NCBI GenBank assembly: GCA_919901855.1
Contig: CAKKQC010000040.1
Coordinates: forward strand, 1-64,000
Source of the DNA: a bacterium
Lineage (GTDB): Bacteria > Oederibacteriota > CAKKQC01
Direction of reading: 5' to 3'
Length of the DNA stretch: 64,000 bases
Shown: piece by piece, positions 1 to 64,000 of the stretch
Position numbering within the stretch: position 1 is the stretch's first letter
Layout of the letters: every line of letters starts with the position of its first letter
Notes under the pieces: generated by a model
The model's input: the letters and a program-made list of their open reading frames with translations, nothing else
What the model was told of the DNA's origin: nothing
The model's database searches: none
Position numbers and translations under genes: made by a program

Positions 1-50
1 CAAAAGCCCTGCAAAACCACCACGCCCCTCCCGCAACTGCGGAACTCAGG

Positions 51-1037
51 CTAGGGTTGCACCCGGGGAGCCGGCTCCCTGTGCATGCTGATGTAGTCCC
101 GGATGTCGAAGGGGAGCTCGGCGGTGAAGGTTACCCGCTCGCCCGTCTTGGGATGGTCGAATGAAAGCGTCGAGGCATGCAGTAGCTGGCGCGTGGTCTC
201 CGCGTGGCCGGCATACCCGGGGTCGCCGCCGGCGCGCACGTGCCGTACGAAGGCCAGGAACTCCTCGTCCGTCTTCCCGTAGAGCTTGTCGCCCACGATC
301 GGATGGCCGATCGACGTGAGGTGCACCCGGATCTGGTTGGTGCGGCCGGTGTGGGGAATGCACCGGACGACCGTCGCGTCCTTGAGCACCTGTTCCACGA
401 CGAACTCCGTCCGCGAGTCCTTCGCCCCGGGCGTGTCCGCGGGCACGAGGGCGTGCCTGACCGAGATTGCGCTCGCCGGGTCCCGGCCGAGTGGCCCCGA
501 GACCTCGAAGCGTTCCTGGCCGATCCGGCCCGTGACCACGGCCGTGTACGTCTTCTCCACCGTCCCGGCCGCGAACTGGCGCATGAGGTTGGCGTGGGCT
601 TCCTTGTCCCGCGAGACGATCATGAGCCCGCTGGTCTCGCGGTCGAGCCGGTGGACGAGCCGGGCGTCGCCCGGGCCCTTCTTCAGCATGCCCTGGATCA
701 GATGGATGAACGTGTGCTTGATGAAGTTGCCGTCGGCGTGGGACGGAAGTTGCCCGGGCTTGATCGCGACGGCAAAGGCCGGCTCGTCGTGGAGGACGAT
801 GATGCGCGTGTCCACGGGCGGCTCCTTGAGCTCTACCGCGTAGGCCACCAGGTCCCCGTGCCGGAGCTTCAACCCGGGCCGGCCCGGCTCGTCGTTGACG
901 GTCACGACGCCGGCCGCGATCAGCCCGGCCCAGGTCTCCCGGTTCTTGTAGCGGAACCTGCTCGAGAGGTAATCGAGCAGCGTCGTCCCCGCCAGCCGCA
1001 GCGGGACCTTGGAAGCGAGGACCGACTGGTCAGTCAG
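51..1037 (-). CDS. RluA-family 23S rRNA/tRNA pseudouridine synthase with S4 domain
   Basis: The protein isomerises uridine to pseudouridine in structured RNA. The RluA catalytic motif HRLDRETSG holds the nucleophilic Asp (about residue 132 counted from the CTG start), and a GRTNQIRVH motif follows near the C-terminus. The usual computed start, GTG at 903-905, would cut the protein inside an S4 RNA-binding domain. The same frame continues upstream without a stop and reads LLDYLSSRFRYKNRE, a typical S4 start. No ATG, GTG or TTG lies in that extension. The only sensible candidate is CTG at 1035-1037, overlapping the 3' end of the CDGSH gene by 8 bp. I infer the CTG start; the family call is secure, the exact RNA target is not. 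Last gene of the minus-strand run beginning at rarA. Confidence 0.85.
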   Translation of the reverse strand: MTDQSVLASKVPLRLAGTTLLDYLSSRFRYKNRETWAGLIAAGVVTVNDEPGRPGLKLRHGDLVAYAVELKEPPVDTRIIVLHDEPAFAVAIKPGQLPSHADGNFIKHTFIHLIQGMLKKGPGDARLVHRLDRETSGLMIVSRDKEAHANLMRQFAAGTVEKTYTAVVTGRIGQERFEVSGPLGRDPASAISVRHALVPADTPGAKDSRTEFVVEQVLKDATVVRCIPHTGRTNQIRVHLTSIGHPIVGDKLYGKTDEEFLAFVRHVRAGGDPGYAGHAETTRQLLHASTLSFDHPKTGERVTFTAELPFDIRDYISMHREPAPRVQP

Positions 1038-1755
1038 CCTTGAACCCGGCGGCGACGTGGGAGAAGTCGCAGAAGGGCTTGTCCTTCGACTGGCCGCAGC
1101 GGCACAGCTCCACCGTCGTGCCCTTCCACGCCTCGCGGCCGCTCGCGGCCACGATCGTGAGGTTGCCGTCGACGGTGAGATTGCCGTCCTCCTGCGGGAC
1201 GATCGTGAGCGGTCCTCCCTCGGCCTGGAGTCCCGACCCAGAGTCGCCGACCGCGCCGGAGTCGTCGAAGCACGGCTCCTCGTGCTGGTCGTCGCAGAAA
1301 GGCTTGAGCGCCGACCGCCCGCACCGGCAGAGCGCGGCCCGGCACCGGACCCCGGGCATGTCCGCGGGGATGCCCTTGATCCGGAGGTCGCCGCTGACGT
1401 ACAGGGGGCCGTTGTTCGTGACGACGGCCACGTTGCGCGGGGGCGGGGCCTCTTCGGGGCCGCCGTCCTGGCGCGTGTACCAGAGCGCTCCCGCGGGACA
1501 GCGCTTGACGATTTCGACCACGGTTGCAGCGGGGACTTCGTCGGGGAGGCACCAGGGCTTCCGCCCCTTGACGAAGAGCTGGCCTCCGGCGCGGTTGCAC
1601 TCGCTCGCGGCCATGCACAGCCGGTCGTCGTAGGTCACGGTGATGGCCTTGCCCGTGAAGACCCGGAGGTGCTCGCCCGCTTCGGGCGCCGGCCCTCCCT
1701 TGGTGGTGTCGTCGTCTATTTCCGGCACAGGCACGATCCCTTCCTTCCGTGGCAC
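1030..1755 (-). CDS. Fer4_19 + double CDGSH iron-sulfur protein
   Basis: 241 aa, GTG start. Residues about 36-95 match the divergent single-cluster ferredoxin-like domain (Fer4_19), with cysteines at 47, 53, 69 and 86. Two CDGSH-type [2Fe-2S] binding motifs follow: CRCGRSALKPFCDDQH near 143 and CRCGQSKDKPFCDFSH near 218, each with the three Cys plus one His ligand pattern. Proteins of this layout are cytosolic redox or Fe-S handling proteins without an assigned reaction. The gene overlaps the 3' end of the ADP-ribosylglycohydrolase gene by 40 bp, so the true start may be a little further downstream. It overlaps the RluA-type gene by 8 bp, which suggests co-transcription. The window also has a complete SUF system that could supply its clusters. 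Confidence 0.85.
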   Translation of the reverse strand: MPRKEGIVPVPEIDDDTTKGGPAPEAGEHLRVFTGKAITVTYDDRLCMAASECNRAGGQLFVKGRKPWCLPDEVPAATVVEIVKRCPAGALWYTRQDGGPEEAPPPRNVAVVTNNGPLYVSGDLRIKGIPADMPGVRCRAALCRCGRSALKPFCDDQHEEPCFDDSGAVGDSGSGLQAEGGPLTIVPQEDGNLTVDGNLTIVAASGREAWKGTTVELCRCGQSKDKPFCDFSHVAAGFKAD

Positions 1756-3173
1756 ACGGGACAGTACTCGACATTGGCGGCCGCGGGGTAACCCTTGGCC
1801 TCATCCGGGCCGAGGATCGTGAACTCGCCCTGGTACGACCGCCCCGAAACCTCGGCCATGACCCGGAGCTTGGCCGGCTTCGCCGTGTCGCCCGCCTTCA
1901 CCGTGAACGTATGGCCGTCCCCCGAGATTGTCCAGCCCGGGGGGCCCTGCATCGTAGGCGCGCCGGCCACGTCGGCGCCGTCGCGGCGGAACGCGACCTC
2001 GACGGTCCGGACCTCGCCGGGCCTGAGGACCGGGTTCCCGTTGAGGTGGAGCCCGATGTCCAGATCGCGGTCGGCGGTCCATTCGGCGCGCAGGTCCTCG
2101 AGGAGGACCCGGCGGGCCTTGGCGGTCCGGAACAGACCGGGGCGAGCCGCCTCCGGGACCTCGGTCTTGGACCCGAACGCGACGGGGCTGTCCGTCCGGG
2201 CGGAGAACTTCTCGGCGAGGGCGGCCGTCCGGTCGGCGGCCTCCTGGAGCGTCTTGGGCGCCTTGGTCGTCCGCGTGAACTTGTGGAGCGCGATCGTCTT
2301 GCCGACGGGATCGCTCCACTTGGCCGGGATGGCGGCGGTGCCGCCGAGGATGCCGAGCAGGGACCCCAGCGTCGCGCCGGTGCAGTCGGTGTCGTAGCCG
2401 CAGTTCACAGCTTTGCAGAGCCGGTCGCCGAAGTCCGTGCCGTAGAGCCAGCCCAGGATGATGAACCCGTGGTTCGGGATCGCGTTGCACGGCTGGTCGT
2501 GGCCGAAGGTCTTGACGATCCGCTCCCGGGCCTCGGCCCAGTTCTTGCCATTCCGGTGGCACCAGAGTGCCTCGCGGACTACGCGCGCGATCGAGCAGGA
2601 GGGCGGGATCATGGACAGCCCGAGCTCGATGAGTTCCTCGGGGTCGCTGAGCACGAACGCCGCGCTCTCCATCGCGGCCATGAACATCTCGCCGTTCGTG
2701 CCCTCGCCGCCGGCGTGGTCCATGGCGGAGTCCATCCAGGCCAGCGCTGCGGCCTGCTCGGGGTCCGCGGGCGCGACGCAGGCCCAGATCTCGCTGCGGA
2801 TCGGGGAGCCTTCCTCGTCGACGTAGTAGTTCTCGAACCACCCCGAGACCGGGGGCATGAGGCCGCGCTCGAGGTTGCGGGCGCAGAAGCCGTATTCGTT
2901 CCACGGGTACGCGGTCAGGTGCCTGCTCCAGTATTCGGCGAACCACGGGAGCCGGGGCGGCAGCCCCTTCTCTTCCAGCATCTGGAGCCAGACGAGCTGG
3001 ATGTCGAGGTCGTCGTTGGGCGCGGGTTCCTTGGGGACGGGGGAGAAGAAGTCGAGGTTGTTCACGTACTTCCGGGTCTCGTACGGCGCGCCGAGGGTGC
3101 CGCCCACGTTCTTGCCGAGCCAGCAGGCGTAGACCTTGTCCAGGTATTCGGCGCGATCCAGCGTGATCTTCAT
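1716..3173 (-). CDS. ADP-ribosylglycohydrolase family protein with C-terminal Cys-rich tail
   Basis: 485 aa from ATG at 3171-3173. The longer frame to 3278 adds 35 low-quality residues that overlap the upstream gene, so I rejected it. The N-terminal 350 residues are the all-alpha ADP-ribosylglycohydrolase fold. Metal-binding acidic residues are visible as NDD at 53-55 and DTDCTGA at 261-267. The family removes ADP-ribose from proteins or hydrolyses related N-glycosides using two Mg ions; the substrate here cannot be told. Residues about 370-465 look like a beta-sandwich, and the C-terminus ends in a CPVCHGRKGSCLCRK zinc-binding-like cluster, an uncommon addition. Upstream lie two short hairpins, then the ArnT-like gene. 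Confidence 0.8.
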   Translation of the reverse strand: MKITLDRAEYLDKVYACWLGKNVGGTLGAPYETRKYVNNLDFFSPVPKEPAPNDDLDIQLVWLQMLEEKGLPPRLPWFAEYWSRHLTAYPWNEYGFCARNLERGLMPPVSGWFENYYVDEEGSPIRSEIWACVAPADPEQAAALAWMDSAMDHAGGEGTNGEMFMAAMESAAFVLSDPEELIELGLSMIPPSCSIARVVREALWCHRNGKNWAEARERIVKTFGHDQPCNAIPNHGFIILGWLYGTDFGDRLCKAVNCGYDTDCTGATLGSLLGILGGTAAIPAKWSDPVGKTIALHKFTRTTKAPKTLQEAADRTAALAEKFSARTDSPVAFGSKTEVPEAARPGLFRTAKARRVLLEDLRAEWTADRDLDIGLHLNGNPVLRPGEVRTVEVAFRRDGADVAGAPTMQGPPGWTISGDGHTFTVKAGDTAKPAKLRVMAEVSGRSYQGEFTILGPDEAKGYPAAANVEYCPVCHGRKGSCLCRK

Positions 3174-3183
3174 GTCGTGGATG

Positions 3184-3221
3184 TTACCACCGCTTCGGTG
3201 GCAACGTCCGGCGAAGGCCGG
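3184..3221 (-). other. paired hairpins between two minus-strand genes
   Basis: Two adjacent stem-loops sit in the 61-bp gap between the ArnT-like gene and the ADP-ribosylglycohydrolase gene. Arms 3184-3192/3196-3204 pair over 9 bp when read on the minus strand (one G-U), and 3208-3212/3217-3221 give 5 bp around GAAG. There is no T-tract, so this is a weak or Rho-assisted terminator, or a processing or attenuation site just before the next start codon. Confidence 0.4.
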
Positions 3222-3234
3222 CGTGCGATCGTTA

Positions 3235-4629
3235 TCACCATATACAGGCGGCCCAGCGGCCCGTGGCGATAACGGCAACGCCGCGCAGGCGTGACCGCAT
3301 GGGCGCCGTCAGGGAATCCCGCGGGCCGGGGACGACCAGGAGCCGGCCGGGGACGGTCTTCCTCAGCGCGGCGTCATCGGCGGCAATCGGGGAAACCGTC
3401 AGGCCCGCCATCTTCCCGTAGAACTGGGCCGAGTGGGGGACGCGGGGGTAGAAGACGACCTGCATTCGCCGCGCCTCGGGCCGGTCCGCAATCATGCCGA
3501 TGATCGTCCGGCACGACCGCTGGTCGTCGATGATGACGCTCGCGGGCACGACGGCGCAGGCGGCGACCGGCACGAACAACGCCCAGGCGATCAGGGCGCG
3601 CGGCCGAAGGCCCGCGAGCCGGGCCGTGGCGAGGGCGAGGCCCGGGAGGCCGGGCAGGAGATAGGCCGGCAGCCACTGGCGGCCCACGGTGAACAGGATC
3701 GCGGGACCGAGCCCCCAGCAGAGGGCGAAGACGAGCCAGGGGTCGCGGCGGACTGCCGAGCCCTTCCGCCAGAGGACCCACACGAGCACCGTGCTCCACG
3801 GCAGGAAGCACGCGAACAGCGCGGGCCAGATCGTGCCGTAGGGGTACCGGTGCCCGGCGCCGTAGAGGTCGCCGTAGTTGTGGCTGAGGAACCGCCCGAA
3901 GTTCTCGTTCACGAAGAAGTACCGGAGGAACCCCGGGGTCGCACGTTCGGCCGCCGCGAACCACGGCACCGTGAGGATGGCGAAGAGCAAGGCGCCCCCC
4001 AGCCACGGCACACGGACGAGGTCCCTCCAGCGGCGCGTAAGCGCGAGCCACAGGACGAGGGGCAGGCCCACGAGCGCGATCGCCACGGGTCCCTTGGTGA
4101 GGAACCCGAGGGCGAGGAAGGCGAAGGCCGCGAGCCCCGGGCGCCTCGACCGGTGATTCAGGCAGGCGGCGAACGTCAGGAGCGCGAAGCCGACCGTCAT
4201 CGCGAGCGTCATGTCGATGATCGTCCCCCCGAGGTAGGGGTAGAAGAGGAGGGCGGACGCGAGGATGAGCGCCGCCGCCCCCCCCGCCGCCGCGTCCCAG
4301 ATTCGGAACCCGATCCAGCCCGTGAGCGCGACCGTGAGCACGCCCGCGAGGAAGCTCGGGAGCCGGGCCGCCCACGCCGAGAGGCCGAAGGCCTTGAACG
4401 ACGCCGCCGTGAGCCAGAAGTGGAGCGGCGGCTTGCCCCAGTAGGGGACCAGCTCGCCCTTGAGCCAGAGACGGGGCGTCACCCAGTCGCCGGAGTCCGC
4501 CATCTGCATCGCGATGGTCGCGTACCGGCTCTCGGTCGGGTCCGTGAGCGCGGGGATTCCCAGCAGCGCGCCCCGCAGGACCAGGATTCCCGCGACAGCC
4601 AGCCACATCCGTCGGCCGTCCTGGGTCAC
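3235..4629 (-). CDS. ArnT/PMT-like polytopic glycosyltransferase (GT83-type)
   Basis: 464 aa membrane protein with about 10-11 hydrophobic segments. The first periplasmic loop has the family signature DPTESRYATIA (Asp30, Glu33) followed by GDWVTP and WGKPPLHFWL, as in ArnT-type lipid-linked sugar transferases that use undecaprenyl-phosphate donors in the inner membrane. It is shorter than ArnT (about 550 aa), with a reduced C-terminal soluble domain. GTG start at 4627-4629 overlaps the rarA stop in a GTGA, so translation is probably coupled. The acceptor (lipid A, another glycolipid or a protein) is not deducible. Other membrane glycosyltransferase-like genes in the window are at 17463 and 37832. 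Confidence 0.8.
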   Translation of the reverse strand: MTQDGRRMWLAVAGILVLRGALLGIPALTDPTESRYATIAMQMADSGDWVTPRLWLKGELVPYWGKPPLHFWLTAASFKAFGLSAWAARLPSFLAGVLTVALTGWIGFRIWDAAAGGAAALILASALLFYPYLGGTIIDMTLAMTVGFALLTFAACLNHRSRRPGLAAFAFLALGFLTKGPVAIALVGLPLVLWLALTRRWRDLVRVPWLGGALLFAILTVPWFAAAERATPGFLRYFFVNENFGRFLSHNYGDLYGAGHRYPYGTIWPALFACFLPWSTVLVWVLWRKGSAVRRDPWLVFALCWGLGPAILFTVGRQWLPAYLLPGLPGLALATARLAGLRPRALIAWALFVPVAACAVVPASVIIDDQRSCRTIIGMIADRPEARRMQVVFYPRVPHSAQFYGKMAGLTVSPIAADDAALRKTVPGRLLVVPGPRDSLTAPMRSRLRGVAVIATGRWAACIW

Positions 4630-5933
4630 GCCTTCTTCCGCCGCGCGTCGAGCTTGTCAAGGTATTCCTTGAGCTTGGCTTCGGCGCCGCGGTCGGTCGG
4701 GAGGTAGTACTTCTTCGGGTGTTCCATGTACACCTGCTCCACCCAGGCGCCTTCGCCCTCGTGCGCGTACTGGTAGCCCACGTGGCCGAGCTCTTCGGCG
4801 CCCTTGTATCCCGTGCCGCGCAGGTGGTTGGGCACCTGCTGGAGCGGCTGTTCGGCCACGTCCTTGAGCGCGGCGTTGATGGCCTGGTACGAGGCGTTGC
4901 TCTTGGGGGCGCAGGCGAGGTAGGCCGTCACGTGGGCGAGGATGATCTGGACCTCGGGGAGCCCGATCGTGTCCACGGCCTGCATTGCGGCCGACGCCAT
5001 CAGCAGGCCGCGCGGGTCGGCGTTCCCGACGTCCTCGCTGGCCAGGATCACGAGCCGCCGGGCGATGAACCGGGGGTCCTCGCCGCCCGCGATCATGCGC
5101 GCGAGCCAGTAGATGGCGGCGTCCGGGTCGGACCCGCGCACGCTCTTGATGAACGCGGAGATGATGTCGTAGTGTTCGTCCTCGTCGCGGTCGTACCGCA
5201 TGTGCTTGTTCTGGAGCGCGTCCTTGACGTGGGCGACCGTCAGCCGGAGCGTGCCTGCCTTGGGGGCGTTGGCCATGACGGCGAGCTCGAGCCCGTTGAG
5301 GGCCCCGCGCGCGTCGCCCTCGGCGGACCGGGCGATCGCCTCGAGCGCCTCCGGCTCGGCCTCGACGCCCATGGCGGCCAGCCCCCGTTCGGGGTCGGCG
5401 AGCGCCCGCTTCAGGAGCACGATCAGGGACTCGGGCGTCAGCGGCTCGAAGGTGAAGACCCGGGACCGCGAGATCAGGGCCCGGTTCACGTAGAAGAACG
5501 GGTTGTGCGTCGTGGTGCCGACGAGGATGTAGAGCCCCTCCTCGACGTCCGGGAGCAGGGCGTCCTGCTGGGCCTTGTTGAACCGGTGGATCTCGTCGAG
5601 GAACAGGATCGTGCGCTGTCCGGAGGACCGGCGGCCCTGGGACTCCTTCTTGAGGGTCCGGAGGTCGTCGACGGTGGAGGTGACGGCGTTGAGTCGGACC
5701 AACTCGGACTTCGTCCGGCCGGCGATCAGCCCCGCGATCGCGCTCTTGCCGCACCCCGGGGGACCCCACAGGATCAGGGAGCTGAGCTGGTCGGTCTCGA
5801 TCAGGGTGCGGAGGGGCTTGCCGGGCCCGAGCAGGTGGTCCTGGCCCACGAACTCGTCGAGCGAACGGGGGGCCATCCGCTTCGCGAGCGGTGGCCGGTT
5901 GACGCCGGCAAAGAGCTCGGACTGTTCCTTCAT
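4626..5933 (-). CDS. rarA: replication-associated recombination protein A (RarA/MgsA)
   Basis: 435 aa AAA+ ATPase that acts at stalled replication forks. Walker A GPPGCGKS is at 57-64 and Walker B with the family signature ILFLDEIHRFNK near 109-120. The C-terminal tetramerisation region contains the typical NKHMRYDRDEDEHYD and HLRGTGYKGA stretches. Length and end-to-end similarity fit RarA/MgsA/WRNIP1. ATG start at 5931-5933. Upstream lie an inverted-repeat element and then a 6S-like RNA gene on the same strand, a synteny known from several bacterial groups. The downstream ArnT-like gene is translationally coupled. Confidence 0.95.
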   Translation of the reverse strand: MKEQSELFAGVNRPPLAKRMAPRSLDEFVGQDHLLGPGKPLRTLIETDQLSSLILWGPPGCGKSAIAGLIAGRTKSELVRLNAVTSTVDDLRTLKKESQGRRSSGQRTILFLDEIHRFNKAQQDALLPDVEEGLYILVGTTTHNPFFYVNRALISRSRVFTFEPLTPESLIVLLKRALADPERGLAAMGVEAEPEALEAIARSAEGDARGALNGLELAVMANAPKAGTLRLTVAHVKDALQNKHMRYDRDEDEHYDIISAFIKSVRGSDPDAAIYWLARMIAGGEDPRFIARRLVILASEDVGNADPRGLLMASAAMQAVDTIGLPEVQIILAHVTAYLACAPKSNASYQAINAALKDVAEQPLQQVPNHLRGTGYKGAEELGHVGYQYAHEGEGAWVEQVYMEHPKKYYLPTDRGAEAKLKEYLDKLDARRKKA

Positions 5934-5950
5934 CCCGGGGACATCATCCC

Positions 5951-6075
5951 GGGGACATCCTTCGGATCAACGGATTCTCTCTCCCTCCACCGACGTTGGA
6001 TGATCCAGTTTGTCTTGTCAGGTCGAATCCCGGGCCGGGGTACCGCGAGAATCCGGTGATCCGAAGGATGTCCCC
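5951..6075. repeat. MITE-like element with 29-bp inverted ends (copy A)
   Basis: The left end GGGGACATCCTTCGGATC... (5951-5979) and right end ...GATCCGAAGGATGTCCCC (6047-6075) are inverted over 29 bp with one mismatch and enclose 67 bp. A partial tandem copy of the left tip (CCCGGGGACATCAT) sits at 5936-5950, touching the rarA start. Related ends occur at 53731, 53796, 57934, 58012 and 58252, so this is a dispersed family. No coding capacity; presumably mobilised in trans, as MITEs or REP elements are. Confidence 0.7.
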
Positions 6076-6102
6076 GAATCAATCACCCGAATCACCCGAA
6101 TC

Positions 6103-6298
6103 AAAAAGCCTGGCTCCGCCTCTGCCGTCGGGGGTTACTCAAAGTTGAACCCTTAAACTAAGGGTGGGGCCACGAGGGAAGGGTTTGGGAGCATCCTCTT
6201 TCTGGAGGACGCAGCACACCACATACCCTGTTTAAGGCCCCCTCACTTTGGTATCGGTTCAATTTTTTCGCCCACCCTTACGAGCAGCGCAGGGCCAA
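6103..6298 (-). ncRNA. ssrS: candidate 6S RNA
   Basis: About 190 nt on the minus strand, 5' end near 6298, T-tract at 6107-6103. The fold matches 6S RNA. A closing stem pairs 6298-6289 with 6110-6119 (9 bp, one mismatch) and is extended by shorter helices. A large single-stranded central bubble follows, with a small hairpin on its 3' side (CCCTTA/TAAGGG at 6164-6150). An interrupted apical rod has 6241-6236 with 6171-6166, 6229-6225 with 6184-6180, and a final 8-bp stem 6212-6205/6198-6191 around a 6-nt loop. Three pairs are G-U only when read on the minus strand, which sets the strand. It lies upstream of rarA on the same strand, a recurrent 6S location, and has its own promoter. 6S RNA mimics an open promoter and sequesters the sigma70 holoenzyme. 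Confidence 0.7.
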
Positions 6299-6302
6299 CC
6301 TC

Positions 6303-6331
6303 ACTGTATGGTCTGGAATGGGACTAGTCAA
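6303..6331 (-). promoter_or_regulatory. sigma70-type promoter of the 6S-like RNA
   Basis: On the minus strand, -35 TTGACT (6331-6326), exactly 17 bp, then -10 TACAGT (6308-6303). The first base of the predicted closing stem (6298) lies 5-6 nt downstream, where transcription should begin. Confidence 0.7.
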
Positions 6332-6333
6332 GG

Positions 6334-6356
6334 GGCTCAGCCGGGGCGGCTGAGCC
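6334..6356 (-). terminator. perfect 9-bp hairpin downstream of the SUF/glycosyltransferase operon
   Basis: GGCTCAGCC (6334-6342) and GGCTGAGCC (6348-6356) form a perfect stem around a 5-nt loop, 15 bp after the stop of the WaaE-like gene and directly before the -35 of the 6S-like RNA. There is no U-tract on the exit side. A second long stem (6360-6373/6380-6393, one mismatch) overlaps the end of the coding sequence. Together they probably stop SUF-operon transcription. Confidence 0.5.
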
Positions 6357-6371
6357 TTCGCCTCCGCCGGA

Positions 6372-7148
6372 TCAGGGGCGATCCGCCGGAGGCGTCCGCC
6401 TCAGGGCGGCGTAGGTCATGACCTGCGTCAGCGTGTCGTGGGCCGCCGCGAGGAAGCCGAGGCGTCCGTCGAGGAACCCGAGCTTGAGGAGGTAGCGCGA
6501 GACGAACCGCCGCGCGGGTGTCCACGCGAGATAGCGGACCGCCATCACGAATCCCGGCCGCGCGCCGCGCGCCTTCAGGAACTTCGCCTGGAAGTCGGCG
6601 TAGAAGAGCGCCTTGCGCAGGAAGGCGTCGAGGTCCGGGTATGGGTGATGGTCGAACGGCTCAAGGAGCCGCCCGAGAGATCCCTTCACCGTCACGCGCT
6701 CGTGCAGGTGCTTCGCGGGGAAGCGCGCGCGGCCGCGGCGGAAGAGCCGCCGCTGGGCGTCCGGGTACTTGCCGCCCCACTTGAGCCACCGGCCGAAGTA
6801 GAAGTTCCGGCGGGGGAGCTCGTAGGCGTCGGCCGCGCTGTCGGAGGCGATGACGCGCGATATCTCCCGCCGCAGCGGCGCCGTGAGTCGCTCGTCGGGG
6901 TCGAGGTAGAGGACCCACTCCCCATGCGTCTTCGATATCCCGTACGCCTTGTTGACGTTGAGGTTCATGAGATTGGGCCGCCGGAATACGCGGGCGCCGA
7001 GACGCTTCGCCGCCGCGCCGGTGCCGTCGCGGCTGTCGCAGTCCACGACCACGACCTCGCCGGCGAGCCCCCGGACTGACGCGAGACAGTCCGGCAGTTC
7101 CCGCGCCTCGTTGTGGGCGATGACGGAGACGGAGAGTTTCGGCTTCAC
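6372..7148 (-). CDS. WaaE/KdtX-like family 2 glycosyltransferase
   Basis: 258 aa, GTG start at 7146-7148 overlapping the preceding stop in GTGA. The longer upstream frame is antisense-quality sequence and was rejected. The N-terminal GT-A fold is clear: SVSVIAHNEARELPDCL, VVVDCDSRDGT for nucleotide-sugar binding, and LYLDPDERLT as the DXD-type metal site. The middle has the WaaE-like RRNFYFGRWLKWGG and HLHERVTVKG stretches, typical of enzymes adding a sugar to the LPS inner core. No transmembrane segment is evident. It sits at the end of the SUF operon with no obvious functional link; the LPS genes elsewhere in the window support an LPS-core role. Confidence 0.85.
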   Translation of the reverse strand: MKPKLSVSVIAHNEARELPDCLASVRGLAGEVVVVDCDSRDGTGAAAKRLGARVFRRPNLMNLNVNKAYGISKTHGEWVLYLDPDERLTAPLRREISRVIASDSAADAYELPRRNFYFGRWLKWGGKYPDAQRRLFRRGRARFPAKHLHERVTVKGSLGRLLEPFDHHPYPDLDAFLRKALFYADFQAKFLKARGARPGFVMAVRYLAWTPARRFVSRYLLKLGFLDGRLGFLAAAHDTLTQVMTYAALRRTPPADRP

Positions 7149-7963
7149 CAGAGCCCGAGCCGGTCCTTGACGTGGTCCGCGGCCATCGTCTTGGGATCCC
7201 AGAGCGGCTCCCAGACGAGCTGGACGTCCGCGAACTTGACGCCGTCGAGGGACGTGATTGCGCCCTTGGCCTGCGCCACGAGCTCGGGGCCATAGGGGCA
7301 GTACGGCGTCGTGAGCGTCATCTTGACCTTGACCAGCCGCTCCGACTCGTCGAACTCGATCCCGTAGATGAGCCCGAGGTCCACGATGTTCAGCGCGATC
7401 TCGGGGTCCTCGACGGCCCGGAGGGCGTCCATGACCTGCTCCTTCGTCGGCATCGGCTCGCCGGGCGGCGCGATCGGATCGGCCGACCCCTCCGTGGTCG
7501 TCGGCACGGCGGGCGCCTGCCCGTGCTCGTGGGCGTCGAGCGCGTCCGTGAGGGTCGTCCATGGCAGGAGCGCGCACTTGATCCGCACCGGGAACTTCTT
7601 GACGCCTTCGAGGGCCTTGAGGTCGCCGAGGTCGATGTTCGGCGGCAGGGGTTGCCCGTGCATCATGAGCCGGAACGCCTCGGCGAGCTGTCTCGCCTCG
7701 GTCTCCGTTCGGCCCTCGAGCAGCTCGGCCATCATCGACCCCGAGGCGACGCTGATCGCGCAGCCATGGCTGTCGGCGCGGACCTTGGCCACCTTCCCGC
7801 CGTCGAGCTTGACGTCGAGGTGCACCTCGTCGCCGCAGAGCGGGTTCTGCCCCGAGTTCGAGAGGTCGGCGCGGTCAAGCTCCTGCCGGCCGCGCGGCGA
7901 CCGGTAGTGGTCCATGACCACGTCGCGGTAGAGGTCGTCGAGATCGACTTCAGGCCGGTCCAA
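7145..7963 (-). CDS. SufU-SufT fusion: Fe-S scaffold/sulfur acceptor joined to a DUF59 domain
   Basis: 272 aa from TTG at 7961-7963, chosen because GAGGAAG lies about 5 nt upstream and the protein then begins with the SufU-typical LDDLYRDVVMDHYRSPRG. A longer frame to 8020 overlaps sufS more. Residues 1-145 are SufU, with zinc ligands Cys43, Asp45, Cys68 and Cys130 matching B. subtilis SufU (41/43/66/128). After a Pro-rich linker, residues about 174-265 are a SufT/MIP18 (DUF59) domain with the DPEIALNIVDLGLIY and TTPYCPYGP signatures. SufU accepts persulfide from SufS; SufT is a cluster maturation factor. The genes are usually separate, so the fusion is noteworthy. Overlaps sufS by 14 bp and the downstream glycosyltransferase by 4 bp. 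Confidence 0.9.
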   Translation of the reverse strand: MDRPEVDLDDLYRDVVMDHYRSPRGRQELDRADLSNSGQNPLCGDEVHLDVKLDGGKVAKVRADSHGCAISVASGSMMAELLEGRTETEARQLAEAFRLMMHGQPLPPNIDLGDLKALEGVKKFPVRIKCALLPWTTLTDALDAHEHGQAPAVPTTTEGSADPIAPPGEPMPTKEQVMDALRAVEDPEIALNIVDLGLIYGIEFDESERLVKVKMTLTTPYCPYGPELVAQAKGAITSLDGVKFADVQLVWEPLWDPKTMAADHVKDRLGLW

Positions 7964-9182
7964 AGAACTTCCTCGCTTCCTGGAGCCCCTCGATGAGGGC
8001 GTCCACGTCATCACGGTCATTGTAGAGGTAGAAGCTCGCGCGGGCGGTCGAGAACACGCCGAGGACGCGCATAAGGGGCTGGGCGCAGTGGTGGCCCGCC
8101 CGGATCGCGATGCCCGACCGGTCCAGGACCTGGGCCAGGTCGTGCGGGTGGATGGTCCCGTCCGCGAACGAGATCACTCCCCCCCGCGCCGAGGGCGCGG
8201 GGGGTCCGAAGACAGTTAGCCCCGGCAGCTCGCGCAGCCGGTCGAGCGCGTAGCCCGTGAGCGCGACCTCGTGGGCCCGGACCTCAGCCATCCCGACCCG
8301 GGTCAGGTAGTCGAGCGCGGCGCCGAAGGCGACGACGTCCGCGATGTTCGGGGTGCCCGCCTCGAACTTCCACGGCACCTCGGCCCACGTGGCGGAGTCC
8401 AGTTTGACCTCCCGGATCATGGACCCGCCGGTGTTGAACGGTTCCATCCCCTCGAGCCGGTCCTTGCGGGCGATCAGCACGCCGACGCCCGTGGGGCCGA
8501 GCATCTTGTGCGCCGAGAACGCCAGGAAGTCGCACTCGAGGTCGGCGAACGAGACCGGCATGTGCGGGACGCTCTGGGCGCCGTCGACGAGGATCAGGGC
8601 GCCGACGCGGTGCGCGTCGCGGGCCATCTCCTTCACCGGGTTGATCGTGCCGAGCACGTTCGAGACCTGGGTCACGGTCACGAACCTGGTCTTCGGCGAG
8701 AGCAGGGACCGGTAGTGGTCGAGGTCGAGCGTACCGTCGGGCTTGAGCTGGACGTGCCGGAGGATGGCGCCGGTCTCCTTCGCGAGCTCGATCCAGGGCA
8801 CGATGTTGCTGTGATGCTCCATGACCGTGAGGACGATCTCATCGCCCGGGCTCAGGCGGGGCCGCCCCCAGGCGAAGGCCACGAGGTTGATGGCCTCGGT
8901 CGCGTTACGGGTGAAGACCACGCCCGAGGACTCGGACAGCCCGAGGAACTTCGCGGTTCGCTCGCGCGTCGCCTCGTAGAGCGCCGTGGCCTCCTCGGCG
9001 AGGGTGTGGATGCCCCGGTGAATGTTCGCGTTATGGTTCTCGTAGAAGTCCGAGAGGGCGGCGATGACCGCGCGGGGTTTCTGCGTCGTCGCCGCGTTGT
9101 CGAGGTACACGAGCCGCCGCCCGTGCACCTGCCGGGCGAGGATGGGGAAGTCGCGGCGGAGGGCGGTCACGTCGAGCGCCAT
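7950..9182 (-). CDS. sufS: cysteine desulfurase SufS
   Basis: 410 aa class V aminotransferase-fold, group II cysteine desulfurase. It takes sulfur from L-cysteine as a persulfide for Fe-S assembly. YLDNAATTQKP marks the N-terminal PLP region, the Schiff-base Lys226 lies in FSAHKMLGPTG, and the catalytic Cys366 in RAGHHCAQPLM. ATG start at 9180-9182 overlaps the sufD stop by one base (TGATG). Zinc-type SufU, encoded next, is the expected partner. Confidence 0.96.
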   Translation of the reverse strand: MALDVTALRRDFPILARQVHGRRLVYLDNAATTQKPRAVIAALSDFYENHNANIHRGIHTLAEEATALYEATRERTAKFLGLSESSGVVFTRNATEAINLVAFAWGRPRLSPGDEIVLTVMEHHSNIVPWIELAKETGAILRHVQLKPDGTLDLDHYRSLLSPKTRFVTVTQVSNVLGTINPVKEMARDAHRVGALILVDGAQSVPHMPVSFADLECDFLAFSAHKMLGPTGVGVLIARKDRLEGMEPFNTGGSMIREVKLDSATWAEVPWKFEAGTPNIADVVAFGAALDYLTRVGMAEVRAHEVALTGYALDRLRELPGLTVFGPPAPSARGGVISFADGTIHPHDLAQVLDRSGIAIRAGHHCAQPLMRVLGVFSTARASFYLYNDRDDVDALIEGLQEARKFFGPA

Positions 9183-10351
9183 CAGAGCCGCTCCATCCGG
9201 CCGGCGAGGTGGCCGCGCAGGGACGCTTCGACTGCGGGCGGGACCCGGTTAAACGCGGGGGTCACGAAGCCGTCGACGAAGAGCCGGACGGCGTCGTCGT
9301 GCGGTATCCCTCGCGACTCGAGGTAGAAGAGGTACTCGGGCTCGATCGGCCCCATGGTGGCGCCGTGCGTGCACTGAACCTCGTTGTTCAGGATCTCGAG
9401 CTCCGGGATCGAATCCGCGTGCGCGGTCTCTTCGAGCATCAGGTTCCGGTTCTCCTGGTACGCCTCGCAGTTGGCGGCGTCCTTTTCGATCCGGATCGAG
9501 CCCGTGTAAACCGACCGCGCGTGTCCCTTGAGCACGGTCTTGTAGTTGAACCGGCTCCGCGTGTGGCCGGCCGTGTGCGTGTGGACCGTGTGATGGTCGA
9601 AGTGCTGGGCGCCGTCGCCGACGACGACGCCCCACGATTCGGACTCGGCGCCCTTGCCCGCGAGGACCGTGCCGATATCGGCCTTCATCACGGCGCCGCC
9701 CAGGGACGCGACGATGGTCTCCACCCGCGCGTCGCGATCCGCGACCGTCCGCTGGGCGAGGTGCAGCCGGGCTTCCGGCTGGAGGTCCTGGATCACGATG
9801 AGCCGGACGTGCGCTCGGGCCCCCGCGAAGACCTCGATGACGCCGTTGGCCTGGATCTCGCCCTTCCGGTCCCCGGCGCCGTAGGAGCGCACGATGGTGA
9901 GGTCCGAGTCCTCGTCCGCGATCACGAGGATCCGGCTGGCGTTGAACCGGGGGCCGCCGAGTTTGGACACGAGCGTGAGGGGGGTAGCGGCGACGACGCC
10001 CGCCGGGGCATGGACCACGAGCCCGTGCTGGAACCGGGCGAAGTTAAGCGCCTCGAGCTTGCCGGCCACCGGCCGCACGGCCGCGCCCAGCCGGTCCCGG
10101 ACCAGCTCCGGGCGGCTCATCGCGGCTTCGACGAGGTCGAGCACCTCGATCCCGGTGGGGATCGGGCCTTCGGGCGCGATCAGCCCGGGACGGGGCGTGG
10201 CGTCGATGATCTGCTCCGGGATACGGAAGATCGCGGGGTCCGTGTACCGCCAGAGGTGGACGGACCGCGAGGGCTCCGGCGCGTCGTGGTACCACTCCCA
10301 CGCGAGCTGGCGGAGGTCCTCGAGCCAGGAGCCGTCGGCGGCGACGCTCAT
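9182..10351 (-). CDS. sufD: Fe-S assembly protein SufD
   Basis: 389 aa from ATG at 10349-10351 (ATGA overlap with sufB). The open frame extends further upstream only as an antisense-like shadow of sufB. The C-terminal half has the SufBD core beta-helix with [50 protein letters not shown] and [12 protein letters not shown], the canonical SufD signatures. It forms the SufB-C-D scaffold with the neighbours. Confidence 0.95.
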
Positions 10352-11775
10352 CCGACCCCCCCTTCCATCTCGAGCTCGATCAGCCGGTTGAGCTCGACCG
10401 CGAACTCCATCGGCAGGGCCTTCGTGAACGGTTCGATAAACCCGTTCACGATCAGGAGCCGGGCCTCGTCCGCCGAGAGCCCGCGGCTCTGGAGGTAGAA
10501 GACCTGCTCCTCCGAAATCTTGGAGATTCGGGCCTCGTGCTCGACCTTTACCGCCTCGCCGCTGACCTCCATGGTGGGGTAGGTGTCCGACCGGGCCGCG
10601 GTGCCGAGCAGGAGCGCGTCGCACTCGACGCTCACCTTCGACCCCGTGGCGTTGGGCTGGACCCGGACCATGCCGCGGTAGGTGGCGCGGCCTCCGTCCT
10701 TGGATATGGACTTGGACGTGATCCGGGAGCTCGTGTTCGGCGCGAGGTGGTACATTTTCGCCCCCGCGTCCTGGTGCTGGCCGTCGCCGGCGAAGGCGAT
10801 GGACAGGATCTCGCCCCGGGCGCCTTCGCCCTTGAGGTAGACGCACGGGTACTTCATCGTGAACTTCGACCCGATGTTCCCGTCCACCCACTCCACCACC
10901 GCGTTCTCGTGCGCGATCGCGCGCTTGGTAACGAGGTTGAGGACGTTGTGGGACCAGTTCTGGATGGTCGTGTACCGGATATGGGCGCCGGGCATCGCGA
11001 TCAGCTCGACCACGGCCGAGTGCAGGGAGTCCGAGGAGTAGATGGGGGCGGTACAACCCTCGATATAGTGCACGCGGGAACCCTCGTCCGCGATGATGAG
11101 CGTCCGTTCGAACTGGCCCATGTTCTCGGCGTTGATGCGGAAGTACGCCTGGAGCGGGATGCCGACGTCCGTGTTCTTGGGAACGTAGATGAACGATCCG
11201 CCGGACCAGACCGCGCTGTTGAGCGCCGAGAACTTGTTGTCCGCGACGGGGATGACGGTGCCGAAGTACTTGCGGACGATGTCTTCGTGCTCCTTGAGCC
11301 CCTGGTCCATGCCCATGAAGATGACGCCCTGTTTCGTGAGCTCTTCCTTGATCGAGTGGTACACGACTTCAGACTCGTACTGGGCCGACACGCCGGCCAG
11401 GAACTTGCGCTCGGCCTCGGGGATGCCCAGCCGGTCGAACGTCTTCTTGATGTCGTCCGGCACCTCTTCCCACGTCCGGCCCTCGCGGTCCTGCGGGCGG
11501 ACGTAGTAGTGGATCTTGTCGAAGTCGATCGCGTTGAGGAGCCCCGTGTTGCCCCAGGTGGGCATGGGCTTTGCCAGGAACGTGTCCAGTGCCTTGTGCC
11601 GCAACTCGCGCATCCACTCGGGTTCGCCCTTGACCCGGGTCATCGACTCGACGAGCGCGTGCGAGATCCCGACGGGCGCGTTCTTCAGGTACTCGGAAGG
11701 GTCGTGGAACCCGTACCGTTCGGCGTAGTCGTCGCCGATCCTGCTGACCTGGGCCTGCGCGTCGTCGGGCGCCAT
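10348..11775 (-). CDS. sufB: Fe-S scaffold protein SufB
   Basis: 475 aa, full family length. Typical stretches include [18 protein letters not shown] near the N-terminus, [26 protein letters not shown] in the beta-helix (cited only as a landmark), the conserved [19 protein letters not shown] cysteine region, and [20 protein letters not shown] near the end. It assembles nascent [4Fe-4S] clusters with SufC and SufD. ATG start; 4-bp gap after sufC. Confidence 0.97.
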
Positions 11776-11779
11776 GGCG

Positions 11780-12559
11780 TCAGCCTCCCGCGGCCCGGTC
11801 CGGCGCGAGGCCGAAGGACTCGTACCCGCCGGCCTCGAGCTCGAGCGCGAGTTCGGGCCCGCCCGACCGCACGATTCGGCCGTGGATGAGCACGTGGACG
11901 AAGTCCGGCTTCACGTAGTTCAGGAGCCGCTGGTAGTGGGTGATGAGGAGCACGCCCGTCTCGGGCCCGCAGACGCGGTTGATGCCGTCCGAGACCACGC
12001 GGAGCGCGTCTATGTCGAGCCCGGAGTCGGTCTCGTCCAGGATCGCGATGGACGGTTTCAGGATCGCCATTTGCAGGATCTCGATCCGCTTCTTCTCGCC
12101 GCCCGAGAACCCGTCGTTGAGGTAGCGGGTCGCGAACGCGGGGTCGATCGAGAGCTCGTCCATGGCGGCCTTGAGCGTCTTTCGGAATCCGCGCATGGCC
12201 TCGGAGTCGCCGTCCTTGACGTTCTTGGGGACCCGGGCCTTCACCGCGGAGCGCAGGAAGTTCGCGACCGATACGCCGGGAATGGCGACCGGGTACTGGA
12301 ACGCGAGGAAGAGGCCCTTCCGCGACCGTTCGTCGGCGGGCATCTTGGCGATGTCCTCGCCGTTGAGGAGGATCTCGCCGGAGAGGATCGTGTACGCGGG
12401 GTGGCCCATGAGCGCGTTCGAGAGCGTGCTCTTGCCGGAGCCGTTGGGGCCCATGAGCGCGTGCTTCTCGCCGGCCCGGATCGTGAGCGTGATCCCCTGG
12501 ACGATCTCCTTGCCCGCGACCGCGACGCGGAGGTTCCGGATCTCGAGGGAGGAGCTCAT
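11780..12559 (-). CDS. sufC: Fe-S assembly ATPase SufC
   Basis: 259 aa ABC-type ATPase from ATG at 12557-12559 (ATGA overlap with the rrf2 gene). Walker A GPNGSGKS is at 37-44, the signature [12 protein letters not shown] near 150, and Walker B with [14 protein letters not shown], the SufC-specific form. SufC powers conformational changes in SufB-SufD during cluster assembly in the cytosol. Confidence 0.97.
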
Positions 12560-13059
12560 CGGACCGCTCCGGCCACGGCGCGGGCGCCCGGGCCCGCGAG
12601 GGTGGCCGGGATCTGGTCGTGGATGAGCCGGGAAAGCGACTGCTCTGGCCGAACGAGGTCGGCGAGCGTGACCCGGTTGACTACGCGGCTGGTGAGCAGG
12701 TCGAGCGAGGCCCAGAGCGACCGGACCGCGCACTCGCTCGTGTGGACGCATGCGAGGTGTCCGCCCGGCATCTTGCCGCACTCCTTGGCCTCGAACAGCC
12801 GGCCGTCGAGGACGCCCAGAATCTCGCCGACGGGGATGGCCCGGGCGGCCCGGGCGAGCGTGTAGCCTCCCGCGGGGCCGTGCACGGCGTCCACGAGCTT
12901 GCCTTGGCGCAGGATGCGCATGAGCTTGCCCACGTACGCCGGGGTCAGGTGCTCGCCCGCGGCGATCACGTGGATCGTGACCGGCTTCTGGCCCTCGTGC
13001 TTGGCCAGTTGGACCATGCACCGCAGTCCGTACTCCTCTTGTGCCGTGAACCTCATCAA
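12556..13059 (-). CDS. Rrf2-family transcriptional regulator of the SUF operon
   Basis: 167 aa, two adjacent ATG codons at the start. The N-terminal winged helix ([41 protein letters not shown]) is the Rrf2 signature. Three cysteines at 94, 104 and 110 occupy the cluster-binding loop where IscR has 92, 98 and 104, so [2Fe-2S] sensing is likely although the first spacing differs. As first gene of the operon it is expected to autoregulate suf expression. A TTGACT-based element resembling an IscR type-1 half-site overlaps its promoter. Confidence 0.9.
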
Positions 13060-13089
13060 TGCCTCCGTCCCCGTCTCCCGGGGCAGCCC

Positions 13090-13133
13090 ATTGTGCCTAT
13101 CCTCTACTGTTTAGTCAACTACACTTTGGTCAA
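13090..13133 (-). promoter_or_regulatory. SUF operon promoter with IscR/Rrf2-like operator
   Basis: Minus strand: -35 TTGACT (13118-13113), 17 bp, -10 CACAAT (13095-13090), about 30 nt before the rrf2 ATG. The stretch TTGACTAAACAGTAGAGGAT resembles the IscR type-1 pattern YYGACTRWWWYAGTC lacking one W and the final C, placed over the -35 as in E. coli iscR. A second copy of the half-site, TTGACCAAA, lies 15 bp upstream (13133-13125). Confidence 0.5.
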
Positions 13134-13171
13134 CGAGGTTCCACAATGGGATATTGGTCCAATTCAATGCA

Positions 13172-13210
13172 ATGCGGTCACGGTTTGTGACCGCATGTGG
13201 GCTCTACAAT
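13172..13210 (+). promoter_or_regulatory. perfect palindromic operator plus -10 box before the O-antigen ligase gene
   Basis: ATGCGGTCAC (13172-13181) and GTGACCGCAT (13187-13196) form a perfect 10-bp inverted repeat around GGTTT, followed by TACAAT at 13205-13210 and the ATG at 13217. The palindrome covers the -35 position, so a dimeric regulator could block or activate here. No Shine-Dalgarno precedes the ATG, so the mRNA may be leaderless. Confidence 0.5.
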
Positions 13211-13216
13211 GGGGCC

Positions 13217-14824
13217 ATGTCAGAGAACGCCTCGAGGCTCGCGGACCGGTTCCTGAGGATAGGGATCACGGCCTGCTTCGTCATTCCGGCCCTCGTCTGG
13301 TCGGACCTTGTTTCCGAGCGCTTCCTGCTTCCGAAATTCGTGACAGGCGAGATCCTGTTTCTCGGGACCATCATCTGCTGTGTCGCGGTGGGAATCGGCA
13401 GGCGCCCCCACTGGGCGTCGGACTCGCTCGTCACTGCCATCATGGTCGCGGGCGTGATCAACGCGTTGCTGTCGCTGGCGCAGGCGGCCGGCTTGCCCGT
13501 GTGGCACAGTGCGCGCGAGGGCAGACACGTCGTCTACGGCACGTTCGGGAACCCGAACCTGCTGGCGGAGTATCTTGCGCCGCTGGCCGTCGTTGGTCTC
13601 GCCGGGGTCCTCGGCGCCCGGAGCCGTCCAGGTCGTTGGGCTGCCGGTGGTGCGGTGGCCCTCTTCCTGTTGGCCATTCTGCTGACCGAGACACGATCCG
13701 CATGGATTGGGCTGGGGGCGGGATTGCTGGTGCTAGGCCTGCTCGCCGGAGACGCACGGATACGGCGCGTGGTTGCCGGGGGATTGATGGGCACCGTGTT
13801 CCTTGTGGCGGTATGGGCTCCACTCCGGAGCCGGGTCGCGCTCGGGATCACGGGCAACGACCCCGGCGTGGCGACTCGGGCCTTCATGTGGAAGGTGGCG
13901 ATCGCGATGTTCAAGGATCACCCGGTCCTGGGAATGGGATGGGGCCAGTATGGCCGACGCTACCCCGACTACGCGATGAAGTTGCAGGAGGCGGGCAATG
14001 GACGGCCGATGTATGCGGGCATCACGAACCTGGCGCACAGCGATCCACTCCAGTTGCTGGCGGAAGGGGGATTGGCTTGCACCGGCATTATCGTATTCAT
14101 GTTCGGCGCGTTCGCGTGGATCGGCCTTTCGGGGATCCGTCGGACGACTGGAGAGGACAGGTTGCGGCGGAGCGCGGGGCTCGCGGTCGCGGCGACGGTG
14201 GTGGGGGAGAGCCTCGTCGCGTTCCCGTTCCACTGTTTTCCGACGGCCTGTCTCGTACTCTGGGGTTTCGCGGCAGCCGTCCCGGAACGCGGGGGGGGGG
14301 ATCTCAGGTTCCCCCCCGCGGCACGCCTCATCCTGCTGGTCGTGCTCCTGTTCCCGGCGGTCCTTCTGCGTCCCTTCATGGTCGGCGCCTACGTCGTGGC
14401 CGGCGAGCTCCGCCCGGACGGGGCCGCGATCCTGGAGCACGGCCTCATGCTGGCGCCGCGCGACGGCGAACTAAGGTTCCGGCTCGGGATCGCCAGGATG
14501 CGGGAGGGGCGGATGGACGAGGCGGCGAAGGAGTTCGAGCGCGCCCTGCTCGTCTTCCCGGATCCCGACGTGCGGTTCAACCTCGGGTATCTCGCCCTCC
14601 AGCGGAAGGACCACGCGAAGGCGGAGGAGTGGTTCCGGGAGGGGTTGCGCCGGTATCCATACTTCAAGGCGCCGGCGTGGGCCGATTACGCGCTGGCGCT
14701 CAACGGGCTGGGCCGGCGGGCCGAGGCGAGGACGGCGGCCGAGCGCGCGCTCGCGATCGATCCGGGGCTCGGCCGGGCGAGAGTGTTCCTCACGGAACTC
14801 GACAAGAAGGGGATGCGACGTTGA
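13217..14824 (+). CDS. O-antigen ligase family (Wzy_C) membrane protein with C-terminal TPRs
   Basis: 535 aa from ATG 13217; the frame extends to 13154 but those codons lie in promoter sequence. About 11 hydrophobic segments with a large periplasmic loop containing ITGNDPGVATRAFMWKVA and GMGWGQYGRRYPDY, the Wzy_C/WaaL pattern. HSDPLQLLAEGG is a conserved family stretch. The last 130 residues form two or three TPR units. Such proteins ligate or polymerise O-antigen on undecaprenyl carriers, or glycosylate pilins (PglL type). A run of ten G lies in the coding sequence at 14291-14300. Transcribed divergently from the SUF operon; a methyltransferase follows after 12 bp. Confidence 0.85.
   Translation: MSENASRLADRFLRIGITACFVIPALVWSDLVSERFLLPKFVTGEILFLGTIICCVAVGIGRRPHWASDSLVTAIMVAGVINALLSLAQAAGLPVWHSAREGRHVVYGTFGNPNLLAEYLAPLAVVGLAGVLGARSRPGRWAAGGAVALFLLAILLTETRSAWIGLGAGLLVLGLLAGDARIRRVVAGGLMGTVFLVAVWAPLRSRVALGITGNDPGVATRAFMWKVAIAMFKDHPVLGMGWGQYGRRYPDYAMKLQEAGNGRPMYAGITNLAHSDPLQLLAEGGLACTGIIVFMFGAFAWIGLSGIRRTTGEDRLRRSAGLAVAATVVGESLVAFPFHCFPTACLVLWGFAAAVPERGGGDLRFPPAARLILLVVLLFPAVLLRPFMVGAYVVAGELRPDGAAILEHGLMLAPRDGELRFRLGIARMREGRMDEAAKEFERALLVFPDPDVRFNLGYLALQRKDHAKAEEWFREGLRRYPYFKAPAWADYALALNGLGRRAEARTAAERALAIDPGLGRARVFLTELDKKGMRR
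14288..14320 (+). repeat. poly-G(10)/poly-C(7) tract with hairpin inside the O-antigen ligase gene
   Basis: Ten consecutive G (14291-14300) code for Gly-Gly-Gly. Seven C (14311-14317) follow, and CGCGGGGGGG/CCCCCCCGCG can pair over 10 bp. A homopolymer of this length in a coding region can slip during replication and switch the reading frame. Confidence 0.6.
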
Positions 14825-14836
14825 TGCAATCGCTTC

Positions 14837-15625
14837 GTGCCTGAGTTTCCGGCGGACGCGTTCGTGGGAACCGCCCGGGCCTACGTCCGCTACCGCCCCG
14901 CGTATCCCGCCTCCATGCTCGATGATCTCCGGCAGAGGGCGGGAATAACCGGCCGGGGAGTGCTCCTGGATCTCGGATGCGGTCCCGGCCGGGTGGCGAT
15001 TCCGCTGGCACCGCATTTCCGTCATGTCTGGGCCGTGGACCCCGAGCCGGAGATGATCGAGGCCGGCCGGGGGGAAGCGGCGCGGGTGGGCGCGAGGAAT
15101 ATCGAGTGGAAGGTGGGCCGGGCGGAGGAGGTGGAAGCCGCCGCGGGATCGGTCGAGTTGGTCACCTTCGGCGAGTCCTTCCATCGCGTGGATCAGCCGC
15201 TCGTGCTCGCCCACGCCCGGGAGTGGCTGAGGCCCGGTCGGTGCCTGGCCACGATGGGGGCCAACTCGATCTTCCAGAGCGAGGCGCCTTGGCATGCCGT
15301 CGTCTGCGACACCATGCGCAAGTGGACCGGAGGCTGGGCGGGCCCGAAAACGCGCGCCGAGGCCCGCAAGTTCTGGACCCACGACGCGACGATTCTGGCG
15401 GGAGGGTTTTCCGATGTGACCTCCCACGAGTTCCTGGTGCCCCACGTGTGGCAGGTGGACGAGATCGTCGGGTACATGGATGCCACGTCAGGGGCTTCGC
15501 GCCGGCGGTTGGGCGCCAACGCGGACGCCTGCCATGCCGACCTGAAGCGCGCTCTGCTCGAGTGGGACTCACGGGGTGAGTATGCCGACACGCTTTGGTT
15601 CGCCTACACCCTCGCCCGGCTATGA
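14837..15625 (+). CDS. class I SAM-dependent methyltransferase
   Basis: 262 aa, GTG start at 14837. Motif I VLLDLGCGPGRVA, the acidic VDPEPEMIEAG at the end of beta2 that holds the SAM ribose, and post-motif LVTFGESFHRVD are all present. The C-terminal half carries the HVWQVDEIVGYMDATSG region found in the Methyltransf_11-type small-molecule group. The substrate is unknown. Close spacing (12 bp) to the O-antigen ligase suggests the two are co-expressed, so a glycan or lipid target is possible but unproven. Confidence 0.8.
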   Translation: MPEFPADAFVGTARAYVRYRPAYPASMLDDLRQRAGITGRGVLLDLGCGPGRVAIPLAPHFRHVWAVDPEPEMIEAGRGEAARVGARNIEWKVGRAEEVEAAAGSVELVTFGESFHRVDQPLVLAHAREWLRPGRCLATMGANSIFQSEAPWHAVVCDTMRKWTGGWAGPKTRAEARKFWTHDATILAGGFSDVTSHEFLVPHVWQVDEIVGYMDATSGASRRRLGANADACHADLKRALLEWDSRGEYADTLWFAYTLARL

Positions 15626-15716
15626 GCCGGGATGGGGCGCCGGCCGGATCGGGTGGGAATACAATGATCCCGGGGGTGGCCCCGCGAACGGAACCCGACA
15701 GACGAGGGAGGCGACG

Positions 15717-16697
15717 ATGAGATTCGGTACCGCGTACATGGGCAACTACTACCCCGAGGCGATCAAGAGCGAGCTCACGGACATCGCCAAGCAGGGGTTC
15801 GACGAGGTGATCCTGACGTGCCAGGAGAACGACTTCCACCACTTCACCGGCAAGGTCGAGTTCACCCCGCGAATCGCGCACGACCTCGGGCTCAAGGTGC
15901 TCGTCAACCTCTGGGGCTACGCCTCCGCGTTCGGCGGCGGGCGCATCAGCAGGCTCGTGGCGGACCATCCCGAGGTCATGGTCGTGGACGAGCAGGGCCA
16001 GCCCCGGCCGAGCGAGTGGCCGGCGGGGTACTTCACCCAGCCCGGGTGCCCAAACCACCCCAAGGTGGCCTCCCGGGCCCAGGAGCACTGCGCCGCCGCG
16101 ATCAAGGCCGGGGCGGACGGGTTCTTCTGGGACGAGCCGACGAAGTTCAACTGCTACTGCACGGCGTGCCGGGCATGCTACGCCAAGGAGTTCGGTGGCG
16201 ACCTCGCAACCGCGCCCAAGGAGAAGAAGGCCGCGTTCCGGCAGTGGAGCGTCGCGCACTGGGTCGAGGAGATGAGCCGGTGGGTGAAGGCCCAGCGCCA
16301 GGACCTCGTCACCTCCACGTGCGTCATGCCTTCGGATCGGGATGCCTGGGAGGTCGCGGCCGGGTGCCCGTCCCTCGACTCGCTCGGCACCGACGCCTAC
16401 TGGGAGTTCGAGGGCCGCCCATTAGAGTGGATCCGGGAGCCGTCCCGGGCGCTCGTGGACCTGGCCCGGCAGAAGGGCAAGAGCCCGCACCTGTGGCTCC
16501 AGTGCTGGAAAGTCCACCGGGGACCCGAGCCCGAGATCGCGGAGGCGGCGAAGATCCTGGGGTCGCTGGGGCCCGACACGCTGTACGTCTGGGCCTATCG
16601 CGGCCAGCTCGGCACGACCGAGACCTGCGAGGATCCGCTGAAGGCGTGGAAGTTCGCCCTCCAGGGCCTGCACGCGGCGGGGATGAAGCCCCGGTGA
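15717..16697 (+). CDS. glycosidase-like TIM-barrel protein
   Basis: 326 aa from ATG 15717, preceded by GAGGGAGG at ideal spacing; the frame runs further upstream without a better start. A (beta/alpha)8 fold is suggested by regularly spaced strands (ILTCQEN, VLVNLWGY, GFFWDEP, LGTDAYWEF, HLWLQCWK, TLYVWAYRG). GFFWDEP puts Glu140 where retaining glycosidases keep the acid/base. It is followed by a Cys cluster (146, 148, 151, 154) like the zinc site of some GH42 or hypothetical-glycosyl-hydrolase families. No signal peptide, so a cytosolic enzyme. No substrate can be assigned. Confidence 0.55.
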   Translation: MRFGTAYMGNYYPEAIKSELTDIAKQGFDEVILTCQENDFHHFTGKVEFTPRIAHDLGLKVLVNLWGYASAFGGGRISRLVADHPEVMVVDEQGQPRPSEWPAGYFTQPGCPNHPKVASRAQEHCAAAIKAGADGFFWDEPTKFNCYCTACRACYAKEFGGDLATAPKEKKAAFRQWSVAHWVEEMSRWVKAQRQDLVTSTCVMPSDRDAWEVAAGCPSLDSLGTDAYWEFEGRPLEWIREPSRALVDLARQKGKSPHLWLQCWKVHRGPEPEIAEAAKILGSLGPDTLYVWAYRGQLGTTETCEDPLKAWKFALQGLHAAGMKPR

Positions 16698-16746
16698 CGC
16701 TCCTTCGGCCGCAGCCTTGGCCTCGGATGGCGATACATGATATATT

Positions 16747-17127
16747 ATGTGCGATAGGGAGTTGGAGGCTGAAATCTACAGGCTGAGATTCTACGAAACC
16801 CGGAGGGGCACCAGCCCCGCTAGGGACTTCCTGGACTCGCTTGCGGAGCGCGTCAGGGCCAAGGCGGCCGTATGGCTGGGCCTACTGCAGGAAAGGGGGC
16901 CTGATCTCAGGCGCCCGTATGCGGACGTGGTGGAGGGAGCCATCCGTGAATTGAGGGTCAGCCACGGGCGCATCGAGGTGCGCTTGCTCTACTTCGTGGA
17001 TGGGAAGGACATCGTACTCACGCACGGCTTCGTCAAGAAGACCCGGCGAGTGCCCGCGGGCGAAGTCGAGAAGGCTCTGCGTTGCCTGGATGCGTGGATC
17101 GCCGGAAAGGGAGGTGCGTTGCCGTGA
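16747..17127 (+). CDS. RelE/HigB-type toxin (phage Gp49-like family)
   Basis: 126 aa. The core YRLRFYETRRGTSPARDFLDSL..., VVEGAIRELRVSHGRIEVRLLYFVDGK and LTHGFVKKTRRVPAGEVEKA stretches (each cited in part) are diagnostic for the Gp49/HigB mRNA-interferase family, which cleaves mRNA at the ribosome. ATG directly follows an AT-rich TATATT. It overlaps the downstream XRE gene by GTGA in the toxin-first order typical of higBA. Confidence 0.85.
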   Translation: MCDRELEAEIYRLRFYETRRGTSPARDFLDSLAERVRAKAAVWLGLLQERGPDLRRPYADVVEGAIRELRVSHGRIEVRLLYFVDGKDIVLTHGFVKKTRRVPAGEVEKALRCLDAWIAGKGGALP

Positions 17128-17408
17128 AAAGGAAGCTGGTGCGATTCGATGAATGGCTCAAGCAACAGCTCAAGGATCGGTCATTCCGCAAGGCCTACGA
17201 GGAGGAAGACATTCGGGCCCGACTCGCCCTGAGAATAGGGGAGCTGCGGCGGAAGAAGGGGATGACTCAGGGCCAACTGGCCCGGAAGCTCCACGCGTCC
17301 CAGCAGGTCGTGTCCAGCCTGGAAACTCTCCGGACGAACGTGACGCTTCGCACGCTCGAAAGGGTGGCCGCCGCTCTTGACAGCCGCCTCGTGCTGGACC
17401 TGCGCTAG
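17124..17408 (+). CDS. XRE-family antitoxin (HigA-like)
   Basis: 94 aa from GTG 17124 (GTGA overlap; GGGAGG upstream within the toxin gene). The C-terminal two-thirds is a helix-turn-helix: IGELRRKKGMTQGQLARKL, then ASQQVVSSLETL as recognition helix and TLRTLERVAAAL. The N-terminal acidic/basic segment probably wraps the toxin. Antitoxin and autorepressor of the pair. Confidence 0.85.
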   Translation: MKRKLVRFDEWLKQQLKDRSFRKAYEEEDIRARLALRIGELRRKKGMTQGQLARKLHASQQVVSSLETLRTNVTLRTLERVAAALDSRLVLDLR

Positions 17409-17462
17409 GATTCCTGCGGCTCGCCGTTCCCCTTCGCCGGTTGTGCGTGCAGGCGTGACGAG

Positions 17463-19448
17463 ATGATCCAGGCGCTCTGGTTCCTCGCGCCCTTCGGCGC
17501 GTACCTCCGAACCATGACGGGGACCTTCCTCGCCGACGATTCCCCCGAGACGATCGCGGCGATGGTCGCGCTCGAGCACCAGCATCCGCCCGGGTATCCG
17601 CTGCTGACGCTGGCCGGCAAGCTGGTGTCGTACTGGCCCGTGGGGGGCGTCGCGCTCCGGATCAACCTGGCGGGCGCGGCGCTGGCCGCGCTCGCCTGCT
17701 GGCTGACGGCCCGGCTCGCCGCCCGCCTGATGCGCAGGATGGAGCTCGGGGAGCCGATCGCGCTGGCGGGAGGATCGCTCGCCGCCATACTGCTGGGATT
17801 CGCCTGGACCTTCTGGAGCCAGGCGCTGTCGGCGAAGGGCGCGATCTACGCGGCGAATGCGGTCCTGCTCGCGTACCTTTTCGACCTCGCGATCCGCGCC
17901 GCCTGGGGGGATGTCGCGCCGGGCCGCGCGGCGGCGGCCGCCGCGCTCGCGACGGGGCTCGGGCTCGCGAACCACTGGATGAGCGTGGTCGCGGCGGCCC
18001 CCGGGTTCGCGGTCGCGTGGTGGGCGTGGCGCCGGAGCATCCGCGTGCCCGTCCGGCGAGTCGCCGTAACTGCAGTGATCGCCGTCCTCGGTCTCTCGGT
18101 CTACCTCCTGCTGCCGATCCGCGCCGTGACGCCGCTCCTGCTCAACTGGGGACGCCCCGAGACGTTGAAGTCGTTCGCGTGGGTCGTGAGCCGGGCCCAG
18201 TACGCGCCGGTGGAGGCGGGGAAGCGGGTCGACGGGTACTGGCACGCGCGGATCCGGCACCTGGAGCAGGTGGCGGCGCGCGAGTGGACGCTCCTCTTCC
18301 TGCCGGCGGGCGCGATCGGCGTGGCCGCGGCCTGGGGCGTGCTCACGGGCGAGCTCGTCCTCCTGGGCAGCGTCGCCGCGTTCGTCTTCGGCGCCGTTCT
18401 CGTCGTTTCGAATCCGCCGCTCGACCGCATCTTCATCACCGAGCCCTACCTGCTGCCCGCGATCCAGGTCTGGAGCCTGCTGGGCGGGATCGGGCTGGCC
18501 TGGGCCGCCAGCCGCCTCAAGCGCGGGGAGGCGACGGCCTGGATCCTTGCCGCCGGTTCGGCCGTCTGGCTCGCGGGCTGGCACGGCCCCGGGCTCGACG
18601 AGTCGCGGTACTACGTCTCCTACGACTACGGGTGGAACCTGCTCGAGGGCGCGCCGCCGCGGGCCGTCGTGTTCTGCGAGGGCGACTTCGACCTCTTCGC
18701 GCTCATGTACCAGAACGAGGTCGAGGAGCGTAGGTCCGACGTCGCGGTCGCGGCCGCGGTCTTCCTCGACTACGACTGGTATCGGGAGACCGTGCACCGC
18801 ATGCTGCCCGACGTCGTGCCGAGGTCGCACAAGCTCCTCGAGTACACGGTCCGGCCCGTCCGCCCCCTGCTCTACACCTCCCAGCACGCGGGCGGCGAGG
18901 GAGTTCTGCGCCCGGTCGGGCTCACGGTGCGCCCGCCGCTCGGTACCGGCTACGGGCTCGAGGACAGCGCCCGGAACTGGCGCGCTCTCCGGTTCCGGGG
19001 GATCTGGGACGCCTACGAGCGGGGCCCGGCGCTGGCGCGGAGCCTGATCACGTCCTACGGTACCCAGATGGCCCGGCTGGGGCAGGCGGCCCGGGCCGGG
19101 GACCCCGCGCTCGCGATCGCAGCCATGGTCAAGGCCGGCCGGTTGCCCCAGGAGCTCGTGGGCCGCGTCTACACGCGCTACACGCTGGCCCAATACCTGA
19201 TGACCGTACCCGCCCAGTCCGCCGAACACCGTCAGCGCCTGCTGGCGGCGGCCGAGGGCGAGCTGGTCAAGATCACGGCCGAGGCCCCCGGGTTCTGGCG
19301 GGCCTATCTCCTGCTCGGGAACCTCGCCTTTCTCCGCGGGGACCGCCCGGCGGCGCGCCGGGCGCTGGAGCTGGCGCTCTCGGCCCTTCCGGCGGCGGGG
19401 GCCGAACCTGACCGCGCGCGGGTGGAACGCCTTCTGCGGGGGCTGTGA
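17463..19448 (+). CDS. DUF2723 polytopic membrane protein (TMEM260-like glycosyltransferase superfamily)
   Basis: 661 aa. The DUF2723 signature is at the N-terminus: a first membrane helix, TFLADDSPETIAAM, then HQHPPGYPLLTLAGKL. Asp25-Asp26 occupy the place of the catalytic acids of GT-C enzymes. About 10 membrane segments (to residue ~390) are followed by a periplasmic region with CEGDFDLFALMYQNEVE and a helical TPR-like C-terminus. Related proteins are O-mannosyltransferase-like or of unknown function. An ATG at 17463 is used; GTG or TTG alternatives are absent nearby. Confidence 0.8.
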   Translation: MIQALWFLAPFGAYLRTMTGTFLADDSPETIAAMVALEHQHPPGYPLLTLAGKLVSYWPVGGVALRINLAGAALAALACWLTARLAARLMRRMELGEPIALAGGSLAAILLGFAWTFWSQALSAKGAIYAANAVLLAYLFDLAIRAAWGDVAPGRAAAAAALATGLGLANHWMSVVAAAPGFAVAWWAWRRSIRVPVRRVAVTAVIAVLGLSVYLLLPIRAVTPLLLNWGRPETLKSFAWVVSRAQYAPVEAGKRVDGYWHARIRHLEQVAAREWTLLFLPAGAIGVAAAWGVLTGELVLLGSVAAFVFGAVLVVSNPPLDRIFITEPYLLPAIQVWSLLGGIGLAWAASRLKRGEATAWILAAGSAVWLAGWHGPGLDESRYYVSYDYGWNLLEGAPPRAVVFCEGDFDLFALMYQNEVEERRSDVAVAAAVFLDYDWYRETVHRMLPDVVPRSHKLLEYTVRPVRPLLYTSQHAGGEGVLRPVGLTVRPPLGTGYGLEDSARNWRALRFRGIWDAYERGPALARSLITSYGTQMARLGQAARAGDPALAIAAMVKAGRLPQELVGRVYTRYTLAQYLMTVPAQSAEHRQRLLAAAEGELVKITAEAPGFWRAYLLLGNLAFLRGDRPAARRALELALSALPAAGAEPDRARVERLLRGL

Positions 19449-19482
19449 TACTATATGGGACCCATGACACAGGACCGGCGGG

Positions 19483-20253
19483 ATGATCACCGAGGAACTC
19501 CAGAAACTACTCGCGCTTCAGGCTGTTGACACCGCGCTCGACGGGTGCGCTCGCCGCGAGGCGGACGCGCACGCCCGCCTGAGCGCTTCCCACGCCACCA
19601 TCGAGCAGTTCCGCCAGCAGATCAAGGACGAGAAGCGGTTCCTCGACGACGCGTTGAAGGAACACAAGACGCTCGAGATCGACATCAAGGGCCGCGAGGA
19701 ACAGGTCAAGAAGTACACGGCCCAGATGTACGACGTGAAGACGAACAAGGAATACACCACGCTCAAGGACGAGATCGAGAAGGCCAAGGGCGAGAACATG
19801 AAGCAGGAGGAGCGCCTGCTCCAGATCATGATCCGCGAGGACGAGCTCAAGGGCGCGGCCGGCCGCCGCGCGCAGGACCTTGCGGTGGTCGACGCCGAGG
19901 TCAAGAAGACCGAGGCCGAGGTCAAGGCGACACTCGAAGCGTGCGCGGCGGAGAAGGCCGACCTCGAGGCCAAGCGCGCGGAGGCGCGGGGGGCGATGGG
20001 CGCGGGCCTCATCCGCCGGTACGAGCGGATCCGGGAAGCCCGGGGCGGGTCGCCCGTGGCCCGGATCGTGGCCGCCCCCGGCGGCAAGGAAGTCGTGTGC
20101 AGCGAGTGCCACATCACGATCCGGCCCCAGATCATCGTCGAAGTGCACAAGCAGGGAGACCTCGTGTCCTGCGAATCCTGCGGCCGCATCCTCTACATCG
20201 AGGATGCCGAGTCTTCGGAAGTTCCCCAGCCTACCGCTACCCAGCCCGGTTGA
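19483..20253 (+). CDS. CT398-like coiled-coil protein with C-terminal zinc ribbon
   Basis: 256 aa. Residues about 5-175 are a long, highly charged coiled coil broken near residue 85-95 (YTAQMYDVKTNKEYTTL), the hairpin seen in this family. The C-terminus has a four-Cys zinc ribbon, CSECHITIRPQ and CESCGRILY (zf-RING_7, PF02591). Chlamydial CT398 binds sigma54 and type III secretion parts; the general role in other bacteria is unresolved. Cytosolic. The function here is unknown. Confidence 0.8.
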   Translation: MITEELQKLLALQAVDTALDGCARREADAHARLSASHATIEQFRQQIKDEKRFLDDALKEHKTLEIDIKGREEQVKKYTAQMYDVKTNKEYTTLKDEIEKAKGENMKQEERLLQIMIREDELKGAAGRRAQDLAVVDAEVKKTEAEVKATLEACAAEKADLEAKRAEARGAMGAGLIRRYERIREARGGSPVARIVAAPGGKEVVCSECHITIRPQIIVEVHKQGDLVSCESCGRILYIEDAESSEVPQPTATQPG

Positions 20254-20284
20254 CCGCGGGGACCCCCCGCCTTCGCCAAGCGGC

Positions 20285-20290
20285 TACAAT
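20285..20290 (+). promoter_or_regulatory. -10 box placed for a leaderless kdsD mRNA
   Basis: TACAAT at 20285-20290, then 7 nt to the ATG at 20298. There is no Shine-Dalgarno. An overlapping ATG at 20289-20291 is in frame but falls inside the -10 box. Confidence 0.4.
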
Positions 20291-20297
20291 GAACCCG

Positions 20298-21263
20298 ATG
20301 TCTTCCATTGACGAAGCCAAGCGCGTCCTGAAGCTCGAGGCCGACGCGGTGCGGGCCCTGGCCGACCGCGTGGGGCCGGAGTTCGACCGCGCGGTTGAAA
20401 TGGTGATGGCCTGCCGGGGCCGCGTCATCGTGACCGGGATGGGGAAGTCCGGGCTCGTGGGCCGCAAGATCGCGGCGACCCTGGCGTCCGTCGGCACGCC
20501 CGCGCTCTACATCCACCCGGCCGAGGGCGGCCACGGCGACATCGGGATGATGACCTCCGGCGATGTCGCGATCGCGCTCTCGCGGAGCGGCGAGACCGAG
20601 GAGGTGTTGGCCATGCTACCGGCGCTCAAGCGGCTGGGGGTGCCCCTGATCGCGCTCACGGGCCGCAAAGACTCGACGCTGGCGAAGGAGTCCGAGGTCG
20701 TCCTCGACGTGTCGGTGACCGAGGAGGCCTGCGAGATGGACCTCGTGCCCACGACGAGCACGACCGCGGCGCTGGCCATGGGCGACGCGCTCGCGATCGC
20801 CGTCCTCAAGCGGCGCGGGCTGGGACCCGAGGATTACGCCATGTTCCACCCCGCGGGGTCGCTGGGCCGGCGGCTTCTGCTCCGGGTCGGGGACATCATG
20901 CGGAGCGGCGCCGAGGTCGCGCGGGTGCCGTCGGGCGCGACGGTCCGCGAGGCGATCCTGGAGATGACGGCGAAGAAGGTGGGCGCGACATGCGTCGTCG
21001 ACGCGCAGGGGCGGCTGGCCGGCATCCTGACCGACCACGACCTGCGGAGGATCCTGGCCAGGGACGCCGTGGATGTCGGGCGCATGGCCGTTGACGACCA
21101 CATGACCCGGACGCCGATGACGATCCGCCCGGAAACGCTCGTGGCCGAGGCGATCCGGGTCACGGAAGCGAAGTCCATCTCGGTTATTCCCGTCGTGGAT
21201 GGCTCCATGGTCGTCGTCGGACTGATCCACCTGCACGACCTCTTGCGCTCGGGAGTCGCTTAA
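20298..21263 (+). CDS. kdsD: KpsF/GutQ-type D-arabinose-5-phosphate isomerase
   Basis: 321 aa (324 if the upstream in-frame ATG at 20289 is used). SIS domain residues 30-180: VIVTGMGKSGLVGRKIA, HPAEGGHGDIGM, LSRSGETEEVLAML and LVPTTSTTAALAMGDALA with the catalytic His region. Two C-terminal CBS domains (DIMRSG..., DHMTRTPMTI...) bind a regulatory nucleotide or sugar. It makes arabinose-5-phosphate, the first committed precursor of Kdo for the LPS core. It heads the block with the acyltransferase and lpt genes. Confidence 0.93.
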   Translation: MSSIDEAKRVLKLEADAVRALADRVGPEFDRAVEMVMACRGRVIVTGMGKSGLVGRKIAATLASVGTPALYIHPAEGGHGDIGMMTSGDVAIALSRSGETEEVLAMLPALKRLGVPLIALTGRKDSTLAKESEVVLDVSVTEEACEMDLVPTTSTTAALAMGDALAIAVLKRRGLGPEDYAMFHPAGSLGRRLLLRVGDIMRSGAEVARVPSGATVREAILEMTAKKVGATCVVDAQGRLAGILTDHDLRRILARDAVDVGRMAVDDHMTRTPMTIRPETLVAEAIRVTEAKSISVIPVVDGSMVVVGLIHLHDLLRSGVA

Positions 21264-21291
21264 GGGCCATTGCGATGCCGCAACGGCCCTT
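21262..21291 (+). terminator. hairpin after kdsD
   Basis: AAGGGCC (21262-21268) pairs with GGCCCTT (21285-21291), and TTGC with GCAA inside, separated by an A/C mismatch. Stable stem without a U-tract, so a partial or Rho-assisted stop. Some readthrough into the acyltransferase gene is likely. Confidence 0.4.
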
Positions 21292-21345
21292 GCGAGCAGT
21301 GGAAGGATCACTTAACGAAGCCGCGTGGCTCGTGAGCGTCGTAAG

Positions 21346-22239
21346 ATGATCCGGCACTGGTACAAACAGGCCCTGCGGCTGGCGATCTACCTCCTGCTCC
21401 GGCCCGTCCTGGAAGTGTTCCGTCTCCTCCCGCCCGACATGGCGAGCGCCGTGGGAGACCGGTTCGGCGCGCTTGCCGGATGGCTCGTGCCGCGCGACCT
21501 CGCGAAGGCCCGCGCGCATCTCGCGCGCGCGTTCCCGAATTTGGCTCCGGGCGAGATCGCGCGCCTCGCCCGGGCGCATCTCCGGCATCTCGGGCGCACG
21601 CTCGGCGAATACCTGAGCCTTACGAAGCGCGATCCGTCGGTCTTCCAGGCGCGCGTCCGCGTCGAAGGTCTCGAGCTCGTGGAGCGGGCCCGCGCGGCGG
21701 GCCGCGGATGCGTGATCCTCACGGCCCATTTCGGGAGCTGGGAGCTGGCGGGGGCGGCGATGGGACTCGCGCTGTCGGACTGGGCCGTCGTGGGCCGCGA
21801 CCTCTACGATCCGCGGCTCTCGCGCCTGCTCGCGCGGTGGCGGGCCCGGTTCGGCATACGCGTCTTCGAGGTCGCGGACGCGCGCGGGGTCCTGCGGCAC
21901 CTGAAAGGCGGGGGATCGCTCGGGATCCTGATCGACCAGTCGAGCTGGCGAGTTGCGAACGTCCTCGTGCCGTGGTTCGGGCACCCCAGCCCCACGCCAT
22001 CCGGCCCCGTGCGGTTCGCCGAGCGCTCGGGGTCCGTGCTCATGATGGGGTTCATCCTGCGCGAGGGGAACCGGCACCGCGTGTTGCTGGAGCGGATCGC
22101 GGACCGCGTGGACGACCGGCCCGCCGAGGCCTACCTCGCGACGTACAACGCGCGGCTCGAGGCGCTCGTGCGCGAGCGGCCGGAGCAGTGGGTGTGGATG
22201 CACGACCGCTGGAAGCAGCACGGGGAGGCGGGGGCGTGA
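21346..22239 (+). CDS. LpxL/HtrB-family lipid A acyltransferase
   Basis: 297 aa from ATG 21346 (an in-frame GTG at 21325 adds 7 residues). N-terminal membrane helix (about 8-28). Catalytic HX4E motif H128-FGSW-E133, then DQSSWR and VPWFGHPSPTPSGP of the family. It transfers a secondary acyl chain from acyl-ACP to Kdo2-lipid A on the inner leaflet. Overlaps lptC by GTGA, consistent with a lipid A/LPS export operon. Confidence 0.9.
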   Translation: MIRHWYKQALRLAIYLLLRPVLEVFRLLPPDMASAVGDRFGALAGWLVPRDLAKARAHLARAFPNLAPGEIARLARAHLRHLGRTLGEYLSLTKRDPSVFQARVRVEGLELVERARAAGRGCVILTAHFGSWELAGAAMGLALSDWAVVGRDLYDPRLSRLLARWRARFGIRVFEVADARGVLRHLKGGGSLGILIDQSSWRVANVLVPWFGHPSPTPSGPVRFAERSGSVLMMGFILREGNRHRVLLERIADRVDDRPAEAYLATYNARLEALVRERPEQWVWMHDRWKQHGEAGA

Positions 22240-22820
22240 GGAAGGCCGCGAGTCTCGTCATCATGATCCTGGCTGTCGCGGCTATCTCCTCGTGTTCGGG
22301 CAAGGGTAAGGAGGTCCCGAAAGCGGAGGCCGCGAAGCCGGGAGACGCCGAGGCGGTCATGCACGGGGTCCACGTTCGCCAGATGGTCGGGGGCCGGATG
22401 GAGGTCGAGTTGTGGGCGGTCGAGGCCTGGCACTCCCAGGGGGCGGAGTGGGTCCGGGGGCGGAACGTGAAAGCCTGGTACTTCCCCCGGGGGCGGAAAC
22501 CGGCCATCCTGCATGCCACGGAGGCCCGCTACGACGTGCGGGCACAGCGTTTGCTGGCCACCGGGGCGGTCCGGGTGGAGTCCGAGGGCAGCGTCCTCGA
22601 GACCACGGAGCTGACGTATGACGCGCGGCGTGACAGAATCAGTACGACGAGGTTCGTCCGGGTCACGCGGGGTGGCAATGTCATGACCGGCAAGGGGCTG
22701 GAAGCCGACCCCGACCTGGGGAACCTCAAGGTCGGCGATCCGCACATCAACGCCACCCGTCCCGGGGAGATCCGACCTCTCCTGGGCGGAGGCGAGACGA
22801 AGACGCCGAAGGGGAGGTAG
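22236..22820 (+). CDS. lptC: LPS export protein LptC (lipoprotein-like)
   Basis: 194 aa, GTG start overlapping the previous stop. N-terminal signal with lipobox-like AISSC (Cys20), so probably lipid-anchored rather than membrane-spanning as in E. coli. The rest is a beta-jellyroll with VELWAVEAWHS, LHATEARYDVRAQRLLATGAV (part) and VMTGKGLEADPDLGNLKV, the LptC pattern. It would bridge LptB-driven extraction and the periplasmic LptA. Next genes: a small LptC/OstA-like protein, lptA, lptB. Confidence 0.8.
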   Translation: MRKAASLVIMILAVAAISSCSGKGKEVPKAEAAKPGDAEAVMHGVHVRQMVGGRMEVELWAVEAWHSQGAEWVRGRNVKAWYFPRGRKPAILHATEARYDVRAQRLLATGAVRVESEGSVLETTELTYDARRDRISTTRFVRVTRGGNVMTGKGLEADPDLGNLKVGDPHINATRPGEIRPLLGGGETKTPKGR

Positions 22821-22822
22821 TC

Positions 22823-23260
22823 ATGGCAGGACCACTGAAGCCGGGGGCCGCGCCGGCGGTTCCCGCGGCGCCCAGAATGCCGGGTCGTCGTCCGACCCCG
22901 GGACCGGTCCGGTTTTTCCGCAAGCCCGAGGTCAGGCTCATCCGCATGGGCCGCGAGGTCGCGGTATTCCGGGGCGCGTTCGGGGCATTCGACGTCGAGC
23001 GCTGTACGCTCGAGTTCCGGAACGCCGTCACGACGGTCGAGTCGGCGGAGCTCTCCGCCCGGCGCATCACCATGGACCTGCCGGCGAACCGCCTGACCGC
23101 GGAGGGCCGGGTGCGGTTCGAGGAGGCCGGAGTCGCGCTGGTCGGAAGCGCGCTGACGGCGGTGCCGTCCCTCGTGAAGCTCGCGTTCAGGGGCAAGGCC
23201 CGCCTCGAAGCCGACGACCGCGAAGCGGCCGTCGCGCTCCTGGGGGCCAAGGGGCTTTGA
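22823..23260 (+). CDS. small OstA/LptC-like beta protein in the lpt operon
   Basis: 145 aa. Pro-rich N-terminus of about 28 residues, then short alternating beta-strands with a pattern shared by Lpt jellyroll proteins (ITMDLPANRLTAEGRVRFEE). No recognisable signal peptide, which is odd for a periplasmic bridge component. It lies 2 bp after lptC and overlaps lptA by TTGA, so it is clearly part of the same unit. It could be an accessory Lpt component or a degenerate duplication of lptA or lptC. Function not established. Confidence 0.6.
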   Translation: MAGPLKPGAAPAVPAAPRMPGRRPTPGPVRFFRKPEVRLIRMGREVAVFRGAFGAFDVERCTLEFRNAVTTVESAELSARRITMDLPANRLTAEGRVRFEEAGVALVGSALTAVPSLVKLAFRGKARLEADDREAAVALLGAKGL

Positions 23261-23988
23261 GGCTCGCCCTCGCCCTCGCTGTCGCGGGGGCGATACTGGC
23301 CGAATCCGCCGGCGCGGCCGCCGTGCCCGCGGGTAGACCCCGCCGCTCGCTCCCGTCCCTCGGGACGCGGATCGCGGCGTCCTCGTCCACGACGGTCGAG
23401 GTGCCCGTCGAGATCCGCGGCCGGGAGGTCGAATACACCGGCCGCGATGGCCGGGCGAAGTTCACGGGCGGCGTCACGGTGACGCGCGGCTCGTCCACGC
23501 TCGTCTGCGACGAGCTGGAGACGATTCAAGGAGCCGACGAGGCGATCGCGCGCGGTCACGTGCATTTCGTCGACGGGGAACGGAAGCTCGATCTCGTATG
23601 CGACGAGGCGCTGTACACCCACGGCCTGTCCCGGCTGGAAGCCACCGGCCACTGCCTGCTGGTGGCGGGCGACGCCGCGGAGCGGACCGAGGTGACGGCG
23701 CGGAAGATGGAGGTGCTCGTCGAGACACGGGAGGCGCTCGGCCACGGCGACGTCCGGATCGTCCAGGGGCAGGACGAGGCCCTCTGCGCGGACGCGCACC
23801 TGTTCGGGGCCGAGAACCGGGTCGTGCTCACGGGACGTCCGGTGCTCAGGCGTCCGCCGCACGAGTTCGAGTGCGACGAGATGACGGCCTACTTCCGGGA
23901 AGGGCGGTCGGTGCTGACGGGATCGGTCAAGGGGCGCCTCGTGCCCGAGCATCTCGGCGAGCTGCGGAAGGAGGGCACGGCCAAATGA
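23257..23988 (+). CDS. lptA: LptA/OstA-like periplasmic LPS transport protein
   Basis: 243 aa, TTG start (TTGA overlap). Signal peptide [20 protein letters not shown]. The mature part is an OstA jellyroll: [71 protein letters not shown] (parts cited) and [11 protein letters not shown]. It forms the periplasmic bridge that carries LPS from the LptBFG pump. Longer than E. coli LptA (185 aa), with about two extra strand pairs. Confidence 0.8.
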
Positions 23989-24737
23989 GCGCGCAGCCGG
24001 GCGCCGTGCTCGAAGCCGTGAAGCTCGTCAAGCGCTACGGCGGGCGCTCGGTCGTGCAGGGCATCTCGATGCGCGTCCGGCAGGGCGAAGTCGTGGGACT
24101 GCTCGGCCCCAACGGGGCGGGGAAGACGACGACGTTCTACATGATCGTGGGGCTCGTGCGGCCGGACGGCGGTCAGGTGCTCCTGTGCGAGGGCGCGAAA
24201 CGCGACGAGATCAGCCGCCTGCCCATGCACATCCGGGCGCGGCTCGGCATCGGCTACCTGCCGCAGGAGCCGTCGGTGTTCCGCAAGCTGACGGTGGAGG
24301 AGAACCTGCGGGCGCTGCTCGAGACCCTGCCGATTCCGGCGGAGGAACAGGAGGCCCGGTTGAAGGCGCTCGTCCGCGAGTTCTCGCTCAAGGCGCTGGC
24401 TCGCCAGCAGGCCTTCAAGCTGTCGGGCGGGGAGCGGCGCCGGGTCGAGATCGCGCGCGCCCTGACGACGCGCCCCAAGTTCCTGCTCCTGGACGAGCCC
24501 TTCGCGGGGATCGATCCGATCACGATCGAGGAGCTGCACCGCCACATCCGGGGACTCAAGCGCCGGGGGCTCGGCGTCCTCATCACGGACCACAATGTCC
24601 GGGAGACGCTGGCCATCACGGACCGCGCGTACCTCATCCACGACGGCAAGGTCCTGTTCGCGGGGACGGACCGGGAACTTGCCAGGGATTCCCGGGCCCG
24701 CAAGTACTACCTCGGGGAGCGGTTTACCCTGAAGTGA
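23985..24737 (+). CDS. lptB: LPS export ABC transporter ATP-binding protein LptB
   Basis: 250 aa, ATG start (ATGA overlap with lptA). Walker [10 protein letters not shown], LptB-type [20 protein letters not shown] (part) Q-loop region, signature [15 protein letters not shown], Walker [14 protein letters not shown] and switch His in [10 protein letters not shown]. Cytosolic ATPase of the LptB2FG pump; lptF and lptG are not in the window. Confidence 0.96.
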
Positions 24738-24741
24738 CGGC

Positions 24742-24777
24742 GGGGTGCGGACACCCCCTCCGGGGTGTCCCGACCCC
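24742..24777 (+). terminator. strong hairpin after lptB
   Basis: GGGGT..GGACACCCC (24742-24757) pairs with GGGGTGTCC..ACCCC (24762-24777): 9 bp plus 5 bp with a 2x2 internal loop and a 4-nt loop. No U-tract. It separates the LPS operon from the DUF11 surface-protein gene. Confidence 0.55.
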
Positions 24778-24861
24778 ATGCGCCGCCCCCACCGGGTCCG
24801 CGGGCACCGGCCAAGCCCTTATGGCACGGCTCATGCACTCCGGTTCCATATGGATCGGGAG

Positions 24862-24867
24862 TATCAT
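24862..24867 (+). promoter_or_regulatory. possible -10 box upstream of the first DUF11 gene
   Basis: TATCAT at 24862-24867 lies 5 nt before an in-frame ATG (24873), matching the leaderless arrangement at other genes here. If that ATG is used, the signal peptide would have a 20-residue N-terminal extension. Confidence 0.3.
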
Positions 24868-24932
24868 CAGGCATGGGGGGGCGGAAGGACTCGTCACGGG
24901 TGATCGCTGACGCCGACAATCCGGGAAGGCGG

Positions 24933-27900
24933 ACGATGGCCGGCTTGGCTCGCGGGCTGGCCGTGTTGGCGTCCGCTTTCTGGCTGGTTTCGGGGCCGGC
25001 GTCCGGCATGCAGACCGCCACCAACGGCTACCTGACCGTCAAGGTGAGCGATGACCCCGCCGCCGTCGGCGGCCCCGGGCTGTTCACGGTCGAGACGGGC
25101 CCGCTGCATCCGACGCCGGGGAAGAGCATCTTCTACAACTCCGTGGCGAACCAGATCGGAACCAGCTACATCACGGTCATGGACACCGACGCCAATACCC
25201 TCTGGGTTAACGCGGTGAGCAATACCACGATGGTCCCGTCCGAGGCCGGGTACGGGGTACAGCGGATGGGCGACTATCCCGTGACGCTCGCGGCCCTGGG
25301 GGCCTCCGGGTTCCGGGCGACCTACATCCTCCCGAAGTTCACCGTCATTCAGGATGTCGTGATCATGGGCACCGCCCTCATGAACACGTCCGTCATGCAC
25401 CAGGTGACCGTGACGAACACGTCGGGTTCCGACCTGCACTTCGGCGTCCGGTACCTCTGGGACTGGATGGTGAACGCGATCGACTCCTCGTACTTCCGTC
25501 CGCTCAACCCTCCGGGTCCGTATACGGACGTGTTCGAAGCCTTCGACGACCCGGTCTTCGACCGGTACGAGGCCTCCGATTCGGAAACTTTCCCGAGCTT
25601 CGAGATCTACGGAACGACGCACGGGGGGAGCCTACTTAGCGAGCCCCGCCAGCCCGACCAGATCCGGTACGCCTACTGGGGGGATGCGCGGAGGGCGCCA
25701 TGGGATTTCCCGGTGGCGGGTCAATCATCCGACAGCGCGATCGTGTACTACTGGGGGTTGACGGCCCCGCTGACGCTCGCGCCCGGATCGAGCACGACGT
25801 TCACGCAGTACGTCACCGCCAACCTCTACGCCCTGCGCCGGGCGATCCCCGAGATCAAGCTCGCGTTGTCCAACACGCTCTTCATCTGCGCCGGGGATGC
25901 CGTGACCTACTCGATCGAGTTCCGGAACAAGGGCGACGCCACGAGCGAGAACCTGACGATCACGGAGACGGTGCCCGCCGCGATGCAGTACGCGCCGGGC
26001 TCCCTGGAGTTCTGGGCCGGGACCAACGGCGGAGTCCCTCCCGCGGTTGCGGCGACGGCGTGGGCGTCCAACCTGAACGGGCCCTGGACGCCGGGCGAGC
26101 CCCCCGTCGTGTTTGCGCCAGACCACCTCCTGCGGTGGGTCGTCGACCGGCTGGGGCCGGACCAGTCCGGGTACATCCGGTTCGTCATGAACGCCGAGAA
26201 GGGCGTGTCTCCCGGCCTGACGCTCATCAGCTCGGCCTCGGCGACGAACGCCCTGGACAGCTCCGTCTTCCGGTCCGGGAACGTCAAGAACGAGACGCTG
26301 TCCGCCATCCTTTACAAGGTCGCCGACCCTTCCCTGCTCGACGCGGGCAATGGGCTCCGCTACACGCTGGAGGCCTGGTGCCCGTGCGCGACCACGATCT
26401 ACGATGTGACCGTCCACGACACCCTGCCCGCAGGGATGGACCTGGCCGAGCCGTACGGCCTCCATACCGATGGGGTCGTGACCGGGACGCGGTACGTCTC
26501 GTGGTCGATCGGCGACCTCGCGCCGGGAGCCTCCCGTTACGTCTACTTCGACGCCGTCGCGAACGGGGACGTGGCGACTCCCCGGAACTGGGGGGCGATG
26601 GACTACTCGGCCCTGCGCAACGGAACGCTGGAGGCGCAACCCCGCCTGCTCTGGTTTGCGGACGTGGACGTGAACCTGCCCAAGTTCTGGTTCCGCAAGA
26701 TGCTCTGGCCCCCGACCGGGCAGACGCCCGCCGCGCCCGACGGGCAGGTTCAGTTCGTGCTGGACATCGGGAACGACCGGAACGTCACGCTCACGAACGT
26801 CACGATGTGGGATTCCCTGCCGCCGGGGATGAGCTACCTTTCCGACACCGGCGGCGCGTCGGTCGCCGGGGACCTGGTGACGTGGAACAACGTGCCGGAC
26901 ATCCATCCGGGCGACCGCTGGAGCGTCTTCATGACTGTTCAGTTGAGCGGATCGTGCTACACGCTCGGGCCGAACACGGCACGGCTCGGGTTCACCCTCG
27001 ACCCCATCGCGGCCCCGTTCGTCCCGACGCCGCCGGCTTCGTCCGGTGACGTCCCGATCCCTCTCGCCCAGCCGATCGTGACGACGGTGCGAAGTCCGAA
27101 CCCGAGCGTCGTCCCGCCTGGCGAGCTGTTGACCTACACGATCTCGATGTGGAACGAGGGAAAGGCGAAGGCCTCGAGCGTCTCCGTCTGGGACAGCCTC
27201 CCTGCGAGGTCGACGTTCGTCGATGCCAGTCCCGGATACGTCTACACGCCCGGCACCCCGGGCACGGTCGTGTGGAACAACATACCGGATATCGTCACGG
27301 ATGCCCACGAGGATGTGTGGTACACGGTGCGCGTGGACACCTCCCCGGTCGGCATGCAGGCACTCACGTCGTGGGTGAGTTACTCGGGGGTCGCGGGCTG
27401 TACGACCTTCCAGACGCCGGTCTGGGACATGTACGTCTTCAAGGCCCAGCCCAAGTTCGAGATGTCGAAGTTCGTGGATCAGGGGATCGTACCCGTGGGC
27501 GGTATCGCGATCTGGTCGTTCAGCATCACGAACACGGGAAACGACAGCGCGCTCAACGTCGTGGTGTCGGACGCCCTGCCGACCGGACTTGCCTATACCG
27601 GTTGCAGCGGGCCTCCGGGCTGGACGTGTTCCCAGTCGGGGAACGTGGCGATCTGGACTACTCCCATGCTTCCCGCGGGATACACCGGCACGGTTTCCTT
27701 CGTGACCACGGTCGTCGACGACACCGTCCCGTCCTGCACGATGACGATCGACGGGAATAACTTCGGGAACAACATCGGCACCGTGACTTTCGAGAACCGC
27801 GTGGCCCAGCCACGGGGGCCCGCCGGCAGTACGGTCGCGTGCCTGCGGACCGGGGACGCCGCGCTCTATCTGGAAAAGGTGCCCAACTACAACCCGGTCA

Positions 27901-30746
27901 CGCAGGACACGACGCTCACGTGGTGGTTCACGATGTCGAATACCGGGGCCCTCGCGGCTTCGAACATCGTGCTCTGGGACACCCTGCCCGCGGGCGGGGA
28001 CTACATCGGGTGCGGAGGCGCCCCGTGCAGCCGGACGGGGAACCTCGTGGTCTGGCAGATCCCGGACCTCGCCGCGGGCGCCAGGGCGCAGGTCTACGTC
28101 ACCCTCACTGCGCGGGAAGGGATGGCCTGCACGAACTTCGGCGAGGCGTCGTACACGAATCCGATCGGGTTCGACCGCCCGCGCGTGACCGCCGTCGGCC
28201 CATGCGTTCCCGTGGTCCTGCCGGTCCTCGAGGTCTCGAAGTGGCCGACGAAGTCCGTGTATGCCAACGGCGAGCCGGTCACGTTCGCGCTGTCCTACAC
28301 GAACGTCGGGACGGGCATTGCGAACAAGGTGCGACTCACGGACTTCGTCGGCGCCGACATGCGGTTCGTGAACGCGACCCTGTCGTCGAGCGGCGACCCC
28401 TGGAGCACGGTGCTGACCGGTTCCACCGTGGACGTGGTCTGGGACCTCGGGAGTGTCTCCCCGGGCCAGTACGGGACCGCGTCGGTGACCCTGATGCCAA
28501 TGCTGCCCTCGGCGACGCAGTGCGAGTCGGGCAGTTTCCTGAACCACGCCCAGATCAAGTATGAGAAGGAGACCGGGGTCTGGCTTTCGACCGACACGGG
28601 GATGGTACCGGCGATGGTGAACGACACGGCGGTCGCCCTCGTGCTCTCGGCGAGTCCGCCTGTCGCGGACGCGGGCAGCCAGGTGACCTACACCCTCTCG
28701 ATCCAGAACACGTGCGAGGGCACTGTCACGAACCTGGCGGTCTGGGATTCCCTGCCCGCGGGGGTCGGGTTCGCGGGCGCGGATTCGGGCGGCACGCTGA
28801 TCGGCGGCGTGGTGTCCTGGTCCCTGCCGTCGATCCCGCCATACGGGGTGCTCCCGGTCACGTTCACGGTGACCGTGACGGGGGTGGGGCCGTGGATCGG
28901 CCCCGATACCGCCGAGACCGACTTCGCGAACGGGGCGGGTCTGCACCAGCCGCGCGCGCTCTCGAACACGGTCTGGATCGGCGTGCTGTCGCCCATGCTC
29001 TCCATGACGAAGACCGCGAGCCCGGTGCCCGTGCCGGCGGACGCCGCGCTGACCTACCGGCTGGCCGTGCGGAACATCGGGATCATGTCGGCCGTCTCGA
29101 TCCAGGTCTGGGACACGCTGCCGGCGGGTATGTCCTTCCTCGGTTGCCAGGGCGGGGCGTCGTGCTCGTTCGACGGGACCCGTGTGACCTGGCAGGTGCC
29201 GGACCTGCCTCCCGGGGCTTCTGTGGACCTGACCGTGTCGGTCACGGCGTCGTCCACGGCGGGGTGCCCGAAGACCAACGTCGCGCAGGGCGACTACGGA
29301 GTGCCCGGCGCGCCCTGGCGGATCGCTTTGACGTCCAACGCCGTCTGCGTGCCGGTCGTGCACTCGGAGCTGGCCCTCGGCATCACCGCGGACCGGCCGG
29401 TCCATGCGTCCGGAGATCTCATGGTCTACACGATCCTGTGCTCGAACCTGGGCACGGATACGGCCGTCTCCCTCGAGATCTCGGACGCCTGGCCGCCCGG
29501 CGCCGCCTTCTGGTCGGGCACGCCCGGCGGCTCCGCGGTCCCCGGCGGCCGCGAATGGGCCCTGCCCGATCTTCCGCCCGGCACGAGCGCGACGGTGTAC
29601 GTCTCGCTGCGGTCTCCGGCGGTGTCGTGCACGCCCGTGGTCCTTCCCCACGACGCGCTCGCGCGGTTCACGAACTCCTCCGGGATCGTCCAGCCCGACG
29701 TCGGGCCGGTGACGGCGACCGTGACGGTTACGGGGGTCATGCTCGTCCTGGGGCTTTCCCCGGCGGCGACCGTGGTGCAGCAGGGCGCGGCGGTCGCATA
29801 TGCGCTGACATGGTCGAATCCGTGCAGCGACACGGCGTGGAACGTGTCGCTGTGGGACACGGTGCCGGGCGATGCGGCCTACGCGGGCTCGTCGGGTGGC
29901 GGAACGTTCCTGGGAGGGCTCCTGGCGTGGTCGCCGGGGACAGTGCCTCCCGGCTCCGCCGGGGCCGTGACCTTCACGCTGTCCTGGGTGGGGGAGGGGC
30001 CGGACCTGGGGTTGCCGCCCGCGCAGGCCGGGTTCGCGTCCAGCAACGGGGCGGCCGCGCTGGCGCCGAGCAATCCCGCCACGGTCACTGTTTTACGACC
30101 GGTGGTGACCGTCGAGAAGCGCGGTCCGAGCGGCGTGGTCAAGGACGGTCGCGTGCGGTACGTGCTCACGGTTCGGAACGCGGGCACGGACACGGCGTTC
30201 GCGATCCGGGTCGTGGACACGATGCCGGCGCCGCTGAAGTACGCGGGGGCCTCGCCGCCGGCGGCCATCGCGGGCCCGGTGATGTCCTGGAGCCTCACGG
30301 GGCTCGAGATCGGGGGGACGGCGGTAATCACGGTGGACGCGCTGGGGCCTCCCGGCGAGGAGGACGCGGAGACCGTCAACTGCGCGATAGCGACCTGGCT
30401 AACTCCGCTCGGGATCGCCGGCGAATCCGCGCCGTCCTGCGTCACCGTGGTGCTGAGCCCGGATCTCGTCGTCAGGATCTTCCCGAACCCGTTCGAACCC
30501 GCGAAGGCCGTGCGCGGCACGATGAAGTTCACGGGATTGCCCGAGGCGTCGTACGTGTCCCTCTACACGCTCACTGGGGTGCGGATGCGCCTGCTGACGG
30601 ACGTGACCCGCCATGCGCTGGAATGGGACGGGCGGAACGAGGACGGCTCGCCGGTGGCGGCGGGCGTCTACCTCTACGTGGTCGAGATGCCCGATGGGAA
30701 AGGCGGGAAGACCAGGCTCAAGGGCAAGTTCGGGCTGATTCGGTGA
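24933..30746 (+). CDS. giant secreted DUF11-repeat protein with C-terminal FlgD-like domain (module 1)
   Basis: 1937 aa from ATG 24933, preceded by GGGAAGG; the frame also has ATGs at 24873 and 24765. Signal peptide MAGLARGLAVLASAFWLVS. Residues about 25-300 form a unique beta-rich N-terminal domain (YLWDWMVNAIDSS and similar). Twelve DUF11-type beta-sandwich repeats follow, each built around a VWDTLPAGM-like turn and a W.LPDLPPG turn; examples are IHDTLPAGMDL-type at the start and VVDTMPAPLKYA last. The last ~90 residues are a FlgD-like Ig domain (RIFPNPFEP, LEWDGRNEDGSPVAAGVYLY). The layout is that of a cell-surface stalk or adhesin. Overlaps the next barrel gene by GTGA. No ligand can be named. 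Confidence 0.85.
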   Translation, partial: TMAGLARGLAVLASAFWLVSGPASGMQTATNGYLTVKVSDDPAAVGGPGLFTVETGPLHPTPGKSIFYNSVANQIGTSYITVMDTDANTLWVNAVSNTTMVPSEAGYGVQRMGDYPVTLAALGASGFRATYILPKFTVIQDVVIMGTALMNTSVMHQVTVTNTSGSDLHFGVRYLWDWMVNAIDSSYFRPLNPPGPYTDVFEAFDDPVFDRYEASDSETFPSFEIYGTTHGGSLLSEPRQPDQIRYAYWGDARRAPWDFPVAGQSSDSAIVYYWGLTAPLTLAPGSSTTFTQYVTANLYALRRAIPEIKLALSNTLFICAGDAVTYSIEFRNKGDATSENLTITETVPAAMQYAPGSLEFWAGTNGGVPPAVAATAWASNLNGPWTPGEPPVVFAPDHLLRWVVDRLGPDQSGYIRFVMNAEKGVSPGLTLISSASATNALDSSVFRSGNVKNETLSAILYKVADPSLLDAGNGLRYTLEAWCPCATTIYDVTVHDTLPAGMDLAEPYGLHTDGVVTGTRYVSWSIGDLAPGASRYVYFDAVANGDVATPRNWGAMDYSALRNGTLEAQPRLLWFADVDVNLPKFWFRKMLWPPTGQTPAAPDGQVQFVLDIGNDRNVTLTNVTMWDSLPPGMSYLSDTGGASVAGDLVTWNNVPDIHPGDRWSVFMTVQLSGSCYTLGPNTARLGFTLDPIAAPFVPTPPASSGDVPIPLAQPIVTTVRSPNPSVVPPGELLTYTISMWNEGKAKASSVSVWDSLPARSTFVDASPGYVYTPGTPGTVVWNNIPDIVTDAHEDVWYTVRVDTSPVGMQALTSWVSYSGVAGCTTFQTPVWDMYVFKAQPKFEMSKFVDQGIVPVGGIAIWSFSITNTGNDSALNVVVSDALPTGLAYTGCSGPPGWTCSQSGNVAIWTTPMLPAGYTGTVSFVTTVVDDTVPSCTMTIDGNNFGNNIGTVTFENRVAQPRGPAGSTVACLRTGDAALYLEKVPNYNPVTQDTTLTWWFTMSNTGALAASNIVLWDTLPAGGDYIGCGGAPCSRTGNLVVWQIPDLAAGARAQVYVTLTAREGMACTNFGEASYTNPIGFDRPRVTAVGPCVPVVLPVLEVSKWPTKSVYANGEPVTFALSYTNVGTGIANKVRLTDFVGADMRFVNATLSSSGDPWSTVLTGSTVDVVWDLGSVSPGQYGTASVTLMPMLPSATQCESGSFLNHAQIKYEKETGVWLSTDTGMVPAMVNDTAVALVLSASPPVADAGSQVTYTLSIQNTCEGTVTNLAVWDSLPAGVGFAGADSGGTLIGGVVSWSLPSIPPYGVLPVTFTVTVTGVGPWIGPDTAETDFANGAGLHQPRALSNTVWIGVLSPMLSMTKTASPVPVPADAALTYRLAVRNIGIMSAVSIQVWDTLPAGMSFLGCQGGASCSFDGTRVTWQVPDLPPGASVDLTVSVTASSTAGCPKTNVAQGDYGVPGAPWRIALTSNAVCVPVVHSELALGITADRPVHASGDLMVYTILCSNLGTDTAVSLEISDAWPPGAAFWSGTPGGSAVPGGREWALPDLPPGTSATVYVSLRSPAVSCTPVVLPHDALARFTNSSGIVQPDVGPVTATVTVTGVMLVLGLSPAATVVQQGAAVAYALTWSNPCSDTAWNVSLWDTVPGDAAYAGSSGGGTFLGGLLAWSPGTVPPGSAGAVTFTLSWVGEGPDLGLPPAQAGFASSNGAAALAPSNPATVTVLRPVVTVEKRGPSGVVKDGRVRYVLTVRNAGTDTAFAIRVVDTMPAPLKYAGASPPAAIAGPVMSWSLTGLEIGGTAVITVDALGPPGEEDAETVNCAIATWLTPLGIAGESAPSCVTVVLSPDLVVRIFPNPFEPAKAVRGTMKFTGLPEASYVSLYTLTGVRMRLLTDVTRHALEWDGRNEDGSPVAAGVYLYVVEMPDGKGGKTRLKGKFGLIR

Positions 30747-32038
30747 GAGTCTCCCCGGCCTCCGTCTGGCTGGCCCTCTGTCTGGTCCCGGGCGGCCCGG
30801 CCGGGGCGAATGGTCCCGGGAGTTCCTTCGGCGAGGGGCTCCGGCTGACCAACACGGCGTGGGCGATCGGGCTTTCCGAGGCGATGGTCGCGTCGGGCGA
30901 GGGCGTGAGCGCGGTGTCGCTCAATCCCGCGGGCGTCCTCGACGCCGGGCTCACGACGCTCCACGTCACGCACGCCTTCTACGTCGAAAGCATCCAGGAG
31001 GACTACCTCGCCTGCACCACGCGCCTGCCGTTCGGCTCCGCGATCGGCGTCTCGCTCCACGGCCTCTACGACTCGGCCACGGGACGCACGATCGAGGACG
31101 CGATGGGGCGGTACGCGGGCGAGTCGGGGCGCTATCCGCTCGGTTTCGCGGTCGGGGGCGCGGCCTACGCGGTCGACCTGTCGAGGCTGGCCCCGGGCCT
31201 CGGCTTCATGCGTCCGACCGGCGGCATCGGACTGCGGGGCGTGTGGCAGCAGATCGACCGGTCGTCGCGCATCGGCGTGACGTTCGACGTGGGATTCAAG
31301 ATCCGGCCGTTCCCGGGCGTTACGGTGGCGGGGGTGCTTCAGAACGCGGGGGTCGTGAGCGGGCCGGCCGGACTGCCGCTCCAGTGGGTGACCGGCATCG
31401 CGTGGCAGAACGAGCGGATCGGGAACCGGAACGACCGCGTGCTGCTCGAGATCGACTCGCCCGTGGCCGTGGACCGCGGGCTGTCCCTGCGCGCCGGGCT
31501 GGAGTACCGGATCCAGTTCAGCCGGGTGGGGTTCGCGATTCGCGGCGGATGGAAGCAGGAGAACGAGGTGCCCGGCGCTCCCGGCGTCTCCACCGGGGTC
31601 GGGTTCCGGTGGCTCATCGCCCGCATGCCCTGGGGCGTGGACTACGCCTTCGTGCCCTGGGGGATCTTCGGGGCGGCGCACGCGATCTCGATGACCGTCG
31701 GGATCATCCCGAAGCCGCGGACCGTCGAGATCGACACCGGCCCGGTCGACCCCGGGCGGGAGCCTCCCGAGGTCTTCTACCCGCTCAAGGGCGAGCGCGC
31801 CCGCTACGCGCTGAAGATGGAGGAGCGGACGGAGCTGTCGGCCATCCTGCTCGACGCCGGGGGGCTCCCCCTGGCGAACCTGTTCGAGAAGCGGGTCGTG
31901 GAGCCCGGCGACTACGAGATCGTCTGGAACGGCTATCTCCCGAACGGGGAGCTGGCGACCCTCGAGGTCGTTTACCGTATCTCCATCCAGTACGGCGCCC
32001 GGACCTGGTACCGGGACGTGGTCCCGAAGAGGGAGTAG
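30743..32038 (+). CDS. UPF0164/PorV-like outer-membrane barrel with FlgD-like C-terminus (module 1)
   Basis: 431 aa, GTG start (GTGA overlap). Signal peptide ending near PAGANG. The UPF0164/PorV hallmark SFGEGLRLTNTAWAIG ... GVSAVSLNPAGVLDAG is at the N-terminus, followed by about 14 amphipathic strands to residue ~330. Residues ~345-431 are a FlgD-like Ig domain (EVFYPLKGERARYALKM ... IVWNGYLPNGE). PorV in Bacteroidetes shuttles T9SS cargo at the outer membrane; whether this paralogue handles the DUF11 protein next to it is inference from the coupling. About half its residues match the barrel at 36428. Confidence 0.8.
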   Translation: MRVSPASVWLALCLVPGGPAGANGPGSSFGEGLRLTNTAWAIGLSEAMVASGEGVSAVSLNPAGVLDAGLTTLHVTHAFYVESIQEDYLACTTRLPFGSAIGVSLHGLYDSATGRTIEDAMGRYAGESGRYPLGFAVGGAAYAVDLSRLAPGLGFMRPTGGIGLRGVWQQIDRSSRIGVTFDVGFKIRPFPGVTVAGVLQNAGVVSGPAGLPLQWVTGIAWQNERIGNRNDRVLLEIDSPVAVDRGLSLRAGLEYRIQFSRVGFAIRGGWKQENEVPGAPGVSTGVGFRWLIARMPWGVDYAFVPWGIFGAAHAISMTVGIIPKPRTVEIDTGPVDPGREPPEVFYPLKGERARYALKMEERTELSAILLDAGGLPLANLFEKRVVEPGDYEIVWNGYLPNGELATLEVVYRISIQYGARTWYRDVVPKRE

Positions 32039-32042
32039 GATA

Positions 32043-35000
32043 ATGCGAATGCGACCGGTGCTTGCCCTCGTACTGGCCATGGCTACGGCCTCCCCGGCCG
32101 TCGCGTTCGTGGACGACTTCGAGTCCGAGACGCTGGGCGACCTCAATGGCCAGAACAACTGGTTCTCCTCGATGAGCCACACCGCGGGGACGTTCGACGT
32201 GGAGAATACAACCGTCCTGAACGGGGCCCAGAGCCTGTCGCTCTCGGGAGTCCCCGGCGGGATCACGGAGTACCGGCATCTGGTGCCGGCGTCGAATTAC
32301 TGCACCGTGACGTGGCAGTTGCAGGTAACGGACGCGTACTCGGGGGTATACGCGTGTGACGGGGACGACTCGACGGAAAACTGGGGCGTGTGGGTCGATA
32401 TGGCCGGGAACGTCTACGTCGACGACTCCGTGGGGGTCTGGTCCTCCGGCGGCACCGTCACCGCAGGTGCCGTGCACTCGTACCGGATGGTCCAGTCCCC
32501 CGCCGGGACGATCGACCTGTACATAGACGGGAGCGGGACGCCGTCGTTCTCCGGCAGCGTCATGACCATCGGGACCGGGGCCCAGGACCGGCTGCTGCTC
32601 TCGTTCTGGTCAACCGGCCCGGACGGGAGCGCAAACCAGGCCATCTGGGACGACGTCAACTACTCGGTTCCGCCGGCGATCACGGTGGTCAAGACGATGA
32701 CGGGAGGCGAGGGGGTCGGAGCGCCGGTGCAATACCAGATCACGGTGACCAACGTGGGCGGGAACGTGATCACGGACCTGGTCGTCGTGGACACGATCCC
32801 ATCCGTGCTCCAGAACGTGACGACGACCGAACCGGGCGGATGGGGAGTGCCCGCCGTGACCTCGGTGAGCGGCGGCACCCGGTACGAGTGGTCCGCGACG
32901 GGACTGACGTTCAACCCCACGGACACCTTGACCTTCACGATCGACGGGGCGATCGGGTTCGTCTGTGCCCAGACGGCGATTTCCAACACGGCATATGCCG
33001 CCGCCACCTCCGCGGCGGGGTGGGCGGACCTGTTCTCGGGCGTCTCGGGCGCCGTGATCGAGCCCCCCGCGGCGACCGTGTCGGTCGTGCAGACGATGAC
33101 GCCGGGGGCCCTGGTCGTGGGCGGGCCCGTGCAGTACCAGATCGTGGTCACGAACACGGGGTCCGCGACCCTCGCCAGCGTTACGGTGACCGACACGGTC
33201 GCGCCCGTGGTAACCGCCGTGACGCCGACGACGCCGGCCGGGTTCGCGGCGCCCGTCGTGATGCAGGGGGCGTCGGGCACGATCTACAGTTGGGAGAGCA
33301 CGGGGCCGGTCTACTGGGCCGGGCCCCTGACCTTCCAGCTCGACGGGACCGTCGGGGACGTGTGTGTGAGTACGGCGGTCTCGAACACGGGCTACGCCTA
33401 TGTGGTGGACGACTGCGGGACCGGCGAGCAATGGTCCAACGTCGCCGGGGCAGTCGTCGCGCCGCCCGCGGGGGCGGTCACGATCGTGCAGTCGCCGGTG
33501 GGGAGCCCGGTCGTGGGCGGCCCCGTGACGTACCAGTTCCAGGTGACGAACACGGGCACGATCCCGCTCAGCCGCGTGATCGTGGTGGACACGGTCGCGC
33601 CGGAGGTGACGGGCGTGGTGCAGTCGACGCCGCCGGGGTTCGCGGTCCTGCCCGTGGTTCAGGGCGCTTCGGGGACGATCTACAGTTGGGAGAGCACCGG
33701 ACCGTTCGCCCCGTCCGACAGCCAGACGTTCACGCTCGCGGGGACCGTCGGGGACGTGTGCGCCAGCACGGCGGTCTCGAACACGGGCTACGCCTACTTC
33801 GAAGCGCCGTGCGCGGCCGGCGAGACCGCGTCCGGCGTCGAGGGTTTCGCGATCGTAGGGCCATTGTTCCAGATCGGGGTCACCAACACGCAGACCGCCT
33901 GGACCGGCGTGGGAGCGCCGGTCTCGTACCAGATCGTGATCACGAACACGGGCGCGGTCAACGTCGACGATCTCATCATCGTGGACACGGTGTCGCCGGA
34001 GGTCGTGGGCGTGACGACGACCCGGCCGCTGGGGTGGGCGGCGCCGGTCGTGACCTCGGTGGCAGGCGGCACCCGGTACGAGTGGGCGGGTACCGGGCTC
34101 GCCCTCGCCCCGGCGGGGACATTGACCTTCACGATCGACGGCGCGGCGGGGTTGGTCTGCGCCTCGACGGGTCTGTCGAACACGGCCTACGCGACGTCAT
34201 GGACGTCCTGCGCCCGGTCGTCGGCGATGCCGGCCGCGGCAGGCTCCATCGTCGAGCCGCCGGTCACGGCGCTCACGATCACGAATGTGGAGAGTCCGGC
34301 ATCGCCGGCCGTGGGGAACCCGGTCACGTATCAGATCACGGTCACGAACGTGGGCACGGCCACGCTGGACTCCGTTGTCGTCGTGGACACCGTGGATGTG
34401 GCGATCGCGGGGCCGGTGCAGACGGTGACGCCGGCCGGCTTCGTGACGCAGCCGGTGGTGGGCCGCGTCCTCTCCTGGATCAGCACGGGGCCGTTGCCGT
34501 TCGGGGTGCCGGCGACATTCCAGATCGACGGCACGGTCGCCCTCGTGTGCGCCACCAGGGACGTCGGGAACACGGCCTTCGTCGCCGGCACCTCGGGTTG
34601 CGCGACGGATCCGCAGAGTGCGAGTGCGGAGGTGTTCACGGACCCGGCCGGAATATGCTCGGCGGCGACGGTCGAGGCCTCGATCGCGGTGTCGCCGGCC
34701 TCGCCGATGCTCTGCGAGAACCTGATCGTGGACCTCACGATCACGAACACGGGGGCCGCCGACATCTCGGGGCTCGGCCTGGAGGGAGGGATCCTGCGGC
34801 CGGAAGGACCGGGCCTCTGGCTTTCGGGGCCCACCCCGCCGTTCTCCGGCACGCTGCTGATCGGCAGCTCGTTCACCTGTTCCTTCGTCTACGGCTCGAC
34901 CGCGTCCGGCGCGGTCGTGCTGTCCGTCACCGTGACCGGCAATGACGCCGGCTCGGGGGTGCCCATCACCGGGTATCTCGCGGCGACACCATCCATCACG

Positions 35001-36431
35001 ATCCCGGGGCAGTCGCCGTTCCCCGCGAGCGTGGCGGTTTCGAGTTTCACGGCTGCCAAGTCCCAGTACGTGACGGGCCAGACCATCGACTACACGATCT
35101 CGCTGTGGAACAGCGGCTGGGATCCGGCCGCCGGCGTGGAGGTGTCGGATACCCTGCCGCCCGGGCTGGCCTTCGTCGGCTGCGGCGGGGCCCCGTGCGT
35201 CGAGACGGGTGGCCTCGTCGTCTGGTCGCTCACGGGGACCCTGCCCATGAGCGGCACGTACGACCTCACGCTCTCGGTCCAGGCGCCCGCCGCCAACTGC
35301 GCGGTGCCAGTCACGAGCGACCCCTGCTCGCTGGGCGGCTGCGTGTTCGTGGACTGGACCAACGCGTGCGGGAACCTCGTGTGGCCGTGGTACTCGTTTG
35401 GACAGGCGGTTCCCCCCGCGGTCGTGAACGCGTCGATCGTGCCGACGGTGGTGCCGCAGCCGCCCACGGCGGCCGAGGGTGCGGTCGTGCGTTACAACGT
35501 CACGCTCGCCAACACGTGCTCCGACACGGCGATCAACGTCGTCGTCTGGGACACGATTCCGCCGGGGGTGGCGCTGGCCGCGCTGGGTCCCGGGGCGACC
35601 GAAACGGGCGGGCTCGTGCGGTGGACGGTGGCGAGCGTGTCGCCGGGCGCTTCCGTGACGGTCTTCTTCTCGGTGTCCGTGACGTCGCCGGGGCCGCTCA
35701 TCGATCCCACCATCGCGTCCGTGACGAACGCCAACTCCACAGGGCAGAATCAGCCGCTCGCGGTGAGCGCCGGCGCCGGAGTGACCGTGATGGGACCGCT
35801 GCTTTCCGTGGTCAAGACGGGGCCGGACGCGGGGAGCACGGACGACTTCCTGCCTTTCCTGATATCCGTCTACAACGGAGGGACCGATACGGCCCTCAAC
35901 CTGGTCGTGACCGACAACCTGCCATCTGAACTGCTGTTCGTCTCGGGCTCGCCGGGCCCCGTGGTGGCGGGGAAGGCCGTGAGCTGGTCCCTGCCGGACC
36001 TGCCGCCGGGCGGGCGGACGAGCGTCACCGTGACCACGCGCGGGTCGGGGGTGGAGAACGAACTGGTCCTGGTGAACCAGGCTGTCGCCACCTGCGTGAA
36101 CAGCGGCCACGTGGCGATGGCGCCGGTGACGGGCACCAAGACCGTGTCCCTGACGCCGCGACTCAAGGTCCGCGTCTTCCCGACGCCGTTCTCGCCCGCG
36201 ACGGCCGTGGGCGGGACGCTCAAGTTCTCGGGGCTTCCCGACAGCGCCACCGTGCGGATCTACACGGTGTCCGGGAGCCTGGTCAGGGAGCTGACTCACG
36301 TCGTGCATCACCGGATCGTCTGGGACGGGCGGACGGACGGCGGGGCCGCGGCGGCGCCCGGGCTCTACCTTTACGTCATCGAGCTGCCGGGAGGCAAGAC
36401 GGCCAAGGGCAACTTCGGGGTGGTCCGATGA
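32043..36431 (+). CDS. giant secreted DUF11-type repeat protein with FlgD-like domain (module 2)
   Basis: 1462 aa, ATG 4 bp after the previous stop with GAGGGAG upstream. Signal peptide ends near SPAVAF. Residues ~20-210 look like a concanavalin/LamG-type sandwich (DDFESETLGDLNGQNNW, ENWGVWVDMAGNVYVDD). About nine Ig-like repeats follow: five close ones with VVDTVAPEV-like turns (internal identity high, e.g. GTIYSWESTGP occurs twice), one divergent, then three classical DUF11 repeats (VSDTLPPGLAFV, VWDTIPPGVALA, VTDNLPSELLFV). C-terminal FlgD-like domain RVFPTPFSPATAVGGT. Same layout as module 1 with a different head domain. Confidence 0.85.
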   Translation: MRMRPVLALVLAMATASPAVAFVDDFESETLGDLNGQNNWFSSMSHTAGTFDVENTTVLNGAQSLSLSGVPGGITEYRHLVPASNYCTVTWQLQVTDAYSGVYACDGDDSTENWGVWVDMAGNVYVDDSVGVWSSGGTVTAGAVHSYRMVQSPAGTIDLYIDGSGTPSFSGSVMTIGTGAQDRLLLSFWSTGPDGSANQAIWDDVNYSVPPAITVVKTMTGGEGVGAPVQYQITVTNVGGNVITDLVVVDTIPSVLQNVTTTEPGGWGVPAVTSVSGGTRYEWSATGLTFNPTDTLTFTIDGAIGFVCAQTAISNTAYAAATSAAGWADLFSGVSGAVIEPPAATVSVVQTMTPGALVVGGPVQYQIVVTNTGSATLASVTVTDTVAPVVTAVTPTTPAGFAAPVVMQGASGTIYSWESTGPVYWAGPLTFQLDGTVGDVCVSTAVSNTGYAYVVDDCGTGEQWSNVAGAVVAPPAGAVTIVQSPVGSPVVGGPVTYQFQVTNTGTIPLSRVIVVDTVAPEVTGVVQSTPPGFAVLPVVQGASGTIYSWESTGPFAPSDSQTFTLAGTVGDVCASTAVSNTGYAYFEAPCAAGETASGVEGFAIVGPLFQIGVTNTQTAWTGVGAPVSYQIVITNTGAVNVDDLIIVDTVSPEVVGVTTTRPLGWAAPVVTSVAGGTRYEWAGTGLALAPAGTLTFTIDGAAGLVCASTGLSNTAYATSWTSCARSSAMPAAAGSIVEPPVTALTITNVESPASPAVGNPVTYQITVTNVGTATLDSVVVVDTVDVAIAGPVQTVTPAGFVTQPVVGRVLSWISTGPLPFGVPATFQIDGTVALVCATRDVGNTAFVAGTSGCATDPQSASAEVFTDPAGICSAATVEASIAVSPASPMLCENLIVDLTITNTGAADISGLGLEGGILRPEGPGLWLSGPTPPFSGTLLIGSSFTCSFVYGSTASGAVVLSVTVTGNDAGSGVPITGYLAATPSITIPGQSPFPASVAVSSFTAAKSQYVTGQTIDYTISLWNSGWDPAAGVEVSDTLPPGLAFVGCGGAPCVETGGLVVWSLTGTLPMSGTYDLTLSVQAPAANCAVPVTSDPCSLGGCVFVDWTNACGNLVWPWYSFGQAVPPAVVNASIVPTVVPQPPTAAEGAVVRYNVTLANTCSDTAINVVVWDTIPPGVALAALGPGATETGGLVRWTVASVSPGASVTVFFSVSVTSPGPLIDPTIASVTNANSTGQNQPLAVSAGAGVTVMGPLLSVVKTGPDAGSTDDFLPFLISVYNGGTDTALNLVVTDNLPSELLFVSGSPGPVVAGKAVSWSLPDLPPGGRTSVTVTTRGSGVENELVLVNQAVATCVNSGHVAMAPVTGTKTVSLTPRLKVRVFPTPFSPATAVGGTLKFSGLPDSATVRIYTVSGSLVRELTHVVHHRIVWDGRTDGGAAAAPGLYLYVIELPGGKTAKGNFGVVR

Positions 36432-37711
36432 GACGGGCCGCTATCGCGCTCCTGGCTGCCCTCGCCGCGTCGAGCGCTTCCGCCGACGCGGGGACCAGCT
36501 TCGGCGAGGCCCTGCGCCTGTCGCAGAGCGCCTGGGCGCAGGGGATGGGGGACGCCCAAGCTGCGTCCGCGGAGGGCGTCTCCGCGATCGGGGTCAACCC
36601 CGCGGGCGTGCTCACCAGCGGGTTCACGACGTTTCATCTCACGCATTCGTTCATGGTGACCGGGATCAACGAGGACTACTTCGCCTATGTGCAGCCCCTC
36701 CCGGGGCAGACCACGATGGGCCTCTCGCTCTACGTCATGCGGGCGCCCGGGGGCGTCAGGGAATTCGAGGACGAGAACGGCAACTGGGCGGGGGAGGCGG
36801 GACCGTACCCGGTCATGTTCATGTCGGGCGGCGCGGCGTGGGCGATGGACCTGCGCCGGTTCCTGCCGGGGCTCGACCTGCTGCGGCCGTCGGGAGGCGC
36901 CGGGCTCCGGATCATGAGCCAGCAGGTGGACCGGGAGAGCTGGCTGGGCGTGTCGGGAGACCTCGGGGTGCGCCTCCAGCCCGGGGCGGGATTCGGCGGC
37001 GGGTTGGTCCTCCAGCACGTCGGGCTGGATGAGAGCGGGTTTGGCCCGCCGCGGCAGTTCGTCGGCGCCGTATCGTGGCGGACGGACCGGCTGTTCACCG
37101 CGGGCGACGGGTTCCTGCTCGAACTCGACGCCCCCCTCGCGCGGGACCGGGCGCTGCTGATCCGGGGCGGCGGGGAGTACCGGCTGATCGCCGGGCCGTT
37201 GGCCCTCGCATTCCGCGGCGGATACCGGGAGGAGCTCGCGGATACGGGGGCGCCCGGATTCTCCGCGGGGCTGGGGTTCCGGTGGCTCAGCCGCCGCGCC
37301 CCCTGGGGCCTGGATTACGCGATCGTTCCAATGGGGACGCTCGGCACCCGGCACGCGGTATCCCTGACGATCGGGATGGCGTCCGGGGCCCGGCAGGTCG
37401 AGAACCTCAACGTCACGATCGAGGAGCAGCAGGCTCCCGTCCGCGTCTTCTACCCGACCAAGGGGGAGCGCGTGTACCTGCCGATCCGCATCCGGGAACC
37501 CGCGGAAGTCAGCGCGAAACTCCTCGACGAGAGCGGGCTGTCGGTCGCCATCCTGATGGAGCCCACGGTGCTCGCGGCGGGGCGGCACGAGATCGGCTGG
37601 GATGGCCAGATCGCCCCCGGGGTGTGGGCCCAGTTCGACCGGACCTATCACATCTTCGTGCAGGCGGGGAACCAGAGCTTCTACCTCGACTGCGTGCCGA
37701 AGACGGAGTAG
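36428..37711 (+). CDS. UPF0164/PorV-like outer-membrane barrel with FlgD-like C-terminus (module 2)
   Basis: 427 aa, ATG start (ATGA overlap with the DUF11 gene). Signal peptide MRRAAIALLAALAASSASA. SFGEALRLSQSAWAQGM and GVSAIGVNPAGVLTSG align directly with the module-1 barrel, as do INEDYFAY, RLIAGPLALAFRGGYR and the C-terminal FlgD-like stretch VFYPTKGERVYLPIRI. Clearly a paralogue from duplication of the two-gene unit. Outer-membrane location inferred from the family. Confidence 0.8.
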   Translation: MRRAAIALLAALAASSASADAGTSFGEALRLSQSAWAQGMGDAQAASAEGVSAIGVNPAGVLTSGFTTFHLTHSFMVTGINEDYFAYVQPLPGQTTMGLSLYVMRAPGGVREFEDENGNWAGEAGPYPVMFMSGGAAWAMDLRRFLPGLDLLRPSGGAGLRIMSQQVDRESWLGVSGDLGVRLQPGAGFGGGLVLQHVGLDESGFGPPRQFVGAVSWRTDRLFTAGDGFLLELDAPLARDRALLIRGGGEYRLIAGPLALAFRGGYREELADTGAPGFSAGLGFRWLSRRAPWGLDYAIVPMGTLGTRHAVSLTIGMASGARQVENLNVTIEEQQAPVRVFYPTKGERVYLPIRIREPAEVSAKLLDESGLSVAILMEPTVLAAGRHEIGWDGQIAPGVWAQFDRTYHIFVQAGNQSFYLDCVPKTE

Positions 37712-37831
37712 CGGGCCGTCGCACCGACCTCCCCGCCCCGCGGTTCCGCCGCCCGACCGGTCGACGCGGGAGGGCCAACAGCGTTCCCGGCACCCGTCCT
37801 GGGCTGGCTGCTCGCGATCTGGGCGGCGCTC

Positions 37832-39997
37832 GTGTGCCTCGACTACGCCCGCGAACCACTGCACCTGCTGCGCATGGGCCAGGCGCGCGACGCCCTCCGG
37901 ATATGGTCCGGCGCGCCGTTCTCGGCTCGCGCCTTTCTCGGGGTCCTCCCCGGGCATCTGGCGGCCGCGGGCGTCCTCGCTCTCGGGGTGGCGGCGGCGT
38001 GGTGCGCGGGACGGGGTCCGGCCGGGTGGTTCGGCGCCGGCCCCGCCCCGCTCCGCCTCGCGCTCGGGCTGGGGGTGGGGAGTCTCGGCATGTTCGGGGC
38101 GGGGCTGGCCGGGCTCTGGCGGCCCGGAGCCGGCTGGGCGGGCGCGCTCGCGCTCGCGATCGGGGGGGCCGCGTGCCGCATGCCGCGTGGGGCCAGGACC
38201 CCGGCGGCAGCGCCGGCCCCGATCTTTCCCGGGTGGGTGGCCGTCGCCGCCCTCGCGCTCGCGACTGCCTCGCTCGCGGTGAACCTGCTCGGGGCGCTCA
38301 CGCCCGAGACGGGCTACGATTCCCTGATCCAGCACCTGGCGGACGTGCGGGACGATTGGAGCGCGGGCCGGATCTTCTTCAACGATCTCACCTCCCTGGC
38401 CCAGCATCCCGCGGGGATCGAGATGCTCTACGCGTGGCTCCTGCCGGCCGGGGGAGACACGGCCGCGAAGCTCCTGCACGCCCTGCTGGCCGTCGCCACG
38501 GCCTGGACGTTCGGGGCGTGGGCCCTACGTTCCGCCGCGCGCTCCGACGCGGCGCTGCTGGCGTGCGTCCTGTACCTCACGCCGTTCCACGGCATCCTCT
38601 CGTCGCGCGCGTACATCGACCTGGGGCTGACGTTCTACTCGGCCGCCGCCCTGCTGGCGCCGTGGGGCTCGTGGACGCAGGGGGCCGTGCTCGGGCTCGC
38701 CGTCGGAACGAAGTACCTCGGCGGATACCTGCTCATCGGCTGGCTCGTGTCCCTGGTCGCCGCCGGACGCCGGCCGGGCGCAATGCGGGTCGCCGTCGCG
38801 GCGTCGGTCACGGCGGGGGTATGGGGCTTCCGCAACTGGCTCACCACGGGCAATCCCGTATACCCGTTCGCGTACGGGTGGCTCGGCGGAATCGCGTGGG
38901 GGGGGCTGAGCGCGTCCGAGTACGGCGCGGAGATCACGAGCTACGGCCGGGTCACCGGGCCGGCCGCCCATCTCGCGGTTCCGTGGCTCGCGGTCGTGCA
39001 CGACAAGGGCGCGCTGGACGACGGCTCGCTCGGCCCGGTCTTCCTGGCCGCCCTGCCGCTGGTCCTGCTCGGGGCGCCGGCGGGGGCGGGGAGCCGGCAC
39101 CGGCTCCTCGGCTGGCTCCTGGCCGCCGTGTGGGCGCTCTGGCTCGTGTCCCCGCGTCAGGTCCGGTACGCGCTCATGCTCCTGCCCCCGACTTATGCCG
39201 CGCTCCTGCCGGGCCTGCGGCGCGCGGCGGCGGCGTGGCCCCGGGGCTGGAGGGCGTCCACGGCCCTTCTCCCGCTCGTGCTCCTCGTCAACCTCGAGAT
39301 CTCGTTCGCGGCGATCTACCTGTGGGCCAATCCGCTCTACGTCGCCCTCGGGATGGAATCGCGCGGCGAGTACCTGGCCCGGGTGATGGAGCCGCGCGAT
39401 CCCGGGACGGGCCGCTCGCTCTACCTCGGGCTGATGGGCTGGCTGCCGGAACACCTGCCCCCGTCGGCCCGGACGTACATGCTCGGAGACGCGAAGGTGT
39501 ACTACCTGCCGGGGCGGTGGCGCGTCAACGCGCTGTTCAACCCCCCGCTGCTCGCCGGCATCGTCCGGACCTCCTCGACGCCGGCGGACGCGGCGAAGCG
39601 GCTCCGCCAGCGCGGAATCACGCACGTCCTGTACAACGTCGGCGGGTCGATCCACATCGAGTACACGCACCACCTCTTCGCCTGGACGCCGCGCGATCTC
39701 GCGCTCGTCGAGGAGCTATTTCGCGCGCGGCTGAGGCCGGTCGCGCGGCAGGACACGACGGAGGGGGACCCGATGTACCTGCTCTTCGAGATGCGGGCCG
39801 GCCGCTGGCCGGACCCGCCCTACCTGCCCGGGGTGGACACCCGGATCGCGGGGGTGGAGGAGGCCGCGATCCGGAAGCTGACCCCCGATGCCGCGACGCA
39901 GGCGAGAGCGCTGCTGCGCGATTTCCCGGCGTCGCGGATGCTCCGGGCCCGTCTCGCCCCGTACTTGAAGTCGCGCCCGGCGACCCCCGTAGAATAG
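37832..39997 (+). CDS. polytopic membrane protein, GT-C glycosyltransferase-like
   Basis: 721 aa from GTG 37832, but an in-frame CTG at 37799 (adding GWLLAIWAALV, the missing half of the first membrane helix) is a likely alternative start. About 12 hydrophobic segments. The first large loop carries ETGYDSLIQHLADVRDDWS, which could supply the GT-C acidic residue, and AQHPAGIEMLYAWLLP. The C-terminal ~200 residues are soluble, with LYNVGGSIHIEY and YLPGVDTRIAG. The family resembles uncharacterised lipid-linked sugar transferases; no substrate. Located between surface-protein module 2 and an ABC-2 exporter. Confidence 0.65.
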   Translation: MCLDYAREPLHLLRMGQARDALRIWSGAPFSARAFLGVLPGHLAAAGVLALGVAAAWCAGRGPAGWFGAGPAPLRLALGLGVGSLGMFGAGLAGLWRPGAGWAGALALAIGGAACRMPRGARTPAAAPAPIFPGWVAVAALALATASLAVNLLGALTPETGYDSLIQHLADVRDDWSAGRIFFNDLTSLAQHPAGIEMLYAWLLPAGGDTAAKLLHALLAVATAWTFGAWALRSAARSDAALLACVLYLTPFHGILSSRAYIDLGLTFYSAAALLAPWGSWTQGAVLGLAVGTKYLGGYLLIGWLVSLVAAGRRPGAMRVAVAASVTAGVWGFRNWLTTGNPVYPFAYGWLGGIAWGGLSASEYGAEITSYGRVTGPAAHLAVPWLAVVHDKGALDDGSLGPVFLAALPLVLLGAPAGAGSRHRLLGWLLAAVWALWLVSPRQVRYALMLLPPTYAALLPGLRRAAAAWPRGWRASTALLPLVLLVNLEISFAAIYLWANPLYVALGMESRGEYLARVMEPRDPGTGRSLYLGLMGWLPEHLPPSARTYMLGDAKVYYLPGRWRVNALFNPPLLAGIVRTSSTPADAAKRLRQRGITHVLYNVGGSIHIEYTHHLFAWTPRDLALVEELFRARLRPVARQDTTEGDPMYLLFEMRAGRWPDPPYLPGVDTRIAGVEEAAIRKLTPDAATQARALLRDFPASRMLRARLAPYLKSRPATPVE
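39990..39995 (+). promoter_or_regulatory. -10 box placed for a leaderless ABC transporter mRNA
   Basis: TAGAAT at 39990-39995, 7 nt before ATG 40003, overlapping the stop codon of the upstream gene; no Shine-Dalgarno. Confidence 0.35.
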
Positions 39998-40002
39998 GCT
40001 CA

Positions 40003-40911
40003 ATGTCACCGGCGTTCGAGCTCGACGGGGTCTCCAAGACCTACTGGCTGTGGCGGCGTCTGAAGAAGACGGCGGTTCCCGGCGTGCGCGATGTCCGTCT
40101 CGCGGTGCCGCGCGGCGTCATCTTCGGGCTCCTGGGCCTCAACGGCGCCGGCAAGACGACGGCGATGAAGCTGCTCGTCGGCATCATGCAGCCGGACGCG
40201 GGCGCGGTCCGCGTCCTGGGCGGGGACGTCCGCGACCCGCAAGTGCGCGCGAAGATCGGATTCCTGCCGGAGCTGCCCTACGTGCCCCTCCAGATGGGGG
40301 CGGCGGAGCTGCTGCGGTGCTACGGCCGGATGAGCGGCCTGGCGGGCAAGCGGCTCGAGTCGCGGGTGGCGGCCGCCCTCGAGACGGCGGGTCTGGATCG
40401 CGGCCGCACGGAGCCCCTGCGCACCTTCTCGAAGGGCATGCTCCAGCGCGTGGCGCTGGCCCAGGTGCTCCTCCACGAGCCCGAGGTGATCTTTGCCGAC
40501 GAGCCGATGTCCGGGCTGGACCCCGCGGGAGTGCGGGAGATGCGCGAGCTGCTCATGCGGCTCCGGGACGCGGGGTTGACCGTCTGCATCAACTCCCACC
40601 AGATCGCGGAAGTCGAGCGCCTCTGCGACCGCGTGGGCGTGATGGCCGGCGGACGGCTCGTGCGGGAGGGGACGGTCGGCGAGCTGCTCGCGCTCGCGGG
40701 GACCCGCCGGTACCGGCTAGTGGTGCTGGCGAAGGGGGCACAGGACTGGGAAATCGGGGATCTCGAGGTCGGCGAGGACGAGCTGGCGGACACGCTTCAG
40801 GCTCAGCGGTCGCGCGGCGCCCGCGTGCTCCAGATTCTCGCGCAACAGGGCTCGCTCGAGGAAGTCCTGCTGACTACCATCCGTCAGGCGGGAGGACCCC
40901 ATGCGTCCTGA
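40003..40911 (+). CDS. ABC-2 type transporter ATP-binding protein
   Basis: 302 aa. Walker A GLNGAGKTT, Q-loop region IGFLPELPYVPLQMG, signature FSKGMLQRVALAQVL (SKGM variant), Walker B VIFADEPMSGLDP, switch His NSHQIAEVE. The C-terminal 70 residues form the extension common in this exporter group. The membrane partner overlaps by 11 bp. Likely an exporter of a lipid, glycan or drug; substrate unknown. Confidence 0.9.
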   Translation: MSPAFELDGVSKTYWLWRRLKKTAVPGVRDVRLAVPRGVIFGLLGLNGAGKTTAMKLLVGIMQPDAGAVRVLGGDVRDPQVRAKIGFLPELPYVPLQMGAAELLRCYGRMSGLAGKRLESRVAAALETAGLDRGRTEPLRTFSKGMLQRVALAQVLLHEPEVIFADEPMSGLDPAGVREMRELLMRLRDAGLTVCINSHQIAEVERLCDRVGVMAGGRLVREGTVGELLALAGTRRYRLVVLAKGAQDWEIGDLEVGEDELADTLQAQRSRGARVLQILAQQGSLEEVLLTTIRQAGGPHAS

Positions 40912-41659
40912 TGTCGCCGTCGCGCGGTACGTGCTGCGTCTCCTCTTCCGCGGCCGCCTCGCCCTGCTCCTTGGCGGCGCCGGGGTCGCGCTGATCGCGG
41001 GGAGTTTCGTCCTGACCTGGCTCACGCCGGGCACCGAGCGGCGAACCTTCTTCGACGCCGCGTTCCTCGGGATGGAATGGCTCGCGATTCTCTCTCCCGT
41101 GCTCGGGTCCACCATCCTCCAGGTCCAGGAGTTCGAACAGCGGACCCTATGGCTCGTCCTGGTGCGCCCTATGAGCCGCGCCTCGTTCGTGCGCGGCCGG
41201 TTCCTGGGCCTGGCGGGGTTGGGCTGCGGGATCCTGCTGGCGTGCGGCCTCGTGGTGGCCGGTCTGGTCGCGGTGTCGGGCGGCCGGCCGGAGCCGTACC
41301 TCGTGCCCGTGGCTGTAGCCGCGCTCGGCGAGATCGTGATCCTCGCGGCGATCGGCGGTCTCGTCACGTTCGCCACCACGTCGTACCTTACGGGTTTGCT
41401 CGTCCAGCTCGGGATCGTCGTGCTCGGGTACCTCTCGCCGGTCCTGCCCTACCTGGCCGGGAAGGCGGTCGTGCCGGGGCTCAAGCCGGTCGTATGGGCG
41501 GTCTACTGGCTCGTGCCCCACCTGTCGGACTTCGCGGTCCGCGAATTCACGGAGCCCCCGGAGACCTGGTATCTCGCGGCCCTCGCCGGCTACGCCGTCC
41601 TTTACGCGGGCGCGGCCGTGGGCGTTTCGGCGTTCGTCTTCCGTCGCCGCGATGTCTGA
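40901..41659 (+). CDS. ABC-2 type transporter permease
   Basis: 252 aa with six hydrophobic segments. The NosY/ABC2_membrane pattern is visible in ILQVQEFEQRTLWLVLVRPMSRASFVRGRF (partly cited), the amphipathic coupling segment before helix 2. Pairs with the ATPase just upstream; overlaps the next gene by 8 bp (ATGTCTGA). Confidence 0.85.
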   Translation: MRPDVAVARYVLRLLFRGRLALLLGGAGVALIAGSFVLTWLTPGTERRTFFDAAFLGMEWLAILSPVLGSTILQVQEFEQRTLWLVLVRPMSRASFVRGRFLGLAGLGCGILLACGLVVAGLVAVSGGRPEPYLVPVAVAALGEIVILAAIGGLVTFATTSYLTGLLVQLGIVVLGYLSPVLPYLAGKAVVPGLKPVVWAVYWLVPHLSDFAVREFTEPPETWYLAALAGYAVLYAGAAVGVSAFVFRRRDV

Positions 41660-42359
41660 GTACGCGGGCGTCCGGCCGGTCACCGGGTCCTTCCCCGGGG
41701 TCGGAGCCTTCGTCGCCGCGCTTGCCACCGCGATTGCGCTCGCGTCCGCGATCCTGCTCGGGTCCGGGATCGCGATCGAGGCGGACCGCCTGCGCCTGCC
41801 GGCTCCGCCGAAGTCGGCGGGCCTCGGGGCCCGCGTGGCGGGGGCGTTTGCCCTCCGGCGGTTCTCCGCGGACCGGGGATGGATCGAGACGCTCCAGTAC
41901 TGCGGCGATACGGCGTTCGTCGTCGAGCGGGGGCGCCGGCTGCCGGCGATGTCCGACGCGACGACGAATCTCGATCCACGGTTCGAGGAAGCGTACGCCT
42001 TCGGGGCCGCGATGCTCATGTGGCAGTGTCGCCGCCCGGAAGAGGCCGCCGCCCTGCTCCGCCGGGGCATCGCGCACAACCCGGGCGCGATCCGGCTCAA
42101 GTACTACCTCGCGGCGTTCACGTACGGGCGGCTCAAGGATCTCGGGCGGGAGGTCGCGGTCCTCGAAGTGCTGGCGCGGGACCCGGGGGCGCCGTTCATC
42201 TTGAGGCGAATCCTGGCGAATGCGTATGAGCGACAGGGGCGACTCGATCGTGCTGTCCTCGTCTGGCGGCTGATCTGGCTCACGTCGGCGAATCCCGACG
42301 AACGGCGCTGGGTGGCGATCAAGTGTGCGAAATACCGGGTCGACCCGGCGAAATTCTGA
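41652..42359 (+). CDS. hypothetical membrane-anchored TPR-like protein
   Basis: 235 aa. One N-terminal membrane helix (about 15-40), then a helical region with TPR-like periodicity: FGAAMLMWQCRRPEEAAALLRRG, LKYYLAAFTYGRLKDLGREV and RRILANAYERQGRLDRAVLVW (each cited in part). Its start overlaps the permease gene, so it probably belongs to the exporter operon as a periplasmic or accessory component. No family recognised. Confidence 0.65.
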   Translation: MSEYAGVRPVTGSFPGVGAFVAALATAIALASAILLGSGIAIEADRLRLPAPPKSAGLGARVAGAFALRRFSADRGWIETLQYCGDTAFVVERGRRLPAMSDATTNLDPRFEEAYAFGAAMLMWQCRRPEEAAALLRRGIAHNPGAIRLKYYLAAFTYGRLKDLGREVAVLEVLARDPGAPFILRRILANAYERQGRLDRAVLVWRLIWLTSANPDERRWVAIKCAKYRVDPAKF

Positions 42360-42460
42360 GACAGGCGTGCACGAGTTGTTGCCAAATGATGAATCTATAA
42401 GCGTTTATTGATTTCCGCCGGGGGGGGCCGGCCGAAAAAGCGAGTAATAGCAAGGTAAAC

Positions 42461-42488
42461 TTGACATTGGACCCCTGTTTGCTATAGT
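42461..42488 (+). promoter_or_regulatory. strong sigma70-type promoter for the PorV/PorQ gene
   Basis: TTGACA (42461-42466), 16 bp, TATAGT (42483-42488). Start of transcription is expected near 42495; GAAGGAA precedes the GTGATG start region. The preceding 100 bp of intergenic sequence shows nothing else of note apart from a G8-C-rich patch. Confidence 0.7.
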
Positions 42489-42512
42489 GGGGTTGAAGGA
42501 AACGCTGACGTG

Positions 42513-43541
42513 ATGAGAGCTTTCCGCACCCTGTGCCTCACCCTCGTCAGTATTGCCTTGTTTTCAGGGCCTTCTGCCTACGCGCTGGGGCCCGGTTCCA
42601 CCTCCGCCGCCTACCTCAAACTCCCCTCCGGCGCGCGCGCCATCGGCATGGGCGAGTGTTACGTGGCCGCAGGCGACGACGTGCAGGCCATCGGCTGGAA
42701 CCCCGCCGGCATCGCCAGGGTCTCGGGACGCGAGTTCACGTTCATGCACGCGGAGTGGTTCCAGGGCATTCGCTACGAGTCCCTGGCCTATGCCCAACCA
42801 CTCATGGGTTTCATCACCGTCGGCGGCGGCGTGGACTTCCTGAACAGCGGGACGATCGACAAGACCACGTTCCGGGATCTCAATACGGCGGCTGGAGGCC
42901 CGGAGCACTCGGCGTTCGACATGGCGGGTACGTTCACCGTGAGCAACGTGGTCGTGACCGGGGCGGGAGCCGTCGATGCGAGCGGGCTGCGCTGGCTGCC
43001 GATTCCGGGCATTCAGGCGGGGATGAACATTCGCGCTCTGCTCAGCAAGATCGACAAGACCTCGTCGGCCAGCGCCATCATCGACCTGGGGGCGCTGTGG
43101 ACGCCCGAGCGCCTTCCGAACTGGACCTTCGGGATCGTGGGCCAGAACATGGGGCCCGCCATCGCGAGCGCGAGCCAGAAGGCCGCCAACTCCACTGACA
43201 AGGTGGTGCAGAAGAAGCTTCCGCCGATCACGTTCCGCACGGGGGCGGCCTGGAAGAGCACGGCGAAGAACATCGTCGTGGACCTGGACATCCTTGTGCC
43301 CGTCGACAACTATCCGAAGCTCTCGATCGGCGGCGAGTACTGGTACAAGAAGCTCATCTGCTTCCGGGGCGGCTATAAGTTCCAGGGCAAGCTCGACCTC
43401 AACGAGTACAACACCGGGGGGCTCGAGGGCCTGTCCGTGGGGGCCGGCTTCCGGTACAACATCGTGCGGCTCGACTACGCCTTCGCGACCCTCGGCTTCC
43501 TGGGAGCGACGCATCGCCTGTCGCTCACCGTTAATTTCTGA
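42513..43541 (+). CDS. stand-alone PorV/PorQ family outer-membrane protein
   Basis: 342 aa from ATG 42513 (a GTG at 42510 is in frame). Signal peptide ends after SAYA. GPGSTSAAYLKLPSGARAIGMGECYVAAGDDVQAIGWNPAGIA (landmarks only in part) is the PorV/PorQ N-terminal signature, followed by alternating strands and a C-terminal LDYAFATLGFLGATHRLSLTVNF with terminal Phe, the outer-membrane insertion signal. No FlgD-like tail, unlike the barrels at 30743 and 36428. Expressed from its own strong promoter, so possibly an abundant porin-like protein or a general surface-secretion factor. Confidence 0.85.
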   Translation: MRAFRTLCLTLVSIALFSGPSAYALGPGSTSAAYLKLPSGARAIGMGECYVAAGDDVQAIGWNPAGIARVSGREFTFMHAEWFQGIRYESLAYAQPLMGFITVGGGVDFLNSGTIDKTTFRDLNTAAGGPEHSAFDMAGTFTVSNVVVTGAGAVDASGLRWLPIPGIQAGMNIRALLSKIDKTSSASAIIDLGALWTPERLPNWTFGIVGQNMGPAIASASQKAANSTDKVVQKKLPPITFRTGAAWKSTAKNIVVDLDILVPVDNYPKLSIGGEYWYKKLICFRGGYKFQGKLDLNEYNTGGLEGLSVGAGFRYNIVRLDYAFATLGFLGATHRLSLTVNF

Positions 43542-43596
43542 CCCGGCATGGAGTATCACTCAACCTGAATTGGACCCTTGAAGGAGGATCTGAACC

Positions 43597-43872
43597 TTGA
43601 AGAAAAGCGAACTGCTGAACCGGATTGCAACGAAGCTCGACATGAAGCGCAAGGACGTGGAGCGGGTGGTGGACGAGTTCATCAACACGCTCGCGGAAGG
43701 GCTTCGGAAGGAAAACAAAGTGAACGTGGCGGGGCTCGGGATCTTCTCGGTGCGTGACCGGAAGGCCCGGATGGCCCGCAACCCCAAGACCGGCGAGACC
43801 GTGCATGTCCCGGCCAAGAAGGTCGTCAAGTTCAGGGTCAGCAAGGACATGAAGACTGCGGTGCTCGGCTAG
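43597..43872 (+). CDS. HU-family nucleoid-associated protein
   Basis: 91 aa, TTG start with AAGGAGG 9 nt upstream. MKKSELLNRIATKLDMKRKDV dimerisation helices, GLGIFSVRDRKARMARNPKTGE (part) with the DNA-bending beta-arm and the RNPKTGE tip, and VPAKKVVKF at the end. Binds and bends DNA as a dimer. Followed by a clear intrinsic terminator. Confidence 0.95.
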   Translation: MKKSELLNRIATKLDMKRKDVERVVDEFINTLAEGLRKENKVNVAGLGIFSVRDRKARMARNPKTGETVHVPAKKVVKFRVSKDMKTAVLG

Positions 43873-43900
43873 ACTCCGACACTTCCAGTCAGTGCGTGGC

Positions 43901-43942
43901 GGGCGGGGCGTCCAATCGGTGACGCCCCGTCCGCAATTTTTT
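43901..43942 (+). terminator. intrinsic terminator of the HU gene
   Basis: Arms 43901-43912 and 43921-43932 pair over 12 bp (one G-U) around an 8-nt loop, then GCAA and six T (43937-43942). The only textbook Rho-independent terminator with a T-tract on the plus strand of this window. Confidence 0.8.
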
Positions 43943-43953
43943 GGGGGGCGGCG

Positions 43954-44988
43954 TTGAGGATTCGGCATCTCCAATTGGCCCGGCAGTGGCGGATCGTGCG
44001 CGCGCTCGAGGCGAGCCCCGAGGGGCTCGGTTACCGCGAGCTCGGCCGGATCCTCGGCGCGGCCCAGCGCACCGTGTACCGGGACCTGGGCACGTTGCGC
44101 TCCGCGGGCTTCCCGGTCGCCAGGGCAAGCGCCCACGGCAAGCCCGTGTGGAAGCTCGCGCCCGGGTCGTCTTCGACCCAAGGCTCGTCTTCGAGCCCGG
44201 GGACCGGAGCGGTCCCCAGCCTCACGTTCACCCGCGCGGAGCTTACCGCGCTCTCGCTCGCGCGCCAGATGCTGATGGCGATGCCGGGGGGGCCGTTCGA
44301 CGCGGCGGCCCGGGGCGCGTTCCACAAGATCCAGGCCGCGTGCGACCGGGAAGGGCTTCGCGTGCTCGAACTCGCGGACAAGCGGTTGTACGCCGACCTG
44401 CGGCGGGCCCGGCCCTACACCGACCGCGACGTCTGGTTCCGGGAGCTCCTGGAGGCGATCCACCGTTCGGAGACCGTCCGGTTGAAGTACTGGACGATGG
44501 AGCGGGAGACCGAGACCCTGCGCGAGGCGGACCCCTACGGGATGGTCTACCATGAGGGCGCGTTCTACCTCGTGGCCTGGTGCCACTGGCGGCGCGACGT
44601 GCGGACGTTCCTCGTGGACCGGATTCGCGCCGTCACTGGCACGGGCCGGTTCTTCACCGCGCCGGAGGGGTTCTCCGTGCGCGAGCATTTCCGTGACGCC
44701 TGGGGCCTGATCAAGACGCGCGCCCTCGAGCGGGTCCGGATCCGGTTCGCGCGTTCCGCGGCCCGGATCGTCGCCGAGGGGCGCTGGCACGCGTCCCAGC
44801 GTCTCGAGCGGGAGGCGGACGGATCCGCGGTGCTCGAGGTGCGCGTGGCGGGCTGGACCGAGCTCCGGCGGTGGGTATTGTCCTTCGGCGGCGATGCCGA
44901 GGTGCTGGAGCCCGCGGACCTGCGCGCCAGCGTGGCCGCGGAAGCCGCGCGCCTGGGGCGCCGGTACGCGAAGGTCCGGGCCTCGTGA
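43954..44988 (+). CDS. WYL-domain transcriptional regulator
   Basis: 344 aa, TTG start. N-terminal HTH_11 helix-turn-helix (WRIVRALEASPEGLGYRELG, AQRTVYRDLGTLRSAGFPV), a Ser/Gly-rich linker near 74-86, a middle helical part, and a WYL ligand-binding domain at about 165-235 (VRLKYWTMER, ADPYGMVYHEGAFYLVAW, VDRIRAVTGTG), then the WCX C-terminal extension. PafBC/WYL proteins sense nucleic acid or nucleotide-like ligands, often in DNA-damage responses. The GTGA overlap with rnhB hints at a nucleic-acid link. Confidence 0.85.
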   Translation: MRIRHLQLARQWRIVRALEASPEGLGYRELGRILGAAQRTVYRDLGTLRSAGFPVARASAHGKPVWKLAPGSSSTQGSSSSPGTGAVPSLTFTRAELTALSLARQMLMAMPGGPFDAAARGAFHKIQAACDREGLRVLELADKRLYADLRRARPYTDRDVWFRELLEAIHRSETVRLKYWTMERETETLREADPYGMVYHEGAFYLVAWCHWRRDVRTFLVDRIRAVTGTGRFFTAPEGFSVREHFRDAWGLIKTRALERVRIRFARSAARIVAEGRWHASQRLEREADGSAVLEVRVAGWTELRRWVLSFGGDAEVLEPADLRASVAAEAARLGRRYAKVRAS

Positions 44989-45629
44989 GCCTTCACTGCG
45001 GGATCGACGAGGCGGGGCGGGGGCCGGTTCTGGGGCCCCTCGTCGTCTGCGGGGTCGCGATCGAGCGCGCCCGGCACGGACGCCTGGCGCGGCTCGGGCT
45101 CCGGGACTCGAAGGCGCTATCCCCGGCGCAGCGGGAACGACTGGCGGCGGAGATCCGCGCCACCGGCGCCCGCGTGCATCTCGAGATCCACCAGGCGCCC
45201 GCCGTGGACGCCGCGACGGCTCTACACGAGCTGAACGGGCTCGAGACGGCCGCGATGACGCGGATCGTCCGCGCGCTGGCCCCCGCCAGGGTCTGGGTGG
45301 ACGGCCTGACGAACCGCCCCGGGGCCTTCGGGCGCCGTCTCGAGGAACTGGCCCGCCCTTTGCGCGTGCGCGTGGTGTCCGAGTCCAGGGCCGACGAGCG
45401 ATACCCGCTCGTGCAGGCGGCGTCGATCCTGGCGAAGGTCGCGCGGGACGCCGCCATCGCGGCGTTGGCGCGCGTCCACGGCGAGATCGGCTCGGGGTAT
45501 CCCGGCGACCCGAAGACCCGCGCGTTCCTGCGGCGGTGCGCGGAGGCGGGGACCTTCCCGCCGTTCGTCCGGCAATCGTGGGGCACGGTCGCGCGCCTGA
45601 CGGTCCGCCCGGCCGCGGATGCGGCGTAA
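44985..45629 (+). CDS. rnhB: ribonuclease HII
   Basis: 214 aa, GTG start overlapping the WYL gene. Active-site motif GIDEAGRGPVLGPLVV with Asp8 and Glu9, LRDSKALS, VWVDGLTNRP for the third Asp, and SRADERYPLVQAASILAKVARD (part). It removes single ribonucleotides and RNA from RNA-DNA hybrids. The C-terminus WGTVARL fits the family. The stop codon is part of the next promoter's -10 box. Confidence 0.93.
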   Translation: MSLHCGIDEAGRGPVLGPLVVCGVAIERARHGRLARLGLRDSKALSPAQRERLAAEIRATGARVHLEIHQAPAVDAATALHELNGLETAAMTRIVRALAPARVWVDGLTNRPGAFGRRLEELARPLRVRVVSESRADERYPLVQAASILAKVARDAAIAALARVHGEIGSGYPGDPKTRAFLRRCAEAGTFPPFVRQSWGTVARLTVRPAADAA

Positions 45630-45632
45630 TAT
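45627..45632 (+). promoter_or_regulatory. -10 box placed for a leaderless mRNA
   Basis: TAATAT at 45627-45632 (its TAA is the rnhB stop), 7 nt before ATG 45640; no Shine-Dalgarno. Confidence 0.4.
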
Positions 45633-45639
45633 GGCATAC

Positions 45640-46593
45640 ATGGTGCGTAACGGAGTTGCTGCGCTTCTCGTTGCCGGGATCGTTGCGGCAAACCCGGCGA
45701 TGGGCGTGGATGTCACCGTCGATTCGGGCCTCCAGTTGGGGCCTCGGAAGTGGTGGTCCGACGTCACCTCGCTCACGATCGCGCCGGCCCCGCAGTTCGC
45801 CCTGGCCCTTACGGCGGGCCGCGCCATGACGGCTACGCCGGTGGCCGACCGCGCGGAGTCCACCGGGGCGGCGGTATCGGCGGAAGTCGTCTCGCGGCTG
45901 ACGGCCACGATCGGCTGGCTGGGGCACTCGGGCCCCCGGGCGCGGGTCGTGGACGGCGCCTCTCTTGGCTGGGCGGGGCCCGCGGGGTCGCGGGAGCGCC
46001 ACGGGTTCTACTCCTTCGATCTGGCGGCGCGGGTTCTGGACGCCGCCTCGGGGGAGACGCCCGACGAGAACGCGTTCATCCAGTCCATGACGGTGGCACT
46101 GGGTGCCACTACGGGAACCCACCGGATGCCGCTCGAGGTAAGGAACCCGCCCGCGGGCGCTCCTGCGCTTCCGGGCGAGGCCCGGGTCAAGGATCTGGCC
46201 GTGATCGGGGGGGTGACGCTCGAGATGGAGGCCAACACGATCTCGATCAACGGCGCGACCCACCGGTACGGGTGGCCGGCCGGGATCTCCCGGGAGCTCC
46301 TGGACGGCCTCTTCGGGGCGGCTCCCGACGGGGTCGGGCCCGTCTATCCGGGGCTGCCGGACTGGGATGTCGCCGCCAGCTACCGCGAGGCCCTGCCCTG
46401 GCAGGGATCCTCGGCCACGGTGGCCTACGCCTACACGCGGCTGGCCGCGCCCTTGGGGCTAGTCCGCACGATCTCGGCGGAGCTGGGCTGGTCCTTCGCC
46501 AAGTGGCTGGCCGTTCGCGGCGGCGCGCTCTGGCTTCGCCGGTCCGGCGAGACGACCAGGTTCGCGCAGGGAGGCGTCTCGCTGTTTTTCTGA
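45640..46593 (+). CDS. hypothetical secreted protein, probable outer-membrane beta-barrel
   Basis: 317 aa from ATG 45640, chosen over upstream ATGs at 45619/45631 because of the -10 position and the clean signal peptide (VRNGVAALLVAGIVAANPAMG). The mature protein alternates strands (FALALTAGRAM, VSRLTATIGWLG, HGFYSFDLAAR, MTVALGATTG, ATVAYAYTRLA, RTISAELGWSFA) and ends in VSLFF with terminal Phe, the barrel-insertion signal. No named family recognised. Confidence 0.6.
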   Translation: MVRNGVAALLVAGIVAANPAMGVDVTVDSGLQLGPRKWWSDVTSLTIAPAPQFALALTAGRAMTATPVADRAESTGAAVSAEVVSRLTATIGWLGHSGPRARVVDGASLGWAGPAGSRERHGFYSFDLAARVLDAASGETPDENAFIQSMTVALGATTGTHRMPLEVRNPPAGAPALPGEARVKDLAVIGGVTLEMEANTISINGATHRYGWPAGISRELLDGLFGAAPDGVGPVYPGLPDWDVAASYREALPWQGSSATVAYAYTRLAAPLGLVRTISAELGWSFAKWLAVRGGALWLRRSGETTRFAQGGVSLFF

Positions 46594-46604
46594 CCGGCCT
46601 GCGT

Positions 46605-46610
46605 TATAGT
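46605..46610 (+). promoter_or_regulatory. -10 box upstream of dapB
   Basis: TATAGT at 46605-46610, 9 nt before ATG 46620 (an in-frame ATG abuts it at 46611); no Shine-Dalgarno and no clear -35. Confidence 0.35.
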
Positions 46611-46619
46611 ATGCGGGCC

Positions 46620-47402
46620 ATGACTCCAATCATCATCTGTGGCGCGTGCGGCCGGATGGGCCGGGCGATTCTCGAGGCGGCGGCGGCCGATGCGACCGTC
46701 GACGTGACGGGCCTCGTCGACGTGGCCCCATATGTGGGATCACCGGTCGCGTTCCGCAACCGGGTGATCCCCGTGCAGGCGGGCCTTCCCAGGTCCCCGA
46801 AGAGCGTCGTCATCGACTTCACCGCTCCCGCGGCGACGGTCGCGCTCGTCCACGAGGCCGCCGTGCACGGCCACGCGATGGTCATCGGCACCACCGGGCT
46901 TGAGGCCGCGCATCTGGCCGAGATCGAGCACGCGGCCCGCCGGATCGCGATCGTCCGCTCCGCGAACATGAGCACGGGGATGAACGTCCTGCTGGCCCTC
47001 GTTCGGCGGGCCGCGCGGGCGTTCGGAGACGAGGCCGACGTCGAGATTCTCGAGGCGCACCACAGCGGCAAGAAGGACGCGCCGTCCGGATCCGCCTTGC
47101 AGCTCGCCGACGCGGTAAACGAGGCGCGGGGGCGCTCCTCGGGGGACGGATATGTCTTCGGCCGGCAGGGGATGCCGGGGGAGCGGCGGCGCGGCGAGGT
47201 CGGCATTCATGCCATCCGCGGCGGCGACATCGTGGGGGATCACACCGTCCTCTTCGCGCTGGGAGGTGAGCGGGTCGAGCTCGTGCACCGCGCGCATTCG
47301 CGCGAGGCGTTCGCCCTGGGGGCCGTGCGCGCGGCGAAGTTCGCCGCGACGGCGGGCCCCGGGCTCTATCCCGTAAGCCGCGTGCTCGGTCTGGAGGCCT
47401 GA
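46620..47402 (+). CDS. dapB: 4-hydroxy-tetrahydrodipicolinate reductase
   Basis: 260 aa (263 if ATG 46611 is used). Nucleotide-binding CGACGRMG at the N-terminus, DFTAPAATV, IGTTGL, catalytic EAHHSGKKDAPSGSALQLA (part), and C-terminal GGDIVGDHTVLFALGGERVEL (part). NAD(P)H-dependent step of lysine and meso-diaminopimelate synthesis. The LL-DAP aminotransferase follows directly, which together bypasses the succinylase steps. Confidence 0.95.
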   Translation: MTPIIICGACGRMGRAILEAAAADATVDVTGLVDVAPYVGSPVAFRNRVIPVQAGLPRSPKSVVIDFTAPAATVALVHEAAVHGHAMVIGTTGLEAAHLAEIEHAARRIAIVRSANMSTGMNVLLALVRRAARAFGDEADVEILEAHHSGKKDAPSGSALQLADAVNEARGRSSGDGYVFGRQGMPGERRRGEVGIHAIRGGDIVGDHTVLFALGGERVELVHRAHSREAFALGAVRAAKFAATAGPGLYPVSRVLGLEA

Positions 47403-47407
47403 GCCAG

Positions 47408-48598
47408 GTGCCCCGCGTCGTGCTCGAAGCTGCCGCCCGGCTGAAGTCCTTGCCGCCGTACCCGTTCCTGGAGCTGGCCCGGATGAAACGGGAAGCGCTT
47501 GCGGCCGGCCGCCCGCTCATCGACCTCGGGATCGGCGACCCGGACGTGCCCACCGCGCCGGCCGTGATCTCGGCCATGAGCCGCGCGATGCGCGATCCGG
47601 CGACGCACCGCTACCCCCTGGGGAACGGGAACGCCGCGTTCCGGGGCGCCGTGGCGCGCTGGTTCCGGGGCCGGTTCGGCGTGACGCTGGACCCGGTCCG
47701 CGAGGTTTGCGCCCTGATCGGGAGCAAGGAGGGGATCGCGCACTTCCCCTGGGCCTACGTGAATCCCGGCGAGCGCGTGCTCGTGCCCGACCCCGCGTAC
47801 CCGGTGTTCGCGACGAGCACGACCCTCTGCGGGGCTCGGCCGGTCGTGATGCCCCTGGTCGCCGGGAACGCCTTTCTGCCGGACCTCGAGGCCCTGTCGC
47901 GGAAGCTCCGGGGGGGCCTCCGGGTGAAGCTCATGTTCCTGAACTACCCGAACAACCCGACGGCGGCTTGCGCCACGCTCGACTTCTTCCGCCGGGTCGT
48001 GGCGCTCGCCTCGCGGTACGGATTCGCCGTCGCCCATGACGCGGCCTACACCGAGATATGGCAGGACGCCGCGCACCGGCCGCCGAGCATCATGCAGGTG
48101 CCGGGCGCCCGCGAGGTCGCCATCGAGTTCCACTCGCTGTCCAAGACCCTGAACATGACCGGCTGGCGGCTCGGATTCGCGGTCGGCAACGCGAAGCTCG
48201 TGGGCGCGCTCGCGGACTTCAAGGGGAACGTGGATTCGGGCCAGTTCGAGGCGATCCAGCACGCGGGCGCCGCCGGTCTTCGCGTCTCCGGCGCGTGGGC
48301 CCGGCGAATGAGCCGGATCTACCGCGCGCGCCGGGACCGGCTATCCGATGCCTTGCGCATGCTCGGCCTGCCGGCCCCGCGCCCGGAAGCCGCGATATAC
48401 CTCTGGGTGCCCCTGCCGCCGCGCCGGACTTCGGCCGGGTACGCTGCCTGGCTGCTCGAGAAGGCGGACCTCCTGGTGACGCCGGGCGCGGGGTTCGGGC
48501 GGTACGGCGAGGGGTATCTCCGCGTCTCGCTCACGGTGCCGGACGCCGGCGTCCGCGAGGCGTGCCATAGGCTCGAGCGGCTCGCGGTGGACTCGTGA
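47408..48598 (+). CDS. dapL: LL-diaminopimelate aminotransferase-like (class I/II PLP enzyme)
   Basis: 396 aa, GTG start 5 bp after dapB. PLP enzyme fold type I: LIDLGIGDPDVPTAP, YPLGNGNAAFR, FLNYPNNPTAA, AHDAAYTEIWQD and the Schiff-base Lys in EFHSLSKTLNMTGWRLGF. NMTGWRLGFAVGN and PDPAYPVFA fit DapL, which converts tetrahydrodipicolinate directly to LL-DAP. The dapB neighbour supports this reading over a generic aspartate aminotransferase. Confidence 0.88.
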   Translation: MPRVVLEAAARLKSLPPYPFLELARMKREALAAGRPLIDLGIGDPDVPTAPAVISAMSRAMRDPATHRYPLGNGNAAFRGAVARWFRGRFGVTLDPVREVCALIGSKEGIAHFPWAYVNPGERVLVPDPAYPVFATSTTLCGARPVVMPLVAGNAFLPDLEALSRKLRGGLRVKLMFLNYPNNPTAACATLDFFRRVVALASRYGFAVAHDAAYTEIWQDAAHRPPSIMQVPGAREVAIEFHSLSKTLNMTGWRLGFAVGNAKLVGALADFKGNVDSGQFEAIQHAGAAGLRVSGAWARRMSRIYRARRDRLSDALRMLGLPAPRPEAAIYLWVPLPPRRTSAGYAAWLLEKADLLVTPGAGFGRYGEGYLRVSLTVPDAGVREACHRLERLAVDS

Positions 48599-49137
48599 AG
48601 GCTGCGACCGCGTGGGTGGGGCTCGGGGCCAACCTCGGCGATTCGCTGGCCACGATGGCCCGGGCCGTCCGGGCCCTGCGCGGGGGAGCGGCGATCCGGG
48701 TGACCGGCATGTCGCCCGTGTACCGCAGCTCGCCGGTGGGGTTGCAGGCCCAGCCGTCGTTCCTGAACGCCGCCGCCCGCGTCCGGACCAGGCTGGCTCC
48801 CGACGCGCTCGTCCGCCGCCTGCTCGTGATCGAGCGGAAGCTCGGACGCCGCCGCACGGTGGCCACGCGCGGCGGAGCGAGGGTCATCGACCTCGACCTC
48901 CTCCTGTGGGACGACGTGATACGCCGGTCCCGCCTCGCGACCGTCCCGCACCCGCGACTGCACCGCCGCCGGTTCGCCCTCCGCCCGATCGTGGCCGTGG
49001 ACCCCGCGGCGATGCATCCCGTGCTCGGCGTGCCGCTCCGGCGGCTCCTCGCGCGCGCGCCGCGGAGCCAGCGGGTGCGCGCGCTGCCGCGGAGCGACCA
49101 GCGCCGGTTCCGCCTCCTGACGGCGGGGCGGAGTTAG
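48595..49137 (+). CDS. folK: 2-amino-4-hydroxy-6-hydroxymethyldihydropteridine pyrophosphokinase
   Basis: 180 aa, GTG start (GTGA overlap). WVGLGANLGDS at the N-terminus, SPVYRSSPVGLQAQPSFLNAA (part), and HPPK signature RGGARVIDLDLLLW with the two Mg-binding Asp. VPHPRLHRRRFAL follows. Transfers pyrophosphate from ATP to the pterin in folate synthesis. The last 30 residues are Arg-rich and less conserved. Confidence 0.92.
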   Translation: MKAATAWVGLGANLGDSLATMARAVRALRGGAAIRVTGMSPVYRSSPVGLQAQPSFLNAAARVRTRLAPDALVRRLLVIERKLGRRRTVATRGGARVIDLDLLLWDDVIRRSRLATVPHPRLHRRRFALRPIVAVDPAAMHPVLGVPLRRLLARAPRSQRVRALPRSDQRRFRLLTAGRS

Positions 49138-49141
49138 CGCC

Positions 49142-49777
49142 GTGCCGGACCTGCCGAAGTACATCGTCGTCGAGGGCCCGATTGGCGTGGGCAAGACGAC
49201 GGTGGCGGAGGCGCTGGCGCGCGAGATCAACGCCCGCGTCGTCCTCGAGGCGGTCGAGGAGAACCCGTTCCTCCCGCGGTTCTACAAGGACATGCGGTCG
49301 TTCGCGTTCCAGACCCAGCTCTTCTTCCTGCTGTCCCGTTACCGGCAACAGCAGGACCTCCAGCAGGGGGAGCTGTTCAAGAAGAACACGGTGGCCGACT
49401 ACCTCTTCGCCAAGGACCGGCTCTTCGCGTACCTGACGCTCGAGGAGGAGGAGCTCAAGCTCTACGAGCGCCTCCACGGAATGCTCAACGAGCGGATTCT
49501 CAAGCCCGACCTCGTCATCTACCTGCACGCCTCCGCCGAGGTCCTGCTCGACCGGGTCCGGGGGCGCGGCCGGGCTTGGGAGCGCGCGATCAGCCGGGAG
49601 TACCTGGAAGAGGTCGTCCGGGCCTACAACTACTACTTCTTCCACTTCAGCGAGGCCCCCCTCATGGTCGTGAACACGAACGAGGTGGACCTGGCCCACA
49701 ATCCGGCCCAGCTCAAGGACCTCGTCCGGAGGATGGGGGAAGTGCGCTCGGGGACGCACTATTTCAAGCCTGCGTAA
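49142..49777 (+). CDS. deoxynucleoside kinase (dAK/dGK type)
   Basis: 211 aa, GTG start 2 bp after folK. P-loop GPIGVGKTT at 12-20, catalytic Glu in VLEAVEENPFLPRFY, FQTQLFFLLSRYRQQQDL, TVADYLFAKDRLFAYLTL (the D-R of the DRS/ERS motif), and the lid RGRAWERAISREYL. It phosphorylates deoxyadenosine or deoxyguanosine for salvage. Substrate preference is not readable. Confidence 0.88.
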   Translation: MPDLPKYIVVEGPIGVGKTTVAEALAREINARVVLEAVEENPFLPRFYKDMRSFAFQTQLFFLLSRYRQQQDLQQGELFKKNTVADYLFAKDRLFAYLTLEEEELKLYERLHGMLNERILKPDLVIYLHASAEVLLDRVRGRGRAWERAISREYLEEVVRAYNYYFFHFSEAPLMVVNTNEVDLAHNPAQLKDLVRRMGEVRSGTHYFKPA

Positions 49778-49822
49778 GGCCCGCCGGACCGGCCCCGGTT
49801 TGGGGGCGGGCGATGGCCGTGA

Positions 49823-49828
49823 TATATT
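49823..49828 (+). promoter_or_regulatory. -10 box of the 49869 gene
   Basis: TATATT at 49823-49828; a weak TTTGGG lies 18 bp upstream. Transcription near 49835 would give a normal leader with GGAGGT 5 nt before ATG 49869. Confidence 0.4.
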
Positions 49829-49868
49829 GGGACTGATTTCATGAACATCCGATAACCCGGAGGTGCCG

Positions 49869-50618
49869 ATGTCCGAGGACGCGCAGAAGAAGAGCTGGTG
49901 GCAGAAGTTCTGGAATCCGGAGCCCGAGGAAGAGAAGCCCCGGAAGGACATGAACTGGAGCATCACGGGGAAGGTCCTTGCGGCCTCCTTCGTGATCGTG
50001 ACCATCGTGGTCATCGTGCTCCAGAAGCTCCTGTGGCCCGCCGAGGAATGGGAGTGCCGGAACAACATCATGCTCTTGAACAAGGCCGCCGTGAAGTGGA
50101 ACAAGGGCCAGCTCGCGCAGGGGATCAAGACGCCCTACGACGTCATGACGCAGAAGGGCCTCCTGGTCGAGGACCTCACGGAGCCCATCGCGGCGCCGGA
50201 GACCCCGACGAAGGGCAAGAAGGCCGCGATTCCGAATCTCGGCAAGAGCTACATCCAGGCGGTGCTGGTCGAGCAGGCGAAGCTCGTGCCCCAGGACGTG
50301 GCCACCCGGATCCTGCGCAAGCACAAGAACGACCGCAACGAGGAAGAGGAGATCCACTACTACTACCTCGGCGAGGTCGCCCACTCGTGGGACCTCTACT
50401 ACACCGGACTGCGGGTTACGCGTGACCTGCCGGACGGCCCGAAGGCGATGAACGTCGCCTGCAAGTGCAACGCGCACGAGATGAACCCGGAGACGATCGA
50501 ACTGCTGGGCATCCTGATCCTGACCGGGATCGCCTCGATCTTCACCTGGTCGTTCATGGGATACTCGCTCCCGTTCAAGGACGAGGAAGAGGCCCCGGTC
50601 GAGGCACCCAAGGCGTAA
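49869..50618 (+). CDS. hypothetical protein with two membrane helices
   Basis: 249 aa from ATG 49869; GGAGGT sits 4-5 nt upstream, which excludes the in-frame GTG at 49863. Charged N-terminus (KKSWWQKFWNPEPEEEKP), a first membrane helix about 30-52 (GKVLAASFVIVTIVVIVLQ), a hydrophilic ~150-residue middle containing CRNNIMLLNKAAVKWNKGQ (reminiscent of the N-terminal region of type II pseudopilins but not convincing), DGPKAMNVACKCNAHEMNP with CxC, and a second helix near 215-235. No family recognised. Own promoter, and followed by lipA. Confidence 0.7.
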   Translation: MSEDAQKKSWWQKFWNPEPEEEKPRKDMNWSITGKVLAASFVIVTIVVIVLQKLLWPAEEWECRNNIMLLNKAAVKWNKGQLAQGIKTPYDVMTQKGLLVEDLTEPIAAPETPTKGKKAAIPNLGKSYIQAVLVEQAKLVPQDVATRILRKHKNDRNEEEEIHYYYLGEVAHSWDLYYTGLRVTRDLPDGPKAMNVACKCNAHEMNPETIELLGILILTGIASIFTWSFMGYSLPFKDEEEAPVEAPKA

Positions 50619-50674
50619 CGGACCGGACGCCCTTTTCCGGCGCCGGAATCCTGCAGCCGATCGAGGAGTCATCC

Positions 50675-51589
50675 ATGGCGTTGGTGCGTCCCGTACCCCA
50701 GCCTGAGGCATCCGCGATGGGACCACGCCGCCTCCCGGCCTGGCTGAAGCAGTCGCGCGCCGGGGGCGCGAACTTCGATCGCGTCGCCTCGCTCGTCCGC
50801 GACCTCGGGCTGCACACCGTCTGCGACGAGGCCCGGTGTCCCAATCGTCACGAGTGTTGGGGGCAGGGCGTCGCGACCTTCATGATCCTCGGGAGCACCT
50901 GCACTCGCGCGTGCGGGTTCTGCGCGACGTCGACCGGACGCCCGGAAGCGCCCGATCCCGGCGAACCCGGCCGCCTGGCCGGGGCCGTCGCTGCGCTTCG
51001 CCTCTCGCACGTGGCGGTCACGTCCGTGACCCGCGATGACCTGCCCGACGGCGGTGCCGCGCACTTCGCGGCATGCATCAGGGCAATCTCCGGCCGCACG
51101 CCAGGCGTGGCGGTCGAGGTGCTGACTTCTGATTTCGGAGGCGACGGCTGCGCGCTCGCGGCTGTCCTGGAGGCGGCTCCCGCGGTCTTCTCCCACAACC
51201 TCGAGTGCGTGCGGCGTCTCTCCGCCACCGTCCGCCCCCAGGCGGACTACGACCGCTCCCTCGGCGTGCTCTGGCGGGCCGGCGAGCTGGCGCCGGCCAT
51301 CCTGACGAAATCCGGGTTGATGCTCGGGCTGGGCGAGCGCGACGACGAAGTGGAGGAGGCGCTGCACGACCTCCGCGCGGCGGGGGTGAGCCTCCTGACG
51401 CTCGGACAGTACCTCCAACCCCGGCCCGAGTGCCTCTCCGTGGACCGGTTCGTGACGCCGGAGGAGTTCGACCGGTGGCGCGAGGTCGGCTTGAGGCTTG
51501 GATTCGCGCACGTGGCATCATCCCCGTTTACCCGCAGTTCCCACAAGGCAGCGGAATCGTATCAACAGGCGAAAGGGAGGTCGGCATGA
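50675..51589 (+). CDS. lipA: lipoyl synthase
   Basis: 304 aa from ATG 50675 with GAGGAG upstream. Auxiliary cluster C50-x4-C55-x5-C61, radical-SAM cluster C76-TRA-C80-GF-C83, SVTRDDLPDGGAAHF, VEVLTSDFGGD, FSHNLECVRRL, LTKSGLMLGLGERDDEV and C-terminal VASSPFTRSSHKA with the Ser that ligates the auxiliary cluster. Inserts two sulfurs into octanoyl-protein. The usual RSSY is RSSH here. lipB is not in the window. Overlaps the PfkB gene by ATGA. Confidence 0.95.
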   Translation: MALVRPVPQPEASAMGPRRLPAWLKQSRAGGANFDRVASLVRDLGLHTVCDEARCPNRHECWGQGVATFMILGSTCTRACGFCATSTGRPEAPDPGEPGRLAGAVAALRLSHVAVTSVTRDDLPDGGAAHFAACIRAISGRTPGVAVEVLTSDFGGDGCALAAVLEAAPAVFSHNLECVRRLSATVRPQADYDRSLGVLWRAGELAPAILTKSGLMLGLGERDDEVEEALHDLRAAGVSLLTLGQYLQPRPECLSVDRFVTPEEFDRWREVGLRLGFAHVASSPFTRSSHKAAESYQQAKGRSA

Positions 51590-52488
51590 ACCGGCTCGTT
51601 ATCATCGGCTCCGTGGCGCTCGACGACATCGACGGCCCGGCGGGGAAGCGGGACAGCATCCTCGGGGGCTCCGCGACCTACGCCTGCTACGCGGCCAGCT
51701 TCTTCGCCAAGCCCGAACTCGTGGCCTGCGTCGGCAAGGACTTCCCGGCGAAGGCGCGCAAGGTGCTCGAGGAGCGCCCGATCGACCTGGCCGGGCTGGC
51801 GACGCTCGACGGCCCGACCTTCCGGTGGTCGGGGAGGTACGCGCCCGCGTTCGCGTCCCGCGAGACCCTGTCCCTCTCCCTCGGGGTCTTCCAGGACTTC
51901 CGCCCCGTGCTCGGGGCGCCCCTGCCGCCGGGGTCGATCCTGTTCCTCGGGAACATCGACCCCGACCTCCAGCTCAACGTCCTGGAGCAGGCCGGCCCCG
52001 ACGCCTACGTGGCAGCGGACACGATCGACCATTGGATCAAGGCCAAGCGCGACGTCCTCATCAAGGGCCTCAAGCGCACGAACCTCATCTTCCTCAACGA
52101 CGAGGAGGCCCGGCTGCTCACCGGCGAGGACAACCTCATCAAGGCCGGGGCCGCGCTGCGGGCGATGGGGCCGAGCGAGGCCGTGATCAAGAAGGGCGAG
52201 CACGGGGCGCTCCTGTTCACGTCCGCCGGAATCTGCGCGATGCCGGCCCTGCCGCTGGAATCCGTGAACGACCCGACCGGGGCCGGGGACTCGTTCGCCG
52301 GGGCCATGCTCGGCATGCTCGCCGCGAACCCGATCCGGGACGACGGAGCGTTGCGCTCCGCGCTGGCGCGGGCGACGGTCATGGCCTCGTTCACGGTCGC
52401 GGACTTTGGAGTCGGCCGGCTGCGGACGTTGGACAACGCCCAGATCGACGAGCGGCTCGACCAGCTCCGCAAACTCGTCAGCTTCTAG
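51586..52488 (+). CDS. PfkB-family carbohydrate/nucleoside kinase
   Basis: 300 aa, ATG start (ATGA overlap with lipA; GGGAGG upstream). Ribokinase fold: GSVALDDIDGPAGK and GGSATYACYAASFFA N-terminal sugar site, NDEEARLLTGEDNL, IKKGEHGALLF, and the PfkB signature 2 DPTGAGDSFAGAMLGML with the catalytic Asp and anion hole. Closest in pattern to sugar kinases of uncertain substrate in deep-branching bacteria. Substrate not assigned. Confidence 0.85.
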   Translation: MNRLVIIGSVALDDIDGPAGKRDSILGGSATYACYAASFFAKPELVACVGKDFPAKARKVLEERPIDLAGLATLDGPTFRWSGRYAPAFASRETLSLSLGVFQDFRPVLGAPLPPGSILFLGNIDPDLQLNVLEQAGPDAYVAADTIDHWIKAKRDVLIKGLKRTNLIFLNDEEARLLTGEDNLIKAGAALRAMGPSEAVIKKGEHGALLFTSAGICAMPALPLESVNDPTGAGDSFAGAMLGMLAANPIRDDGALRSALARATVMASFTVADFGVGRLRTLDNAQIDERLDQLRKLVSF

Positions 52489-52496
52489 GAGAACCC

Positions 52497-53420
52497 ATGC
52501 ACGTCGAGGTGCCCTGCCCCCTCTGCGGGAGCGAGCGGCGCCGGTCCGTCTACCGTGCCACCCGTCCACAGCGCGATCTGACCCCTGACGAGTTGGGGTG
52601 CGCGACCTCCCCGATGGCGACCTCGGATGCCGTCGTCCGGTGCGTCGAGTGCGGGCTCTACTACACCTCGCCCCGGCCCGACGACGCCGGGATCCGGGAG
52701 GCGTATGCCCAGCTTGCGGACCGCGAGTTCCTGGACGAGCGGCGGGCGCGGGAGCTGACGTATGGCCGCCAGCTTGAGGCCCTGGACCGCGTGGCCGGAC
52801 GGGTGGGGGCACCAGGTGCCCCGCGCGGCCGCCTCCTCGACGCCGGGTGCGCGATGGGGTTCTTCATGAAGGAGGCGCGCGCCTGGGGCTGGTCGGTCGA
52901 GGGCTACGATCCTTCGCGCTGGGCGGTCCAGCACGCGAGCGGCGAATACGACCTCAAGGTCACGGTGGGGACCACGGACTCGGTCACGCTCGAGCCGGCG
53001 GCCTATGACGTCATCACGGCCTGGGACGTCGTCGAGCACCTGCTCAAGCCCGTGGAGGACTTCAAGAAACTTGCCGGTGCCCTCAAGCCCGGCGGCGTGC
53101 TCGCGATCAGCACCCACTCCCTGCATTCGTTCGCCGCGCGAATCCTGAGATCGAAATACCCGTTCCTGATGCCTATGCACACCATGCACTTCACGCCGCA
53201 GACGACGGCCCTGCTCTTCGAGAAGGCAGGGCTGAAGCAGGTCAAGGTTCAGCCGCACCACCGGTACATCCGGGTCGGCTACGGGCTCTCCAAGCTCTCC
53301 CAGCGCCTCCCGCGCACGGGCGCCGTGTGCCGTGGCATCGCCCGCCTCCTCCATATCGAGGACTGGCACGTCTTCGTGACCGGCCTGGGCATCTTCGACG
53401 CGTTTGCCGTCAAGGGCTGA
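52497..53420 (+). CDS. SAM-dependent methyltransferase with N-terminal zinc-ribbon
   Basis: 307 aa, ATG 52497 with AGGAGAA upstream. An N-terminal zinc ribbon CPLCGSERR and CVECGLYYTSPRP, then a class I methyltransferase (LLDAGCAMGFFMKEA, VEGYDPSRWAV, DVITAWDVVEHLLKP, LKPGGVLAISTHS). The layout is Methyltransf_23-type, common in O-antigen and capsule clusters where it modifies sugar-linked substrates. The C-terminal residues 220-307 are family-specific. Substrate unknown. Confidence 0.8.
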   Translation: MHVEVPCPLCGSERRRSVYRATRPQRDLTPDELGCATSPMATSDAVVRCVECGLYYTSPRPDDAGIREAYAQLADREFLDERRARELTYGRQLEALDRVAGRVGAPGAPRGRLLDAGCAMGFFMKEARAWGWSVEGYDPSRWAVQHASGEYDLKVTVGTTDSVTLEPAAYDVITAWDVVEHLLKPVEDFKKLAGALKPGGVLAISTHSLHSFAARILRSKYPFLMPMHTMHFTPQTTALLFEKAGLKQVKVQPHHRYIRVGYGLSKLSQRLPRTGAVCRGIARLLHIEDWHVFVTGLGIFDAFAVKG

Positions 53421-53562
53421 CGCGGCCGACCGAGGCGGTCGAGCAGGCGAGGTAGCCTCCGGCGGGTCGCCCGCCGAGCCGCTGGAAGGCGTGTACGGGA
53501 AACGCCGGGGGCGACCGTTCAGGGATGACGTGGTGTCGCCCCGTCGACCAGTCCATGCGGGC

Positions 53563-53592
53563 TTGACATGAGGCCGGTGGATCGCTGAGAAT
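53563..53592 (+). promoter_or_regulatory. promoter-like site in the 420-bp gap before module 3
   Basis: TTGACA (53563-53568), 18 bp, GAGAAT (53587-53592). It points at surface-protein module 3, but a long palindrome (53626-53714) and repeat fragments lie between it and the GTG at 53841. The rest of 53421-53562 shows only GC-rich hairpins and no gene. Confidence 0.4.
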
Positions 53593-53625
53593 CCCGGCAT
53601 GGGTGTTGCTCCGTCCGATGCTGGA

Positions 53626-53714
53626 TTCAAGGTCGAAGTGCAACACTATGGGCATGATCCGCGCATCCTAGCGCGGAGGCCCTCATGCCCATAGTGTTGC
53701 ACTTCGTTCTTGAA
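53626..53714. repeat. 89-bp near-perfect palindrome
   Basis: Arms 53635-53657 and 53683-53705 are perfectly inverted over 23 bp (GAAGTGCAACACTATGGGCA...). They extend outward by TTCAAG/CTTGAA (53626-53631, 53709-53714) past a 3-bp mismatch, and inward by TCCGCGC/GCGCGGA (53658-53664, 53671-53677). The result is a cruciform-capable structure. An apparent ORF starting at 53685 lies inside it and is an artefact. It could be a small mobile element or a bidirectional terminator. Confidence 0.75.
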
Positions 53715-53730
53715 CTCGCGGATAGACCGC

Positions 53731-53818
53731 AGGGACATCCTTCGCCTTTTGCTCATACCCCCTCGCCGCCGAGCTCACTTAGGGAATCAGGTTTCGGGGT
53801 CATCCTTCGGATCATCGG
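53731..53818. repeat. partial copies of the dispersed inverted-repeat element
   Basis: AGGGACATCCTTCG (53731-53744) and GGGGTCATCCTTCGGATCATC... (53796-53818) match the end sequence of the element at 5951, in the same orientation. Both are truncated or degenerate. Confidence 0.5.
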
Positions 53819-53840
53819 CCAATACCCACCACATCAAGCA

Positions 53841-56483
53841 GTGGCTGGTCGGCGATCCGCAGGTTGGTGCCTGCTCGCCTTGTTGCTTGGGCTGTCTCCC
53901 GCAAGGGTGACCGCTGGGACGGGAATCATCACGACGGTCGCTGGAACGGGGAGTGGCACGTACAACGGCGATGGGATTGCTGCCACGACGGCGGGCGTGG
54001 AGCCGGCTGCGGTATTCGTGGACGCCGCAGGCCGCCTCTACATCTCCGAGTTCTACGGCCAACGAATTCGGAGAGTTGATCCCACAACGGGACTGATCAG
54101 CACGGTGGCCGGTACGGGGACGAAAGGCTACAACGGAGACGGAATAGCCGCAACTTCTGCGGACCTCGATAACCCCACCGCAATCTTCGTGGACGGCTCC
54201 GGGAACATCTACTTCGCTGAGGCCTCGAGCAACCGAGTCCGGCGAGTTGATGCCGGGACGGGCTTCATCAGCACGGTGGCCGGCACGGGGACCGCTGGCT
54301 ACAACGGAGACGCCATTTCAGCTACGGTGGCCAACCTGAGCTACCCGTCAGGGCTCTTTCTTGATCAATCAGGAAACATGTTCATCGCAGACAATGGCGC
54401 AGGTCGAATTCGCAGAGTCGACGCAAATGCGGGACTGATCAGCACTGTGGCTGGGACTGGGGTGGGGGGGTACAACGGGGACGGGATTGCCGCGACGACT
54501 GCACAGTTGAGTAATGTGGACCAGATCTGTTTGGACGCCTCAGGCAATCTCTACATCGCGGACTCGAGTAACTATAGGGTCAGGAAGGTGGATGCCGCCT
54601 CGGGCTTGATCACTACGGTGGCGGGAAGTGGGACGCGCGGCTACAACGGAGACGGAATTCCTGCGACCAGCGCGGACCTGGAATGGACCACCGGAGCATG
54701 GGTCGACCGCTGTGGGAACCTGTACATAGCGGACAACAACAACAGCTGGCGCGTCCGTAAGGTCGATGCGACAACGGGGCTTATCAGTACGGTGGCGGGC
54801 ACCGGCGTCAACGGATTCAATGGGGACGGCATTTCCGCGACCGCGGCGAACCTCAGTGAGCTCGGGAATGTTGTCACCGATTCGGCCGGCGTCCTCTACA
54901 TCGCCGACCATTTCGACTACCGCGTCCGGCGGGTGGATCTCACCTGCGCTCCCTTGACACCGGCGCTTGCCTGGGAGCGGACGTACAACAGCGCCGGCTC
55001 CAATGACGACGTCGCGAATGCCGTGGCGGTCGACTCGAGCGGCAACGCGGTCGTGGTTGGCTGGGAGGACCGGACCGACCTGGGCCAGGGCAGGAACTGG
55101 GCCATTCGCAGGTACAACACACAAGGGGACCTCCTGTGGTTCAGGGACTACGACGACCCGCTGCACGGCGATGAATTCGCCCGCGGTGTGGCGGTGGACT
55201 CCTCGGGCCATGTCCTCGCCGCCGGGATCCAGGACCCGTATCTCCAGACGAACACGCTCTCGGATTGGCTGGTTCGCCGGTACGATCCGGATGGAGTCCT
55301 GCTCTGGTCCCGGACCGAGAACGGCCCCGTGAACGGCCCGCCGTGGGGCAACGACAACGGCTTCGCCGTGGCGTCCGATCTCAGCGGGAGCGTGTACGTG
55401 GTCGGTGACTTTGCCTCGCCGACAGGATCGGGTGCGGACCTCTGCATCAGGAAGTACGCGGAGGACGGGACTCCCATCTGGACACGAACGGGCACTAGGA
55501 CGGGCGCAAGGGACAATGGGATTGCGCTCGGTGCCGCGGTCGCCCCTACGGGCGAGATCGTCGTCGTGGGGGAACAGACATGTTGCTGGCCCTCCATGCA
55601 GGGGGATTGGGTGGCCGAGAAGCTCAGTTCAGGGGGGGCCGTGCTCTGGTCCACGGTGTATACGGGGTCGCCAAGCGGCTGGGATTCCGGCACGGGCGTG
55701 GTCGTGGATGGAGATGGCAACCTGATCGTGTGCGGCCGCGAGGTGGCGCCAGGTGAGGGGATGAACGGTGTCGTCCTCAAGTACAGTCCTGCGGGGGACC
55801 TCCTCTGGAGGCGATCCCGCAATTCGCCCGGCAACTACGATGACCAGTACCGCGGCGTGGCTGTCGATGGGGAGGGCGACGTGATCGCGGTCGGGTTCGA
55901 GGGGGCGGCCGGCGGGCAAACCCACTGGATGATATCGGTCTTCAATCCAAGAGGGAACGCGCTGTGGACCTGGACCGGCAGTGGTGAGGGCCCCACGGAC
56001 CTTACGAATCCCAACGCCGGCCGGTATATCGATGTGGCTGTAGATGGAAGCGGGTTTGTGGTTGCCGGGACCGAGGCGGTGGCCGGGCAGGGCCTGAACT
56101 GGTCCATCCGGAAGTTCACATTTGGCGCATCGTCCGGGCCGGGCGCGGGACCGGGGTCGGGACCGGGCGGACCGGCACCGACGGTGGCAGTGAGGCATCT
56201 CGTGATCGCGCCGAACCGGATCGACCTGGGCGGCGGACAGACCCAGGTCAAGTTCCACCTCAAGGGCGATCCGGGCGGGGTGGCCGAGGTGCGGATTTAC
56301 GACGCATCCGGGGCGTTCATAGGGAAGATGACGGTCACGCTCAATGCGGGCGGAGTCGGAGAGGCCACGTGCACGGCGAACGGGATCGATGGGAGGAAGC
56401 TGGCGCCGGGAGCGTACTGGGTGCTGGCAACCGGCGGAGGCGTGAACGACAAGAAGCTGTTCTTCGTGGTGAAGAAGAAGTGA
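53841..56483 (+). CDS. secreted beta-propeller surface protein with FlgD-like C-terminus (module 3)
   Basis: 880 aa from GTG 53841, which gives a clean signal peptide (AGRRSAGWCLLALLLGLSPARV); the frame extends into the repeats at 53685 and is rejected there. Six NHL repeats of about 56 aa (each TGLISTVAGTG.GYNGDGI ... GNLYIADSSNYRVRKVD) make one propeller to residue ~370. Seven or so SBBP-like repeats (VAVDSSGNAVVVG, RRYDPDGVLLWSR) make a second to ~770. A GPGAGPGSGPGGP hinge precedes a FlgD-like Ig domain (ITIAPNRIDLGG-like, DGRKLAPGAYWVLAT). The NHL part looks less GC-rich than its neighbours, which may reflect transfer or repeat expansion. Coupled to a PorV-like gene. Confidence 0.85.
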   Translation: MAGRRSAGWCLLALLLGLSPARVTAGTGIITTVAGTGSGTYNGDGIAATTAGVEPAAVFVDAAGRLYISEFYGQRIRRVDPTTGLISTVAGTGTKGYNGDGIAATSADLDNPTAIFVDGSGNIYFAEASSNRVRRVDAGTGFISTVAGTGTAGYNGDAISATVANLSYPSGLFLDQSGNMFIADNGAGRIRRVDANAGLISTVAGTGVGGYNGDGIAATTAQLSNVDQICLDASGNLYIADSSNYRVRKVDAASGLITTVAGSGTRGYNGDGIPATSADLEWTTGAWVDRCGNLYIADNNNSWRVRKVDATTGLISTVAGTGVNGFNGDGISATAANLSELGNVVTDSAGVLYIADHFDYRVRRVDLTCAPLTPALAWERTYNSAGSNDDVANAVAVDSSGNAVVVGWEDRTDLGQGRNWAIRRYNTQGDLLWFRDYDDPLHGDEFARGVAVDSSGHVLAAGIQDPYLQTNTLSDWLVRRYDPDGVLLWSRTENGPVNGPPWGNDNGFAVASDLSGSVYVVGDFASPTGSGADLCIRKYAEDGTPIWTRTGTRTGARDNGIALGAAVAPTGEIVVVGEQTCCWPSMQGDWVAEKLSSGGAVLWSTVYTGSPSGWDSGTGVVVDGDGNLIVCGREVAPGEGMNGVVLKYSPAGDLLWRRSRNSPGNYDDQYRGVAVDGEGDVIAVGFEGAAGGQTHWMISVFNPRGNALWTWTGSGEGPTDLTNPNAGRYIDVAVDGSGFVVAGTEAVAGQGLNWSIRKFTFGASSGPGAGPGSGPGGPAPTVAVRHLVIAPNRIDLGGGQTQVKFHLKGDPGGVAEVRIYDASGAFIGKMTVTLNAGGVGEATCTANGIDGRKLAPGAYWVLATGGGVNDKKLFFVVKKK

Positions 56484-57907
56484 GGCGACGGCTGATCGGC
56501 GCAGTGTCCGTCGGATTCCTTGTCGCGGCCTCGGCGCTGGCGGAGGATCGGGTGGGCGTGACCGTGCTCCGCATGCCGTTGAGCGTCCGGCAAATGGGCA
56601 TGGGGAACGTGAGCTTGGGCGGGAGCGATGCGCTTCGGGCGTGGGCGAATCCGGCGGCGCTGGCGGACCTCGGGTCAACGGGCGAGGTCGCGCTGAACGG
56701 ATCGTCCATGTTCTCAGGCCAGCAGACGGCGGGTGGCGCGGCGGCCGGCTGGCGGGTCACGCCCCGGTGGTCCGTGGGGGCGCTGGCAGCGTATCACACG
56801 TTGAGCGCCCCGAACTTGGATGCGTCGGGGGCCGAATCCGGCGCGAAGCTCTCCCAGGATACGATGGCGGCTGGTGTTGGGACGGCGGTCCGGGTGGGCT
56901 GGCTGAGGGTCGGGGTCACGGCCAAGATGGTCTCCGAGAGTCTATCGGGAGACAGCGCCTCCGCGGTCGCGGCGGACGCGGGGGCAGTGGCGGGTCTCGG
57001 CGGGCTTGCGATCGGGCTGGCGGTGCGCAATGTCGGAACCCGGATCAGGAAGGTGGACGCGGTGTCGCCTGTGGCGGAGGCGCTGCCAACCGAGATTGGG
57101 GGCGGACTTGCGTATGCGCTGCCCATGGTTCCGGTCTCGGTGGCGGCGGAATACGCAATGCCGCAAGGACGCGATGCCTCCGCGGGAGTCGGGGCGGAGT
57201 GGCGCGCCTCCCGCGTCTTCGCGGTGCGTGCCGGAGCGGCCGGGCTTGGCGGTCCCGACGAGATCCAGATTACAGCGGGGCTATCGGTTCACTACGCCAG
57301 CATGTCCGTCGACTATGCCTTCGCGACGCACCCGCTGGGAGCGGCGAACCGGGTGAGCGTGTCCTACGGCTTTGGCAAGAGCGCAGCCGAGATCGAGGCC
57401 GACTGGGCGGCCCGACCCAAGCCCGAACCCAAGCCGGAACTGAAACCCGCGGCGCAATCGCCACCTCCGGCGGCGGCTGAGGCGCCCGCACCCTCGAAGC
57501 CTGCTGGGTTGCTGAACCTGGCCGTGTCTGAGTTTACGGCGCAGGGCGTTTCCGCAACCGATACTGCGGTCATCGCGGATATTCTCCGGTCCGAGCTGGT
57601 GAAGACGAACGCCTTCAACGTGGTTGAGAAGGCGAACATGGACAAGATCCTGGCGGAGCAGACGTTCCAGCAGACCGGATGCACGTCGGAGGAATGCGCG
57701 GTGAAGCTGGGGAAGCTCCTGAACGTCCAGCGGATGGTGGTCGGGAGCTTCGGCAAGCTTCTGGACAAGTACTTCGTCAACCTCAGGGTGGTGAACGTCG
57801 AGACAGGGCGGGTCGTCTACGGAGACACCGTGAACGGGCGCACTGTTGAGGAGATCCAGAAGGGCCTGAACGAGGTCGTCGCTCGGATCGCCAAGTCGGT
57901 CCGCTAA
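56480..57907 (+). CDS. PorV-like barrel fused to a CsgG/FlgO-like domain (module 3)
   Basis: 475 aa, GTG start (GTGA overlap). Signal peptide RRRLIGAVSVGFLVAASALA. Residues ~25-310 are a PorV/UPF0164-type barrel (LRMPLSVRQMGMGNVSLGGSD, ANPAALADLG, VDYAFATHPLGAANRVS). A Pro-rich linker PKPEPKPELKPAAQ leads to a CsgG-like domain at ~370-475: NLAVSEFTAQGVS, DILRSELVKTNAFNVVEKA, TGCTSEECAVKLGKLL, VVGSFGKLL, VVNVETGRVVYGD. CsgG-like domains form outer-membrane secretion pores or bind peptidoglycan-associated partners. The fusion in one chain with a barrel suggests a self-contained surface-export factor for the propeller protein; this is inference. Confidence 0.8.
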   Translation: MRRRLIGAVSVGFLVAASALAEDRVGVTVLRMPLSVRQMGMGNVSLGGSDALRAWANPAALADLGSTGEVALNGSSMFSGQQTAGGAAAGWRVTPRWSVGALAAYHTLSAPNLDASGAESGAKLSQDTMAAGVGTAVRVGWLRVGVTAKMVSESLSGDSASAVAADAGAVAGLGGLAIGLAVRNVGTRIRKVDAVSPVAEALPTEIGGGLAYALPMVPVSVAAEYAMPQGRDASAGVGAEWRASRVFAVRAGAAGLGGPDEIQITAGLSVHYASMSVDYAFATHPLGAANRVSVSYGFGKSAAEIEADWAARPKPEPKPELKPAAQSPPPAAAEAPAPSKPAGLLNLAVSEFTAQGVSATDTAVIADILRSELVKTNAFNVVEKANMDKILAEQTFQQTGCTSEECAVKLGKLLNVQRMVVGSFGKLLDKYFVNLRVVNVETGRVVYGDTVNGRTVEEIQKGLNEVVARIAKSVR

Positions 57908-57933
57908 CCCGCTTCAGCGGAGCGTGGGGAATT

Positions 57934-58037
57934 GCGGGACAACCTTCGGATTGCCGGATTCTCGGTGACGGAGCGTCGGGGGCTTCCGAGGTGAGCCAAG
58001 AAGGGGGAGCGGTAATCCGTTGATCTGAGGGAAGACC
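57934..58037. repeat. MITE-like element (copy B)
   Basis: Left end GCGGGACAACCTTCGGATTG... (57934-57965) matches the element at 5951. An inverted degenerate end (GTAATCCGTTGATCTGAGG..., 58012-58037) closes it. Same architecture, about 104 bp, no coding capacity. Lies between the module-3 barrel and the truncated cupin gene. Confidence 0.55.
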
Positions 58038-58063
58038 CGAAGTGATACGGAAAGGAGGCCGCG

Positions 58064-58251
58064 ATGGGAGGCGAACGGCCCGCGCCTGAGACGAAAGGCG
58101 TTACGGTGAAACTACTGTCAGCGCTCGACCTTGGCCCTGAAATCGAGGGCTTGGCGGGGCGCCAACTTCGAATGCGTATCGTGACCTTTGAACCCGGAGC
58201 CGTCTTCGGCCCGATGCACGACCACAAAGACAGGCCGGGCATGCAGAGGAG
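58064..58251 (+). pseudogene. truncated cupin-domain protein
   Basis: ATG 58064 preceded by AAAGGAGG. The first ~62 codons read as a small cupin: VTVKLLSALDLGPEIEG, RQLRMRIVTFEPGAVFG, MHDHKDRPG, the first cupin motif with two His. At about 58252 the frame runs into a copy of the dispersed repeat and ends 20 codons later. The second cupin motif and the rest of the barrel are missing. Best read as a gene disrupted by the repeat element. Confidence 0.65.
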
Positions 58252-58282
58252 GGGGACACCCTACGGATTGCCGGATTCTCGG
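58252..58282. repeat. single end of the dispersed element inside the cupin remnant
   Basis: GGGGACACCCTACGGATTGC... ending in GGATTCTCGG matches the left end of copy B at 24 or more positions. No inverted partner is evident within 100 bp. Confidence 0.55.
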
Positions 58283-58359
58283 AGCGGGATGTCAGGGCGG
58301 AAGCCCGGGTAGGCGGGAAGATCGCGCCCGCGGTCGCCGGTCCTCAAGCGGGGGAGGAG

Positions 58360-58965
58360 CTACTCGATGCGGCGCTCAAGACGGGACCGCTCCAGGAGGC
58401 CGATGTAGATTCCCCGGAGCTCGGGCCGGATCGACGCGGCGAAGGATTCGTCGAGCCCATTGGCCTGAATAAGCTTCTGGACGTCCGCCAGATCCAGGTC
58501 GCGATGACCCCACGTGCCGCTGGCGATCTTGAACTCGATCAGCGCGGGGAGCGTGGGGACCCGCACCGCACCGTGCCGGACCCACGATTCCGACGAGGGG
58601 TCGGGATAGGTGACCGGACTGCCCTCGGCTCCGGCCGGATCACCCGCCACGATCACGTCAACGTTCACGAGCAGATTCGGATCCCGGAAACTGCGCTTCA
58701 GCCCGGCGGCCCGAAGAACGAGGTCACGACCGAGCAGTGTCCGGTGCATGGTCTCGAGCCCTTGCGCGGTCGTCACGATGTTGATGTCTTCCGTGTACCG
58801 GGCGTACCCGTATTCGCGCACCGCCAGGGCTCCCACGACCCCGAAGGGAACGCCCTCCTCGTCGAGCCGGCGGGCGAGTACTTCGAGCGCGCTGGCGATG
58901 TCTTTCGCGTGCATGAAATCCCTCCTCAGGTCGGAGAGCAGTGATGCGGTCTGCGGGGCGGCCAT
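58360..58965 (-). CDS. nucleotidyltransferase-fold protein (AbiEii/MNT-like)
   Basis: 201 aa. The N-terminal half fits the minimal nucleotidyltransferase superfamily: LDEEGVPFGVVGALAVREYGYARYTEDINIVTT. The usual Gly-Gly is Val-Gly and the catalytic D-x-D is D-I-N, so one metal ligand is replaced. RVPTLPALIEFKIASGTWGHRDLDLADVQ (part) resembles the C-terminal half of AbiEii-type proteins. Possibly catalytically altered. No partner antitoxin gene lies beside it; the neighbours are a cupin remnant and a sugar isomerase-like gene. Confidence 0.65.
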   Translation of the reverse strand: MAAPQTASLLSDLRRDFMHAKDIASALEVLARRLDEEGVPFGVVGALAVREYGYARYTEDINIVTTAQGLETMHRTLLGRDLVLRAAGLKRSFRDPNLLVNVDVIVAGDPAGAEGSPVTYPDPSSESWVRHGAVRVPTLPALIEFKIASGTWGHRDLDLADVQKLIQANGLDESFAASIRPELRGIYIGLLERSRLERRIE

Positions 58966-59038
58966 GGCTTCTTCAGGATCCTCGTGCTGATTGTAGCAAT
59001 CCTACGTTGAGGTCGGGGAGGGCCTTGGGACCGTTGAA

Positions 59039-59836
59039 TCAGCCTGCGCGCTGGTAGGATTTGATGGTCGCGAGTTCGCGGGGGAGGTGGACCTCGGCGG
59101 GTTCCCAGCCGATCCACTCGCCGCTCAGGTAGCCCGCGTACTTGATGCCTTCCAGGAGTTCCACCGCCCGCTTGTGGTCGACTTCGCCCTGCCCGATCGG
59201 CTGAAGCTCGATCTTGCCGTCGCGGCAGATCCCGTCGTGGAAGTGGACGTGCCGGATCCAGGGCTTGACCAGCGAGAACGACTCGTCCACGGTGGCGCCG
59301 GGGGCGCGGCCCGGGTGCATGAAGTCCCAGTTCACGGCGAGCGCGGGGTGGTGCACCCGGCGCATGACCTCGGCCACGTAGGCGGGGTCCGACCAGTCGT
59401 CGTGCGTCTCGACGGCTACGACCACGTGCCGGTGCATGGCGTGATCCGCCACGGAGAGCAGGGCCTTGGCGACGTGCCGGATGGCGGCGTACCTCTGGAG
59501 GTCCTTGGCCAGCGAGCCGCCGAAGACTCGGATCGCGGGGGCGCCGACATCAGCCGCGAGATCGATGGCCCGCCGCATGATCTCGACCTGGGCTTCTGTT
59601 TCCGGGGGATTCGAGAACTGGCAGGAGGTGGCGATGCAGGCGAACGCGATGCCCGACTCCGCGGCCAGCCGCTTGAACTCCTGCCGCTGTTCCGCGGTGG
59701 ATTCGAGCTCGACGCCGTGGGCATGGCCCTCGGCGATCCTCGGCTCGATCCCGTCGTACCCGAGCCGCTTGGCCAGCGCGAGCATCCGGGGCAGGTCGAG
59801 CGTGGGGGTCGAGAAGCTCATGAACGAGTACTTCAC
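59039..59836 (-). CDS. sugar phosphate isomerase/epimerase-like (AP endonuclease 2 fold)
   Basis: 265 aa, GTG start (an in-frame ATG is 5 codons later). TIM barrel of the xylose-isomerase-like superfamily. Metal ligands are visible as Glu in VAVETHDDW, Asp in AVNWDFMHPGR, His in RHVHFHDG and Glu in LSGEWIGWEP. Such enzymes isomerise or epimerise sugars and inositol derivatives; the substrate is not known. Ends 52 bp before the TlpA gene, reading the same way as the PBP operon. Confidence 0.85.
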   Translation of the reverse strand: MKYSFMSFSTPTLDLPRMLALAKRLGYDGIEPRIAEGHAHGVELESTAEQRQEFKRLAAESGIAFACIATSCQFSNPPETEAQVEIMRRAIDLAADVGAPAIRVFGGSLAKDLQRYAAIRHVAKALLSVADHAMHRHVVVAVETHDDWSDPAYVAEVMRRVHHPALAVNWDFMHPGRAPGATVDESFSLVKPWIRHVHFHDGICRDGKIELQPIGQGEVDHKRAVELLEGIKYAGYLSGEWIGWEPAEVHLPRELATIKSYQRAG

Positions 59837-59888
59837 GGGGTCAGGCTCCGGTCGCCGCGGCGTCGCTTCGGAAGGCTGGGCTTCGTGA

Positions 59889-60503
59889 TCAGAGCAGGGG
59901 GGCGATGGTGGCTTCGAGGTACGTGTCGAGGTCGGGCCGGTAGCCCACGTGCTTCATGCGGAGATTCCCTTCCTTGTCGATCACGTACAGGGTCGGGATG
60001 CCGTAGACGCGGTACGCGGACTGCACGGCGCCGTCGGAGTCCATGAGGACCCGGAACGTGTAGCCGGTCTGGGAGAGAAAGCTCTTGATCTTCTCGGCGG
60101 ATTCCTGCTCGTTGATCGAGAGGACCACGACCTGCTCCGTCTGGTGCTTCTTCCAGTACTTCTCAAGGAGGGGCATTGTGCCGCGGCACGGGCCGCACCA
60201 TGTGGCCCAGAAATCGATGACCACGACCTTCTTGCCGCGGAAGTCGAGAAGCGAGACGGTCTTGCCGTCGGTGTCCTTGAGCGTGAACTCGGGCGCCGGG
60301 GCGGTCGAGGCGGTGCCGCCCGGCTTCTGCTTGCTCGCCTGGGCCTTGAGCGGCCCGGCGGTAGCGCCCGTCGTCCGCGGAACCCCGCCGGTGATCGACG
60401 AGCCGGGCGCCGGCAGTAGGACCGGCTCGTGGCTCTTCCAGAGGGCGAAGGCCGACACGGCGACGAGGGTCAGGACGGCGGCGACGGGGAGGGTGCGTTT
60501 CAT
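59889..60503 (-). CDS. TlpA-family thioredoxin-like protein
   Basis: 204 aa, ATG start (ATGA overlap with the upstream secreted-enzyme gene). One N-terminal anchor or signal (LPVAAVLTLVAVSAFALW), a Pro/Ser-rich spacer to ~70, then a thioredoxin fold with FWATWCGPCRGTMPLLEKYW active site and cis-Pro GIPTLYVID. It reduces or oxidises periplasmic thiols, e.g. in cytochrome c or cell-wall protein maturation. Confidence 0.9.
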   Translation of the reverse strand: MKRTLPVAAVLTLVAVSAFALWKSHEPVLLPAPGSSITGGVPRTTGATAGPLKAQASKQKPGGTASTAPAPEFTLKDTDGKTVSLLDFRGKKVVVIDFWATWCGPCRGTMPLLEKYWKKHQTEQVVVLSINEQESAEKIKSFLSQTGYTFRVLMDSDGAVQSAYRVYGIPTLYVIDKEGNLRMKHVGYRPDLDTYLEATIAPLL

Positions 60504-61555
60504 CGTGGCTCCATCTTACCGGACCCGCCCGGATTCCCCAAGAACCCGGGGGACTGGGCGCTCAGGAGCAGGCGGGCGACCAGGTCGACGGCGACGGTGA
60601 GCTGTTCGACCACCGGCCGGTGAAAGGCCGGATCGACCGCCCCGACATATCCTTCCCAGTTGCGGCGCGGATCGGCGGCCGCGCAGGCCTTCCGGTCGGC
60701 CTCGAGGACCACCGGGATGCGGGCGTAGGTGGCCCGGGCGGCCTCGAGGCAAAGGGGGAAGATCTCGCCGGGGGCCAGGAGGACCGGCTTGTGCCGGGCC
60801 TTCTTCACCTCGGCCGAGATCTCGGCCAGCCGTTCCTTGAGGTACCCGGACTCGAGCCGGGCGTGTACGTCGCCGCGTTCCCGGTCCGAGAAGATGAGAT
60901 TACCCGAGAACTGGCCCCGGTAGTTCGAGGTGATGTGGAGCGGCATGGTCAGGTCGGCGGTGTAGTGCGCGAGCCACGCCGCATGCCGCAGGGCCCGTTT
61001 GCGGTCGCCGGCTGCGACCGCACGGGCGAAAGCGCGCGCGTAGAGGAAGGGCTGGTACACGATCGAACCCGTGAAGAGCTCCATCCGGCCGTGGGCTTGC
61101 CGGAACGCCTCGATCGTCGGCGGCAGGGCGGTCCATAGCGGCGCCAGCCGGGCCGGGTCCCACGGCGGCGGATCGGCCGTGAACCTGGCGGTCGTGACCG
61201 CGGTGTCCTCGACCCGGGCGTCCTCGTCGGCCCATCCATCGGTCCCGAACGAGGACGCGAGCCGGTCCTCCAAGGCCGCGAGGATCGCGGGGTCGAGCTT
61301 CTCGATGTCGAGCCAGTGCTTGCACGCCTCGGCAGGAACCGGGTTCAGTCCGTCGGCGGCGACGACCTCGCGGTTGATGTCGCGCGTCGACCCCGCGAAG
61401 ATCCGGCGGGCGTCGTCGGGCAGTATCTGGATCGCGGCGGCGAGGACGAGGCGGTGGCCGTCGGAACCCCAGGCGAGTGCCGGGCGGGGACACGCGAGGG
61501 CGAGCAGGGCGGCGCCGGCGAGCGTCGTGGCGGTGCGCGCAAGCCGCCGGTTCAG
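60500..61555 (-). CDS. secreted S1/P1-nuclease or zinc-phospholipase-C-fold enzyme
   Basis: 351 aa. No ATG, GTG or TTG start is available without a 76-bp overlap. CTG at 61553-61555 overlaps the PBP stop as CTGA, like most junctions here, and gives a good signal peptide (NRRLARTATTLAGAALLALACPRPALA). The mature protein begins with Trp-Gly (AWGSDGHRLV), the zinc-binding N-terminus of this superfamily, and HWLDIE and LAHYTADLTMPLHIT supply further His/Asp ligands of the trinuclear zinc site. It cleaves nucleic acid or phospholipids; I cannot tell which. Confidence 0.75.
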   Translation of the reverse strand: MNRRLARTATTLAGAALLALACPRPALAWGSDGHRLVLAAAIQILPDDARRIFAGSTRDINREVVAADGLNPVPAEACKHWLDIEKLDPAILAALEDRLASSFGTDGWADEDARVEDTAVTTARFTADPPPWDPARLAPLWTALPPTIEAFRQAHGRMELFTGSIVYQPFLYARAFARAVAAGDRKRALRHAAWLAHYTADLTMPLHITSNYRGQFSGNLIFSDRERGDVHARLESGYLKERLAEISAEVKKARHKPVLLAPGEIFPLCLEAARATYARIPVVLEADRKACAAADPRRNWEGYVGAVDPAFHRPVVEQLTVAVDLVARLLLSAQSPGFLGNPGGSGKMEPR

Positions 61556-63348
61556 CGCAGGGCCTCGTTCAGGATGCGCTGGGCGATCGGGGCCGCGACG
61601 CCGTGGCCGGTGCCCCCGTTCTCGCACAGGATCGCCATCGCGAGTTCAGGCTTGTCCGCGGGCGCGAAGCAGACGAACCAGCCATTGAGGCCCCGCTTGG
61701 CCGTTCCGGCGGTGCTCGTAATGCCCGCAATCTTCACGTGGAGCATCCGGGCCTTGCGCCCCAGCCCGGCGCTCACGAAGTTCGTCATGTGCCCGGTCAG
61801 CGCCGCGGCGGTCTCCTTCTTCATCGAGATCTTCCAGGGCTTCGGGGCGTGGTCCTGGATCAGGGCGCCCGTGACGCTCCGGATCTCGCGCACGAGCGTC
61901 GGGGTCATCATGACCCCGCCGTTGGCGACCGCGGCCGCGAGCATGGCCGCGTGCAGGGGGGTGACCCGGAAGTTCGTGCCGAGGCCGCAGGACGCCGCCG
62001 CCAGCTTGTACGCCGTGTCGGCGTCGAGCGGCGCGCGGCTGGTCGCGACCGGGATTTCAAGGGCGATGCGGTCCTGCTCGCCGAACCCGAAGCTTCGCAG
62101 GAACTGGGTGAGCGACGCGGCGCCGATCAGCGGGGCCATGCGCGCCATCGCAATGTTACAGGACGAGTTGAAGGCGTCCGAGAAGCTTCCGACCGTGCGG
62201 TGCGCGGTCCAGTCCCAGAACGGCTCGGGGCCGATCATGAGGTAGCCCCGGCAGCGGAAGGGGAACAGGCGCGACGTGTCCGCGTGCGACTCGAGGAGCG
62301 CGGCCATCGAGACGATCTTGGCGATCGAGCCCGGCTCATACAGGGAATCGAAGGCGCGATTGCGCAGGGGATCGTTGTCGTTCCCCATGATCTGGGCCCA
62401 TTTCCGGTTGAGCTGGTTGGGCCGGAACGTCGGATGCGAGACGGCCGCCAGAATGCTTCCCGTCGATGGTCGGATGATGACGACCGCCCCCTTCTGCCAG
62501 CCGAGGGCCGCGTCGACGATCCGCTGGAGCCGGGCGTCGATCGTGAGCGTGACTACGTTTCCCTGCATGGTGTCGCCGAGGGCCTCCTCGAGCCCCGCGC
62601 GGCCGTGGTCCGTCGTCCGGTACCCGACCACGTGGGCCGTCCAGAAGTCGCAGGGGTAGACCGGGGACGACGTCGCGAGATCGAGGGCGGCCAGCGGCTG
62701 ACCCGTCCGGTCGAGGATGTAGGGGATGTTGCCGCGGCTCCGGGCCTCCTGCGCGCGGGCGAGTGCGGCCTGAATCTCGGCGGACCGGGGGGCGAGGGCC
62801 AGCGCGAGCTGGTACTGGTCCACGGCCTTCGGGAGCTTCCCCTGGGCGTAAAGGAGCTGGCCCTGGAGGAGGTTCGCGACGGCGCTGCGGGGGTTCAGTT
62901 CCAGCGTGTGCTCGAGTTCGGCCTCGGCCTGGTCGTACGCGCCGCCGTCGAGGAGGCGCCGGGCCTCCTTCACGTGGTTGATGAACGGGTTCGAGCGTAA
63001 CCCCTTCGCGATCGCGGCCGTGTAGCTGTTTCGCGCCTTCGCGCGCCAGCCGGGCGCGGCCTGCTTGAGGAAGAGATAACCGGCGCAATCGTGGACCCAC
63101 GGGTGCTCGGGCTTGAGGGACCACGCGCGCTCGAAAGCCTCCTGCGCCTTCGGATACTCGCGGCGATCGATCGCGTGCCGCCCCTCGTAGAGGGCGGCCA
63201 GGAAGGAGAGACGGTCCTTCGCCAGCCAGCCCACGAAGAGGGCGAGGGCCAGCACGACCGCCAGCCGGCCCAACGGGCGCGGTGACCAGCGGCGGGCGTG
63301 CCGGCGGGGCTCGAACAGGCTTTCGCGCTTCCGGCGTCTGAGCAACAT
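61552..63348 (-). CDS. penicillin-binding protein transpeptidase with TPR N-terminus
   Basis: 598 aa. One membrane helix (28-46), then three or four TPR-like units (~50-205), then a transpeptidase domain. PBP motifs: SxxK as S341-I-A-K344 (active Ser), SxN as S396-C-N398. The KTG box aligns to AGITSTAGTAK at 541-551, where the Lys is absent (T-A-G-T-A). Either the enzyme tolerates the change or it is impaired. DARLQRIVDAAL and FKPNQLNR-like stretches fit class B PBPs of the FtsI/PBP2 group, but the pedestal is replaced by TPRs, an unusual build. First gene of the operon. Confidence 0.85.
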   Translation of the reverse strand: MLLRRRKRESLFEPRRHARRWSPRPLGRLAVVLALALFVGWLAKDRLSFLAALYEGRHAIDRREYPKAQEAFERAWSLKPEHPWVHDCAGYLFLKQAAPGWRAKARNSYTAAIAKGLRSNPFINHVKEARRLLDGGAYDQAEAELEHTLELNPRSAVANLLQGQLLYAQGKLPKAVDQYQLALALAPRSAEIQAALARAQEARSRGNIPYILDRTGQPLAALDLATSSPVYPCDFWTAHVVGYRTTDHGRAGLEEALGDTMQGNVVTLTIDARLQRIVDAALGWQKGAVVIIRPSTGSILAAVSHPTFRPNQLNRKWAQIMGNDNDPLRNRAFDSLYEPGSIAKIVSMAALLESHADTSRLFPFRCRGYLMIGPEPFWDWTAHRTVGSFSDAFNSSCNIAMARMAPLIGAASLTQFLRSFGFGEQDRIALEIPVATSRAPLDADTAYKLAAASCGLGTNFRVTPLHAAMLAAAVANGGVMMTPTLVREIRSVTGALIQDHAPKPWKISMKKETAAALTGHMTNFVSAGLGRKARMLHVKIAGITSTAGTAKRGLNGWFVCFAPADKPELAMAILCENGGTGHGVAAPIAQRILNEALR

Positions 63349-63354
63349 CGGCCA

Positions 63355-63360
63355 ATTGTA
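63355..63360 (-). promoter_or_regulatory. -10 box placed for a leaderless PBP mRNA
   Basis: On the minus strand TACAAT (63360-63355), 6 nt, then ATG (63348-63346). No Shine-Dalgarno and no good -35. The 210-bp divergent gap to 63572 otherwise holds only a short direct repeat (GCTTCAGGC / ACTTCAGCC) and the promoter for the right-hand gene. Confidence 0.4.
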
Positions 63361-63519
63361 GCCGATGCGGGGCTTCAGGCGACTTCAGCCGCCCTGCCCA
63401 GCGTGTGGCAAAGCGCCCGGTTCGGGGCTGTGCGAAGGCCGGACGACGGAGCATGCTGGAAACGGAAGGAGAGATGGCGATGGCAAGACGGAACGGGGTA
63501 GCGGGGCGCGACGGGCGGC

Positions 63520-63549
63520 TTGACACCCGCCGGGCGGGGTTGCTAGCGT
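63520..63549 (+). promoter_or_regulatory. promoter of the right-end gene
   Basis: TTGACA (63520-63525), 18 bp, extended -10 TGCTAGCGT (63541-63549). Transcription would start near 63556, just before ATG 63572. Confidence 0.5.
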
Positions 63550-63571
63550 GAGGCCCTCGGCGGACATTTCA

Positions 63572-64000
63572 TGCGCATCCGGCGCGTTTTCATGGCTCTG
63601 ATGACCGCGCTTCCGATCGCGGCTCCCTTCGGGGCCTCGCAGGCGGGAGCGGAGGGCACTGTCGCCGGGGTCTCCCTCGGCCTCGCGATGGTGTCGGATC
63701 AGCTCGTGGTGCGCGACAGCTTCCTCGGGGCCGCGCTGTTGCCGGCTCCGTCGGTGGGCGCGCACCTCCGCCGGGCACCGGAGTCGACCGGGGCTCTGGG
63801 CTGGGACCTGTCGATGGAATTCGCGCTGTTCGAGAGCGAGTCCGACAACCGGATCCGGATCTTCTATCTTCCGGCCGAGGCAGGCGCCCTGTTGGGGGTG
63901 ACCACCGTCCAGGATGTCGCGCTTGAACTGAGGGTCGCGGCCGGCGGGGCGCTGATCTCGGGTGGCCTGGGATCTACGCACGAGACGATCGGCCTCGGGC
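63572..64000 (+). CDS. secreted beta-rich protein, 3' end beyond the window
   Basis: Open from ATG 63572 to the window end (143 codons, no stop). Signal peptide RIRRVFMALMTALPIAAPFGASQAGA with cleavage near Ala-Glu-Gly. The mature part alternates strands (VAGVSLGLAMVSDQL, GWDLSMEFALFES, IRIFYLPAEAGALLG, VALELRVAAGGAL), the look of an outer-membrane beta-barrel. No family recognised in the visible part. Confidence 0.6.

Follow-up and report, generated by a model that had tools for sequence, protein, structure and literature searches.

Cargo-barrel gene pairs in an Oederibacteriota genome suggest a one-barrel-per-protein form of type IX secretion

Introduction

Why should a bacterium encode a giant secreted protein and an outer-membrane barrel back to back, twice in succession, with each stop codon overlapping the next start? 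This arrangement was noted at positions 24,933 to 37,711 of the window, which is the whole stretch of 64,000 nucleotides analyzed here from contig CAKKQC010000040.1 of the Oederibacteriota assembly GCA_919901855.1. The original prediction proposed that each barrel is a dedicated exporter, anchor, or assembly factor for its neighbor. The type IX secretion system (T9SS) and its C-terminal domains (CTDs) have several times been described as limited to Bacteroidota or its superphylum, and the pairing of one barrel with one cargo has been described for type B cargo only (PMC12618676, PMC10202324, PMC11205867). Here, we find that the pairing is real, conserved, and more general than the original prediction saw. 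The evidence suggests a one-barrel-per-protein form of a pathway in which, elsewhere, such proteins depend on a single common barrel.

Results

Two tandem units and a third pair in the window

The two consecutive units are present with the open reading frames and 4-bp overlaps that had been described; the cargos, barrels, and their domains in the window all lie on the + strand. Cargo 1 (24936..30746) is a secreted 1936-aa DUF11-repeat protein (DUF11, E = 2.7e-105) with a type-A-like CTD. The reading frame had been taken as 1937 aa from 24933; the frame holds and the start does not, as 24933 is an ACG codon and an in-frame ATG giving a good signal peptide first occurs at 24936. Barrel 1 (30743..32038), a PorV-family outer-membrane barrel of 431 aa, follows through a GTGA overlap. 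Cargo 2 (32043..36431) is a secreted 1462-aa DUF11-repeat protein, joined by an ATGA overlap to barrel 2 (36428..37711), a PorV-family barrel of 427 aa. The barrels are paralogues, 45% identical over 406 aa without gaps, and the cargo heads differ, both as had been described; only the C-terminal ~470 aa of the two cargos is well shared (38%). Each cargo has many DUF11 repeats and then an end domain resembling FlgD_ig, CHU_C, and Por_Secre_tail.

The window also holds a third cargo-barrel pair, absent from the original prediction. Cargo 3 (53685..56483) is a 932-aa NHL/SBBP-propeller protein with a divergent CTD (TEN_NHL, 4e-27; FlgD_ig, 7.5e-5), a CTD subtype also present in two other pairs, and barrel 3 (56480..57907) is a PorV-like protein of 475 aa with a CsgG/LpoB-like tail, joined to cargo 3 by a GTGA overlap. 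A further PorV/PorQ-family barrel of 343 aa (42510..43541; NF033709, 147.6 bits against a cut-off of 90) is unpaired, with a TPR protein gene rather than a CTD gene directly upstream, and is a candidate shared shuttle.

Upstream of cargo 1, the open reading frame at 23598-24737 has, by inspection, the look of an LptB-type ABC ATPase, and in the sister genus its counterpart (60% over 380 aa) likewise adjoins the orthologue of cargo 1. Elsewhere on the contig, outside the window, lies a 10,753-codon open frame that ends near 188711 in a T9SS-type CTD; a second giant CTD frame of 6,372 codons ends near 122221. Neither has an adjoining barrel among the matches listed.

Barrels and C-terminal domains resemble parts of a type IX system

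When a barrel profile was compared with the PDB, PorV of the SprA translocon was the top match (3.8e-26), far ahead of other structures. Barrels 1 and 2 match the PorV_fam model NF033709 at 37.8 and 53.6 bits, both under the cut-off of 90, and do not match PorP/SprF. An AlphaFold2 model of barrel 2, of moderate confidence (pLDDT 60.7, six sequences), shows a barrel of 14 main strands and, after it, a distinct C-terminal domain of six strands. Profile homology to PorV is thus accompanied by a 14-strand barrel, with the strands counted in that moderate-confidence model. The barrels had been predicted to be UPF0164/PorV-like, and it is the PorV half of this description that stands: UPF0164 (Pfam PF03687) has 14 matches in the genome, 12 of them above cut-off, and barrels 1 and 2 fall short of the family and are better fitted by the PorV profile. 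Across the genome, the barrel paralogues are strongly diverged, many pairs being 20-30% identical.

Our CTD profile (A3) matches the solved CTDs of PorZ, FlgD, PorU, and gingipain, together with translocon-bound CTDs. The CTD of cargo 1 (30465..30743) matches FlgD_ig/CHU_C, the PorZ C-terminus, and Por_Secre_tail. That of cargo 2 (36162..36428) is placed by profile matches, and its low-confidence model retrieves PorZ and translocon-bound CTD structures first, though at a pLDDT of 52.6 these fold matches count as weak support. The type A model TIGR04183 has 38 matches in the genome at E ≤ 1, 15 of them above cut-off, and also gives weak matches across 13 of 14 control genomes, reaching above cut-off in 1; the CTDs of cargos 1 and 2 lie under its cut-off. 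Against the type B model (PF13585, CHU_C), the window cargos give E = 0.011-0.048, likewise under cut-off, and the window pairs do not qualify as PorP/SprF type B pairs. The genome as a whole therefore does encode cargo with a CTD of the types by which a T9SS is recognized, namely type A (TIGR04183) or type B.

DUF11 had been proposed as a conserved element of the module, which does not hold. Cargo heads are DUF11, Kelch, FN3, CARDB, TIG, NHL, or PKD, and, judged by sequence, the conserved unit is the CTD plus the barrel, with variable heads.

Cargo-barrel pairs recur throughout the genome

A gene for a CTD protein directly followed by a PorV-like barrel gene was found in at least 31 cases in this genome, in a census combining searches with about 40 regions of 20 kb picked around barrel or CTD matches. 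Separate searches for barrels and for T9SS sorting domains repeatedly gave CTD ends and barrel starts that coincide. The examined regions held 33 candidate pairs, 31 from this genome. For 28 of these, the barrel begins within about 420 bp of the CTD gene stop, a 4-bp overlapping start being possible in 18 and a 1-bp overlap in 2. Three further barrels sit behind genes with the divergent CTD subtype; one (C18) was first matched at 566 bp to another open reading frame, and the other two were first counted as lone. Lone barrels include the one at 42510, one beside an OmpA-tailed barrel, and a few beside unrelated genes. Because about 16 CTD proteins in the examined regions have no adjoining barrel, some barrel sharing must exist. 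With a wider profile, the counts are 58 barrel and 83 CTD matches, which may include fragments. Our HMMs were refined in repeated rounds on this genome itself, so that drift is possible; the independent curated TIGR04183 and UPF0164 models and the wider profiles give the same picture of adjacency.

Two variations on the arrangement were seen. In region L079:10585-12045 (G000:C32), a paired OmpA-fused barrel is followed by a second PorV-like barrel in one operon. Close to contig starts, regions L089:2102-2974 and L110:1114-1986 hold near-identical pairs (91% for the barrels and 80% for the CTDs), reflecting either a recent duplication of a whole pair or an assembly effect.

The pairing is conserved in the phylum

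The original prediction had staked dedicated partnership on conservation in relatives, and the pairing recurs there as well as in the at least 31 cases at home. The phylum sample comprised 45 genomes. Among the best-scoring matches listed for 13 of these, at least 44 of 150 barrels have a CTD no more than 450 bp upstream, where 0.18 would be expected by chance, with zero neighbors in reverse order and zero on opposite strands; in 4 of the genomes, these matches include no pair. Barrel and CTD numbers per genome are correlated across the 13 genomes (rho 0.73, p = 0.005), and CTD matches reach up to 112 per genome in the phylum. We also took 40 loci of relatives chosen solely for encoding a barrel, 39 of them with usable upstream sequence. 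A recognized CTD gene was immediately upstream in 24 of the 39 testable barrels, and for 2 more the upstream gene had a CTD-like end that the model missed. In seven loci of relatives (L123, L124, L136, L138, L140, L153, and L154), a second same-strand barrel lies near a CTD-barrel pair.

The sister genus has an orthologue of cargo 1 (38% over 1491 aa) with its own barrel directly behind it, and the barrels nearer to barrel 1 and those nearer to barrel 2 lie there on separate contigs. From these sequences, the tandem duplication is probably older than both genera, and with orthologues of both units in the sister genus, a single duplication peculiar to this locus no longer fits. A search of named genomes for close relatives gave one weak locus, UBP14_UBA6098, at 35%.

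SprA is present and PorU is not detectable

This genome encodes the SprA/Sov translocon by which a T9SS is recognized, with SprA scoring 204.8 bits against a cut-off of 200. SprA is detectable in 40 of the 45 phylum genomes at E ≤ 1e-6, above cut-off in only 3. In this genome, sprA, a CTD gene, and a PorV-like barrel gene stand head to tail on one strand (region L077:5188-14100, G000:C23), and among 14 relatives with at least 5 kb of sequence beyond sprA, 11 have a CTD gene directly behind it. The suggestion that the display system might be independent of the T9SS is not supported in view of SprA and these loci. Profile searches for Peptidase_C25, the PorU-type sortase, gave none in this genome and were positive in only 4 of 45 phylum genomes, and the full PorU model matches only CTDs; at such evolutionary distance, absence in a profile search is not proof. 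PorU is not essential to the definition of a T9SS. A search for T9SS core genes elsewhere in the genome had been proposed, and it succeeded for SprA; GldM gave no confident match in the 45 genomes, for which the model may be too distant.

Barrel tails vary and often carry OmpA domains

Barrels 1 and 2 had been described as ending in a FlgD-like domain. A separate tail domain is indeed there, at 31700..32035 in barrel 1 by tail profile and at 37373..37708 in barrel 2 by tail profile and AlphaFold2 model, yet it is barely visible to Pfam (E = 0.14 for barrel 2 and no match for barrel 1). The FlgD/Ig tail profile is common to four barrels of this genome and one of the sister genus. Tails more widely are FlgD-like, FN3, TPR, CsgG/LpoB, or OmpA. 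One barrel of this genome has an OmpA tail (1.2e-47), and among relatives, OmpA was found in 10 of 10 long barrel tails tested, often in the order FlgD_ig-OmpA-TPR. The position of the barrel 1 tail is occupied in relatives by FlgD_ig and then OmpA; barrels 1 and 2 have the Ig (FlgD-like) part only, without the OmpA domain.

OmpA domains bind peptidoglycan, and the barrel tail, that of barrel 1 probably included, should therefore be periplasmic. PorV binds CTDs through extracellular loops (PMC10994853). The FlgD-like modules of cargo and barrel are thus probably on opposite faces of the membrane. Tail-to-tail docking, in which the matching FlgD-like ends had been cast as docking units, was rejected on the variety of the tails and on this probable topology. 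Homology between barrel tail and cargo CTD was also considered and rejected, being marginal at 10.7 bits at best.

Recognition is likely private to barrel subclades

Distances between barrels are correlated with distances between their CTDs (r = 0.51, p = 2e-4), and nearest neighbors agree between barrel and CTD in 12 of 28 pairs. Among barrels below 35% identity, the correlation drops to r = 0.08. With the divergent CTD subtype added, the overall value is r = 0.67, and that for distant barrels r = 0.11 (permutation p = 0.04). This mirror-tree test was set aside as evidence that recognition is cognate: it is positive overall, and joint duplication explains most of it, leaving a weak sequence signal of pair-level co-evolution beyond joint duplication. 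The divergent CTD subtype is, however, restricted to one barrel subclade in 3 of 3 cases. As the deep signal is weak and yet CTD subtype tracks one subclade, private recognition is likely at the level of the subclade and no more than possible pair by pair.

Discussion

We consider it probable that the window pairs are cargo-plus-anchor pairs of a divergent T9SS, with export through SprA, an uncut CTD, and a barrel for each cargo. We infer the following course for transport, retention of the CTD, stoichiometry, and anchoring. Sec would export each large protein, carrying its type-A-like CTD, and the cargo would then cross the outer membrane through SprA. On leaving SprA, the cargo would be bound through its CTD to the PorV-like barrel made from the same message, often by way of the stop-start overlap. 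As searches detect no PorU-type sortase, the CTD probably escapes cleavage, which would leave the cargo on its own barrel at the cell surface, one barrel to each cargo. The C-terminal tail of the barrel would be periplasmic, and in many relatives its OmpA domain should grip peptidoglycan, giving a wall-tied anchor.

Three other readings were weighed against this one. The barrels could be interchangeable PorV-type shuttles, with the operon copy keeping shuttle number level with cargo and any CTD fitting any barrel. The weakness of deep barrel-CTD co-variation speaks for this, as do the unpaired CTD proteins, which must borrow a barrel, and published type A CTDs share one PorV and bind by shape more than by sequence (PMC12618676). 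We nonetheless regard free interchange as unlikely, since a distinct CTD subtype keeps to a single subclade and the barrels are so diverged and have different periplasmic tails. Alternatively, the barrels might be small-molecule channels of the ordinary FadL type whose genes just happen to stand in operons with those for surface proteins. Foldseek with the moderate-confidence barrel model does rank generic barrels best (OmpG, porins, CymD, and FadL types), and UPF0164 and PorV belong to a wider FadL-like group; against this, the barrel sequence profile prefers PorV over CymD by 21 orders of magnitude, and a transport role leaves the strict order of CTD and then barrel unexplained. This makes the channel reading highly improbable.

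Scarcely credible, finally, is a two-partner system that is independent of the T9SS and has the barrel itself exporting its neighbor. The tight one-to-one gene pairing would suit it, as would the lack of a confident match to GldM and PorU. It is opposed by SprA in most of the phylum, with CTD genes directly behind it and, in this genome, a CTD-barrel pair, and a folded 1900-aa Ig array would not fit a 14-strand pore. PorV-type barrels are 14-stranded, hold substrate on their extracellular loops, and do not conduct (PMC10994853). For the barrel, the most likely role is that of a dedicated outer-membrane partner acting as shuttle or anchor, and that of exporter would fall to SprA.

The cargo-plus-anchor reading has precedents in Porphyromonas gingivalis, in which porU mutants accumulate PorV-bound substrates (PMC5562754) and the CTDs of PorU and PorZ, naturally left uncleaved, remain attached to PorV and PorQ (PMC10202324). 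Published PorV retention without PorU, cognate type B barrels, and the PorP-PorE wall link together imply that a sortase-free T9SS should need one barrel per cargo. Such a system would have its barrel made in step with the cargo and preferably tied to the wall, which matches the anatomy described here. More tentatively, and as something possible rather than probable, the phylum may represent a T9SS branch without the shuttle-and-sortase cycle, having for each cargo a private, single-use barrel that is fused to a tail binding peptidoglycan or otherwise periplasmic and serves as a fixed anchor at the surface, and perhaps an energy source other than GldL/GldM. A phylum nearly free of detectable PorU, yet with SprA, CTDs, and tens of PorV-like barrels, many of them cargo-paired and many OmpA-fused, offers a natural experiment on the purpose of the sortase cycle, and its dozens of CTD-barrel pairs per genome are a source for learning recognition rules.

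The nearest parallel in gene order is SprB-SprF of Flavobacterium johnsoniae and, more generally, type B CTD proteins with PorP/SprF barrels, where a cargo gene is likewise followed by its own shuttle barrel. In that species, 9 of 12 type B cargos are barrel-linked, cognate dependence has been shown for several, each cargo is produced along with its cognate barrel, and where it ends up is determined by that barrel (PMC12618676). The present pairs differ in having type-A-like CTDs and PorV-family barrels, with tens of pairs per genome. In CTD type and barrel family, they are instead like PorV and type A cargo of the Bacteroidota T9SS, in which a single PorV serves all published cargos and PorU cleaves and attaches the majority of them (PMC12618676, PMC5562754); the genome studied here encodes dozens of PorV-like barrels, and PorU is undetected in it. 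Uncleaved type A CTDs anchored on their own barrel are known from PorU-PorV and PorZ-PorQ of P. gingivalis (PMC5562754, PMC10202324), and the solved structures closest to the CTDs described here include those of the PorZ and PorU CTDs. Those are two parts of the machine, whereas the present pairs look like general cargo display. For the tie to the wall, the counterpart is PG1035-PorP-PorE, with a cargo CTD on a barrel and PG1035 presumed to be linked to the cell wall by way of PorP and PorE, the latter contributing an OmpA-like domain that ties to peptidoglycan (PMC9143113, PMC7192894). PorE is a separate lipoprotein and its cargo is type B, whereas the phylum studied here has the OmpA domain and the PorV-like barrel in one fused polypeptide.
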